From a virus: 47,629 nucleotides of DNA. Location of the stretch: positions 1 through 47,629 of IMG/VR virus record IMGVR_UViG_3300013113_000799. One strand, 5' to 3'. The notes beneath the pieces are model-generated. The model was not told where the DNA came from and made no database searches. It worked only from the letters and a program-made list of their open reading frames with translations. Positions 1-47,629 of this stretch are shown one piece after another. A program made the position numbers and the translations under genes. Within the stretch, counting starts at the first letter, position 1, and the number at the start of each line of letters is the position of its first letter.

Positions 1-347
1 TAAACCTCGGGTGCAAGTGCTGTGAAGTCGAGGAAGAAGATCAACCCAGACGGAAGGCTCATCGGCTGAACGGAGACAAGCTCCTGTGCAACCAGCGAAC
101 CGAACACGCGACGGACGATCGGGAAAGCGACGGCGGCGAAACCTTCTACGTCACCCGCAGCCATCGTTGTCGTCTCCTTAAGAAGCTCTTTAGCCTGGTT
201 CTCAAGAAGAACGGACATGGAATTACGGCTATAGTCATCAAGACCCTCAAGAAGACCAGTCTGTTCCCACTTATTAATGAGAGCAGCGCCGTCCTTCGAG
301 AGATCGCGATTGACGATACCCTCTGTTAACTTATTTAAAATACTCAT
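1..347 (-). CDS. gp23: Major capsid protein, T4 gp23-like (N-terminal part, runs off the window)
   Basis: This is the first 115 codons of the head shell protein. It begins at ATG 345-347 behind an AGGAG Shine-Dalgarno and stays open to base 1. The N-terminus is a helical, probably removable prohead segment containing LLENQAKELLKE, followed by MAAGDVEGFAAVAFPIVRR and VSVQPMSLPSGLIFFLDF. These align by eye with T4 gp23 around AAGQTSG...MGMVRRAIP...GVQPM. In T4 the gp21 protease removes a 65-residue N-terminal peptide after an (L/I)-x-E type site. By analogy the cut here should fall near residues 50-60 around LLKE/TTT, but the exact site is inference. It lies directly downstream of the scaffold gene, the standard T4 22-23 order. 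An ATATAAAAC stretch at 371-379 on the minus strand is a weak late-promoter-like match that could give extra MCP transcription. Confidence 0.93.
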   Translation of the reverse strand, partial: MSILNKLTEGIVNRDLSKDGAALINKWEQTGLLEGLDDYSRNSMSVLLENQAKELLKETTTMAAGDVEGFAAVAFPIVRRVFGSLVAQELVSVQPMSLPSGLIFFLDFTALAPEV

Positions 348-376
348 TTTATTTTACTCCTGAATAATGTTTTATA

Positions 377-1534
377 TCAATCTTTTTTTATCCCTGCTAA
401 CTTTTGCATCTTTTCCATCAGCATCTTATTAGCGGGGGGCTTAGACTCGGGTCGGCGTGGTAAGAATGGGGAAACACGATTATTCATCGCCTCGCTCAGT
501 GAATTAGGAACACGTTGCGCTTGCTTCGTCTCCATCACCGCGCTTTGAAGCGTCTCATAAATCGTCTTAGCCTCTTCTACCGAACCTGCCTTGGATATAG
601 CTTCAACAATTGTATTCTTTTGTCGCTCATTCAGGGAGTTGCTACCAAGAACTCGGTTTGTATAGAGCAGTCTAGCATTTGTGAGGTTGACCTCGGCTAG
701 ACGCTCGCCAATTCGAGTAATAATTTCTTTTTGTTTTTGGCTCTTGTTATAGAAAGCCTGGGCAGCTTGCTTATACTTGGACGCCTTGTCTGATGACTCT
801 TCGAGCCTCTCAGTCAGGTCCTTGACTGCCTCTTTTTCTTTTTCCAGCTCTTCGGCTGTTTCTGTGTCGCGCATTGCTGCAAATTGCATATCTCGGGCAT
901 GTGAAAGTTCGGGCTGAGATGCTCCAAGCCACCCATCCGAAACAGGCCACATATCCACTTTCAATTCTTCTTGAATCTCTTCTTCCACCATGGATGCCAG
1001 ACGCTCGATGTGCTCTTCTGAGATGTTGATCTCTTCGTCGTCTTCTTCGGTCATTACCATCTGGTCGATGTCAGTGATTTCCCCTTGATCAATTGCCTCT
1101 TCTTCTTGCTCATCTTCTTCTTCTTGTTCCTCATATGAAACTTCGGCAAGAGGAATTTCAAGTTCTTCTTCTGCATCTAGTTCAATAGCTCCAGCGGATG
1201 GGAGGGATAATTCCCCTGCCTCTTCCTCTGCGTCCATGGCTTGTCGCAGTTGAGCAAAATCAATTACGATTTCTTCCTCTTCATCAGGGCAACCGCACAA
1301 CTCTTCTCCATCGGCAAACGCATCGGGAACTTCTAATTCAAGACCAGGAGTTTCGTCTCCCATGATCTCGTCACCCAAGGACATTTCCTCGTCTTCGGGG
1401 GCTTCTAGAAGCGTTGTGACAGCCTCTCGTACCTCTTCCGAATATTTCTCAAGAATTGCAGTCTCCGCATTCTTAATGGCAACCTCTTTAAGAGCCTTTG
1501 CATCAATGATAGCCTGTTCAAGCAAACTAGACAT
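377..1534 (-). CDS. gp22: Prohead core scaffolding protein, T4 gp22-like
   Basis: This 385-residue acidic protein probably forms the internal scaffold around which the capsid assembles before the prohead protease digests it. I start it at ATG 1532-1534, the codon for MSSLLEQAIIDAKALKE, because AGAGGAGAAAAAG sits just ahead of it. An upstream in-frame extension to 1645 would add a spurious hydrophobic leader. Residues 1-45 form an amphipathic helix, about 45-200 are extremely Glu/Asp-rich, and about 230-300 form a charged coiled coil. The C-terminal domain contains NARLLYTNRVLG and ends in a basic MEKMQKLAGIKKD tail. The high acidity and position directly before the capsid gene fit T4 gp22. 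Sequence similarity to T4 gp22 itself is not obvious by eye. An alternative would be another internal core protein. Confidence 0.8.
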   Translation of the reverse strand: MSSLLEQAIIDAKALKEVAIKNAETAILEKYSEEVREAVTTLLEAPEDEEMSLGDEIMGDETPGLELEVPDAFADGEELCGCPDEEEEIVIDFAQLRQAMDAEEEAGELSLPSAGAIELDAEEELEIPLAEVSYEEQEEEDEQEEEAIDQGEITDIDQMVMTEEDDEEINISEEHIERLASMVEEEIQEELKVDMWPVSDGWLGASQPELSHARDMQFAAMRDTETAEELEKEKEAVKDLTERLEESSDKASKYKQAAQAFYNKSQKQKEIITRIGERLAEVNLTNARLLYTNRVLGSNSLNERQKNTIVEAISKAGSVEEAKTIYETLQSAVMETKQAQRVPNSLSEAMNNRVSPFLPRRPESKPPANKMLMEKMQKLAGIKKD

Positions 1535-1630
1535 AAACTTTTTCTCCTCTACTCTCATCCCACAATTACAAAATAAATGAGAATCAACAAACATAAATAG
1601 TATAAAGAAGCTGAAAACGCTAAATTGAGC

Positions 1631-1640
1631 ATAATTTATA
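1631..1640 (-). promoter_or_regulatory. Candidate T4-type late promoter upstream of scaffold/capsid genes
   Basis: The minus strand reads TATAAATTAT here. The first eight bases match the T4 late -10 box TATAAATA at 7 of 8 positions. It lies about 97 bases upstream of the scaffold start and just after the strong terminator at 1693-1722, exactly where a new promoter for the abundant capsid proteins is needed. The same decamer recurs at 1737-1746 on the other side of the terminator, so chance in AT-rich DNA is a real alternative. A second possible element, TATACT at about 1600-1605, lies closer to the gene. Confidence 0.3.
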
Positions 1641-1692
1641 ATCATATGAACATAAGCGGTTTATTGGGGATTTTAGGTCCATAAAATTAAAT

Positions 1693-1722
1693 AAAAATGG
1701 TGGCAGGGTTTCCCCTGCCACC
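1693..1722 (-). terminator. Strong rho-independent terminator after the long tail-fibre gene
   Basis: The arms 1699-1708 and 1713-1722 (GGTGGCAGGG / CCCTGCCACC) form a perfect 10-bp GC-rich stem with a 4-base loop. On the minus strand the stem is followed by ATTTTTATTT, the uridine tract of an intrinsic terminator. It lies about 40 bases past the stop of the fibre gene and separates the fibre cassette from the scaffold/capsid genes. Confidence 0.92.
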
Positions 1723-1763
1723 GTGTCACCATAAATATAATTTATAGCTTAAGGGTGTGAGAA

Positions 1764-3779
1764 TCAGCCAACCGAGAAGAAGCGTACAAGAACTGTTCCA
1801 ACATTCTGAAGGGCGTCGCCCTGGAGTGTAACAGTTACTTTGTTGGCGTCGTCAAAAGTGACAGGAGCCATCTGCATCTCACCACCGACCATGACCTGAA
1901 CGAAAGGTGCAGAGTCACCAAGATTGTGGGTCAACTGGACGGAGTAAGCGCCGGAGGCGTCATACTGACCACCATTGGCGGTGTCAGTAGCCATACGAGC
2001 GTTGATGGCAGTGATAGCCGTAGCGTTAGCAGCCTCGGCAGCACCAGCACGAGCAACCTCAGCAGCAAGAGCAGCGTCGTTGCTTGTCTCGTAAGAGCTA
2101 AGGTCCGAAGCGACAGCAGCGATAGCAGCATCGGCGTCCGACTCATTCTGGTCAACGTCAGCCTGAACAGCAGCGATGCTGGAGTTCAAGCTTGTGATAG
2201 CAGCAGCAAGAGCGTTGTCGTTGGTCAAATCAACGGAGTTGATGAGTGCAACGATTTCAGCAAAGCTGTCCTTGTCCGCATCAGCAGCGAGAAGGATCGC
2301 GTCAACGCGAGCAGTCTCAACCGCAAGAGCCGCATCGTTGCTTGTCTCGTAAGAGGCAAGGTTGGAAGCGACAGAGCTGATGGAGTTGCTCAAGCTAGTG
2401 TCAACAGCAGCGAACTCGCTGCGGATGGCAGCGCGGTCGGTTGTTGCAGCGGCGTGGGCAGCGTCGGAGTCAGCCTCATTCTGATCAACGTCAGCCTGAA
2501 GAGCAGCCTCAGCAGCCGAAGCGCGAGCAACCTCAGCAGCAAGAGCCGCATCGTTGCTTGTCTCGTAAGCGGAGAGGTTGGCAGCGATTGTGGACTCCGC
2601 ATTGGTGGCACGGGAAACCTCACTAAGAAGTCCTGTGTCAAGGTCAACAAGGTCTTCGGTCAGACTTGAGTTGTTATCGATGTAAGCACCACCGCCAAGT
2701 TGGAATGGAACATAAGCACCGGCACCGGACATGAGGGAACCCATGGCAGCTTGAGTGGCGTCGAGTTCTGTCTGAAGCGCACCTTCGGCGGCAACAGCGC
2801 GGGCGGCTTCGGCGGCGATAGCAGCGTCAGCATCAGCCTCGTTCTGATCAACATCAGCCTGAAGAGCCGCAATAGCAGCATCGGCATCAGACTCATTCTG
2901 ATCAACGTCAGCCTGAAGGGCGGCGAGAGCAGCGTCGGCATCAGCCTCGTTCTGGTCGACATCAGCCTGAAGAGCAGCCTCAGCAGCCGAAGCGCGGGCA
3001 ATTTCAGCAGCAAGAGCCGCATCGTTGCTTGTCTCATACGAGCTAAGGTCGGAAGCGACAGCAGCGATAGCAGCGTCGGCATCAGACTCATTCTGGTCGA
3101 CATCAGCCTGAACAGCAGCGATGCTGGAGTTCAAGCTTGTGATGGCGGCAGCAAGAGCGTTATCGTTTGTAAGATCGACAGAGTTGATAAGGGCAACGAT
3201 TTCAGCAAAGCTGTCCTTGTCTGCGTCAGCAGCGAGAAGGATCGCGTCAACGCGAGCAGTCTCAACCGCAAGAGCGGCGTCGTTGCTTGTCTCGTAAGAG
3301 GCAAGGTTGGAAGCGACGGTGGCGATGTCACTGCTTAGAGCTGTGTCAACAGCAGCGAACTCGCTGCGGATGGCAGCGCGGTCGGTTGTTGCGGAACTGT
3401 CAGCAGCGGCAAACTCAGTGCGGATAGCCGCACGGTCGGTTGTCGCAGCACTGTGGGCAGCGTCGGAGTCAGCCTCATTCTGATCAACGTCAGCCTGAAG
3501 AGCAGCCTCAGCAGCCGAAGCGCGAGCAGTTTCAGCAGCAAGAGCAGCGTCGTTGCTGGTCATGTAAGCCGAAAGGGATGAAGAAAGGCTGGTGATATCA
3601 GCGTTATCACCAACAACAGCGGGGGAGCCAGCAACCATCATCATGAGCTTGCCAGTCGCACTGTTAAACCACATCGACCCGTTGGGAGCCGATACGGCGT
3701 CATAAGCTGGATCGCTGGGAAGCGAACCGAGGAGCACCTGCCCCTCTAGCTTAATATTATGCATTGTTAATTTAGCCAT
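1764..3779 (-). CDS. Long repetitive tail-fibre protein
   Basis: This 671-residue protein is probably a trimeric tail fibre or spike for host recognition. Residues 1-60 form an attachment-type domain that includes NGSMWFNSATGKLMMMV, a pattern common in phage fibre N-termini. Residues of about 70-600 are Ala/Asp/Glu-rich coiled-coil repeats, with seven copies of a QADVDQNE(A/S)D(A/S)DAA motif. These are interrupted near residues 345-375 by a short glycine-rich patch containing VPFQLGGGAYIDN. The last 70 residues (THNLGDSAPFVQVMVGG...VRFFSVG) look like a compact beta-structured tip and resemble the C-terminus of the 3913-4527 protein. Large internal DNA duplications are listed separately. The start has AGGAGG upstream and a strong terminator follows the stop. 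Long open frames on the opposite strand are shadows of the repeats. Confidence 0.85.
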   Translation of the reverse strand: MAKLTMHNIKLEGQVLLGSLPSDPAYDAVSAPNGSMWFNSATGKLMMMVAGSPAVVGDNADITSLSSSLSAYMTSNDAALAAETARASAAEAALQADVDQNEADSDAAHSAATTDRAAIRTEFAAADSSATTDRAAIRSEFAAVDTALSSDIATVASNLASYETSNDAALAVETARVDAILLAADADKDSFAEIVALINSVDLTNDNALAAAITSLNSSIAAVQADVDQNESDADAAIAAVASDLSSYETSNDAALAAEIARASAAEAALQADVDQNEADADAALAALQADVDQNESDADAAIAALQADVDQNEADADAAIAAEAARAVAAEGALQTELDATQAAMGSLMSGAGAYVPFQLGGGAYIDNNSSLTEDLVDLDTGLLSEVSRATNAESTIAANLSAYETSNDAALAAEVARASAAEAALQADVDQNEADSDAAHAAATTDRAAIRSEFAAVDTSLSNSISSVASNLASYETSNDAALAVETARVDAILLAADADKDSFAEIVALINSVDLTNDNALAAAITSLNSSIAAVQADVDQNESDADAAIAAVASDLSSYETSNDAALAAEVARAGAAEAANATAITAINARMATDTANGGQYDASGAYSVQLTHNLGDSAPFVQVMVGGEMQMAPVTFDDANKVTVTLQGDALQNVGTVLVRFFSVG
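2050..2447. repeat. Long direct repeat, copy A, inside the fibre gene
   Basis: About 400 bp nearly identical to 2995-3392 at a constant offset of 945 bp (315 codons). Anchors checked by eye are the blocks beginning at 2095/3040, 2281/3226 and 2421/3366. Differences are mostly synonymous (for example GTCGAC versus GTCAAC). It encodes the segment containing DSFAEIVALINSVDLTNDNA. Confidence 0.85.
2832..2993. repeat. Three tandem 54-bp units in the fibre gene
   Basis: Anchors at 2832, 2886 and 2940 are spaced exactly 54 bp apart. Each unit encodes an 18-residue coiled-coil repeat of the form LQADVDQNE(A/S)DADAA(I/L)AA. The third unit diverges at its end. These are in-frame coding repeats, not a CRISPR array, because there are no unique spacers. 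Confidence 0.8.
2995..3392. repeat. Long direct repeat, copy B, inside the fibre gene
   Basis: Partner of 2050-2447 at +945 bp. A separate shorter match, starting at 2461 and at 3460 (offset 999 bp), shows that flanking segments were also duplicated. Confidence 0.85.
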
Positions 3780-3912
3780 TTTTTATTTTCCTCCTAAAGA
3801 AATATTATGATAAAAATGTTATACCCAGCGTAGTACATACTGCACATACGCGAGTGTAGATAATTAGGAGTGTTGCATTTGAAGAGAGCCCTCAAAATTG
3901 CTTAAAATCAAC

Positions 3913-4527
3913 TTACCCAATGACTGTTATTTTATATTCGTTCAATGCCGGTGGTTCAGCGAAAGTTACCTGCACTGAATTCTCATGAAACACGATAGGG
4001 ACGTTTACTGCCGCGTTTTCTGCGCCAGTTTCACGGACCTGAACAGTGACGTCGCGAGTGCCAAAATCATGTGTAACCACGAACTGTGAGTCAACGCCAT
4101 TACCAATTGTAGTACTGTATTTCTCAATACTCAAAGCAGAAATTGTTGCAATAGCACTGGTGAGTGTGGCGATCTCCGCTTTTAAATCTTTAATGACTTT
4201 TGTTTTATCAGCATCGGCAACATATGCCTTCGCCTGGTAAATGTCGCCTGAGATGTGGGTTTCTTCTAGAACTAGAAATTTAGTACCAGGAGCGTCAGTT
4301 ACATCTTCCTCAAAATAAACTTGGTTTTCCCCAGCGACCGGAGGAGTCTTTCGAAAAAATAGATTCAAAAAACCATTAACAAGAAAATCCCCAATCCTTA
4401 AGTGTTCAACAGAGTGGGGAGGGGTTGCACCTATTAAAGAGCTACCATCTCGGGCAACGTACTGGTTGCCGGGAAGTTCGCCGGGCTTAGTTCGGGGCTG
4501 GCTGATTCCTGTAAATTTCCAAGTCAC
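3913..4527 (-). CDS. Short tail-fibre-like protein
   Basis: This 204-residue protein starts at GTG 4525-4527. An in-frame TGA lies three codons upstream, so no longer start is possible, and a GGAGG lies 11 bases ahead. The N-terminus TWKFTGISQP resembles the FWRFTGLMDQ start of the 6440-7237 protein, suggesting a common virion-docking element. Residues 105-135 are a short coiled coil (KDLKAEIATLTSAIATIS). The C-terminal 65 residues (FVVTHDFGTRDVTVQV ... YKITVIG) resemble the end of the long fibre at 1764-3779. A small trimeric fibre or fibre tip is most likely. The receptor is unknown. Confidence 0.65.
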   Translation of the reverse strand: MTWKFTGISQPRTKPGELPGNQYVARDGSSLIGATPPHSVEHLRIGDFLVNGFLNLFFRKTPPVAGENQVYFEEDVTDAPGTKFLVLEETHISGDIYQAKAYVADADKTKVIKDLKAEIATLTSAIATISALSIEKYSTTIGNGVDSQFVVTHDFGTRDVTVQVRETGAENAAVNVPIVFHENSVQVTFAEPPALNEYKITVIG

Positions 4528-4550
4528 TATCCATCAAACCTCCAGGCACC

Positions 4551-5186
4551 TCAGCCAATGCCGGTGTTGGCTCCAAAGGTGAACAGGTCTGTAGTATAAC
4601 CATTCTCGATAGTCCGTTCGAAAGGCGGCACAAGGCTAGGAACAGGGTTCGTTGAAGTGGCACCATCGGGCAGTGAAGCGATCACGAGAATTTCAATAAT
4701 CTCATCCGTTGAGGGAGTGGTAGGAGCGGCAGGACATGCCGCGGGGGGAAGCGTAGCAAAAGTCGTGTTCACTACTTGAATCCAAATGCGGTTGGCGGCT
4801 GTGGCAAAAGCTACCGCACCACCGGGGTCCGAGCCCGTTTCACCAAGCTGAACGTAAGCACTTGTACCGATAGGGTTGGCAATCGTGCCGCCTGCACCCT
4901 CGTGACCAGGAGCAGACCATAAAATTCTTACGGCTAGATTTTGAGGTGCCGTACCAGTAACGCTCTGAACTGAAATCTGAACGCTTGCAGCAGTAGATGG
5001 GAAGACTACCTCTGTTAGTTCACCCCCATAGTTAATTCCATTGAGAGTAGTACAGGCATTAAAGTCTGCGGCTCCTGCTTGAGCTAAGGTAAGTGTATTA
5101 AGATAAGGAATACCAGGAATAAGGTGCCTGGTACCTTGTGTGAAAATTGGGATACTTGTTGAAGTGATTCCTACGCCTGCTGCCAT
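4551..5186 (-). CDS. Putative tail-fibre/virion surface protein
   Basis: I do not recognise a family. The 211-residue product is rich in Ala, Gly, Thr and Pro, with alternating beta-type segments (VQISVQSVTG, LAVRILWSAPG, RIWIQVVNTTF), as expected for a secreted or virion-exposed beta-sandwich. The C-terminal FERTIENGYTTDLFTFG segment could be an interaction tail. It sits in the middle of the fibre cassette with its own Shine-Dalgarno (AGGAG) and is the first gene after a terminator and a candidate promoter, so it may be transcribed separately. A role in adsorption is inferred from position only. Confidence 0.5.
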   Translation of the reverse strand: MAAGVGITSTSIPIFTQGTRHLIPGIPYLNTLTLAQAGAADFNACTTLNGINYGGELTEVVFPSTAASVQISVQSVTGTAPQNLAVRILWSAPGHEGAGGTIANPIGTSAYVQLGETGSDPGGAVAFATAANRIWIQVVNTTFATLPPAACPAAPTTPSTDEIIEILVIASLPDGATSTNPVPSLVPPFERTIENGYTTDLFTFGANTGIG

Positions 5187-5222
5187 TTTAAATTTCTCCT
5201 AGAGATTTTTTGCTAGTATTAA

Positions 5223-5251
5223 ATAGTAATTGCTTTTCTTAAAGGGGTCAA
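5223..5251 (-). promoter_or_regulatory. Candidate sigma70-type promoter for the downstream fibre genes
   Basis: On the minus strand a TTGACC -35 box (5246-5251, 5/6 to consensus) and a TACTAT -10 box (5223-5228, 4/6) are separated by exactly 17 bp. The pair falls directly after the terminator at 5259-5285 and about 37 bases upstream of the start of the 4551-5186 gene, which makes a promoter plausible. Confidence 0.45.
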
Positions 5252-5258
5252 GTGTTAT

Positions 5259-5285
5259 AAAAAAAACGTAAGACCAAAACCTACG
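5259..5285 (-). terminator. Rho-independent terminator after the small 5281-5547 gene
   Basis: On the minus strand CGTAGG and CTTACG form a 6-bp stem with one G-T pair and a 7-base loop, followed by eight consecutive T residues (5259-5266). The hairpin overlaps the TAG stop of the upstream gene. The stem is short but the U-tract is excellent. Confidence 0.7.
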
Positions 5286-5547
5286 ATGGGGACGATGAGG
5301 CTGTAAAGAAGCCTAGCTCTTCCATTTCTGCCGGGGTAATTACAGTGCCCGTGAATTCAATATCCTCAGAGATGTGGGCGATCACAGTATTGTTTTCAGG
5401 ATGCATCACTGGCTCCACATATTTCGTAGTGTATGCCCCTTCGACTGGTACGCCATTCTGAGTCAGTTGATACGGAATGCCTTTTTCTGTTTTGATCTGC
5501 TCGTGCCACTCATTAAAGGCTTCGATATTTTCGAACAACGCAATCAT
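5281..5547 (-). CDS. Small protein of the fibre cassette, possible fibre chaperone
   Basis: This 88-residue protein begins MIALFENIEAFNEWHEQIK. ATG 5545-5547 is preferred over a GTG at 5559. It forms an ATGA overlap with the stop of the lectin-like gene and has GGAG seven bases ahead. No membrane segment or signal peptide is visible. It contains a mixed alpha/beta core with YQLTQNGVPVEGAYTTKYVEP. A small soluble protein translationally coupled to a fibre/lectin gene is often an assembly chaperone, but I do not recognise the family and the role is a guess. Confidence 0.6.
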   Translation of the reverse strand: MIALFENIEAFNEWHEQIKTEKGIPYQLTQNGVPVEGAYTTKYVEPVMHPENNTVIAHISEDIEFTGTVITPAEMEELGFFTASSSPS

Positions 5548-6440
5548 GGGGTACTCCACTTAGTCTTAAGATAGTTCTCGATCAAGGCGCGGTCAGGGGC
5601 GGAAACTTCATTGTCATAAATAATTACTTCTCCAACTTTACCCCACCAGCCACCAGCAGCACCGGAGCCGTTCCAACCCATTCCAAGAAACACCTCGTCC
5701 GACCATCCTGTTCCACCCCCAGGGTTGTCATATCCTCGGCGCGAGCTTACTGTACCTACAAGCCCCTGATTCATCCAATAACTCATTGGATTAACGAGCC
5801 CTGCGCCCGAGCCTGGATCTGTAAAACTCATGGTTGATTGGAATGTTTGACCTGCTGTGTTGCCAGCCAGTTCGACGTACTTATCAGCCGATCCTGCATC
5901 ATACATATACGCCCTCATCCAAAAAGGATTACCTACTACCCAACCATCGCTGTGAAAGCCCCAATAGCCAGACGCAGACACAATGCCAGGGTTGTTGTAG
6001 GTCGCAGCGAATCCGGCAGAGGTGTTGGGAATTCCAAACTCTCCAACCAAAAATAAACTAAATGAAAACGAGCTACCCAAATTAGATTTGAGAGAGATAT
6101 TGCTCCCTCCGGTGATCGCATCCATAATTGTAAGATATTGGACAGGGAGAGACCCGGCTACCTGTGTGAATTCGCACGCCTGGAGTCCTCCGATGCCGGA
6201 ACCCCCAGTGACAAGAGCAGGTTCGCGGGTTGCCGTGCCGTTTGTTGTCCACCAAGCAGCAGAAGTCACTTTGTCGCGAATTGCTGCAATATCCGCAGCG
6301 GTCGCGCCGGTAGTGATGTTTCCAGCAGCGGTGTCGCTGAAATCAAACCAGCGAACGCATCCAGTGATCGTTGTCGGATCAAAAGGGGCGGAAGAGCTAG
6401 AAGCAAAGTTTGTAACAGGTATGGGAAAAGGAGGAGACAT
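5544..6440 (-). CDS. LamG/concanavalin-like virion lectin protein
   Basis: This 298-residue protein probably displays a glycan-binding jelly-roll domain on the tail. The sequence fits a LamG/ConA-type fold. It has an N-terminal CVRWFDFSDT strand, then FSFSLFLVGEFG, and ends with the typical closing signature GEVIIYDNEVSAPDRALIE before YLKTKW. No catalytic hydrolase motif is visible. The start overlaps the stop of the upstream fibre gene (TAATG) and the stop overlaps the next start (ATGA), so all three are translated together. Binding to capsule or lipopolysaccharide sugars is inferred. Confidence 0.7.
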   Translation of the reverse strand: MSPPFPIPVTNFASSSSAPFDPTTITGCVRWFDFSDTAAGNITTGATAADIAAIRDKVTSAAWWTTNGTATREPALVTGGSGIGGLQACEFTQVAGSLPVQYLTIMDAITGGSNISLKSNLGSSFSFSLFLVGEFGIPNTSAGFAATYNNPGIVSASGYWGFHSDGWVVGNPFWMRAYMYDAGSADKYVELAGNTAGQTFQSTMSFTDPGSGAGLVNPMSYWMNQGLVGTVSSRRGYDNPGGGTGWSDEVFLGMGWNGSGAAGGWWGKVGEVIIYDNEVSAPDRALIENYLKTKWSTP

Positions 6441-7237
6441 TATGCGAAATCCGTACTAAATGTAGCCCACAATATGCCGCCATTTGCAACCGCGCTGACA
6501 ACTATATTTGAACCTACAGCAGCCGTCATGGTCGGCGCGGTTCCGCCGGGCCAAGCGAAGTTTGCGCCGAATGTGACAGTGCCAGCACCAGCGCCACCAG
6601 CTTGTTCGATAAACCACATATAAGTCGCGCCGCTCTCTACGTTAGTAGGGTTAGAAATCACGTTAGCTACCGAGGCGGTGAGCTGGGCATAGAACACGTT
6701 ACCGGTGTCACAATCTGTGGCAAAGGTGGTGGGTGGACCAGCTACTCCCGATAGGGTGACCATGGGGGTATAAAGTTGCTTTTGTCCGACCACTGCACCT
6801 GCACGATTGACCAAGTGCCCGTCTGTCGGGATGGCTCCATAGGCTAGTGAGGTGGGACCAGAAGTTTCAGTAAGACCGGCGCAGGCAGGGTTAGGGTAAG
6901 TTCCAGAAAGGTTCCCACCGGCACTTGTAGCAGCAGTAACAATCGCATTACCACCTGCCGTTGCCACGGTCGGATTGGGGTAAGTGCCCGACAGGTCGCC
7001 CCCGGCTGCTCCAGTGGGAGGACCGCCGCCGCCTCCTGCAACGCTGGTAATTGTTGCGCCTGTTCGAATAAGAGTTTCGCCATCAACGATAGTCCCAATC
7101 GTGAGCTGGGTGGGACCACTAGTCTCTGTGATAGCAGCCACTCGTGGGGCGGGGTATTTCCCTGCTAGATCACCCTTCGCAGGAGCCCCTACGAATTGAT
7201 CCATTAAACCTGTAAATCTCCAAAAACCAGTAGCCAC
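6440..7237 (-). CDS. Tail fibre with GDLSGTYPNP repeats
   Basis: This 265-residue protein starts at GTG 7235-7237, eight bases after AGGAGG. Three copies of the phage-fibre repeat appear: GDLAGKYPAPRV near residue 22, GGDLSGTYPNPTV near 79, and GGNLSGTYPNPAC near 106. The first and third are followed by TETSGPT spacers. The C-terminal 110 residues are beta-rich and Gly/Ala-rich (GATYMWFIEQAGGAGAGTVTFG), probably the distal domain. The N-terminal FWRFTG is shared with the 3913-4527 fibre. It opens the fibre cassette after bS21. Repeats of this kind are known from tail fibres of many unrelated phages and prophages. Confidence 0.8.
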   Translation of the reverse strand: MATGFWRFTGLMDQFVGAPAKGDLAGKYPAPRVAAITETSGPTQLTIGTIVDGETLIRTGATITSVAGGGGGPPTGAAGGDLSGTYPNPTVATAGGNAIVTAATSAGGNLSGTYPNPACAGLTETSGPTSLAYGAIPTDGHLVNRAGAVVGQKQLYTPMVTLSGVAGPPTTFATDCDTGNVFYAQLTASVANVISNPTNVESGATYMWFIEQAGGAGAGTVTFGANFAWPGGTAPTMTAAVGSNIVVSAVANGGILWATFSTDFA

Positions 7238-7285
7238 CTTATTTTCCTCCTAAGACACAATAAATAGCGAAGACCCGATTACGAG

Positions 7286-7510
7286 TCATCTTTTTCGCCG
7301 TCTTTCTTCTTTAGCTCTTCGTTGCTCACTCTTTTTCCTTTTCAGTCGCTTTTCCACTGAGGGCTTTTTATAAGTGCTAAATTTTTTAGATTCACGAAGG
7401 AGTTGGTGGACACCTTGCTTTTTGCACGCTCGCGAAAAGCGACGAATAAGAGAAGCCGTCGTCTCTCCAGGGCGCAATTCCACTCCTGCGTGTGTAGCCC
7501 GTTCCTTCAT
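7286..7510 (-). CDS. rpsU: Ribosomal protein bS21-like
   Basis: This 74-residue, strongly basic protein matches bacterial bS21. It shows GVELRPGETTASLIRRFSRA, then KKQGV, then YKKPSVEKRLKRKK and an Arg/Lys-rich tail. It is slightly longer at the N-terminus than cellular bS21 and otherwise full-length. bS21 sits on the 30S platform next to the anti-Shine-Dalgarno region and affects initiation. Phage-encoded bS21 is known from environmental phages and is thought to enter host ribosomes. The start overlaps the stop of the upstream gene (TAATG) behind GAGGGG, so it should be made late together with head proteins. Its function here is inferred from the family. Confidence 0.88.
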   Translation of the reverse strand: MKERATHAGVELRPGETTASLIRRFSRACKKQGVHQLLRESKKFSTYKKPSVEKRLKRKKSEQRRAKEERRRKR

Positions 7511-7935
7511 TATTTCTTCCCCTCATTGAGACGTTTCCAGATACTACCAGCATTTCCTGCTAAAGAAGAAATATCAACACCAGGGTCATCAGATGCAACC
7601 CCACTCAAGGGTCCGCCTGCGCCGCCAGATTTAGAGGGGGTGCCTCGGTCACTCAAGGGAGCGGTGCCCGCAAATACATCCACATCCCCTCCAATGGACT
7701 TGAGGAGGCGTTTCTTTGCTTCTTCTAATTGCTGCTTTGCGGCAGAATTGTCAGGGACGGACGGGGGGCTAGGAGCAGCCTGCTCCTTAGAAACCTCGGT
7801 TGCCGATGCGGTTGAGGAAGTTCCTTTTACAACCTCTTTGATAAGAACGGATATTACCCCTTCTTCTAACAAAGCCTCTTGAATACATTCCTTGACAATT
7901 GGCTTGAGGATTTTCTTTAACTCTGATTTCTTCAT
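7510..7935 (-). CDS. Small prohead-core-like protein
   Basis: This 141-residue protein has an N-terminal amphipathic helix (MKKSELKKILKPIVKECIQE), then a low-complexity Ser/Ala/Pro/Gly linker, and a C-terminal segment ending SIWKRLNEGKK. ATGA overlap with the protease gene implies coupling. Position beside the protease matches where T4 keeps small core proteins (gp67, gp68), so an internal head role is plausible. The N-terminal helix resembles that of the 13906-14169 protein (RLKQIIKEEV). No enzyme motif is visible. Confidence 0.65.
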   Translation of the reverse strand: MKKSELKKILKPIVKECIQEALLEEGVISVLIKEVVKGTSSTASATEVSKEQAAPSPPSVPDNSAAKQQLEEAKKRLLKSIGGDVDVFAGTAPLSDRGTPSKSGGAGGPLSGVASDDPGVDISSLAGNAGSIWKRLNEGKK

Positions 7936-8549
7936 CGCTCCTCTTTCACATCTGCTACGATATCATTAATAAGCCTGTTGATTTTATCGGCTTTCGTGAT
8001 GATGTTCGGCTCTAAATTCTTAGCCTCTTTTACCATAAAGGCTCCCGTAGTTGAAGGTTCTGAAACAAAATCAAAGCAAATGAGCTGGAAGTCATCTTCT
8101 ACTACAATGCCGGTTGCCCCTTCTCGAACCGAGCCGAGACCTCGTGAAGAAATGCCAAGCTTGACACCAGACTCTACAAGAGAGCGCAAGATCTTACCGG
8201 AGGGGGTTTCAAGGAGCTTGACTTTACCAAGCACATCTTTGCCGTCCCACCAAATCTCAGTAACAAGGTGTGAAGCGTTCTTTAGATTCACTACTGAATC
8301 GTCGGGGTGATCAAGCTCACCAAGGGCGCGGCGCTCTTTAACGAGCTTTTTATAATTATTTACTTCGCGCTCTAAGATGTGTTGGGGATATACTCTCCCG
8401 TTGCCATTTTTAGCTTCGGCTCGTTGCATTATGCCAGATAAATACATGGCACCGTTTGCTACTTCGCGCTTTTCTTCCTCTGTCAAAAGATCTTGACAGA
8501 CACCACCTTCGCACAATTCATAATATTCTCGTAAAAGCTTTTTAGACAT
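7932..8549 (-). CDS. gp21: Prohead core protease, T4 gp21-like
   Basis: This 205-residue serine protease should digest scaffold and trim capsid proteins during head maturation. Family landmarks are all present: NGNGRVYPQHILE near residue 48, the catalytic His in GELDHP (His81), the nucleophile in GISSRGLGS (Ser134 or Ser135), and a following acidic residue in FDFVSEPS (about Asp160). Length matches the T4 gp21 family. It is followed without a gap by a core-like protein. It is preceded by a 132-bp region holding a GC-rich hairpin and a tiny open frame that could influence its expression. Confidence 0.93.
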   Translation of the reverse strand: MSKKLLREYYELCEGGVCQDLLTEEEKREVANGAMYLSGIMQRAEAKNGNGRVYPQHILEREVNNYKKLVKERRALGELDHPDDSVVNLKNASHLVTEIWWDGKDVLGKVKLLETPSGKILRSLVESGVKLGISSRGLGSVREGATGIVVEDDFQLICFDFVSEPSTTGAFMVKEAKNLEPNIITKADKINRLINDIVADVKEER

Positions 8550-8667
8550 TTGTTATCATCCTCGTAAAAGCGGGCGCGACCCGCGTGGTTATGCTACCCT
8601 TGCAGCAGCGCCGGACTGGCTGGAGTGCCCACTTTGTCATCTTCGTTCGCGTCTCAACTGTCTTCAT
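8542..8667 (-). CDS. Possible 41-residue basic small protein (uncertain)
   Basis: The interval between the DUF1360 and protease genes holds one complete small frame. It runs from ATG 8665-8667 to TAA 8542-8544 and overlaps the protease start by 8 bp. The product is Arg/Lys-rich with a CC pair (WALQPVRRCCKGS). An AGG lies seven bases before the ATG. This stretch is noticeably GC-richer than its neighbours and contains a hairpin, so it could equally be a structured leader RNA. I do not recognise a family. Confidence 0.28.
   Translation of the reverse strand: MKTVETRTKMTKWALQPVRRCCKGSITTRVAPAFTRMITNV
8566..8584 (-). promoter_or_regulatory. GC hairpin with T-run just upstream of the protease gene
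   Basis: GCGGG (8570-8574) and CCCGC (8580-8584) form a perfect 5-bp stem with a 5-base loop. On the minus strand it is followed by TTTT. It could act as a weak terminator/attenuator or an mRNA stabiliser about 20 bases ahead of the protease start. The short stem and U-run make full termination doubtful. Confidence 0.35.
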
Positions 8668-8681
8668 GCTAACCTGCCTCA

Positions 8682-8969
8682 TTAGTTGTTTTTAATATTA
8701 AGCCCAGTATCTCCAAATAGCATGTTCAGAATATATGAAGTCCCTGAACTCAAGCACCCTAAAAGGAGAGCGTTGGCAAAATTATAATCAAAACTAAATA
8801 GTTCTGTAGAACCGTTTATACTAAACAAAAAAAGACCTACCCAGAAGCCCACACACATGGGGCAAGAAAAAAAATAATGGGAAGGTCTAATGCGATCCAG
8901 TATTTTAGCATAACACAAAATTTGTGTTAAACCATATGAACAAAGAATAAAGTATATGAGACCAAGCAC
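8682..8969 (-). CDS. DUF1360-like membrane protein
   Basis: This 95-residue integral membrane protein starts at GTG 8967-8969 with GGAG ahead. It has an N-terminal hydrophobic helix (LGLIYFILCSYGLTQIL), the hallmark FFSCPMCVGFWVGLFLF with a Cys-x2-Cys pair at the start of a second helix, and a third hydrophobic helix near residues 65-85. The FxCxxCxGxWxG pattern is typical of DUF1360 proteins found in phages and bacteria, whose function is unknown. Its place inside the prohead module is unexpected for a membrane protein. Membrane anchoring of prohead assembly or an envelope role are both speculative. Confidence 0.7.
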   Translation of the reverse strand: MLGLIYFILCSYGLTQILCYAKILDRIRPSHYFFSCPMCVGFWVGLFLFSINGSTELFSFDYNFANALLLGCLSSGTSYILNMLFGDTGLNIKNN

Positions 8970-8990
8970 AGCCTCGCTCCTTTCGTTATA

Positions 8991-9554
8991 TTACTTTTTG
9001 TTTTCGGCAACACCACGCACATACGGTGACGGATAGCCACCGGGAGGGATACTTCCCTTGATAGGCTCCTCAGGAACCTTTCCAAGTGCGGTAGTTTCAG
9101 ATGAAGGTGGGTCAGTCAGTTGATTATCGCCATACTGGTCGTAAGCTTTTTCCCACTCATAGTACGGCATTTCTTCTTCCATAAACCGTCCAATGGTGAA
9201 TAGCGCAATCTCTACTGCATCCCTGCCATCTTCGAGAAGCGGATAAGCAGCTTCTAAAGAAGCATATACATTTCCGCCTTGAATACTGTCAGGATAAATT
9301 ACACCCTTGTCTCGTAAATAATCAAAAAGACGACTTTGGGCTTCGTAAACGCTGTCTGACATAGACTCCTTTGATAAGGCTAAAATTTTATTAGCTTTGG
9401 GGATAATGATGATATCGATTTCCGAATGATCTCGTATCAGCAACTCTCCCGCCAGTGTCTTCCTCACATTGATCTCTAAAGAGATCTGAGGTACTTTTTC
9501 TGCCTTCAGTGTTGATGGTGCTTGAGGGGCACCTACTGCAACTTTGATACTCAT
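8991..9554 (-). CDS. Conserved-looking head-module protein of unknown function
   Basis: This 187-residue protein has an N-terminal beta-rich portion (ISLEINVRKTLAGELLIRDH then IDIIIIPKANKILAL), a helical centre (YEAQSRLFDYLRDKGVIYPD), and a Pro/Gly-rich C-terminal tail ending YPSPYVRGVAENKK. No catalytic motif or membrane segment is seen. It overlaps the upstream gene by ATGA, so the two are made together. Position between portal and protease suggests a role in prohead assembly, comparable in place only to T4 gp67/gp68. Confidence 0.6.
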   Translation of the reverse strand: MSIKVAVGAPQAPSTLKAEKVPQISLEINVRKTLAGELLIRDHSEIDIIIIPKANKILALSKESMSDSVYEAQSRLFDYLRDKGVIYPDSIQGGNVYASLEAAYPLLEDGRDAVEIALFTIGRFMEEEMPYYEWEKAYDQYGDNQLTDPPSSETTALGKVPEEPIKGSIPPGGYPSPYVRGVAENKK

Positions 9555-10387
9555 GACTTCACAACCTCGTCAGCCAAAGCCTGTACCTTTAGTACGCGAC
9601 GCAAAGCCTCTTCGTCTAGTTGCTTTTCCTTTATAGAATCAAGGCACTCTAAAACTACTTTTAACTTCTCGCGCATTTCCCCATCATTCGTAATTTCTTC
9701 CATATTCGATGCTTCAGAGAGTACGGTGCGGAGACGACCGACCTCCTCGTTGATGAAAGCCTTTAAAGATAGGGCGTTATCTGCAAAAGAAGAAATATAG
9801 CGAGACAACAACTCCTTCTGCTCCGCAAGAAGCCCGTGTTCATACTTTTCATTAAACTTCTGGACAAAAGAGGTGTAAACCAAATTGTCGACATGCTCAA
9901 TACGCTGTTCCGTCACTTCATCCTTTGCCGTGATAAAAGATGCGATCTTTTCCTGTAGCAGTGAGCGTTCCTGTACTGTAACAGTTGGGCTAAAAAGTTG
10001 AGCAATTGTTGCAAGGCTCTTATAATGGGGGACGAAATTAGAATAAATAGAAGGTCCAAGATTCTTATTTATTCTCTTGATAAGATCAGTCTGCTCATTA
10101 AATATTTTTGTTGAATTCAAGCGACGCTGTGAATCACACACATTGAAGATTAGGGTGCGTGCCGTGTCCTCGGAAGATTGTTTTTCTTCGTACAAGGCTT
10201 TATATAACACCAACTCTTGGTAAAGGCTTGTGCTTTTAGAAAAGCATTCCTTAATTAGCGAAATTGCTGCCTCTTTCCGGTCCTCATCCTGATTCACGAT
10301 CGACTTTGTCGCTTCCATGACTAGGGCTTCGAACAGAAAAGCGGTATTTCTTTTCTTATTATGACGAAACTTTGTCTTTTTGGTCAT
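9551..10387 (-). CDS. Helical portal-adjacent protein, unknown function
   Basis: This 278-residue, largely alpha-helical protein begins with a basic RHNKKRNTAFLFEALVME segment and continues as charged helices. One is EQRIEHVDNLVYTSFVQKFNEKY in character around residues 160-180, and the C-terminus is a likely coiled coil around residues 225-275. The start has AGAGAGG just upstream and overlaps the portal 3' end by 29 bp. Genes in this position of T4-like genomes often encode internal core or connector-associated proteins. I cannot assign a specific T4 homologue. Confidence 0.6.
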   Translation of the reverse strand: MTKKTKFRHNKKRNTAFLFEALVMEATKSIVNQDEDRKEAAISLIKECFSKSTSLYQELVLYKALYEEKQSSEDTARTLIFNVCDSQRRLNSTKIFNEQTDLIKRINKNLGPSIYSNFVPHYKSLATIAQLFSPTVTVQERSLLQEKIASFITAKDEVTEQRIEHVDNLVYTSFVQKFNEKYEHGLLAEQKELLSRYISSFADNALSLKAFINEEVGRLRTVLSEASNMEEITNDGEMREKLKVVLECLDSIKEKQLDEEALRRVLKVQALADEVVKS

Positions 10388-12305
10388 TATTTTTCCTCTC
10401 TAAGTTTGAAATCAACTGCTCTACTTCTCGACTGACTTCAAAAATTCTTTTTTCGTTCTTATCTTCACGGTTCTGAGTTTCTTCCGTGATGCCTTTCCCT
10501 AACGAGTTGAGGGAATCCAAGCCCTTGAAGATGTTACGCGATGCCGAACTTGCAACCTCGCGCCCATATTGCGCCTTCATATTACGCTGGCGGGCTCCCA
10601 TGTCTCTCTTGTCAGTTGTAACTGGAGTATACATCTTCCCCTTGGCACCAGGAGTTGTATAAGGTTCTCTCTTCGCAGGAGCGGCGAGTAATGTTTCATC
10701 ATCATCTTCTACCGGCTCATCAATATCAAGATCCAAATCATCTTCCCCCACGTCCAAGTCTAGATCATCGCCACCCATGTCTTCGGCGGAACCGCCACCG
10801 GCTGAGTCAAGCCCAAAACTTCCTTCACCTATACCACCGCCAGCACCTTCTGAGATGTCGTCCTCTATCTTGCCCAGAGTGGCATTAAATTTACGATCAT
10901 AAAACATTTCTCTCTCGTTACGAAGAATTTCTTCATCCGACAGCGAGAAGATATTTTGTGCAACCCATCGACGGCTAAAATAACCCTCAGTCGCGCTGGA
11001 AGCTACATCAAACTTGGTGCGGAGCTGTTCCAGGTGTTGCATCTCCGCAATTTGAGAAGGATTATTTAGTTTCAAATGAAAGTTAAGTAAATCTTCGCCG
11101 CGGAATCCCAAAGTGTAAAGATGGACAATACCCACCTTTTCCAATTCAGAAACCACAGAACGCTGCAATCGCTGAATGGTGCGGGCAAAACGAATATCCT
11201 TCTGCGCTAAAGTAGTCTTATCCTCATCTGCCCCTTCTCCGCGAGACAAGTAAGATTGTGGAACCTTCAGTGCAGAAAAAAGCTTGTCGCGTAAATATTT
11301 TACATCATCAATAGAGCCCTGGTTGTTCCCTCCTGCCAGCGTTTCAATCCGAGTAGAACTGCCTTGTCCTCGTACCGGCAAGTAATAGTCTTCGTCAACC
11401 GACATAGGGTTGTAGCGGAGATCAACTCTGCCGGTATTGGGATCGACAACTTGGTTGCGCTTCATTTGAGTCATCGCCTTTTGCATATATTGCTCAACAT
11501 CGTCAGGGGCAATATTACCTACATCAAGGTAAAAAACGCGGCGCTCAGGGGCGCGAACAATTCTATAGCTCATCATCGCGTCTTCTAGCAAAGTAAGCTG
11601 ACGCCAGATTCGGCGGGCAGGCTCTAGAACCGAAGAGCCATAAGGGGCATATTTATCATGCCCTAAAATACGAAAGTGGGCAACCTGCCAATTCTCGAAA
11701 GTCAAGCCAGCCGCATTCCACTGGTATTGTACATAATTGGGATTTGTAGGGTCTTCCCCTTCTAGGCGCTCAATCTCAGAACTAGGAAGCCCGATAGCAT
11801 TACGCACACCTGCGGTATCATCAATATCAAGATAGAGAAAAAAGTCGCCATACTTGCACATGGTTCGACTCCATCCAAATAAATTAAAATCAATATTGAG
11901 CACCTGATGGTACAAGGTCATGAGTACTGATTTGATCTCTTCGTTAGGACAGTCAATGGTGAGCAAAGGCTGCAACTGATTAGAAGTGGTCATTTCGTCG
12001 GCGTAAATATCCAAAGCGGAAGCAATTTCGGGCGTAAACTCCATTTGCTGAAAATCTACATATCTCTCTGCACGCATTTGGTTAAGCATATACCCGCTAT
12101 TGAGAGAGTCAAACGGGTTATACGCCGTCTTCTTAAATTGTTGACCGCTGGGTGTTGTGAACCGGCTTCCGTAATTGGAGTAATAACGCTTTCGCCCTCG
12201 AACGATGTCTTGACGCCGGTAATTTACGATAGGACCAGAAAAAAGCCGAGTAAGCCTCTTGAAGAGAGTAGAATCAGAGTTCTTGGGGTTGTCATTGTTA
12301 TCCAT
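10359..12305 (-). CDS. gp20: Portal vertex protein, T4 gp20-like
   Basis: This 648-residue protein should form the dodecameric ring at one capsid vertex, through which DNA is pumped and to which the neck attaches. Clear gp20 landmarks are MRAERYVDFQQMEFTPEIA near residue 77, RRVFYLDVGNIAPDDVEQY near 255, the VDPNTGRVD loop near 287, YYLPVRGQG...TLAGGNNQGSIDDV near 307-335, and KLFSALKVPQSYL near 341. Residues of about 490-560 form a Gly/Asp-rich acidic insert, followed by a basic tail and a coiled C-terminus. It follows the terminase gene with a 6-bp gap. Terminase before portal matches the T4 17-20 relative order, but here without the tail genes between them. Confidence 0.95.
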   Translation of the reverse strand: MDNNDNPKNSDSTLFKRLTRLFSGPIVNYRRQDIVRGRKRYYSNYGSRFTTPSGQQFKKTAYNPFDSLNSGYMLNQMRAERYVDFQQMEFTPEIASALDIYADEMTTSNQLQPLLTIDCPNEEIKSVLMTLYHQVLNIDFNLFGWSRTMCKYGDFFLYLDIDDTAGVRNAIGLPSSEIERLEGEDPTNPNYVQYQWNAAGLTFENWQVAHFRILGHDKYAPYGSSVLEPARRIWRQLTLLEDAMMSYRIVRAPERRVFYLDVGNIAPDDVEQYMQKAMTQMKRNQVVDPNTGRVDLRYNPMSVDEDYYLPVRGQGSSTRIETLAGGNNQGSIDDVKYLRDKLFSALKVPQSYLSRGEGADEDKTTLAQKDIRFARTIQRLQRSVVSELEKVGIVHLYTLGFRGEDLLNFHLKLNNPSQIAEMQHLEQLRTKFDVASSATEGYFSRRWVAQNIFSLSDEEILRNEREMFYDRKFNATLGKIEDDISEGAGGGIGEGSFGLDSAGGGSAEDMGGDDLDLDVGEDDLDLDIDEPVEDDDETLLAAPAKREPYTTPGAKGKMYTPVTTDKRDMGARQRNMKAQYGREVASSASRNIFKGLDSLNSLGKGITEETQNREDKNEKRIFEVSREVEQLISNLERKNNDQKDKVSS

Positions 12306-12311
12306 ATTTTT

Positions 12312-13895
12312 TTACCCTTTATAAAGCCACCTAAATTCTTGCATTTCTTGGAATTGAGGAGAATGTTTGACGTCAGCAGACGATGGCTTATATCCTACCA
12401 TACCTTTGACTGAAGTGTTAAGAGATCTTCGCGAAGAAGTAATACCCCCTAACAATGCTTTAGTGTATTCCGCGTCACGATGGTTGTTGGTCAAAACAGT
12501 TTCACGGACCCAACACGCAATTGAGGCAGCGAGTACCAAGTCATCGTTATACCCCTTCATCGCTTCTGGCTTCCCGTTGTTCCATACAAATGTTTTGATC
12601 TCGTTCAAAAGCCTTAAAGACTTGATGTTAATTAGTCCATTTCTGATGAATTCCTCTAACTTGGCAATAATAAGAGGTCGGGTCTTCATTGATGTGGTAA
12701 AACCGGGCACGCTATTGCTTGCATAAGAAGCGTCTACGGGCGACAAGTATTCGTGGGTTCCTTTAACAGAATAATAAATATTAGGATATTCCATCTCTTG
12801 TAATTTACTCAAGACCGCATAACCTATGTTATTATTCTCAACAACCAGCATACAGTCCCCATATTCTTTTCCAACATTATATAAGACTGTAGCAAACATA
12901 TCAGGCTCGATACGACCTTGATACTCTGCCACCTGCGACATTGTTGTGGTGTCGAAAATATGAAACGCTGAAAAGTCTTTTCCGTCGCCGCGGGCGACAT
13001 CAGCCACAAGAAGATAAGCCCCCTCGGGCTGGTACTCTTCCCATATATGCAAATTTCTGTCAAACCCGGTGCGGTACTTAGGCTCGCACAGGATAGTTTG
13101 AAGCTTTTCAATACTTTCGGGATGAATGACTGTTTCACCAGACATATTAAAGTTGCATTCCAACTCTTGAGCAATTTGACGACGAGACATATTCTTTGTT
13201 TCTCGCTCGAACCATTCTTCGTCACGATCGGGATGCGCTTGCCAGGGCAATCTAAAAGATTCAAAATCGTTTGTTCCCTCTTCTGCCCCCACATAAGTTT
13301 GATGAAACCAGTTCCCTACGCCATTCGGAGTGCTTAGGGCAATACATCGCCCTCCAGTGCTGAGGGTGGGGTATAAACCAGTCCACAGCTCATCTAAGCC
13401 TTGAATGTGTGCAGCCTCGTCAAGAACCAGAAGCGATAGTGCTTCGGAACGACCGGCGTCGAAACTTGTTGAAGAGGCTTTGATTTGAGAACCGTTAGAA
13501 AGCTCGAATGAAGTGCGGTTATCAATAGAAATCGTTGCAATTTGCATCCATGAAGGAGTGCTCTTAACCAAACTTTTGACCTTCTTTACTAGATTGGCGG
13601 CTGTTTGAAACTTAGTAGCCATCACGATGATATTTTTATCTCGATGAAAAAGCATCATCCAGGCAACATACCCAGCAACCACAGTAGAGATACCTAATTG
13701 CCGCGCCTTTAATATAACACTAAAGCGGTTCTCATTAAAACTGTTCAACAGATCCGTTTGATAATCATACGTCTTAAAAGGAACAGTCCCCTGCATAGGG
13801 TGTGAAATCTTCACATAGGTGTTCAGAAAATAAGCGGGGTCTTTACCTGCTTTTATAATTTCCTTCAGAATATCTTGCTTGCTCATCTGCGACAT
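12312..13895 (-). CDS. gp17: Terminase large subunit, T4 gp17-like
   Basis: This 527-residue packaging motor contains an N-terminal ATPase and a C-terminal RNase H-like nuclease. The Walker A variant KARQLGIST is at about residues 63-71, Walker B LLVLDE at 155-160, and the coupling motif ALSTPNG at 186-192. Nuclease acidic residues are expected in LLVADVARGDGKD (about Asp299, 304, 307), VVENNN (Glu353) and GYNDDLV (Asp451/452). Length is typical, a little shorter than T4 gp17. The ATG at 13895 is used, with another in-frame ATG three codons in. No clear small terminase is adjacent. The two small genes just upstream are candidates for that role by position only. Confidence 0.96.
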   Translation of the reverse strand: MSQMSKQDILKEIIKAGKDPAYFLNTYVKISHPMQGTVPFKTYDYQTDLLNSFNENRFSVILKARQLGISTVVAGYVAWMMLFHRDKNIIVMATKFQTAANLVKKVKSLVKSTPSWMQIATISIDNRTSFELSNGSQIKASSTSFDAGRSEALSLLVLDEAAHIQGLDELWTGLYPTLSTGGRCIALSTPNGVGNWFHQTYVGAEEGTNDFESFRLPWQAHPDRDEEWFERETKNMSRRQIAQELECNFNMSGETVIHPESIEKLQTILCEPKYRTGFDRNLHIWEEYQPEGAYLLVADVARGDGKDFSAFHIFDTTTMSQVAEYQGRIEPDMFATVLYNVGKEYGDCMLVVENNNIGYAVLSKLQEMEYPNIYYSVKGTHEYLSPVDASYASNSVPGFTTSMKTRPLIIAKLEEFIRNGLINIKSLRLLNEIKTFVWNNGKPEAMKGYNDDLVLAASIACWVRETVLTNNHRDAEYTKALLGGITSSRRSLNTSVKGMVGYKPSSADVKHSPQFQEMQEFRWLYKG

Positions 13896-13905
13896 TCATG
13901 CTTCT

Positions 13906-14169
13906 CTACTCTTCCGTTGATTTGTTTTCACGGAGCAAGCGCAAGATGTTCGCTAAGGTGTCTCGGGCGATGTCCTGAGGGAGCATCTGAACCACAGCCT
14001 CACCGGCATGTTGATAGTCACCACCATAGGCAGCAACGACCTCATCAAACATAGCGAATGTCTCGTCTGAAGGATCTTCGGCAAGAAGGGGGACCGAGGC
14101 TGAGTGGCTCTTGTGGCGTGCTACCTCTTCCTTGATAATTTGTTTAAGGCGTGCCTTTGTAATTCTCAT
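13906..14169 (-). CDS. Small protein upstream of terminase
   Basis: This 87-residue protein has a basic amphipathic N-terminal helix (MRITKARLKQIIKEEVARH), an acidic middle with DEVVAAYGGDYQHAGEAVV, and a helical C-terminus (ANILRLLRENKSTEE). ATGA overlap links it to the upstream gene, and the terminase begins 10 bp after its stop. The N-terminal K-x2-LK-x-I(I/V)KE pattern recurs in the core-like protein at 7510-7935. Small-terminase or head-associated roles are possible by position, but no helix-turn-helix or known signature is visible. Confidence 0.6.
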   Translation of the reverse strand: MRITKARLKQIIKEEVARHKSHSASVPLLAEDPSDETFAMFDEVVAAYGGDYQHAGEAVVQMLPQDIARDTLANILRLLRENKSTEE

Positions 14170-14660
14170 TTGTTGCCCCCTAAATCCAAAAACTTTTGTA
14201 CATCGGCGCGAGCTTCGCGAGTGTTCACAGCCGCAGAGGCATCAGTAACACCTTCAATCCGATAAGCGCATGTAGCCTGAACCCAGGAGCGGAGGCGGCT
14301 GATTGTCTGAACGCGGACGTCGGACTCACCAACCTTTTCCAAGCGGAGTTCTTCGCCGGTCGATGCCTTATATTCCTTGGCGATGAACATCGCTACATCA
14401 GCAATAATTTGGGAAATATCGGTTTCAAAATCCTTCTCGTGAACTTCCTTAAGGCGGACCTCACTATGATAGTTGATCTTCAAACGATCGCCATTGAACT
14501 GGATACCAAACCCATCCATAATTCCTCGTTGTGTAATGGGGGTAGGCTCTTCGCGGCGAAGACCTATTTTAACTAACTCGCCGTCGGCGTTAGTGGCTCC
14601 GTCGCGAGTATTCGCTACAATCTGTGAAATCTCTCTCACTATATCATTTATTGTTGCCAT
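14166..14660 (-). CDS. Conserved-looking protein of the packaging region, unknown function
   Basis: This 164-residue soluble alpha/beta protein contains MATINDIVREISQIVANTRDG, GIMDGFGIQFNGDRLKINYH, an EVRLKEVHEKDFE strand-helix unit, and a C-terminal RLRSWVQATCAYRIEGVTD segment. There is no membrane helix or catalytic motif. It overlaps the zinc-ribbon gene by 17 bp and the next gene by ATGA. A virion or packaging role is inferred only from the neighbouring terminase and from its co-directional coupling. Confidence 0.6.
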   Translation of the reverse strand: MATINDIVREISQIVANTRDGATNADGELVKIGLRREEPTPITQRGIMDGFGIQFNGDRLKINYHSEVRLKEVHEKDFETDISQIIADVAMFIAKEYKASTGEELRLEKVGESDVRVQTISRLRSWVQATCAYRIEGVTDASAAVNTREARADVQKFLDLGGNK

Positions 14661-15051
14661 CGTTTTTTTCCTCTTGTAAGTTGGGTCTCCAACCTGATTC
14701 CCATCGAGCTTCTCGATCTTCTATATAATTTATATAACACTCAAAGCAGCAGCCAAACTTTCTCATATACACATCGTCTTTACTGTCAAATGAATAAGTG
14801 GCACAAACAGGACAGCTTCGCGCATCTTTCTCTTTGGTAAATAGTCTTTTAGAGACTAAAACCCCATTATGTTCAGACTTTTCAATATGGACTTTCTGAT
14901 GGCGAAGCGAAAGAGCTTTTGACTGCTCAATATATTCTTTCTCTTTTTCATCATCCCAGCCCTGCTTTGGGTTGACGATAGCCTCTTTGCCATACTTTTT
15001 AGAAATTTCACGCTCTAAAGACGCAATATAGTTCAAGTCCTTTTCCTTCAT
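14644..15051 (-). CDS. Zinc-ribbon protein upstream of the packaging genes
   Basis: This 135-residue protein begins at ATG 15049-15051, giving an ATGA overlap with the upstream gene. A longer frame to 15132 would overlap that gene heavily. The first 75 residues are charged helices (IASLEREISKKYGKEAI). The second part carries a probable metal site, CPVC at 80-83 with CCFEC at 101-105, closing with IEDREARWESGW. Four cysteines spaced C-x2-C...C-x2/3-C indicate a structural zinc. It might bind nucleic acid or a protein of the packaging machinery. The function is unknown. Confidence 0.7.
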   Translation of the reverse strand: MKEKDLNYIASLEREISKKYGKEAIVNPKQGWDDEKEKEYIEQSKALSLRHQKVHIEKSEHNGVLVSKRLFTKEKDARSCPVCATYSFDSKDDVYMRKFGCCFECYINYIEDREARWESGWRPNLQEEKNDGNNK

Positions 15052-15512
15052 TGGTTCACCGCATAAGTAATAGCAACTGCCGTTGCAGCTCCAATAAGGA
15101 ATCCTCCTAAAATAGCTACTGGCACAACCCAACTTGGGCGGCGGTCTAGTGCCGTATCCTCAAGACGTGTGATATAATTGTCACGATTTTCTAGTCTTTC
15201 AGTAAGTGATAAAATCTGAGATGCATTTTGTTCTCGTGTCATCTCAAGCTCAAGTTCAAGCGTTCGTCGGACTAATTCAGTATCATTCTCCAAAAGGCGC
15301 AATTCTAAAGTATGATCAAACCTGATCTTGTTCAACGAATCTGAAGTCATCAAAATTCCCGAAAATGGGGCGCGGGTGCCGGACTCTAAATAAGTCAGAC
15401 GCAAGTCTAGTTCAATCTCATCCCCAGATGTTGAGCCTGTAGATTGCGCCAGAGCGAAGTTTGGGGTGGCGAGCATTGTCGCCACAATCATCATTATTTT
15501 CAAGTAACTCAT
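15048..15512 (-). CDS. Exported coiled-coil protein with C-terminal membrane anchor (spanin-like topology)
   Basis: This 154-residue protein starts with a classic signal peptide (MMIVATMLATPNFALA with probable cleavage before QSTG). It then has a periplasmic Glu/Leu-rich coiled coil around residues 70-120 and ends with one transmembrane helix (WVVPVAILGGFLIGAATAVA). An exported rod anchored in the inner membrane is the general layout of unimolecular spanins, but these normally have a lipobox cysteine, which is absent here. It follows a holin-like and an N-anchored coiled-coil gene. A lysis role is therefore plausible. A virion or superinfection-related envelope protein is the alternative. Confidence 0.6.
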   Translation of the reverse strand: MSYLKIMMIVATMLATPNFALAQSTGSTSGDEIELDLRLTYLESGTRAPFSGILMTSDSLNKIRFDHTLELRLLENDTELVRRTLELELEMTREQNASQILSLTERLENRDNYITRLEDTALDRRPSWVVPVAILGGFLIGAATAVAITYAVNQ

Positions 15513-15515
15513 TTT

Positions 15516-15881
15516 TTATTCTACAAAGTCTAGACCATATAGTGCTGCCATGCGGCGGGCAAAAGCTTTAGGGTCTTCCTGTGACTTTTTTGCCTCTTCC
15601 AGAAGTTCTTGTCTTGTGGTTTCTTCAATTTCTGCTTCAGCGGTTTTATGTTGTTTTGCCACCTCTTGTAAAAGACGGGCGTAGCGTTGTGCAATCTCCC
15701 GCTCGCGCTCAAGAGAGCTGTTGAGGATCTTCTCCTCTTCTTTGGCAAATTCACTCTTGGCTTCAAAGACTTCCCGAGCTTGTTCTGCCCCACGAATACC
15801 AAAAATATAACCTATAAGGAGCGCAACAAATCCAAGTGCTGCCCACCAATACTCTTTAACGCATTTAAGAAATTTGGACAT
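15516..15881 (-). CDS. N-anchored coiled-coil membrane protein, Rz/i-spanin-like
   Basis: This 121-residue protein has a single N-terminal transmembrane helix (YWWAALGFVALLIGYIFG, residues 11-28) followed by a long charged coiled coil to about residue 100 and a short C-terminal MAALYGLDFVE. This is the topology of inner-membrane spanins such as lambda Rz, with the coil in the periplasm. There is no sequence signature that proves it. It lies one base after the stop of the holin-like gene and three bases before the exported coiled-coil gene. A coiled-coil membrane protein of other function remains possible. Confidence 0.6.
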   Translation of the reverse strand: MSKFLKCVKEYWWAALGFVALLIGYIFGIRGAEQAREVFEAKSEFAKEEEKILNSSLEREREIAQRYARLLQEVAKQHKTAEAEIEETTRQELLEEAKKSQEDPKAFARRMAALYGLDFVE

Positions 15882-15882
15882 A

Positions 15883-16077
15883 TCAAGCTGATTTCATGGC
15901 AACAACCGTATCAATAGCTGCTTGTGTTCCCAAATAAGCAATTGTAACCCAGACCCAATGTTCTGAGTCTAAAACTCCGTGCAAAGCAAGACCAGTGGCG
16001 ACTAACCACGCTAAAAACTTTCTTGAAATAAACTTCTCGACATACCTGTCAGCAAATGCTTTAATCTTCTGTACCAT
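15883..16077 (-). CDS. Small holin-like membrane protein
   Basis: This protein of about 64 residues starts MVQKIKAFADRYVEKF. The start is the second of two adjacent ATGs (16077), which lies five bases after GGAGG. The ATG at 16080 is too close to it, and a TTG at 16089 overlaps it. Two hydrophobic helices are visible, KFLAWLVATGLALHGVL and WVWVTIAYLGTQAAIDTVV, separated by a short acidic turn. A basic N-terminus plus two helices fits a class II-type holin, which would open the inner membrane at lysis. No endolysin is found in this window, so the assignment rests on topology and neighbours. Confidence 0.6.
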   Translation of the reverse strand: MVQKIKAFADRYVEKFISRKFLAWLVATGLALHGVLDSEHWVWVTIAYLGTQAAIDTVVAMKSA

Positions 16078-16133
16078 CATAACCTCCAATCACTTTTTTA
16101 GAAGTGGTTGTATATAATATATAGTCTGCAACA

Positions 16134-19100
16134 CTATTGTTTTACATATGCGTACTTGCCCTTTTTCTCGATCGAGATCTGAGTATCAACACAGTCTTTA
16201 AGGGTGTCAAGGTGTGAAATTAGCAAGACTGTCTTATAATAAGACTTTACAAGATCTAGAATCCTGATAAAACCTTCCATGTTTTCCTCGTCCAAAGCAG
16301 AGCCCGGTTCGTCAAGAATAAAAATATTACCTTTCGGCATAGAAGAAACATTAAGTAGTGCCATTCGAATTCCCATAGAGGCAATAGTCTTCTCTGCGCC
16401 CGAGCCCATCTCTAGAGGACGAGCTTCATACTTGGGGTGTTTGATGTGTATGTTCAGGTTTTTATCATCACACTCCATAAGAACCTCAAAATCAACAACA
16501 TTTGCCAAAACTTTTGCAATCTCTTCATTGATGACGGGAAGACTCTTACGCACAATGTCTAGTGCGATCCCGTTACTGTGCATACACCTCATATAAAGAT
16601 CGTATGCAGAATATTCAAACCGAAGCTTATTCAATTCTGCTTCTTGCCCCTTTATAGTTTCTATGTTTTGTTCAACTCCTCCGATAGCCCGGTTCAGCCC
16701 CATCACCTCTTCACTGCAAGTTACGAGGCGCGATTCACACTGGGCTTTCTCTTGAGCAAGATTCTTCTGCTGTGTAAGAAGCTTTTCTAAGTTCTCAATC
16801 GATTCCTTGTTATCGTCATATTCCTTAATGCGAGCTTGTAGTTCCTTGACCTCCACTTCTCTTATAAGAAGAGTGCGGCGGGCTGTCTCAGCAGCAAGAT
16901 GCTCTGCATTCTTAGATGTTTTGATGGTTGCCAGCTTTTCTACAACCTGTTGATATTTGGATAAAAAGCTCTCAACCTGTTCGGGATTAAGATGCATAAT
17001 TTCCTTTGATGTCTCTTTCTCTTCAGCAAGTATCCCCTGGAGTGCGGTGCTAACTGTTTTATATTCTTTCTTGGAGGCGTGAGCATCTTTAATAAACTGA
17101 CAATGAGAATATTCCGCTCCGCAAGGAACTTCATCCAGAAGAGATAATTTCTTCTTGTGCTGTTGAGACATGCTCTCGTGTAACGCAAGCTCGCTATGAA
17201 TACGATTCAGTTCATCCTTTTTTGCCTTGATGATGTTCTGTGTGTTTTTCAACCCCTCCAAGTCAAAGTCACTAATGAACTTCTCAAATTTGTCAATCTC
17301 TTCCCCGTACTTCTTTACTTTCTTGTCACTATCACGAATTTTGGTCCGTGTTTGAGTTGTCTGTTTCTTCGCAACACTTAGCTTTTCTTTCTCTGCGTCG
17401 TAATCAATAATTTCTACCGGAATAGAATCAATCTTAGCTTGTATTTCCTCAAGGGATTTGTGGGCAGATTCAATCTTATTCTGCAAAACACTGCATTCTT
17501 GCTTCTGGTTATCCAAAACCTGGATGCTGTCCTGTAGTTTGTTTGTCTCTTCGGTTAATTCAGAGTGGAAATCTCTTCCTTCAAACTTCTTAATCAATGC
17601 CTTATGATCAGAACTGTCTTCCTTGGCAAGCTTGAATTTCTTATCGAAAACCTCAAGATCCAAAAACTTAGCTAAAATTTCTTTTCTCTTCGTTGAGCCC
17701 TCGCCAATAAATGAAAGGGAATCAAGCTGAGAAGACATGGATGTCAAAAGAAAGTCTTCGAGCGTGCCAAAGAACTTTCGTATGTTCTTATCAGTATGAT
17801 TTCGTGTCATCCCGTTCAGTGAAAGATTATCCTCCGTGACGGGATCAACAATGTTGAAGTCAAGGTTGGTTTTTGCCTCAATGGTCTCATCGCCCTTTAG
17901 CTTTTTTACATACTTGTCTGATCGTCGACTAATTGTCAGCTCTTTGCCATCAGCCTCTAGAACCACTTCAGCTTCACAATAGTCTTTATTTTGATTGATG
18001 ACGTTTAAGGTTTTGCGATTATTCTTAGAAGTGGAGTTGAAGATTCCCCACAAAAGGCTATCAATGATACTGGATTTTCCAGAGAAATTTTTACCAAAAA
18101 TCCCAACTACTCCAGAAAGATTATTGAAGTCTATGGTATTCCCCTCTCCATAATTGAAAAGGTTATCCCATTTAAGTGATTTAAGGTTCCACTTGATGTT
18201 TCGCTTGACCAATTCTTCTTCTTCTACGAGCGTAGAATAATGCTTGTTTAGTTCTAACACCTTCTTGAGAGTGTCCTCATCTGGTTCATAGTCCTTTATA
18301 TATTCTTTTATGAGTCGCGCCTGGACAGCTAGGTCTCGAAGGTCTTCGTTGTTGAGTTTACCAACTACGTCTGGACCGCTTCTTGAACCACAAGCCCTAT
18401 TAAGAAAGGTGATTGATTCAGGAGAGAATCGACGCTTCGCTACATCAACTGCTTTCTTTAGGCTGTTGATCGTAAGATTATTGTTGGTAACAATGCGAAT
18501 GCGAGCCCCTATAGGGACCTTAGTGCCTTTGGGTATTCTGCCCTTAGGAGTAAGCTCAATTGTGACGAAAGGCTTGGGGTTTTCTATGCTCACATGCTCG
18601 CAAGTGAAGCCCTCCTTCCCGTTGATATCCCATAGGAGAAAACCTTTGTCATTGCTCTCTCCGTGGTTCTGCTGAACGGTGGAGCCGGGATATCGAACGC
18701 GACCTTCGGGGTCGAGACTCTGATTGGTTTTGTGAATGTCTCCTAAGAAAGCAAAATCATGATGTTCGAAGATATCAATATCGTGATCACCGTGGTCCAT
18801 AACATACCCGGTGTCAGTCACTACTCCGCGAACTGAGCCGTGGTAGAGGGCGATATTAACACGAGAGGGGTCGGATGGTTTGACCCATTCATCCTCATCG
18901 AAGACCGACAAAACATTTAAAGAATAAGTGTCATCAAGATGAACCTCTCCCGCCACCTTGAGTAGATGAAGGTTAGGCAAATTCAAAGCATCGACAATCG
19001 GTGTCAGTGCATCTTGCCGACTGCGGTTCTTCAAATTGCCATCATGGTTCCCAAGGATAATATAAGTGGGAGCAATAGATGATAGCTCACGAAAAAAATC

Positions 19101-19283
19101 AGAAGCCATCTGAACAAACTCTGGCGATATTTGTGTTTTTGTGTGGGCGATATCACCACAATGGATGATATAATCTACCTTTTCTTCGCGTAGACGCTCG
19201 TACATTTTCTTAAAAACTTCACGATATTCATAATGATACTTGAGGTTTCTAATATGGGTATCTGCAATATGTGCAAATTTCAT
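16134..19283 (-). CDS. gp47-gp46: Fused Mre11-Rad50 (SbcD-SbcC / T4 gp47-gp46) recombination nuclease
   Basis: This 1049-residue protein combines two subunits that are normally separate. Residues 1-330 are an Mre11/SbcD metallophosphatase, with DTH (8-10), CGDIAH (42-47), LGNHDG (77-82), YHGS (147-150) and LGDIH (180-184). From about 365 a Rad50/SbcC ATPase follows, with Walker A GIFGKNFSGKSS (394-405), long coiled coils, the signature region MGSGAEKTIASMG near 959, Walker B IFILDEPGSALDE near 988, and the H-loop LLISHLD. The hook position near residue 720 has CGAEYSHC (C-x6-C), not CXXC. In T4, gp46/47 resects DNA ends for recombination-dependent replication. The start has AGGAGG seven bases ahead. 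There are no frameshift signs, so the fusion is genuine. Confidence 0.95.
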   Translation of the reverse strand: MKFAHIADTHIRNLKYHYEYREVFKKMYERLREEKVDYIIHCGDIAHTKTQISPEFVQMASDFFRELSSIAPTYIILGNHDGNLKNRSRQDALTPIVDALNLPNLHLLKVAGEVHLDDTYSLNVLSVFDEDEWVKPSDPSRVNIALYHGSVRGVVTDTGYVMDHGDHDIDIFEHHDFAFLGDIHKTNQSLDPEGRVRYPGSTVQQNHGESNDKGFLLWDINGKEGFTCEHVSIENPKPFVTIELTPKGRIPKGTKVPIGARIRIVTNNNLTINSLKKAVDVAKRRFSPESITFLNRACGSRSGPDVVGKLNNEDLRDLAVQARLIKEYIKDYEPDEDTLKKVLELNKHYSTLVEEEELVKRNIKWNLKSLKWDNLFNYGEGNTIDFNNLSGVVGIFGKNFSGKSSIIDSLLWGIFNSTSKNNRKTLNVINQNKDYCEAEVVLEADGKELTISRRSDKYVKKLKGDETIEAKTNLDFNIVDPVTEDNLSLNGMTRNHTDKNIRKFFGTLEDFLLTSMSSQLDSLSFIGEGSTKRKEILAKFLDLEVFDKKFKLAKEDSSDHKALIKKFEGRDFHSELTEETNKLQDSIQVLDNQKQECSVLQNKIESAHKSLEEIQAKIDSIPVEIIDYDAEKEKLSVAKKQTTQTRTKIRDSDKKVKKYGEEIDKFEKFISDFDLEGLKNTQNIIKAKKDELNRIHSELALHESMSQQHKKKLSLLDEVPCGAEYSHCQFIKDAHASKKEYKTVSTALQGILAEEKETSKEIMHLNPEQVESFLSKYQQVVEKLATIKTSKNAEHLAAETARRTLLIREVEVKELQARIKEYDDNKESIENLEKLLTQQKNLAQEKAQCESRLVTCSEEVMGLNRAIGGVEQNIETIKGQEAELNKLRFEYSAYDLYMRCMHSNGIALDIVRKSLPVINEEIAKVLANVVDFEVLMECDDKNLNIHIKHPKYEARPLEMGSGAEKTIASMGIRMALLNVSSMPKGNIFILDEPGSALDEENMEGFIRILDLVKSYYKTVLLISHLDTLKDCVDTQISIEKKGKYAYVKQ

Positions 19284-19291
19284 GCTGCCTC

Positions 19292-20245
19292 CTAAATTGA
19301 TGCAATCGCTGCACTAAGATTTTCTGAAAACCTTATCAGCTTTGCGTCACTTTTTCTTTTCTCAAACTCTTGCTTTGTCATTTCCCCAACATCTGCATAA
19401 GGAGAAATATCTATTTTATAAGCTTTGACTCCGTACTTAGAAAGGTTACTAATAAGCCGAGAAGCCTTTTTCTCTGCGTCGGAATCAAGTGCCAAATAAA
19501 CAGAAACACGACTCTTCACCAGGCGAGAAAATAATTTAGAACCCTCTTGTAATGTGGTCCCAAGAATTGGAATTGCGTTTCCAGCTTTGATCGCATCAAA
19601 CGCCCCCTCAACTATGACCACATCATCACTCCAGTCTATGTATAATTCATTGAAAATGATGTTCTTGCTCACTGGAGGGTTCATGTATTTCTGGTAGTGT
19701 CCATTGTAACTGCGTGCCACAAAATAGTTAACGGCACCGGAATCATTAAAAGAAGGGATGATTATACGCCCACCATATTCCCCCCGAGGGCAGTGACCGA
19801 TTTTCCACCGGACTATATCACTTTGATTGATCCCGCGCCTCTGTAGAAACCCGAGGGGTACTCTCTCTGTAAGCGAGCCAGTTGGATTTACTAAGGATAC
19901 GAATTCTTTTGGTAGGTTGATCTCCTGTGCAAGAGAGGAGGGGGTTTGACTTGAAGCGGGCTGAAGACTGAACAGGATCTCTTCGAAACTAACTAATTCC
20001 GGTCCCTCTTTAGAAAAAGACTCCCAAGCTTTCAAGTCGGGGAAACGTCCTGTTTGCCGCACCAACTGTTTGATTGAATTGCCGCGATAATCACAAATCC
20101 AACACTTGAACTTATCCTTGTGTAGATTAATTGATAGTTTCTTTTTATGGTGATCACACTTTGGACAAAAGAAAAGGTGCTCATCACCGGATCGGTGAAA
20201 CGAGCCAAGAAATGATTTAAGGATTTCTAGTTTCTGTTTTTCCAT
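19292..20245 (-). CDS. DnaG-type primase with zinc finger and TOPRIM domain
   Basis: This 317-residue protein probably synthesises RNA primers for replication. ATG 20243-20245 is chosen; a TTG at 20275 would lengthen it and the overlap with the upstream gene. A zinc-binding domain appears as CPKC (27-30) and CWIC (48-51), of the CHC2 class with all-cysteine ligands. A central RNA-polymerase-like region includes YGGRIIIPSFNDSGAVN and ARSYNGHYQKYMNPP. The TOPRIM domain follows, with catalytic Glu in VVIVEGAFDA (Glu213) and the DxD motif in LALDSDAEK (Asp254/256). It is shorter than DnaG and lacks an obvious helicase-interaction domain or fused helicase. It sits between a RuvC-like nuclease and the recombination nuclease fusion. 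Confidence 0.9.
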   Translation of the reverse strand: MEKQKLEILKSFLGSFHRSGDEHLFFCPKCDHHKKKLSINLHKDKFKCWICDYRGNSIKQLVRQTGRFPDLKAWESFSKEGPELVSFEEILFSLQPASSQTPSSLAQEINLPKEFVSLVNPTGSLTERVPLGFLQRRGINQSDIVRWKIGHCPRGEYGGRIIIPSFNDSGAVNYFVARSYNGHYQKYMNPPVSKNIIFNELYIDWSDDVVIVEGAFDAIKAGNAIPILGTTLQEGSKLFSRLVKSRVSVYLALDSDAEKKASRLISNLSKYGVKAYKIDISPYADVGEMTKQEFEKRKSDAKLIRFSENLSAAIASI

Positions 20246-20765
20246 CAACGCTCTGTAAAAAGCCCGCCGTAGCAATCACCCAGCTATCTGCGCGATCATA
20301 GGACCCTGCGACGGGATTTCCATGTTTTGTATAGTCTACACTAAAAGAGGGTACGTTGTCAAGTAAAAAGTGCAATACTTTTTCTTTAGAGTTTTCTCCT
20401 CGCTGTATGTGTATCCCGCAAGCCTTTCGGGCGGAAGAGGCGCTCAAAAATTCAGGAACAGTTTCGTATATCTGAACGCACGACCAGGATACCATACCAT
20501 TAAACTTAGCCAATGTTAAGAGAGTTTTGGCTGAGGAGAAACCGGGGCGGAATCGAGATAGAGATTGTTCGACATAAACCCTATCAATCCCGAACCTGTC
20601 GTCTAATTCCCACAGCTTGTCTTTAACAAACTGGGCTTTAGAAAACAGATGAGGGAACTTTTTTTTGTTTCGTGTGTCCCACGCTTCACAATATACCGCT
20701 TTGCCAGAGCTGTCTAAAACGGTTGCGCCTGTGATCGATGTGGAAATATCCAATCCTAGAATCAT
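20217..20765 (-). CDS. RuvC-like Holliday-junction resolvase
   Basis: This 182-residue RNase H-fold nuclease probably cleaves branched DNA made during recombination and before packaging. ATG 20763-20765 forms a TGATG overlap with the preceding structural gene. A TTG one codon upstream is less likely. Acidic catalytic positions fit the RuvC pattern: LGLDISTSITG (Asp6), RVYVEQSL (Glu66), and YDRADSWVIA (Asp157 and Asp160). The sequence SSAKTLLTLAKFNGMV is the usual helix after the second motif. Length matches RuvC. T4 uses the unrelated gp49 endonuclease VII for this job, so this may be its functional replacement. That replacement is inference. Confidence 0.85.
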   Translation of the reverse strand: MILGLDISTSITGATVLDSSGKAVYCEAWDTRNKKKFPHLFSKAQFVKDKLWELDDRFGIDRVYVEQSLSRFRPGFSSAKTLLTLAKFNGMVSWSCVQIYETVPEFLSASSARKACGIHIQRGENSKEKVLHFLLDNVPSFSVDYTKHGNPVAGSYDRADSWVIATAGFLQSVDGKTETRNP

Positions 20766-21946
20766 CAAATATCCATTTTTATTTTAAAAGTAAACTCACG
20801 CTGTTCCGTCTTGCGAACTGGATTTGCTAAATTAGCGATAGCAATAAGGTTGTTATCCTCATCATAGATACCTATTTTAGTGATGTAGGTTTCTTTGGCA
20901 AAGCTACCAGTAGGATCGGGATACGGTGTCTTTACAATATTTTTTATAGGCGTAGTTTCATTTTCCACATATTCCGAACCAGCACTTACTACCGGGTTTC
21001 CGGTATAACTAAGGTCTAAATAAGTGGGGTTATTGGAGTGGTTCAACTCGCCCTTCGGAGCGTGTGCTAGCATAGTAACAGTGGGCAGATAATTTGTCCC
21101 GTTATAACTCAAAGACCAGCTTGAGGAAAGGGGAACAGTAGGGCAAGCTAGATAATGTCCCCAGTAATTCCACTGAGGGTTTACTGGTACGCCGCAAGTA
21201 ACATATTCTTCTGTGTGAGCATCAATTGCCCAACTGCCCGTAAGGGCAATTATACCTTCATTGTAAAGCACAACACCAGCTACATCCCCTGCGTGTGGAC
21301 CCGCCGGTAGCACTTGTCGCAACTCTCCATTTTTTTGTGTATCCTGTAATTGCCCCACTAGAGAACCTGTCACATAAAAGCGTAAATCAACGGTACCCTT
21401 CTCAATTGAGCTGCCATAAAAGATAGATGGAATGCTAACTAAATTAATCTCTTGTTCTCCTTTGTCGCCCAAAGAAGAAGAAAAGGCATAGTGGTCGCTG
21501 AGTGTTTTGTAGTAATTAAAGGTATTCTTCAAAGCAAAAATATGACGACGGTTTGCCAGCCCAGAAAGAGCTGCTTGATAGTCTTGAGTAATCGACGCAG
21601 ACATGGGATAGCTGCCAGTCATTATTGTGCCATACGGAATAGTATTGAACTCTTCCGTGGAAATTGTTTTAAAAGCCGTGAGAGAGCCCTGTTTTGTCAC
21701 AAAAGGATAGATAAGATCTCCTGCGGGATCTCGATCTACGTTCATTTCATATAGAGATAAAAATCCCGAGGGCACCATATCAACATTGGTAGCAGGCGCA
21801 TGAGTGTTAGTAAGAGGCAACACTTTATCATACGCGGTCACCACACTCGTAGAAGTTTGGTTATAATACCGCAAAAAGTGAAACGTCGGATGTGTCTCCA
21901 GCCGATTTGTGAAAATGTCGTTTGGACCGAACTCGTAAAGAGGCAC
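20765..21946 (-). CDS. Virion structural protein, paralogue of the 21964-23124 product
   Basis: This 393-residue protein starts at GTG 21944-21946 with GGAGG ahead. No known enzyme motif is present. It is beta-rich and Tyr/Thr/Ser-rich, as in tail or baseplate proteins. Blocks shared with the next gene upstream are IEKGTVDLRFYV (IKKGTFQIIVDT there), VVLYNEGIIALTG (LIFYQAGVIALTK), and the C-terminal ITKIGIYDEDNNLIAIANL (ITTVGLYSADNELLAVAKL), ending in a similar strand. The pair therefore arose by duplication. Its place at the end of the structural block suggests a tail or baseplate component. The exact role is unknown. Confidence 0.75.
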   Translation of the reverse strand: MPLYEFGPNDIFTNRLETHPTFHFLRYYNQTSTSVVTAYDKVLPLTNTHAPATNVDMVPSGFLSLYEMNVDRDPAGDLIYPFVTKQGSLTAFKTISTEEFNTIPYGTIMTGSYPMSASITQDYQAALSGLANRRHIFALKNTFNYYKTLSDHYAFSSSLGDKGEQEINLVSIPSIFYGSSIEKGTVDLRFYVTGSLVGQLQDTQKNGELRQVLPAGPHAGDVAGVVLYNEGIIALTGSWAIDAHTEEYVTCGVPVNPQWNYWGHYLACPTVPLSSSWSLSYNGTNYLPTVTMLAHAPKGELNHSNNPTYLDLSYTGNPVVSAGSEYVENETTPIKNIVKTPYPDPTGSFAKETYITKIGIYDEDNNLIAIANLANPVRKTEQREFTFKIKMDI

Positions 21947-21963
21947 TTCCGATACCTCCTATT

Positions 21964-23124
21964 CTAGTAGTCTAGCCTGACTCGTAATGTAATGTCGTTG
22001 GTGGGGTCCTTGCGGAGCGTCTCTGACAATTTTGCCACCGCCAACAGTTCATTATCCGCGGAATATAGCCCAACGGTTGTGATATAAGAAATAGGAGCAT
22101 CTGTAGACTTAGACTTGACCTGAATCTTACTATCACTGGTGTAAGTAGGATTAGAACTATAATTGAAGTCGTTATGGTTGATGCGGCAAAAATAGATTGT
22201 CGAGTTCAATTCAGTTGTATTGTTAAAACACACCTTGTGCATCCTATTTCTAAAAGCAGTAGAAAGAGCATCAATTGTCCCAGTATCCAAAACGGTGTCG
22301 ATGATCTCAGGAACAGCGTTCATCTGACTATCCGCGCCCGAATCATGAATCTTACCCGGTCCACCAGCGCCATTATATCTAATAAAGATATCTTTAGTAA
22401 GGGCGATCACGCCCGCCTGATAAAAGATAAGACCACAGCGGGGCTCCCAGAGGGGCTGAGCGAGGAGATATGTGGATTGGTCGATGTACGCACCACCACC
22501 AACATCCGTTAGCTGCTCCACACTCAAAATTCCATACTCTCCTGCTGGCGAGTTGACTCGGTAATCGTTCTCTGCGCCCGTATCTCCAATCACCAATTGT
22601 GTATTAGTTGGAGCGGGGTTGTTGTAAGGCCAGGGTCCTGCGCCATTATAGGCTTGAACAGTATCAACGATGATTTGAAAGGTGCCTTTCTTAATCTCAT
22701 CCTTACCCAAAAGCCTGGCAAAATTAATAAAGATAAGGTCATCGTATTTTGTGCCACCAGAAATCAAATCACCATCTTGGTCAAAACGCTGAATTGTTCC
22801 GGCTGCATCATATCCCACGAGCACCTGCGCCATCTGATTATAGATGTTTCTCTTTTTGTTCTGCTGGGTAGTGGGGGTGATGGCTGAACTAGCGCCGACA
22901 CCAACAGTAAGATCGAAGATGTGGTTAGCCGAAGAACTGAGGTATGGGTAATCGTAAGCAGACTGAAACATTCCATGAGTATACTGCTTAATGTTACTCC
23001 CCGCCAGTGTTGGCTCAGGATAGGTACCCCAGGTCACACTACCAGTGATAGGAATTGCCTCGTGCAAAAGCGTTCGCGATGTAACCACATCGTCATTCAA
23101 AAAAGTCTTAAAAGTTGTAGCCAT
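21964..23124 (-). CDS. Virion structural protein, paralogue of the 20765-21946 product
   Basis: This 386-residue protein begins MATTFKTFLNDDVVTSRTLLHE and is beta-rich. The second half holds the domain shared with its neighbour: IKKGTFQIIVDT, GGAYIDQSTYLL, CGLIFYQAGVIALTKD, and the terminal ITTVGLYSADNELLAVAKL followed by RVRLDY. It lacks membrane helices, signal peptide and catalytic signatures. The gene is set between other structural genes with short gaps and ordinary Shine-Dalgarno sequences. A tail/baseplate subunit is most likely. The duplicated arrangement hints at two related rings or two positions in one assembly, which is inference. Confidence 0.75.
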   Translation of the reverse strand: MATTFKTFLNDDVVTSRTLLHEAIPITGSVTWGTYPEPTLAGSNIKQYTHGMFQSAYDYPYLSSSANHIFDLTVGVGASSAITPTTQQNKKRNIYNQMAQVLVGYDAAGTIQRFDQDGDLISGGTKYDDLIFINFARLLGKDEIKKGTFQIIVDTVQAYNGAGPWPYNNPAPTNTQLVIGDTGAENDYRVNSPAGEYGILSVEQLTDVGGGAYIDQSTYLLAQPLWEPRCGLIFYQAGVIALTKDIFIRYNGAGGPGKIHDSGADSQMNAVPEIIDTVLDTGTIDALSTAFRNRMHKVCFNNTTELNSTIYFCRINHNDFNYSSNPTYTSDSKIQVKSKSTDAPISYITTVGLYSADNELLAVAKLSETLRKDPTNDITLRVRLDY

Positions 23125-23144
23125 GGTTCTGTTTTCCTCTTACT

Positions 23145-24083
23145 CTATACCTTCTTAGCAAATCGAACTGGAGCGTCGAGAGCATATCCAGTAGTGGCTC
23201 CGGTAACCCTGATCGTAGAATCAATAAACTTATAGTTATTGGCATCGATAGTCATCAAGGTGCCTCCTCCAATTTGATCAAACAAATAAACGCTCGTGTT
23301 CAATTCAAGAGAAGCGCGAAGCTTGAATTGAATAAATGTTCCACGGGGTCCATCAATTACCTCTGTGGTCAGGGTGTCCGTTTCACTGTTCTCATGAACA
23401 TACTCCGTGTCGGTTCCCATGGAAAGGTAATAGCTGGCGATGTTGTCATCATCCACGAATGATACGGATGCCAGTTCCCCGTCTTTATCGCAAAGCTGAG
23501 CGAAACGATTGTCCATTCGGACGATATATTGCGTCTCTACTAGATCGGCGTCTAAAGTAAAGGCGGGGGAAATTTCTGTAGTGTCGAGCCCTTGGTCGGC
23601 ACGCACATACCCGCCGCCGGAAGCAGGTCGCTCGCCTTTCATTAAGCCAGCGGTGTTGTTTACAAATGTAGCACCGGCAAACATAGCGTCTTCAGTATCC
23701 TTATCGACACATACCAAGAAAACCCCGGTAGGGGCAGGACCAGGGGCTTGAACAGTAGAAGTTGCTGTTCCTTCAAAAGTCTGATTCAATAGGATAACAG
23801 GCAAATAAAGCAAGTTGGTTCGTGGCAACGAAATCAAACGATGCTTTAGAATTGAGGTGTTGTTAGTGAACGCCTCTAAGATAGGGGTTTGCATAATTTC
23901 TAAATCATAATATGCGCTGCCGCTTGCGTGAGTTTTGTTGTATAAACCATAGTCAATCTCGTCATCGCCAAGCGCAAACTTAACAACCTTGAAGCTCCCA
24001 TCGCCTTTTGCTAAGCGTGCTCGTCCTGCGTCGGTCAAAACCGCGTCTAAAATAATATCACCTGAATTGTCTAAGAAAGCCAT
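23145..24083 (-). CDS. Virion structural protein with D-x2-LTxxGRxxLA N-terminal motif
   Basis: This 312-residue protein opens with NSGDIILDAVLTDAGRARLA and then FKVVKFALGDDEIDYGLY. The same layout appears at the start of the 30154-31212 protein (EEEVLDIQLTPYGKRLLAEG, then YAFFDKGVLYDS), so the two share a domain. The rest is beta-rich, with TQYIVRMDNRFAQLCDKDG and a C-terminal IRVTGATTGYALDAPVRFA strand region that looks immunoglobulin-like. No enzyme motif is visible. Placement among large baseplate/tail genes supports a structural role. The gap upstream of it (24084-24150) carries a TATTTAT element on the coding strand. Confidence 0.72.
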   Translation of the reverse strand: MAFLDNSGDIILDAVLTDAGRARLAKGDGSFKVVKFALGDDEIDYGLYNKTHASGSAYYDLEIMQTPILEAFTNNTSILKHRLISLPRTNLLYLPVILLNQTFEGTATSTVQAPGPAPTGVFLVCVDKDTEDAMFAGATFVNNTAGLMKGERPASGGGYVRADQGLDTTEISPAFTLDADLVETQYIVRMDNRFAQLCDKDGELASVSFVDDDNIASYYLSMGTDTEYVHENSETDTLTTEVIDGPRGTFIQFKLRASLELNTSVYLFDQIGGGTLMTIDANNYKFIDSTIRVTGATTGYALDAPVRFAKKV

Positions 24084-24150
24084 TCCGCTTGTCTCCTATA
24101 GTTGAAAGTAGTGCCCTAACTTTACTAGATAAATAGTTATCGGCACCTTT

Positions 24151-26802
24151 TTAACATCCCATTTTTTTTGGTACATGAGTGAACTCTACATTGAAATCTA
24201 ATTTACGTCCTGTATTTTTAGAAGTAAGTCGGATTTTGAATTTACGAGTCCAAATTCCCCCACTGTCAGGACCGAGGGTGAGACGATTTAAATCTGCCTC
24301 AGAAAATTTTGAAGAACCCATTTTTCGATCATTGACCTCCACTTGTGAGATTGAGGGCTCTATCTTAATATACCGCTTAATGTTCTTTTTGTTAACTTTT
24401 GTTTTAGTGTCCTCAAGTAAATCTACAATATTATGAATAAGGAACACCATGTTCTCTTCTTGGACCATCTCAATTTCATGTATTTCAGACGGGTATGAAG
24501 GGTTCTCATGCACATCAACTGATCTGAACATATAGTAGTATTTCTTGTTAGGCGATATTCGATCATCATAAGACATGGAGGACGCCGTTATAGTGTTGGG
24601 GCGACAAGTAGGACCAGACGACAGAGTGGTGTGGATGCGTGCAATTTTATTTTTAGCAAAATCACTATACGAATAAGGATGAGTGTCTAGGCGGTATACT
24701 TCATAATATGCCGGGGGGTCGTCAGTACTGAATAACATGGGATTTCCCAAAACAGTGCCTTGAGATTCTGCAATGCCAGAATATGCAAGAGCGTCGCCGC
24801 TATCAATGATTACAGGCACTTTTTTATAAGAATCCATGGGGTTTGTCATAATAAAGCGAACACGATCCGAGACCCCTTTAAAGGGCACAGTTAGAATACC
24901 GGGAGCAACCGGAGGAGTATCATTGATTCGCGAAGTCTCTGAGTAAATTGGTATTTCAATCAACCGCAAAGATGGGGTCTGTTTTACTGTTACCGCAAGC
25001 AAAGAAGTGTCGTCGCGAGACGGCTTGACATTCTCGTAGCGATAAGCAGTGCCCACAACTAACTGATAGGCGTATATGGTATATGAATAATTCTTATTGT
25101 ATTTGACCTGGGTGTCGATAAACTTATGAACATTTGAATCGCTAGAGTTCATCAAGTAAAAATTTTGTAATGCCTTGTTGGAACGCCCTGTTCGTTTTTC
25201 TATTCTATAAAACATTGTCTCAGAGTGTGCAGGCTTGCCAGCCATTAGTTCAGTGAAGGTTCGAAAATGATTTTTTACTAAGCTCTTGATCTTGTCGGAT
25301 AGGACTGCACCCATCAAGCTCCTGAAAAAGCCAAATTCTGCATCGTCTGAGGGGCGTCGACCATTTGGATAGGTTCCTAAGAAAATAGACCTTTCTGTAT
25401 CATAACCGTGAGTGGTCGTAAGAGAGGGTCTCGCCGGGGGGCGTTGACTGTTTATCAAATCATTGAACCAGTTTGTAATATCAAAAGTTCGTCGTGATTT
25501 TATCCCCTCTTCTATTTGATAGGATGCGAGATTATACGCATCAGAATCTACGCTGGACGTTTGAATCCGAGTTTGGCGGCTTTCAAACACGGGAGTTTTT
25601 GATCCACCATGCGACTCCATGGAATCCACAATGGACGCCTGAAACTTTTCTCCTAGTTCGGTCTTTTTTAAAGCGTCAGCAAACTGTGCGGTGGGATCTG
25701 TGCTAAAATCAATTTCAACGTACATCGGAAACATGTGCTTCTTTTCACTTATCTCATTTAGCCGGTCGACTTCAGATGGCGAAAACAACATGTTGGAAGC
25801 CTTAGCATTTATCTCTCGGCGCATAGGAGTGACTTTATTGGACCAATAATTTGAAGCATACAGTTCAAAATATTTAGATAAAGAAGAGGATGGTACGGTT
25901 TTTTGTTGTTTAGTGGTAAAATTTGACTCTACAAGAGGGTTCTCAAAAACCTTATATTCTGAAGGGTTGATCGCGCCTCCGAGACTTAGAAAATTTCGAT
26001 AACTATCATTCTTCACCATGGTACGAGAATCCATATACACCACATATAAATTCGGTAGAGACTTTTCAGAGACACGAGTCTGAGACATAAAATTTTCATA
26101 CTGTTCGATATAAAAATTATAAACCCCTTTGATATCGACATAAGCAGGGGCAAAACCTGTCTGATAGTGGTCGATCTCTTCTTTATCAAGGGGCAGCGCC
26201 ATCTTGGAAGTATGGTCGTAGTATACTTGCGATGTGCCTCGAAAGCCCGTCGTCGGGTTCATAGCGGCAGCAGTGTAGCCACTGTATACCCCATCAAAAA
26301 TGCTCCAAAACGCTCGTTCATCAAAGCGCCATCCATCAAAATCAATCTTATAAAGATTCGTATTTCCCTTTAGCCCGATAATCTCAACGGTCTCAAACAT
26401 ATTCCCAGAAGTCCCTGGGGTTTCCATTACTGACGCAGCGGGGAGAAATTCCACCGGAATGTGAGGTTGTGCTGTGCTGATGTCACTAGCTAAGCGGCGG
26501 CTGGAAGTACTTGAGTCTGTGGTCCAGAAATTTCCACACTTTGCACGAATACGGTCTATTACATTAGGATTTTCGTCTTTTAGTCTCTCTAAATCAAAAG
26601 ACATGTCTACATTGTTCGGGTCAGTGATAAATAAATCTCGCCCAATAGCTTGAACGCTAGCGCCTGAAACTAAAACCGCCTGTCTGGTTTGAGTCTTGTC
26701 GTTACTTTGAGCAACTATGTCACCTAGAGCAACATCAAGGGTAGGGAGCTTTATTGCCTCAGCAATAGAGGAAAGGTCTTTGATTTTTATCTTCTTAGGC
26801 AT
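24151..26802 (-). CDS. Large virion structural protein with fibronectin-like segment
   Basis: This 883-residue protein begins with basic MPKKIKIKDLSSIAEAIKLP. Residues near 250-330 form a tyrosine-rich region with FYIEQYENFMSQ. A stretch near 690-800 looks like a fibronectin type III fold (YYEVYRLDTHPYSYSDF, KKYYYMFRSVDVHENPSYPS). It ends with VEFTHVPKKMGC. There is no catalytic signature. The gene starts one base after the stop of the upstream gene with no strong Shine-Dalgarno, so translation probably depends on reinitiation. A baseplate-peripheral or tail appendage protein is the best guess. Confidence 0.7.
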   Translation of the reverse strand: MPKKIKIKDLSSIAEAIKLPTLDVALGDIVAQSNDKTQTRQAVLVSGASVQAIGRDLFITDPNNVDMSFDLERLKDENPNVIDRIRAKCGNFWTTDSSTSSRRLASDISTAQPHIPVEFLPAASVMETPGTSGNMFETVEIIGLKGNTNLYKIDFDGWRFDERAFWSIFDGVYSGYTAAAMNPTTGFRGTSQVYYDHTSKMALPLDKEEIDHYQTGFAPAYVDIKGVYNFYIEQYENFMSQTRVSEKSLPNLYVVYMDSRTMVKNDSYRNFLSLGGAINPSEYKVFENPLVESNFTTKQQKTVPSSSLSKYFELYASNYWSNKVTPMRREINAKASNMLFSPSEVDRLNEISEKKHMFPMYVEIDFSTDPTAQFADALKKTELGEKFQASIVDSMESHGGSKTPVFESRQTRIQTSSVDSDAYNLASYQIEEGIKSRRTFDITNWFNDLINSQRPPARPSLTTTHGYDTERSIFLGTYPNGRRPSDDAEFGFFRSLMGAVLSDKIKSLVKNHFRTFTELMAGKPAHSETMFYRIEKRTGRSNKALQNFYLMNSSDSNVHKFIDTQVKYNKNYSYTIYAYQLVVGTAYRYENVKPSRDDTSLLAVTVKQTPSLRLIEIPIYSETSRINDTPPVAPGILTVPFKGVSDRVRFIMTNPMDSYKKVPVIIDSGDALAYSGIAESQGTVLGNPMLFSTDDPPAYYEVYRLDTHPYSYSDFAKNKIARIHTTLSSGPTCRPNTITASSMSYDDRISPNKKYYYMFRSVDVHENPSYPSEIHEIEMVQEENMVFLIHNIVDLLEDTKTKVNKKNIKRYIKIEPSISQVEVNDRKMGSSKFSEADLNRLTLGPDSGGIWTRKFKIRLTSKNTGRKLDFNVEFTHVPKKMGC

Positions 26803-26803
26803 C

Positions 26804-29800
26804 TTATGTAATTATGTTTGAGGTCATATATTCACCTCTTATTAGCGAGATTGATGACCACATCTCTTGAAGAACTCCTTCAGTGAGTGCTCTTATATTT
26901 TGTGGACGGCGTAGTCCTTGACGAGAAGAACGAATAAAGAAATACTCGTCATACGATGGGAGGTCGATACCAATAGGACGTGTGAGCCCTAGAATAGAAG
27001 AGTTATACCCGCGCATCCTGCACAATAATAAGTCTCCTTTGCTTTGCAGATAATCTTCACGAGTAAGAGGTTTCCAAGATGAACGACTAATTGATAATTT
27101 TTTAAGAGGCTTATTAGAACTTTGAAGCATGTCCTCCTCAAAACCATCAAAATATTCGACAGAGTTCAACAGCCCTATATTGAGATCATACACGGCTGAA
27201 TACTTGGGATCTCGAACAAAATCCCCATCGATATTAAAGAAGTTGTGCAAAGGCAGTGAACCATTGACTGATGGAGCGGCGAGGGAAATTACCTGATTAG
27301 GTAACCGTTCCCCTTGAATAAGGGCGGCACGCACAGTACTTGTTTGAACATTCAAATCATAATCATAAACTGTCTGTGTGATTGGATGGGGCACACGACT
27401 TGGAGCTTTCTGAAATCTTACAAAAGGACCCACGAAATCACGCAGAAAGACATTAGCAACTGTGTTGTTTTGGTCGGCTGACGGCACTGGTCCAGCAACA
27501 GGCGCACCAGCCAAGACTTCGCCTTGGTGGCACTTGTCGGGCACCACAATTTCAACCTCGGGGTCTACCGTATCTAAAAGAGAAATTGTATTTCCAATCG
27601 ATAGAGCAGGGTCCTGGGGGGAGAGGTACACTAGAGGCTGTGAGAGGTTTGCACCGGGACTCTGAAGTGTGGCTCCAAATGAAGCTAAAGAATCAACAAG
27701 GCGATCCTCATAATTCATGTTTTTATTATCTGGTGGGCTTGCGGTCACGCGGGAAGCTTCGGTGCTCGTATAACTGTATAGGGTAGCAACCACGTTGGAA
27801 GCCTTTTCGTAATCTACTACTTTAAGATCATTATAGAAAATGTCCTCTTCAGATCCCAAAAACACCATCGAGGGTGAAAGGAACATAAAATCATTTTGTA
27901 ATACTGGTTGGTTTTCGACAAAAGCCATATTACCGGCAACTAAACTTATAGTAGAAGTAGGGTCCGAAAACCATTTTGCATTCTCATAAGATACGCGCTG
28001 GGACCATCGTTCTGCTTCTAATAGCTTCAAGCCGTCAGAATTGTAGTTATCATTAGCACCACCATCGCGGGTGGTGAAGGCAATAGAAGACAGATAATCA
28101 TAGCCGAAATATTTTCTAACATTGGAATCAAAAAAATCGGTCTCAAACCATTTGCTAATCTGGAAGGTTTTGTCGGCGGGGTTTGCAGGAACAAACTGCT
28201 TTGAAGAAGAATGGTGGCTTGCACTTTCTTCCGCACCAACTAAAGATTCTAAACGTCGTACTAATGTCTCACATAAAGAAATAAAATGAATTAGCCCTGG
28301 GATGCTGCCGGTAGTAGGGTTGATCATTGAGAAAAACCCTTTAGCAATAGGTGTCGTTTTCTTTGCCCCAAACATTTTTAGAACATAGATGAAATCTGTA
28401 ATTGATTTGTTCCAGGGTTGCTCCGTAAAAAGAGGGTACTTTTCATTCATCTGGTCGGTAAAATTGGAAGTAAACCTTCCACTAATCAAAGAAAAGTTAC
28501 CCCGCGATAAACCCGTTTGAACTGCGCTTGCCTCCCCTGCGTGATCAATATGTGGGTTAGCAGTCAAAACGCCTTTAGTCATACCAGGAGACGACGCAAT
28601 TGTTTTATATTCTTGAAGGGAGGCAATATTAGCTTTCAAGTCGGCAATTGTGGAGAGTAAAAAGGTTTTTACCCCGTCTTTAATTTGAAAATCTACCCCG
28701 TATGTATAGATACCGTCAGTCTTCGCGGAGACTGTCTTGTCCATGCCGGTGAAGTAACGAACTTCAGATGTGCTAGGGTTTGCCGCCACTGTCGCAAGCT
28801 CCACTTCTTTGAGAGAAGCCGAAGTCGTTTCACTGTTGATTCCATTCCCCGAAGCAGATATTAACACTTCCTCAGGGTCTATGTTGGCATCAAAAACAAT
28901 AGTCGAGGGACTGACCGCGCCGAGTGTGTTTGCAGTTTGCGTTTTTCTCACTCTTTTACGAGACAAGCGTGCAGATACAATATCTGAGCCTGCGATTATT
29001 TCTCGCTGAGTTTCTTCATCCAAGTGCTGCAAAATTCTTCCAAACAAGGAATTGTTCTCCAGGGCTCGCATAAAGTTTACACCAAACAAGAGTCTAGATG
29101 AACCACCAGGGTCGCGAGAAATCAACAGCTCCGAAAAATAATTATCTTTCTCAGATAACGACATAACAGTCATACTATTTCCTGTTGTCGCAGGCGGATT
29201 TAATAATCGCAAAATCTCATCATTCGTAGTACCAAATAAATCCATGTCTACTAATTTAGTGGCACGAGAAATGCGGAAGTCATGCACTTTAGCATTGGGT
29301 ACCAAATGTTTAGAAAGGAGCATCGGGGATCTATTAGATGCCGTACCCGAAAGCCAGGTATTATCAATTCCTCGATGAACCGGACCAGCCCAGATATCCC
29401 CCTCAACTGTTTTGAACACAGAAGCAGTAGAAACAATTCTATAATTATCAATGACGATCTCTGAGGATACTTTGCCGTTTTGTTCTTTAGCAGAAGTCAC
29501 ATCCACGGAGAGGTTGTAGTCTGCTTGAACAGCGGCTAAATCTATGTAAGATAGGGCAAAATATGCAAGATGCTGCGGGTCTTCATTAGGAACCGTAAAT
29601 CGGGTGCGAAAACTAAAGTTATAAACCCGAGAACCTGAGTCGGTTAGATCTACGGAAGAGCGAAAAAGCCTTACTGATTCTTTGTTTGACATCGCCGCAG
29701 CAATACTAATCTCTTGTCGTTGAGTGGCGGATCTTAGTTGAGCCATCAGGCTTCTTCGGGCGGCAGCGGATACATACCCCATCTCCCCTAACAGCGGAGA

Positions 29801-30154
29801 CTGCAAATAATTATTGTCATCAGAAACCAGACGAATAGCGTTTTGGTTTCGGGAGAGAATGCTCGTAATCTCAGGATCGGTACTTTGAATAATTTTTATT
29901 TTTAAGTACTTCTGAAATTCTGCCTCTTGAAGCCAGGAGCCGATCATATCATTTCCCAACATTTCTTTAAGAGAAATATCAATGGAAATAGTAAGAGATT
30001 CAGAAGCGGTGAAAGCACGACCGTTATCAATCTCTTTAATGTGTGGATTGTCTTGATCGTGGGAATTGCCCGCAGTCTCCAAAGACACAGACTCGATGAA
30101 GACATCAGGGGTAAGCGACCCTAAAAGACTTTCTTGGTTTAAGGGAAGGGGCAT
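26804..30154 (-). CDS. Very large virion structural protein
   Basis: The product has about 1116 residues. I place the start at ATG 30152-30154, which overlaps the upstream stop as TAATG. A GTG two codons earlier is weaker. The N-terminus contains PDVFIESVSLETAGNSHDQ and LTISIDISLKEML, beta-strands of the kind found in assembled virion proteins. A long central region is Asn/Ser/Thr-rich. The C-terminal 200 residues include RDFVGPFVRFQKAPSRVPHP and YDEYFFIRSSRQGLRRPQN. No signal, membrane or enzyme motif is visible. Given its size and place between the giant gene and other structural genes, it is probably part of the baseplate or a large appendage. Confidence 0.7.
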   Translation of the reverse strand: MPLPLNQESLLGSLTPDVFIESVSLETAGNSHDQDNPHIKEIDNGRAFTASESLTISIDISLKEMLGNDMIGSWLQEAEFQKYLKIKIIQSTDPEITSILSRNQNAIRLVSDDNNYLQSPLLGEMGYVSAAARRSLMAQLRSATQRQEISIAAAMSNKESVRLFRSSVDLTDSGSRVYNFSFRTRFTVPNEDPQHLAYFALSYIDLAAVQADYNLSVDVTSAKEQNGKVSSEIVIDNYRIVSTASVFKTVEGDIWAGPVHRGIDNTWLSGTASNRSPMLLSKHLVPNAKVHDFRISRATKLVDMDLFGTTNDEILRLLNPPATTGNSMTVMSLSEKDNYFSELLISRDPGGSSRLLFGVNFMRALENNSLFGRILQHLDEETQREIIAGSDIVSARLSRKRVRKTQTANTLGAVSPSTIVFDANIDPEEVLISASGNGINSETTSASLKEVELATVAANPSTSEVRYFTGMDKTVSAKTDGIYTYGVDFQIKDGVKTFLLSTIADLKANIASLQEYKTIASSPGMTKGVLTANPHIDHAGEASAVQTGLSRGNFSLISGRFTSNFTDQMNEKYPLFTEQPWNKSITDFIYVLKMFGAKKTTPIAKGFFSMINPTTGSIPGLIHFISLCETLVRRLESLVGAEESASHHSSSKQFVPANPADKTFQISKWFETDFFDSNVRKYFGYDYLSSIAFTTRDGGANDNYNSDGLKLLEAERWSQRVSYENAKWFSDPTSTISLVAGNMAFVENQPVLQNDFMFLSPSMVFLGSEEDIFYNDLKVVDYEKASNVVATLYSYTSTEASRVTASPPDNKNMNYEDRLVDSLASFGATLQSPGANLSQPLVYLSPQDPALSIGNTISLLDTVDPEVEIVVPDKCHQGEVLAGAPVAGPVPSADQNNTVANVFLRDFVGPFVRFQKAPSRVPHPITQTVYDYDLNVQTSTVRAALIQGERLPNQVISLAAPSVNGSLPLHNFFNIDGDFVRDPKYSAVYDLNIGLLNSVEYFDGFEEDMLQSSNKPLKKLSISRSSWKPLTREDYLQSKGDLLLCRMRGYNSSILGLTRPIGIDLPSYDEYFFIRSSRQGLRRPQNIRALTEGVLQEMWSSISLIRGEYMTSNIIT

Positions 30155-31212
30155 TAGCACTCATCTCCAGGGAGGGGGGGATCATCATCATAAACATCGC
30201 GAGAGATGGTGGTGCCACCTTCTTTACAGTGAAGCTCGTCGTTTACATAATATTCGTCTCGTGGGCGTAAGTTGTTTCGCAATTTACAAAGAAGATCTTC
30301 GCTAATTTCGCTATCCACTGATATCTTGAAAAAATAATCGACACACGTCATATCAATTTCAGCGGGAGGGATTTTTTCTATTTCACTTTCATCAAGTAAA
30401 ATGCCATTCTTTATCAACTCGGGGGAGCGAATGAAAGATAAGGGTTTGAGTTTTTCCACTTGGTGGCGCTCAGCGGTCGGAAGCCCAGGTGTGTCAATAT
30501 TGGCAATAGTCACTGTCTCTACCTCAAAAATTTCCATCTCAAAGTTTTCATTATAAAAGGGTGTGTTTTCTTCTTCAATCTGCAAAACAAGAGCACTGCC
30601 TGAAACACGAATTATCTGGTCTCCTATCAAAGAGTCTTGGGCGGTGGCGCAGGGAGAAGAGCTATGCTCATGGGCAGCTTCATCGACATCTGTGATGTGG
30701 GAATGTGCTGGTCGGTGGACGTCTGGATAAACATGCAAAAATGTTTCATACTGACTGTCGATCTGTAATTGGGGAATTTTTTGAGTAGGAAGAGAACCCG
30801 TCTCATGCTGCGCGAAGCCACTAAGCTCGCCCTGAAGGGCTTTAACGCGCCAGGAGGGGGCATAATTACTCGTCTGGGCAGAAGTCCCTAAAGCCATAGA
30901 AAGCGCATAGTGACGATCTGCGGTCTGCTGGACGTCGTACACTGCACCGTCAACGCTTTCATGAATCTCTGTCACGGCAACTTCACGACCGGAATATATT
31001 GCTTGGGTTTTGAGTGATGGAGTATCATCTAGAATTCTATCCTGGGCGTTGTTCTGGATCTCGACGAAACCACCGGCAGTGGAATCATAAAGGACCCCTT
31101 TATCAAAGAATGCATACTTGGCGGGCTTGAATTTGCCTTCGGCAAGCAGGCGCTTTCCATAGGGGGTAAGCTGGATGTCCAGTACTTCTTCTTCTTTGTT
31201 GAAAAAAGCCAT
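30154..31212 (-). CDS. Virion structural protein, shares N-terminal domain with 23145-24083
   Basis: This 352-residue acidic protein starts MAFFNKEEEVLDIQLTPYGK, then FKPAKYAFFDKGVLYDS, a motif layout repeated in the 23145-24083 protein. The middle contains histidine-rich PDVHRPAHSHITDVDEAAHE, which could bind metal but has no recognised enzyme context. The C-terminus is an acidic, proline-rich tail (YDDDPPLPGDEC). TAATG overlaps at both ends couple it to the giant gene upstream and the 1116-residue gene downstream. A small adaptor between large baseplate proteins is plausible but unproven. Confidence 0.7.
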   Translation of the reverse strand: MAFFNKEEEVLDIQLTPYGKRLLAEGKFKPAKYAFFDKGVLYDSTAGGFVEIQNNAQDRILDDTPSLKTQAIYSGREVAVTEIHESVDGAVYDVQQTADRHYALSMALGTSAQTSNYAPSWRVKALQGELSGFAQHETGSLPTQKIPQLQIDSQYETFLHVYPDVHRPAHSHITDVDEAAHEHSSSPCATAQDSLIGDQIIRVSGSALVLQIEEENTPFYNENFEMEIFEVETVTIANIDTPGLPTAERHQVEKLKPLSFIRSPELIKNGILLDESEIEKIPPAEIDMTCVDYFFKISVDSEISEDLLCKLRNNLRPRDEYYVNDELHCKEGGTTISRDVYDDDPPLPGDEC

Positions 31213-34200
31213 TATTCGTTTGCTCCATCTGCACCAAATTCACTACCAGTCACTCCAGGCTTTGTTTGTCCGGCTTCAAGCTCACTCTTGATCTTAGCTG
31301 TTATAGCGGTTGAGGAGCGCCCGATAGGTGAATTATATATTCTTTCTTTTTCTGCTTTAGGAAGTGGACCAAACACGCTTGTTACACCATCATATGTTTC
31401 GTCATCAAAAATTTCCACACCACCTTCAATTTGTGATAATTCGATAAGTGAGAAGAAGTCATAGGGCCAGTTATAACTATACTTAGAGCCATCTTCTCCT
31501 AGATTAAAGTTGAAGTCAAAACGACTATCGTTTACTGTTCTGCCATAAGATTCATAATAATTAGTCTTTGCCTTTTGTTTCACTCTGAAGACAAGCCATC
31601 GCACATCTTCTGGTGGGACGTCGCCGCCAAAGAAATCAACAGTGCTCAAGTCATGTATAAATTCCTGAGATTCACGCTCGGCGCGGGTGGCAATTGTAGG
31701 AGAGACGCCCTGCCAAATGTCACTCAGGTCTTGCTGGTCTAGTTTGTGGCTGAACTCTACAAGGTACATGACAAAAGGGCTGTCCCCATAATCAGCAAAA
31801 TTCAAAGTAGGGGGTAAATTATATTTACCCATCGTCTTGATCATTCGTGAAATCGAAGTCTCTTCAATGTTTTGGGTGGCTCCGAAGGACCCTGAGGTTA
31901 CGGCTGGTGAGCCTTTTTCAACATTGTTCTTCTGATGACGGTAAATGTCTTCATCAATAGCAAACACTTCCTTACCGTCCACCGTAAAAGTACGCGGTCC
32001 AGAGCTTTGTTTTTCGTCAAGGAAGGGCACAAGTACAATGGCTTCGGATATTGTTTTCTCCTCTGCAATTTTCCCCACCTTCTGTGTTGAGGGGGCAAAT
32101 TTACAAACATCAAGAAGAGAACCCGCATTATCGAGTTTAGCTAGTGTCTCTTGATCTCCTTGGGCGACTTTGAAAGAGTAGTCAATCTCCAAAAAGACTC
32201 CGTTATTCTTTTGGGGTATTTCTCCATATCCTGACCACATGCCAATACCTTCAGAGAAAGGTTCTTCGCTTAGGCGATTAAACTTCAGGTAGTCTTTATT
32301 TTTCTTATTATTGAAATTTAGAATCGGGCTCTCAAACTTGGTTGAAATAACCCAAGTGTCTACACTAGAAAGACCTGAATCTGTTGCGGATGAAGCCGCA
32401 AATGCTCCGGTATCAGCATCAGGGGAACCCAAAGTATAAGTGATATCTTTCACTTTCCCCTTAGAGGTGAGGTTGACCGAAGAGGCTAAAGGCATTCGAG
32501 CGCCATAGGCAGGTGACTGTTCGCAACCGTCTACGTTGTCAGTAGAAGCGCGACTTAAAGATGCAGTCCCCATCCGTTGAGTCCGCACTACTTCATTGAA
32601 ATATTTGCGAACTTCTTCAGATTCTTCTTCAATGTGTAATCCAGCGAAAATTTCATCTAGCGTATATTTGCGACTTTCTGTAGCGGTGAAGGATAAACGA
32701 GCAGTTGTTTTCCCGTAGAAATAAGAAGGTGTGTACGGGGCTTGTGCCGGGTCTGCAATTAATTCACGCGGGTGGGTATATGCACCGGCATTTTTATATT
32801 TGAACGCGGGACCGAAATATTTTCCGTCAGCAAAGCCCACTGATCTGTCAAGGCGTCCTTGCGGGCTCATCATCGTGTTGAGTTCTTCTGTTTTGTATAA
32901 GCTGACATCCATGTAATATGTTTTACCTGCCTCCATCGCTTCAAATTGATCTTCGGTGGCTGATGTGAATGATGTTAACTTCTCCCCTTCTAAGAAAAAG
33001 GAAGGAATCTCGGCAAGGAAGTTATGAATGCCGCGACTATAAAGATTTTGGGTGGAGGCTCTCTTGTCATTGAAAGAGAAAGAGGGGTAGCGGCGATGCT
33101 CTGCAATTTGAGCGGCTGATCCCGTGTAATATTCAGGTGCCATCAAGAAGAATTGAGATGGCTTTTTATCAACCTTTAGGGCACTTGATTCTTCTATATT
33201 CTCAATACCCCCGTAAAGCCCCCTAGTCTGGCTTGGGACGCCGAGAGGGGAATCAATGGAGGTATCTAGTGTTCCGTCACTTTGGACCGTCTTAACGCCG
33301 ATTGTGGACAAAGAAGAGTATAATTTTATAGCACCTGTGCTGTCAGTAAAATATCCTGAAGTTCCTGCAAGTGAACTAAAGGTCTGCGCGATGGTAATTG
33401 TTGCTTTCGGGGTAAGACCACCGAGACCGCCTTGCAGTGCGCCACGGCGAAGTAAATTATACTTGGTGTTGGCTGATAGATCTCTTGGGTCTGCTTCCAC
33501 ATCGGATGCTGAGAATTCATCATAGGTCGATTGCGTCAAAGAGGGAGGACCAACATATACAAGTTTTATTCTAAAAGATCCGCTAGACTGTCTGCCGGTA
33601 ATGGGGGCATTGTGACCATCAAGGGTAGCTTGTGAAAATGCCTGAGTATAAGCTTCGGACGACTCTCCTAAACCTGAGCGTTCGATTCTGAAGGCACCGA
33701 GATTCAGATAGTCTATAATAAAGTCAGTTTGTGTTTTCTCTCGTGCGCCACCGCGACCACCGCCGCCTAAAGGAACGGGGGGACGAAGAGCAATCCACAA
33801 ACAGGAAGGATCATTATTGATCGCATCACATAATTCAATAGCCAAGTTTTTATTGATCATGGCAGTCGTCGTTTCCCAGGGACCGGAATAAAAAGGAGCT
33901 AAAATATTTGTATCGCCCACCTCATCGTCTACCCCGCGGGTGACTCCCCATCGGGCACGACGTAGTGAGATGGTAGAACTTCTCTCTTCAATAACTCCAT
34001 CTGCGCCAAAATAAGGGCTTCGCAAAGCAATATTATTCCCCTCACAATCATAGCCGTCAATATCCAAAACGATATTGCGTAGAGACAATTCTTGTGAGGC
34101 TTGTTCCTGCGCTGAAGAATTGTTGAGAAAAACACTATGAGGGGATAGTAATCCTTCGAAGGGAATTCGCAAGGAGGGTTCATCCAAAATTACAAAACCT

Positions 34201-37200
34201 GCATTAGTTCCCAAGGCTTCATTAGTAAATTTAGGTTGTGCCGTAAAGCAATTTTCCATCGGCGTCAATGCAGCAGGCGTATCGATGGTATTATCGCTGA
34301 AAGGTTCTGTCCGAGGCTGGTACCATTGGGGAGCTTCCGAACCATAATAGCGTTCCTCTCCTTCAGGCTCACCGTGGCGAGACAAATATAAGCGTGCGCC
34401 ATAATTAGGCGGTTCTAATCCCGTCTCGTTGCTAAAGGCTGGCCAGTCCACAGCAATACCTGATTTAATTGAGTTATACAAGATACCGGGAGCAAAGAAC
34501 GGCTGTACAAAAGACTGAAGGCGTTGAGAATCCCAAAAAGCATCAGGGTCGCTGTTACCTAGAGCAATATTATCAAAGTAGTCTTCTTTAAGAAGGTATC
34601 CAAGCTGCACAGAACGCTGGGATGGGTAAAATCCATTGTATGGAAGGAGCTTCTTTATCACGTTAGCTTGCAGACGCATCCTTTTGCGCCTCTGGGGGGT
34701 TCCATCGTCGTGATCCTTTATGACCTCTGCCATATACTTCACAATATCGGTGTGAGCGTGACGATCAAAGAAACTGTCGCTATAGGCTGAAGACGAGTCT
34801 GAAATGGACTCCACAAACGGAACACCAACGCGCCACCAAAGGGGTAATTCAGCTAACATGGGATTCGCTGCACTCAAAGGAATTGAATAGTTTGTCATCA
34901 CATATGCGGTAGGCGCAATTGTGGGCATCGTTGAACCATAATGAGCATTAAGATCAGCAATAAGAGAATACTGCGACATAAGAAGATAATTGTAAAAATC
35001 CTCAAGCAGATTAGTTGGGGCTCCTCCTCCAGTGCCATCTGTGTTCTTGCCATAGAGCAGCCCAATACTATTTTCGGTAAGAATCCCTTTCCAAAGGCTA
35101 AATTCCATCATCAATCCTTTGAAATAGTCCTTACGTTGAGTGATATCACTGGTAAGATGTCCTTTTCCTAATGTTATCGTATTGAGTTTGCATCCATCAT
35201 TTAGGCGAGCGCCAACCGTGCCCACCGCATACGGTGTTGGCGGTCCAGCATGTCCTGGCTCAACAACAGTGTAAGCAGAAGGGTCACCATTAGCAAGGGC
35301 TACTGGATGAGTGCCGTATAGTCTTTCTCCATCAAGCCACATCATGACGCGAGGCTGTTCATTTAGCCCTGCGCCTGTTGCTTGTTGAGGAATATACTGT
35401 AAGGTAATATGACTCATCCGATCACTGGGTAAGATTGCGGGAATAAAAGTACCTACACCCGTTTTTTTCATAAAGTGGAAAATATTATCTGTAGCAGTGG
35501 CGGTGGAGGGGTCTGCGATCTGCCCTGAAGCTCCCATATAGAAAGTCAAGCCTCCGACGCCTTCGTATTCTGTTGTGCTGAATAATCCAGCAGTCACAGT
35601 GGGGCACTTTAGCCAAATGCCCATTTCAGTAAAATCCGCTTCATGAAGAATTATGGAATCTGTTGAGGAACCAATATCAACGATCTCTACCCAATCTTCA
35701 CCCCGACCCGAAAGAGAGACGGAACCTATGTATGCACAGTTGTCCATCGCTTCTTTTTCAGGCTGAATCCAGAAAGATACAGTAAATGCGTCTCCATGAT
35801 CTCCGGCGATGGCGTTAGGGTTATAAAGCTCGATTGGTCCTAGATCTCCGAAGTTTTCAATTGCTCCTTCAATATAATCCCTCTCTTCACACCCTGAATT
35901 AAAACGCAAAGCAGAAGTCAGACAACCGTTATAAGGAGTCATCCTCACCCAGTCGGTAGTCGGAGCACGAAGCGGACTCGGGGCGGCGGATGTAGTGGCA
36001 ATTGGGTTTGAAAAAGCTTCAAGCGGGTTTTTATTATCGGCTGTCGTCTTTGAAAAGATTTTTCCAACCATAACAGAGTCACTAAGCTGAGCTGTGGAGC
36101 TTCCTGTTACATAAAGTTGGTTATAATCTTTGTATTTGAGATATCGGGAGTCTCTTTCATCATAAAACGCATTATTTCGAATGAGATCAAGCCCTGCGTC
36201 GTCACTAGAAGAGGTGGGATATCGAGTGCCCTGGTAGACGCCGTTTCCAGTGCGCGAAAAGACCTTAGTGATCGTCATGGTGGTGTCGCCACTAAGTTCT
36301 CTGCCGAGTTCTGCGCCCTCGATCGACAAATAATTGTAATTTTTGGCTCTAAAGTTGCCCGCTTTCTCTCTTACATAGAAATCCATGTGCTGAGACATTC
36401 TAAATTCGGGTACAACCCCATAATTTTGCCCCATAAGGCGTACATCCTGTGCATAATCTCCATAAGTGTCATACCATGGCGATTTTCCTGAGATTGTGGT
36501 CGTTCTCCATGACCAGCCGCGCTCGGGAGCCTCTGTGCCAATGGGATTATAAAGATATTGTAAAGATGGTCGCGGTTGGGCGTGGAGTCGGCGTGTGATA
36601 GAGGTGGTTCGAGGTGTATCAGTAGCAGATTCAGGCGACAACCCCGGTACATAAAGACCTGTCAAAATTGATTCGGCTGCTAGCGCAGCCCCTTCAAGGG
36701 CACTCACGCCTGATGGCACTGGAGCTAGTGAGAAAACTGATGGATTTGCCTCTAAAGAGCTTTCCATACAATCAATTGCTTCCGTGGGAAGAATATCCGG
36801 TGTGTATGCTAGCGGTACATAAGTTGAAAGAGCACTTCCTGTCAAATACCGCACCAACTCTGGCGCTGAACTCCACGCAGATGATGGTTCAGGGGTTGAA
36901 ACCACCTCCGCTGTCTGAACTCGTGAATAGCCGCTAGTCCATTCCTCGTATCGAGGGGCACCTACATACCCCAAGTCACCAAGAATTTGGTATTCTACCT
37001 CGATTCCGCCATCAGATGGACGTGGTAGGTATGCTAGAGAGGTAGGAAAGCCCATTTCACCGTCAACGGGGGCATATTTTGTATAGTCATCAAGTGCCCA
37101 TACGCTATCTAACTGCTTATGCTTATTATATTGATAAGTATTGAAGGCATATCCTAGCGCATTGTAGGAACCAACAAGACGTTTGCGGTCTTCAACGGAA

Positions 37201-40200
37201 TTTTTCCAGAAAGTGCGAATGTAAGCCTTTCCAATAATACCCACAGAAGCATATCCGGTGGGATTATTGCGAATTTTTTCGGCAGATTCGGAATAACCAT
37301 TCCGTTGACGCACGGTGTGCAGCCCAACATGGCGGTGTTTGGGATAAATATATTCCCCATAAGCAATAGATGTGAAGGCGGCATGAGCATTTTGTGGGAT
37401 TTCAGGCGCGTACATATCCAAAAGTCGGTCATAAACTTGTCGATCGCACTTGATCGCCTCCAGTCGATTGGTCAAGTGTGGGTTAGCAAACATTTCTAAA
37501 TTGTTACTATAAGTGTGAGCAACACCAATGCCCGTTGTATCGGCAGCATTTACCATAGTTGTCGTCATTGGTTGATTCCAAGCGCAAGGTGGCTCAATAT
37601 AGTTGGTGAAAGATTGAGCAAAACGCTCTGTTAGGGCAAACCTGCGACCCGATGCGGTCAAAATAATACGTCCTTGCGATGGTCGATCTTGAACAGAGAG
37701 GATATTCTTCTTTCTTAGGTTTCTTACATATTTTCTCTCACCTGTTCGAATCTGTTTCCAACTGGGATATTGATATGGACCATTGCGGTTTAGCAAAATG
37801 GTGTTGAGATCTGGATCTAAGATAGTGCTCGGAGCATCAAGGAAATATGGGCTCTGTGTATCGCAAACATTTGAACAGTATAGGCAATCATAACCAGTCA
37901 AACCAGTATCAAAGTCTGTAGGATCATAAATAAGGGTGTTTAGTCCTGCGAAGTCGATATCTTTCACTATAGCGCCAGTATAATTCAGACTACCGCTCAA
38001 TAACAAGCTAGTAGAAATATCTAAAGACACATTATCATAAGTTGAAGCAAAACCACTTAAGCGGGGATATGAGGTAAAGCCGGGGAGTGGGTACAAGTCT
38101 CCAAAATCAATGAGCCCGTTTGGTAATGCAGAGCCAGTGACCCAGGTATATTGCCAATCGCTGCGTGGGATTTGATGCTTGACAAAGAAGTTGTCATAAA
38201 TTGCCTTTTCAGCGTAGATCCCTGGGGTGGCTGGGTTGTCGTCTCCTGCAATATTCAAAATAATGCGACGCAAAGGGTTGCGGTTATTTTTTTGCCACGC
38301 ACCAACAACTGCCGTGCTCGTCGGATCGTGAATATAAGTGTCTCGATAACCAAACTGATCGGCATGGTCGGACAACCAAAAATCTAAATGTTGACGGACC
38401 ATCAAGTTACGATAATTGACAGTGCTATAAGGGCTCTTCTCAGCCGCTTCCATGTCCAGTGAGCCTGCACCTAAAGAGGCGACAGAACCGGGGGCAGAAA
38501 ACCGCTCCACAAAAACATAATCAGTAGGACCAAATTGAACCCCAGCGGCATCCAAGCTACGATCAGGGATAGCATAATCATAAAGCCCCGTCACATATGT
38601 TGAAGTAGTGGAAGTTGTAGTGATTGGCAGAACACCATTATTCTTAACATACCAGCGATTCTGAACTGAACGACCGGAAGTCTGAACAATCTCATAGTCC
38701 CAGGTGTAGTTACCGTAAGGTAATTCATTAGAGTCTGCATCTTCAGTAGCCCCAGCAACCGTTTTAATGTTGGCAATGTTCAAAGGACGCTTGGCAGTTT
38801 CGTTACGAGTATAACGTGCAGCATAAGCCGTTGTAGAGACGCTGTGAGGGTGTCGTAGGGTCGTGTAAGGACCCGCGGTGGTCTCGGTATATAATTCAGG
38901 GCGGTTCGTATCTTGTGCTGTGGTGGTTAGGGTAACGTGACGGTGCTGGTTACCACCTACCCACTGATTAGTAAAAGGTCCCTGCATGGGAATCTCATTG
39001 TCATCACCATATGAGTCACTGTGGATATTAGTCCTAATTTGATTAGTATAGTCATTAGGAGCGGTGCTATAATAGTTAAAGGGAAGTCCAAGGGCTCCCT
39101 TGAAGGTATTTTCATAACCGCCCACGGTAGCATCAGTAACCGCAACCGATCTTGCATTTTCAAATTTATCCCGAGGACCGGGGGGTGTGGCGCTAGTAAA
39201 AGCATCAATGCAAACAGGGTCGGCGCGATTACCAGTGCGATTGCCTGGCATTGCCGTGCTATCGTTGATCTCCAAGCCTTGAACAGCGGCGGTCACTAAT
39301 TTAGTAGTTGTTCTAATAAACTCATTGACCGGCTTTCTTCCGTGGTTGAAGTTATCGCCGCCATGAACAGTTTTGGATTCATTCACTCCAAACCGATAGG
39401 GGCGAGAAAGTTGTCGAACAGCATAAGTGCTACCCTCATAGCTGGCAGCAGTCACAGTGTCATAAAATGTCGGACCTTGCTCAACCCATGCAGCGCCGTC
39501 CCAAACGAGTTTAGTGTTTCCCTTGACCTCTCGAATTGCGGCTTTGCGTAAAGTCTCACGATCTGCATCGACAATGGGATTACCGGAACTGATAGCATAG
39601 GGCACGTTAGAGCGTTCTACACGCTGGAATCTCCATAAACAATCCTCATCGCCAAAGCCAGGACCAGAGGGCGGAAGTGTGGCGTGACCGTGCTCCCAAT
39701 CATATAGCATTTCCTTGATCCCAAATACTTGTCCCTCAATGGGAGCCTGTTTCATTTCAAGCGTGGGAAACTTTGAAAGATATTTATTTCTCTCTAAAAC
39801 ATGCGACTCGATAAGCGTTCGCATTTCTTCAGAGAAATTAGCGGAAGCCGGGAAGATCTGCTCTATCATAATATCTACCGAAGAATCAATCCACTTATAA
39901 AATTTAACATATTTCTCTAAAGTAGCGGTATCGCTTATCTGGCGCTCAAAAAAGATTTGACGAAGCTTGTCTAGTGGTTTGTTCTCTACTCGATAGCGCG
40001 TAACTGGATCGCCTAAGAGTTTGTTGAAGTGAGCGATGCCTGCGAACACATCAATAATTTCATCGGAGATGGCTTGATACATGCTCTTCTCAGCAGCAAA
40101 AAAGTACTTTATGGGTCGGGTGTCGCGGGTAAAGATTTCCTGGTCTGCTTGCGACAATATGTTGATCATATCGCTACTTGAAGCGACCTCAGGAACTTCC

Positions 40201-43200
40201 TGTTTTGCTGTAGAGATATAGTCGGTATCAACAACCTTGTTACTTGAAGCCGGGAAGAAACTTCCCTGACCAGAGTGCTGGTACGAAGTACGGAGAGAAA
40301 ACCAGTCGTAAGGACCTGCCGTTGCAGACGTAGCGGAACCGGAGGAATAGTCAGCGGTCACAAACAAGCCAGCCCCGTCGGAACCTGTAACATTGTCGAA
40401 GTTCCAATCCAACGCTAGTGTGCTGGCTTGAGGTACTTCAATATTCGGAGTGGGTCCATCTAAAGACGTCGGACCAAAGTATGCAGGGTCCTCGGGGCGG
40501 AGGCGACCACTATTAGAAACATCATAAGAGTGGTATTTGATGGTATCATCATCAAGGTAATCAAACCAAAAACGAACTGAGCTGATTTTGGCATCTGATT
40601 GCTGTAGAACCGCACCAGTGAAATCCGCCAAATGAGCACCGCAGTAAAGCCGCTTAGCAGCGCGGATCGCCGGAAGCGCATCTGCACTTGCCACTGTTGT
40701 AGAAAGGGAGAACTCGTTCTCTACGGTATCTTGAGTAGAATTTACTCCATAAAATTCCAAGTCATAAGAAACATCTGGGGTGGGTAAGCCAGGAGTAGTT
40801 TCTGTGCTGCCTAAAATTTCGTCAACTAGATACGTTTCTTTTTGTGATGGAGAGACGCGAAATCGAACAGCAAAATTCCACTTTTCATTATCATAGACAT
40901 TTTTATAAACCGGGGAGTCTAAGGTGATGGGAGCACCACCATAACCGCCAGCTAAAGACGTAAGCCGGAAAAATACATTATCCGAGTCAGCCGACTCTTT
41001 CATTGCATAGACCTGGAAATTACTGGCGTCACCGCCGAACCACGTCAAAGTAGCGGGAGCGGCTAAGTCGGCGGCGTGCATACCAAACAAAGAGCCACTA
41101 ATAAAAGTAGACTCGGCAATATACCGATCCTCTGCGGGAGGTTTCTTGGGGAAGATTGCTTCAGCCTCTACTGTGAATGAAAGATAATCCACTTTGTCAT
41201 CAGTAGCTACCGGGTCTGCACATAAGATAAAAGAGCGCGTGTCGGGGTCAGCCGCATTATGATACTGGTGAACCGTCGCTGACCACCTGTCTGGATTGTT
41301 GAAGTCCGCGTACTTCTTTTTGATAGCAGTATGTCTTACATTATGCCGAATTTTATGGTCAACGCCATCAGCATACATATTGATCTTTACCAGTTCGTCA
41401 TCTACACCAAAACAGCGAAGGAGATTTCTAAAAGATTTCTCGGTTCCTTTTGATTTATAAATATATGAAAGGTTATTATAAATGTTTTGATAAATTAGGT
41501 TCTTGACCAAACTAATTTTTTGGGCAAAAACTTCATCCTCGCCTCGGGATACCAGTTCTTCTAAAATAGTCGATTCGACAAAAAGCTCGGGAGCGATAAG
41601 ACCGGCTGATCGGAGAAGGTCTTTGGCAAAGGCATAAGGCTGATCACCCTCTTGGAAAGAAGCATAGTGGACATCCTTAATATGAGGAAGGGCTTCGATC
41701 TGCATATGCAAATTATCAAAATAGCTTGAGAGGGCTTGAATTAGATTTTTTAAAGTCTCCCCGCCGCGGTCTTCTTCTTCTTGAGTGATCCACGATGGGA
41801 TGGACTTATAAATCGAAGTGCCGTTTTTATAATCATAGATTCGACCTTCAGCAGTAAGTGTGTCTAGGAGTGTTACGACTTCAGGATGATCAGAATAAAT
41901 AATCGGATCTTTAAACTCGGTATTCTTGATAGCAGGTGTGAATTCATCAATGGCTGACCCCGTAGAACGAGCACCAAGACCGTAGTTTTCGATCAAGCCA
42001 TTAGAGATTCTACCTGAATAATCTAAAACATTTGCGTCGACGGCGTTGATGGCAACCGTGTCCATGATCCCTTCGTTGAATTTGTAATAAACGCCCAGAT
42101 CTGTATTAGAAACATCTGTATTTGTACCCCCATTGACTTGAGCGATCCAATCTCTTCCTATCTCTTGCGAGGTTCGGCGTGTCTTCCAAAACCGAAATTC
42201 GTCGAAATAAAGATTTTCATATGCACCATACCCAGCTCCCACACCAGCGCCAGCAATTGCCGCGGTGGGGGCTTCTAGGAAAGAACCTACAGCGCCCAAC
42301 ATTCCTGTTTGCGCCGCGGGGGCGGGGGTCCCGATTGCGCCTCCAGCGACAGTTGTTGTGGTGTCCAAGGTACCATCAACATAAATTCTAATTACAGAAT
42401 CCGCACCAGAATCAAGGATAGAAACGGCAAGGTGTTGCCAATTTGTTCCCATAATAGTCGCAGTAGGGACAATCGCCTGGCGCTCGTAACCGGCGGCACC
42501 ATTTTTATATGTTATGTAAAAACCACCAACCCGACTGTATTCGACAATAAAACGAACATAGTTAGGATCAGCAAAACCGAGCCCGTTCCAAGAGTCGAAT
42601 AGGCAGATATCAACGCCAGCCACCAGAGGAGCCAAATCATCTACCTTAGTAAACAATTCAACAGTGTTTCCTACACTTCCATCAACTAGTAGATTAGTCG
42701 ATCGATCGTTCGTTGGGTTATAAATGTTTGCATCGCCGCCCTTTTCAGGGAATTGGCGACTAAGTTCGGATGTAGAGCCAGCAGTTACCGAAGGGTCTCG
42801 ATGTGGACCACCTTTGAAAGTGACATACTGGGGTGATGCCATAAGAAGAAAATCATTAGGAAGTACAGTAATTGTAGATGAAACGGCGGTGGCTGTATTA
42901 AGTGTAATATAGCCCGTGGTGCGAGGATAGCTGTTATCTAAAATATACCGATCTAAAACCGAGGCTTCATTCGACCATTTGATCTTTTCAGTGGCGGAAC
43001 CGTCATAAGGATAAGTGGTGTAAATAGACTTGATAGAGTCTGAATAATATTTTTCAGCTAGTCCGTAGCGTGCAAAAGTAGCCGGATTCGATAAGTCTAC
43101 TCGTGGGATAAATTTCTCCCTCGAAATACTCTCTGAAACAACATAGGCATCCGACTCGACTTCTTCAAGGAGTTTGTCGACTTGCTGCTTTGTTAAAATC

Positions 43201-43238
43201 TGATTTGTTTTTTTCCCAAAAAGGTCTTTGATACCCAT
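31212..43238 (-). CDS. Giant 4008-residue virion structural protein with LamG-like segments
   Basis: One uninterrupted 12-kb frame fills a quarter of the window. The N-terminus MGIKDLFGKKTNQILT is followed by a region around residues 150-360 resembling a LamG/pentraxin domain (NWQHLAVSILDSG, IRIYVDGTLDT, ENLYFDEFRFWKTRRTSQEI). A second LamG-like segment lies near 2500-2720 (GDAFTVSFWIQPEKEA, RVMMWLDGERLYG, YFKGLMMEFSLWKGILTENS). The rest is Tyr/Asn/Pro-rich beta structure without long coiled coils or membrane helices, so it does not look like a tape measure. The C-terminal 350 residues include FFGGDVPPEDVRWLVFRVKQ. It follows the baseplate wedge genes and overlaps the next gene by TAATG. A large peripheral baseplate or whisker-like component is inferred. 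Confidence 0.75.
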   Translation of the reverse strand: MGIKDLFGKKTNQILTKQQVDKLLEEVESDAYVVSESISREKFIPRVDLSNPATFARYGLAEKYYSDSIKSIYTTYPYDGSATEKIKWSNEASVLDRYILDNSYPRTTGYITLNTATAVSSTITVLPNDFLLMASPQYVTFKGGPHRDPSVTAGSTSELSRQFPEKGGDANIYNPTNDRSTNLLVDGSVGNTVELFTKVDDLAPLVAGVDICLFDSWNGLGFADPNYVRFIVEYSRVGGFYITYKNGAAGYERQAIVPTATIMGTNWQHLAVSILDSGADSVIRIYVDGTLDTTTTVAGGAIGTPAPAAQTGMLGAVGSFLEAPTAAIAGAGVGAGYGAYENLYFDEFRFWKTRRTSQEIGRDWIAQVNGGTNTDVSNTDLGVYYKFNEGIMDTVAINAVDANVLDYSGRISNGLIENYGLGARSTGSAIDEFTPAIKNTEFKDPIIYSDHPEVVTLLDTLTAEGRIYDYKNGTSIYKSIPSWITQEEEDRGGETLKNLIQALSSYFDNLHMQIEALPHIKDVHYASFQEGDQPYAFAKDLLRSAGLIAPELFVESTILEELVSRGEDEVFAQKISLVKNLIYQNIYNNLSYIYKSKGTEKSFRNLLRCFGVDDELVKINMYADGVDHKIRHNVRHTAIKKKYADFNNPDRWSATVHQYHNAADPDTRSFILCADPVATDDKVDYLSFTVEAEAIFPKKPPAEDRYIAESTFISGSLFGMHAADLAAPATLTWFGGDASNFQVYAMKESADSDNVFFRLTSLAGGYGGAPITLDSPVYKNVYDNEKWNFAVRFRVSPSQKETYLVDEILGSTETTPGLPTPDVSYDLEFYGVNSTQDTVENEFSLSTTVASADALPAIRAAKRLYCGAHLADFTGAVLQQSDAKISSVRFWFDYLDDDTIKYHSYDVSNSGRLRPEDPAYFGPTSLDGPTPNIEVPQASTLALDWNFDNVTGSDGAGLFVTADYSSGSATSATAGPYDWFSLRTSYQHSGQGSFFPASSNKVVDTDYISTAKQEVPEVASSSDMINILSQADQEIFTRDTRPIKYFFAAEKSMYQAISDEIIDVFAGIAHFNKLLGDPVTRYRVENKPLDKLRQIFFERQISDTATLEKYVKFYKWIDSSVDIMIEQIFPASANFSEEMRTLIESHVLERNKYLSKFPTLEMKQAPIEGQVFGIKEMLYDWEHGHATLPPSGPGFGDEDCLWRFQRVERSNVPYAISSGNPIVDADRETLRKAAIREVKGNTKLVWDGAAWVEQGPTFYDTVTAASYEGSTYAVRQLSRPYRFGVNESKTVHGGDNFNHGRKPVNEFIRTTTKLVTAAVQGLEINDSTAMPGNRTGNRADPVCIDAFTSATPPGPRDKFENARSVAVTDATVGGYENTFKGALGLPFNYYSTAPNDYTNQIRTNIHSDSYGDDNEIPMQGPFTNQWVGGNQHRHVTLTTTAQDTNRPELYTETTAGPYTTLRHPHSVSTTAYAARYTRNETAKRPLNIANIKTVAGATEDADSNELPYGNYTWDYEIVQTSGRSVQNRWYVKNNGVLPITTTSTTSTYVTGLYDYAIPDRSLDAAGVQFGPTDYVFVERFSAPGSVASLGAGSLDMEAAEKSPYSTVNYRNLMVRQHLDFWLSDHADQFGYRDTYIHDPTSTAVVGAWQKNNRNPLRRIILNIAGDDNPATPGIYAEKAIYDNFFVKHQIPRSDWQYTWVTGSALPNGLIDFGDLYPLPGFTSYPRLSGFASTYDNVSLDISTSLLLSGSLNYTGAIVKDIDFAGLNTLIYDPTDFDTGLTGYDCLYCSNVCDTQSPYFLDAPSTILDPDLNTILLNRNGPYQYPSWKQIRTGERKYVRNLRKKNILSVQDRPSQGRIILTASGRRFALTERFAQSFTNYIEPPCAWNQPMTTTMVNAADTTGIGVAHTYSNNLEMFANPHLTNRLEAIKCDRQVYDRLLDMYAPEIPQNAHAAFTSIAYGEYIYPKHRHVGLHTVRQRNGYSESAEKIRNNPTGYASVGIIGKAYIRTFWKNSVEDRKRLVGSYNALGYAFNTYQYNKHKQLDSVWALDDYTKYAPVDGEMGFPTSLAYLPRPSDGGIEVEYQILGDLGYVGAPRYEEWTSGYSRVQTAEVVSTPEPSSAWSSAPELVRYLTGSALSTYVPLAYTPDILPTEAIDCMESSLEANPSVFSLAPVPSGVSALEGAALAAESILTGLYVPGLSPESATDTPRTTSITRRLHAQPRPSLQYLYNPIGTEAPERGWSWRTTTISGKSPWYDTYGDYAQDVRLMGQNYGVVPEFRMSQHMDFYVREKAGNFRAKNYNYLSIEGAELGRELSGDTTMTITKVFSRTGNGVYQGTRYPTSSSDDAGLDLIRNNAFYDERDSRYLKYKDYNQLYVTGSSTAQLSDSVMVGKIFSKTTADNKNPLEAFSNPIATTSAAPSPLRAPTTDWVRMTPYNGCLTSALRFNSGCEERDYIEGAIENFGDLGPIELYNPNAIAGDHGDAFTVSFWIQPEKEAMDNCAYIGSVSLSGRGEDWVEIVDIGSSTDSIILHEADFTEMGIWLKCPTVTAGLFSTTEYEGVGGLTFYMGASGQIADPSTATATDNIFHFMKKTGVGTFIPAILPSDRMSHITLQYIPQQATGAGLNEQPRVMMWLDGERLYGTHPVALANGDPSAYTVVEPGHAGPPTPYAVGTVGARLNDGCKLNTITLGKGHLTSDITQRKDYFKGLMMEFSLWKGILTENSIGLLYGKNTDGTGGGAPTNLLEDFYNYLLMSQYSLIADLNAHYGSTMPTIAPTAYVMTNYSIPLSAANPMLAELPLWWRVGVPFVESISDSSSAYSDSFFDRHAHTDIVKYMAEVIKDHDDGTPQRRKRMRLQANVIKKLLPYNGFYPSQRSVQLGYLLKEDYFDNIALGNSDPDAFWDSQRLQSFVQPFFAPGILYNSIKSGIAVDWPAFSNETGLEPPNYGARLYLSRHGEPEGEERYYGSEAPQWYQPRTEPFSDNTIDTPAALTPMENCFTAQPKFTNEALGTNAGFVILDEPSLRIPFEGLLSPHSVFLNNSSAQEQASQELSLRNIVLDIDGYDCEGNNIALRSPYFGADGVIEERSSTISLRRARWGVTRGVDDEVGDTNILAPFYSGPWETTTAMINKNLAIELCDAINNDPSCLWIALRPPVPLGGGGRGGAREKTQTDFIIDYLNLGAFRIERSGLGESSEAYTQAFSQATLDGHNAPITGRQSSGSFRIKLVYVGPPSLTQSTYDEFSASDVEADPRDLSANTKYNLLRRGALQGGLGGLTPKATITIAQTFSSLAGTSGYFTDSTGAIKLYSSLSTIGVKTVQSDGTLDTSIDSPLGVPSQTRGLYGGIENIEESSALKVDKKPSQFFLMAPEYYTGSAAQIAEHRRYPSFSFNDKRASTQNLYSRGIHNFLAEIPSFFLEGEKLTSFTSATEDQFEAMEAGKTYYMDVSLYKTEELNTMMSPQGRLDRSVGFADGKYFGPAFKYKNAGAYTHPRELIADPAQAPYTPSYFYGKTTARLSFTATESRKYTLDEIFAGLHIEEESEEVRKYFNEVVRTQRMGTASLSRASTDNVDGCEQSPAYGARMPLASSVNLTSKGKVKDITYTLGSPDADTGAFAASSATDSGLSSVDTWVISTKFESPILNFNNKKNKDYLKFNRLSEEPFSEGIGMWSGYGEIPQKNNGVFLEIDYSFKVAQGDQETLAKLDNAGSLLDVCKFAPSTQKVGKIAEEKTISEAIVLVPFLDEKQSSGPRTFTVDGKEVFAIDEDIYRHQKNNVEKGSPAVTSGSFGATQNIEETSISRMIKTMGKYNLPPTLNFADYGDSPFVMYLVEFSHKLDQQDLSDIWQGVSPTIATRAERESQEFIHDLSTVDFFGGDVPPEDVRWLVFRVKQKAKTNYYESYGRTVNDSRFDFNFNLGEDGSKYSYNWPYDFFSLIELSQIEGGVEIFDDETYDGVTSVFGPLPKAEKERIYNSPIGRSSTAITAKIKSELEAGQTKPGVTGSEFGADGANE

Positions 43239-43245
43239 TATTTCT

Positions 43246-44730
43246 CTACTCTATTTTTTCTTCTACTCGGAACTTAAAAATGTCAGGTTGCTCTTTGTAC
43301 TCGCCCTTTATTTTATATAAAAATTTCATTCCATACATATACCCAGGCTCTAACAAGGTCATGTCAAAATCAAAATAGCTTCCCGAAACGTCATAAGACA
43401 GTCTCGTTGAGAATGGCTCAGTTGTATCATAGGCACTGTAATCTATAATCGTGAAACCATCAACCACTCTAAATATTTTGTAGTATGCCTCCTCGATAAT
43501 TTGCACCTCTGGGTCTGCAACTGCTACAGTATAAATAGTTGGGCTCCAATCTTTTAATCTAGTGTAAAGCCGGAACCTTGCTGTCTCTGTAACCCCGTAA
43601 GAGGCTTTTAAATTTGAAACAGCGGTGACGTACTCCGGCACGGTATTATCTTGATTGTCAGCTCTGTGATGGACCTCAATAGTCTCGGTATGCCATATCA
43701 TTGTCTCATCTGCGCTGTTTACCCACTCTACATAGATTGAAGTTCTTTCTGTGTCAAGAGTCCCCGTGACATAATAATTACCAGCAGCAACACGGACGCC
43801 AGTTGACCAAGTTGCCAAAGGTGTCGTCTTGGTCCCATCACTATAAATTTTCAAAGTTGGCAAAAGCGCCGGGTTGTTGAGAATATCTTTTAGAGAGCCA
43901 TCAACATACGATTTTAAATAAATGCGATTTGTGTTGTCCGCATCAATAAGCATTGGACTCGCAGCATAAAAATTTCCACGATCATCAAACTCTGTGGCAT
44001 CCCACCTTGCTTCAATGCTAGGCTTCTTGAAAAAGAACTCGGTGCCGCGGGCAAAGAATTTCTTATCATAATATGATCTTAGGTTGGTGCCGTCTTCAAA
44101 GGAGCCGCTAAGCATGACCCCGATACCATAGTTGTCTTTTCCTCCTCCACCGGAGCCGAGAATCCACTCTTCGACTAAGGCGGTTATATCAACGGAAAGA
44201 TTTTCGGAACCTGAAGGGAAAGTTGCTGTATATTTAGGATCGGCAAGGGCGGTATGGTAATCACCACCTTCAGTCACCCAAGCATTCCCACGACTGCGAT
44301 ATGACCAAGTGGCTCCTGCGCCCGTTGTTGCTCCTGCGCCGGGGTCGGAATAGTCTTCCATGTCAAGCCCATCCCCTTCAGTCCATTCGGCGCTAACTGC
44401 GTAAATATTAACTACAAAGTCTTTAGGTAGCGTGTGAGGAGTAACCGCATTGTACACATTTAACATAAAGCTGACGCCACCAGACCCAGGGATGTTTCCA
44501 GCGGCGCGGTCGGCAATAATAGTGGATACTGGGAATTTCATCAAAAAGCGACATTTCTCTACGGAACCAACGGGAGGAGCCCCAGCACTAAAAGTTTGCC
44601 CATAGATGGAGAAAATTTCTACGGCATCAGAAAGCCCCATATTAGAACCCGAGGCTCGGGTGGTGAGATTAGCCTTGAATGCATCTGTGATGGTAGTGTC
44701 CGCATCTGCGATATATTTCTTAATACTCAT
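43246..44730 (-). CDS. Baseplate-region structural protein with DNRLRE-like domain
   Basis: This 494-residue protein has an N-terminal half matching the DNRLRE beta-sandwich pattern. It shows YIADADTTITDAF at the start, then KCRFLMKFPVS, a WTEGDGLDMEDY block near residue 128, and LSVDITALVEEWI near residue 185. Such domains occur in cell-surface and carbohydrate-binding proteins, so a glycan-contacting or structural spacer role on the baseplate is possible. The C-terminal half contains further beta domains (YYVTGTLDTERTSIYVEWVN, YMYGMKFLYKIKGEYKE). The start overlaps the stop of the gp6-like gene as TAATG, and the giant gene begins 8 bases after its stop. Confidence 0.72.
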   Translation of the reverse strand: MSIKKYIADADTTITDAFKANLTTRASGSNMGLSDAVEIFSIYGQTFSAGAPPVGSVEKCRFLMKFPVSTIIADRAAGNIPGSGGVSFMLNVYNAVTPHTLPKDFVVNIYAVSAEWTEGDGLDMEDYSDPGAGATTGAGATWSYRSRGNAWVTEGGDYHTALADPKYTATFPSGSENLSVDITALVEEWILGSGGGGKDNYGIGVMLSGSFEDGTNLRSYYDKKFFARGTEFFFKKPSIEARWDATEFDDRGNFYAASPMLIDADNTNRIYLKSYVDGSLKDILNNPALLPTLKIYSDGTKTTPLATWSTGVRVAAGNYYVTGTLDTERTSIYVEWVNSADETMIWHTETIEVHHRADNQDNTVPEYVTAVSNLKASYGVTETARFRLYTRLKDWSPTIYTVAVADPEVQIIEEAYYKIFRVVDGFTIIDYSAYDTTEPFSTRLSYDVSGSYFDFDMTLLEPGYMYGMKFLYKIKGEYKEQPDIFKFRVEEKIE

Positions 44731-46523
44731 TATTTGATAACTCCATTGATATCTGCGTCAAGGAACTTTATTTCATATATTACATTCTTTGGCATTGAAA
44801 TATAGCGTCCGTCCGGCGAAGTAGCTTCGTCTAGATTAAAGCGAATGTCGGAATAGTTTGCTCCGGTTTTCTGATATACCTTGACGCTAGTAACGTCGAG
44901 CAACCCATCTACCATTTTAAGTTTGGAGTAGATGTCTGTTATAAAGAACGGTTCGCCAATTTCTGGGTAATTGGAAAAGTGTTCCTTCAATCTTGCCTTT
45001 GCTGCAACTAAAATATCAAATCTGTTTTTGTCAATTTCTCCAACTGCTTCGAAATCAATAGCCAAATTTATAACTTTAGCATCGAGGATGTCTACAGTAT
45101 CATTTAACATTCGACTTTTCTGCAACCATGTTTTAATATTTTCTTTTACAATAGCGTTAGTTGCAGTAAGGGTGCCGTCGTAAGATTCAGAAATAGTGTA
45201 CAAGTTCAAATTCCTTTTAAAAGAACTGTCATCTCGTACTACACGAACGCGCTTTATAGCACCAAACTTGGAAGGCATTTGATATACCAATGATTCATAA
45301 TCTGTTTTTGTAACTGCACGGTTCTGAGTGGCGAAGGTGTCATAGATACGAGTTTTTAATTCCTGACTGTTGGGGAGGGAAACATCGCCAGTAATAGGCG
45401 TCTCATTGTCTACCTCTAATGATGAACGAACTTGTTGCGCGGTGCCGCCAACAATAAGAGAATTATCTGGGAATTCAAAGTTAGAGCGACCAACACGGTT
45501 TAGACGACCAACCTGACAATTAGAATTTCGCGTGGTGTTGACACGAGCACTAATGTACAAAGTAGTGTTAGAGGGGGCAACACCCAGCTTGTCATTGGCA
45601 ACTAATTTAGTGGGATCAAAAGAATCATCTGTGATGTAAGCTCGACCATGACGTTGGATAACAACACTAGCTGGATCTGCCACCGAGTCTTCAGGAAGGA
45701 TAATGTCGGAAGCCGCACCAAACTGGATTGTCATCTTACGACCTGCACGGCTTGTAACAAAACGACGGGCGGCAACAAACGGCTTAAGAACAGCCGAAGC
45801 TTGATCGCTGTTATTCACAATATTAGTCACAGCCTTATAAATTACATTCTGGGATAGGAACTCGGTTTCATAATATTCATGCCCCTCGTCGTCCACAACG
45901 GAAAGGACCTCAGCAACATCCAAAGAACCAAGCGTAATACGCAAAAACTCTTTATAAGTCCCCACAGTATGCGTTTCCGATATAATCTTTCCTGACACTA
46001 CCTCACCATAAGCCTTGATCGCATAAAAGGTTGGAGTTCCGGTGGTGGGGTCGTTACGAGAAACGCGGATCTCGTTCTTAGGGTTAGCAAAATTTACATC
46101 TTCATTCAACAAATATACATTGCCGTTACTGGAAGTAAACTGCGAGCCTCTCTTTAGCGTGGGGATGTAATTGGCGTCTGGTCCAAGACCCGCTGCGTTG
46201 GAGGGGACTGAAATATAAAAGCTTGCCTCGCCATAAGCCGAGGGATTTCCTTGAAATTTATAACCAAGCTGGCGACCTAATTTGATAATATTGTCATATT
46301 CTACTGCCGTCTGAAGGAACGACTCGTTAGCTTGATAATCCAAGTAAAAAGATAAAATATCACCAATATAAGATACTGTATCCACCATCAAAGACCCAAA
46401 AGAGGCTTCACTAAAATCTCGGAAGGTGTCGGGGTAATATCTTTTAATGTAATTTACCAAATCTTGCTTGATACTATCAAACTCGCGGCTGGTATATTTT
46501 ACTAGGTTCGTTTTTTTTGACAT
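44730..46523 (-). CDS. gp6: Baseplate wedge protein, T4 gp6 / J-like
   Basis: This 597-residue protein should form the inner baseplate wedge that triggers sheath contraction. The N-terminus KYTSREFDSIKQDLVNYI followed by SEASFGSLMVDTVSYIGDIL and SFYLDYQANESFL is the hallmark of T4 gp6-like wedge proteins. Further family features are NIIKLGRQLGYKFQG and the central J-like RAVTKTDYESLVYQMPSKFG near residue 405. The C-terminal part (AAKARLKEHFSNYPEIGEPF) matches the terminal domain of the J family. It lies next to a gp25-like gene, as expected for wedge partners. The length is slightly below T4 gp6. Confidence 0.92.
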   Translation of the reverse strand: MSKKTNLVKYTSREFDSIKQDLVNYIKRYYPDTFRDFSEASFGSLMVDTVSYIGDILSFYLDYQANESFLQTAVEYDNIIKLGRQLGYKFQGNPSAYGEASFYISVPSNAAGLGPDANYIPTLKRGSQFTSSNGNVYLLNEDVNFANPKNEIRVSRNDPTTGTPTFYAIKAYGEVVSGKIISETHTVGTYKEFLRITLGSLDVAEVLSVVDDEGHEYYETEFLSQNVIYKAVTNIVNNSDQASAVLKPFVAARRFVTSRAGRKMTIQFGAASDIILPEDSVADPASVVIQRHGRAYITDDSFDPTKLVANDKLGVAPSNTTLYISARVNTTRNSNCQVGRLNRVGRSNFEFPDNSLIVGGTAQQVRSSLEVDNETPITGDVSLPNSQELKTRIYDTFATQNRAVTKTDYESLVYQMPSKFGAIKRVRVVRDDSSFKRNLNLYTISESYDGTLTATNAIVKENIKTWLQKSRMLNDTVDILDAKVINLAIDFEAVGEIDKNRFDILVAAKARLKEHFSNYPEIGEPFFITDIYSKLKMVDGLLDVTSVKVYQKTGANYSDIRFNLDEATSPDGRYISMPKNVIYEIKFLDADINGVIK

Positions 46524-46572
46524 TCAATGCTTCCTCTGGCGATGTTATACATAAATACCCTGGTACATGAAT

Positions 46573-46962
46573 TTAACTCGCACTTTCACTTATCTCTACC
46601 GCATCAAAAGCCTCTAATGGGATAATTCGATATTCTATTCTAAGTCTAACAGAATTATTAGCAATAGCAGAGTTTTGATCATAGCTTGTAAAGCCAATAT
46701 TTCTAATTTCAATATAGGGCAGATATCGGCTTACTTGTCTTCTAATTGCGGACTCGATTTCCCCATATGGAAATGTGGAATTCAGTTCAAACAAATATTG
46801 GCGTAGCCCTACTCCAAAATCAGGGTCCATCATCCTTTCTCCCGGTAGTGTGAGAATTAGCATTTTCATGTTCTGCTTGACCATACTAATATAATCTTTA
46901 ACAAGCCGATATCCATCAGTTGAATCTAATTCTAGTGGCAATCGTGGTGATAATCCTGACAT
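46573..46962 (-). CDS. gp25: Baseplate wedge protein, T4 gp25-like
   Basis: This 129-residue protein has the lysozyme-like gp25 fold that nucleates sheath assembly at the baseplate. The diagnostic segment is GERMMDPDFGVGLRQYLFE (residues about 41-59). It is followed by the helical GEIESAIRRQVSRYLPYI and the strand IEIRNIGFTS. Length is typical for gp25/VgrG-associated TssE-type proteins. Despite the historical lysozyme label the catalytic glutamate role is not expected in this family. It follows the partial gene upstream with a 4-base gap and is separated from the gp6-like gene by 49 bases containing a TATTTAT element. Confidence 0.93.
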   Translation of the reverse strand: MSGLSPRLPLELDSTDGYRLVKDYISMVKQNMKMLILTLPGERMMDPDFGVGLRQYLFELNSTFPYGEIESAIRRQVSRYLPYIEIRNIGFTSYDQNSAIANNSVRLRIEYRIIPLEAFDAVEISESAS

Positions 46963-46966
46963 ATTC

Positions 46967-47629
46967 TTATTCCTCTGGTTCTTCTAATAATGTAAAAAAC
47001 GGTTCACTGTCCAGAATTTCGGCAAGAACCGGGGACGAGGAGACGGGTGTGGGGTTCGCGCAGTTCGAAGCATTAATCGAAACCCCCTTGTTTTCTAATT
47101 CTAATTGCATTTCGGTTTTTTCTTCCACAATATCACCCTCAGCATTCGTCGTTTCTCTAGAGCTAGAGTCAAATCCTCCAAGCCCTAATCCTAAATAGGC
47201 AATTCCAAAAGGTGTTGGCGGAATAAACCAACTTAAAGGAAATGAGATTGCTCCAATCGGAACGTCTCGACCTTTTTCTCTAATTTTACGCTGAATTCTT
47301 TTAGAAATTCGAATATTGGGATCAACTACTTCTGCCTGCCCCTTGATTATTTGCAAAGGGGCTCGCAGAGCAGCCTTGGCAATATATCCCATTCCGATAC
47401 CTTTAGTGCTCTGCAAGCGTTCTTGGTTAGGGCTATCCAAGACTCCAGTAAGAGATTCCATCTTCTCTTTTACACCAGCAACGCCACCGGCTGCTGTAAT
47501 CGAACCATCTTGTTGTTGATAGCTGCGCTCACCTGTCGTAGAAATAGCATCAAAAGAATATTTTATTTGTTCTTTGGTGGTGGAGAAGATTTCTTCAACA
47601 CCGGGGGTGTCGCTCGCGGTAATAAAGTT
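46967..47629 (-). CDS. Baseplate-region protein, N-terminus outside the window
   Basis: The frame is open from the window edge to TAA at 46967-46969, giving the last 220 residues. An internal ATG at 47461 is unlikely to be the true start, because the coding pattern continues upstream without a stop. Visible features are TASDTPGVEEIFSTTKEQI, a helical RISKRIQRKIREKGRDVPIG segment, a hydrophobic AISFPLSWFIPPTPFGIAYL stretch that could be a buried or membrane-inserting hairpin, and an acidic C-terminus. It directly precedes the gp25-like gene, so a baseplate function is likely. No family is recognised. Confidence 0.6.
   Translation of the reverse strand, partial: NFITASDTPGVEEIFSTTKEQIKYSFDAISTTGERSYQQQDGSITAAGGVAGVKEKMESLTGVLDSPNQERLQSTKGIGMGYIAKAALRAPLQIIKGQAEVVDPNIRISKRIQRKIREKGRDVPIGAISFPLSWFIPPTPFGIAYLGLGLGGFDSSSRETTNAEGDIVEEKTEMQLELENKGVSINASNCANPTPVSSSPVLAEILDSEPFFTLLEEPEE

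Follow-up and report, generated by a model that had tools for sequence, protein, structure and literature searches.

The 47,629-nucleotide stretch of viral DNA analyzed here (hereinafter, the window) encodes a single-chain Mre11-Rad50, that is, a fusion of the counterparts of the T4 proteins gp47 and gp46. Very probably, this chain is the only Mre11-Rad50 (MR) of the phage and forms a 2:2 assembly that resects and tethers DNA ends for recombination-dependent replication and repair. A Pfam search identified two domains in this protein, Metallophos (residues 1-184, E 4.9e-15) and AAA_23 (residues 370-611, E 2.8e-11), and in agreement with this, PHROGs profiles match it as SbcD-like at 1-354 (9.6e-37) and as SbcC-like at 329-1048 (4.7e-59). 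The earlier note had read the frame as a metallophosphatase and an ABC-type SMC ATPase joined in one polypeptide, and this holds: the 1049-aa ORF is uninterrupted and contains every quoted motif (IADTH, CGDIAH, LGNHDG, LGDIH, GKNFSGKSS, MGSGAEK and FILDEPGSALDEEN). All the Mre11/SbcD phosphodiesterase motifs are present save GHxH, which is GDIH, and the Rad50/SbcC part has Walker A, the signature, Walker B and two ATPase lobes split by an antiparallel coiled coil; both halves, as had been claimed, appear catalytically complete as far as can be judged from the sequence. The data directly support the domain content, the conservation and the genomic context of the fusion, as well as the finding that long relatives lack a separate pair.

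The dimer, docking in cis, the polarity of the nuclease and the role in replication are what we infer. The chain would run from a two-metal nuclease through a capping domain, a helix-loop-helix (HLH) and an 8-residue linker into a Rad50 ABC-ATPase with coiled-coil arms of ~150 residues and a hook with two cysteines. Dimerization of this chain via the heads (with ATP), nuclease domains and hook would give a 2:2 complex as in gp47/gp46 and SbcCD, with each HLH able to sit on the coiled-coil root of its own chain. Such a complex would open DNA ends to yield 3' single strands for the phage RecA/UvsX recombinase and would tether the ends during recombination-dependent replication and repair.

Features of the fused gene and its upstream neighbors in the window.
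Feature	Residues	Position	Strand	Evidence or remark
Single-chain Mre11-Rad50 (gp47-gp46 fusion)	1049 aa	16134..19283	-	Pfam and PHROGs matches in one ORF, ATG start
Mre11/SbcD metallophosphoesterase core	1-240	18564..19283	-	PF00149 1-184; AF2/Foldseek match to Mre11 chains
GDIH metal-site motif, Asp at the place of Mre11 His206 (P. furiosus numbering)	181-184	18732..18743	-	
Mre11 capping-like region	241-316	18336..18563	-	AF2 secondary structure; rough dN/dS < 0.12
Helix-loop-helix, presumed Rad50-binding element of Mre11	318-356	18216..18332	-	AF2 helices 318-332, 336-356
8-residue linker before first Rad50 strand (365-373)	357-364	18192..18215	-	AF2
Rad50 N-lobe	365-570	17574..18191	-	PF13476 370-611
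Walker A GKNFSGKSS	397-405	18069..18095	-	K398, G402, K403, S405 invariant (alignment A1)
Two antiparallel coiled-coil arms	571-880	16644..17573	-	AF2 long helices between 572 and 901
Zinc-hook cysteines, spacing CX6C	C721, C728	17100..17123	-	Outgroups CX2C
Rad50 C-lobe	881-1049	16137..16643	-	PDB profile match, Rad50 ATPases, best E 5.6e-16
ABC signature EMGSGAEKTIA	958-968	16380..16412	-	
Walker B/D-loop FILDEPGSALDEEN	988-1001	16281..16322	-	
Shine-Dalgarno AGGAGG, 5' of fusion ATG		19288..19293	-	Good ribosome-binding site
DNA primase, directly upstream of fusion		19292..20275	-	phrog_47 E 2.1e-41
RuvC-like Holliday junction resolvase candidate		20220..20768	-	Pfam RuvC E 0.021, below cut-off

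The genomic context of the fused gene is that of a T4-type tailed phage. Apart from the upstream genes, the window encodes a T4-type portal, a terminase large subunit, a prohead protease and a baseplate wedge protein. Of the 47 loci that have 2.5 kb or more of upstream sequence, a primase precedes the MR gene in 46 and a primase together with the RuvC-like gene in 44; in this candidate resolvase, D7, E67, D158 and D161 are invariant across 16 aligned sequences. The ten long marine relatives all encode the T4-type portal, and nine have a RecA-family (RecA/UvsX relative) gene; none was found in the tenth (G009, 141 kb), which is possibly a fragment. In these ten relatives (113-203 kb; some records are possibly incomplete), no second AAA_23 protein and no separate gp46/gp47 pair were found, nor was a second Metallophos protein in nine of the ten, the remaining one having a separate 233-aa metallophosphoesterase frame. 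Given the combination of primase, RuvC-like protein, RecA and T4-type portal, the fused protein would have a role in recombination and replication similar to that of gp47/gp46. According to their annotation, the T4 proteins are needed for recombination and for degradation of host DNA, and the latter function lends some credence to the alternative that the fusion serves mainly to destroy host DNA rather than in phage recombination; this is unlikely in view of the conserved position next to the primase and the RuvC-like resolvase and the co-occurrence of RecA, and the two roles are mutually compatible.

The metal site of the Mre11 half calls for a comparable evaluation. Aspartate occupies the His206 position, that is, GDIH replaces GHxH, in 81 of the 82 aligned proteins, the sole exception being a Listeria protein, and nuclease activity is therefore not guaranteed. 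This substitution could leave the nuclease weak or dead, in which case the protein would function mainly as an ATP-driven tether or an SMC-like clamp. We assign a low probability to such a loss of activity: every other metal ligand is invariant (D8, H10, D44, N79, H80, H148, D182 and H184 do not vary in 50 aligned proteins), Asp is able to bind metal, and the dN/dS of the Mre11 core, a rough value, is about 0.09 or less. Furthermore, the T5-like D12/D13 homologs (PR1, PG07), which unlike the window protein are encoded by two genes and have a CX2C hook, contain GDLH at the same position, so that the Asp is not specific to fusions. In the 484 kb phage LR756508.1 (locus L003, ~4672-5577), ~900 bases interrupt the fused MR gene just after GDIHK; the insert contains a 305-aa Cys-rich ORF, homing-endonuclease-like by eye, and might be an intron located at the active site of the nuclease. 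To look for an intron in LR756508, four comparison loci were searched against Rfam; no family matched.

Confidence in the AlphaFold2 model, built on a 50-row alignment, is modest (mean pLDDT 75, pTM 0.42), with scores below 50 over residues 394-403, where most of Walker A lies. Chains of the C. thermophilum MRN complex rank highest among the Foldseek matches to this model; next, along with SMC proteins, come Mre11-Rad50 chains from T. maritima and archaea and chains of E. coli SbcCD. Structures of Mre11, Rad50 and SbcCD are matched at the sequence level too. As in the R555-like fusions (see below), an HLH region and a short linker stand ahead of Rad50; by analogy with the known Mre11 HLH, this element is presumed to bind Rad50. 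Since the joint sits at the end of what in cellular Mre11 is the Rad50-binding HLH, the fused chain could assume the ordinary geometry, and docking of the HLH on the Rad50 of its own chain is plausible. That fusion alters the behavior of the complex, as the earlier note proposed, is a hypothesis; the canonical MR complex is already 2:2, so fixing a 1:1 ratio by fusion changes nothing by itself.

A fused frame could, in principle, still give rise to two proteins, through an internal start near residue 339 or proteolysis, and thus to an ordinary two-subunit MR. An in-frame ATG is indeed present at the position of residue 339 in 36 of the 80 relatives, and an SD-like 4-mer precedes nine of these (25% compared to 10% for all internal ATGs), but such a 4-mer is found before 68 of the 76 true starts, and position 339 falls within the second helix of the HLH. 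The window itself has no start at 339; its nearest in-frame candidates are GTG 342 and TTG 358, neither of them at a widely shared start position. At the joint, the 80 relatives have no conserved start codon preceded by a ribosome-binding site, and internal initiation of a second product was accordingly rejected; altogether, a two-product outcome is very unlikely, and we favor the single chain.

The single chain is conserved in a large family. A scan of IMG/VR yielded 304 candidate stretches encoding a relative, of which 80 loci were kept; the fusion is one full-length frame in all 80. Best-segment identity of the kept relatives is 51-60%, with the exception of the identical L005. The spacing from R316 to W365, which spans the HLH and the linker, is the same in all 80 aligned sequences, without a single indel. 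In 15 close pairs, pairwise dN/dS stays under 0.12 in each part of the protein, the joint included, although saturation of numerous dS values makes this a rough measure; selection on the two halves and on the joint is strongly purifying. An assembly artefact or a one-base error merging two genes, of which there probably are cases such as Listeria phage LMTA-57 that looks fused via a one-base length difference, has next to no probability as the source of the window fusion and is already refuted for the marine fused family by the intact frame in every one of the 80 contigs, most of them 51-60% identical, and the invariant length of the joint. The LMTA-57 protein (KJ591605.1, 59521-62550), annotated as a single 1009-aa exonuclease, was rejected as an independent fusion: the sister records, 97-100% identical, have two genes and are one base longer (3031 vs 3030 bases), so that a sequencing error is the most likely explanation.

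The hook spacing of the Rad50 half most merits a further look. E. coli SbcCD and cellular Mre11-Rad50 resemble the window protein in fold and motifs but consist of two subunits, have a CX2C hook and generally possess longer coiled coils. At the tip of the coiled coil, where Rad50/SbcC proteins have CX2C, the window has CX6C. The hook PCGxx[FY]xxCxF[IV] is present in 71 of the 80 marine members, with CX6C spacing (CX7C in one), whereas the remaining nine, Mel-JY01, LR756501, LR756508 and Vibrio phage 1.031.O have CX2C, as do all 13 unfused phage proteins checked. Mapped on the head-domain tree, the two forms require at least five switches. A single exchange of the coiled-coil tip was considered as the source of the scattered CX2C hooks; it is unsupported because the CX2C sequences stay apart in trees built from the coiled-coil flanks and from the tip (6 hook changes vs 5). 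The CX6C hook might be a differently built metal or disulfide hook that alters dimer opening and DNA tethering, a tentative proposal that we rate somewhat below even; the variant could serve to test how hook geometry governs tethering. In Yoshida, Claverie, Ogata 2011 (PMC3175470), as read here, a changed hook spacing goes unmentioned.

The earlier note presented separate subunits as the rule, which is fair for T4 and most cells; the fusion itself, however, is not novel, the class having been published in 2011. Yoshida, Claverie and Ogata described Mimivirus R555 as a Mre11-Rad50 fusion, along with twelve further fusions, one of these in Bacillus phage 0305phi8-36 and others in plasmids, bacteria and eukaryotes (PMC3175470). 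They also found that R555 homologs are abundant in marine viral metagenomes and have phage-like primase neighbors, and suggested, from such neighbors and from small size fractions, that some of these are phage genes (PMC3175470). A search of the open literature, with subscription journals outside its scope, gave no on-topic paper on the fusion beyond that of 2011. The window is a further member of this class, with a clearer genomic context. Like R555 and the R555-like marine fusions, it has Mre11 followed by Rad50 within one frame; the linker, estimated at 9-12 residues in R555-like fusions, is modeled as 8 residues here, and the primase genes reported on R555-like metagenomic scaffolds have their counterpart in the primase adjoining the fusion. 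In R555, His206 is replaced by Asp and the third Asp of GDxxD by His (PMC3175470), and, compared by that description, GDIH and CGDIAH of the window show the same two replacements. The differences are in size and host virus: R555 is a 1351-aa protein of a giant virus of amoebae and the window protein a 1049-aa protein of a T4-type tailed phage. The clear phage context surrounding the fusion supports the 2011 suspicion of phage origin and addresses a point left open then, by placing an R555-type gene next to the terminase and T4-type portal genes of long contigs from tailed phages. T4 gp47/gp46 and their cyanophage and pelagiphage homologs share with the window the domains, the T4-type phage and the recombination context but are encoded by two genes rather than as a single chain and have GHxH, a CPTC hook and a shorter gp46 (560 aa). 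A common group of ocean phages thus encodes the Mre11 nuclease and the Rad50 ATPase as one protein, which offers a compact single-gene Mre11-Rad50 for biochemistry.

A tree of the Mre11 core and Rad50 heads was built for 31 phage sequences, 19 fused and 12 unfused, with cellular and giant-virus fusions left out. One branch (97/95) separates the 19 fused from the 12 unfused proteins, and the marine fused group, Mel-JY01, LR756508 and LR756501 unite as one group (100/98); the position of Vibrio phage 1.031.O is unsure because several long branches meet, this one above all. For this sample, the grouping fits a single fusion event. Across life, fusions do not form one group (PMC3175470).

Two named carriers of the fusion have recorded hosts. 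Microcystis phage Mel-JY01 encodes a full-length fusion (WWT39521.1, 1066 aa, 31% identical over 99%) and, like the window phage, has a primase upstream, RecA and a T4-type portal; unlike the window protein, this one has a CX2C hook and is annotated merely as an AAA-domain protein. The product of Vibrio phage 1.031.O (locus L097, 3959-7123; NVP1031O_031) carries no annotation beyond that of a coil-containing protein, but its single 1054-aa chain matches both Metallophos and AAA_23/SMC_N in Pfam; a phage with Vibrio lentus as the recorded host thus carries a fused MR. Membership in the phage lineage with multi-subunit RNA polymerases was rejected, PF00562 having no match in 11 records, and so was a host assignment from GTDB matches: L087 is a 7.8 kb contig and L086 (24260) has the same length as the IMG/VR locus L031. 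Elsewhere in the window (31212-43238, minus strand), a 4008-aa ORF without a PHROGs match lies amid further large unassigned proteins, close to a baseplate wedge protein. In L088 (CP070664.1), another of these GTDB matches, a piece of the fused phage group sits between N gaps in a chromosome scaffold of a WOR-3 MAG, which suggests that viral DNA was scaffolded into this MAG.
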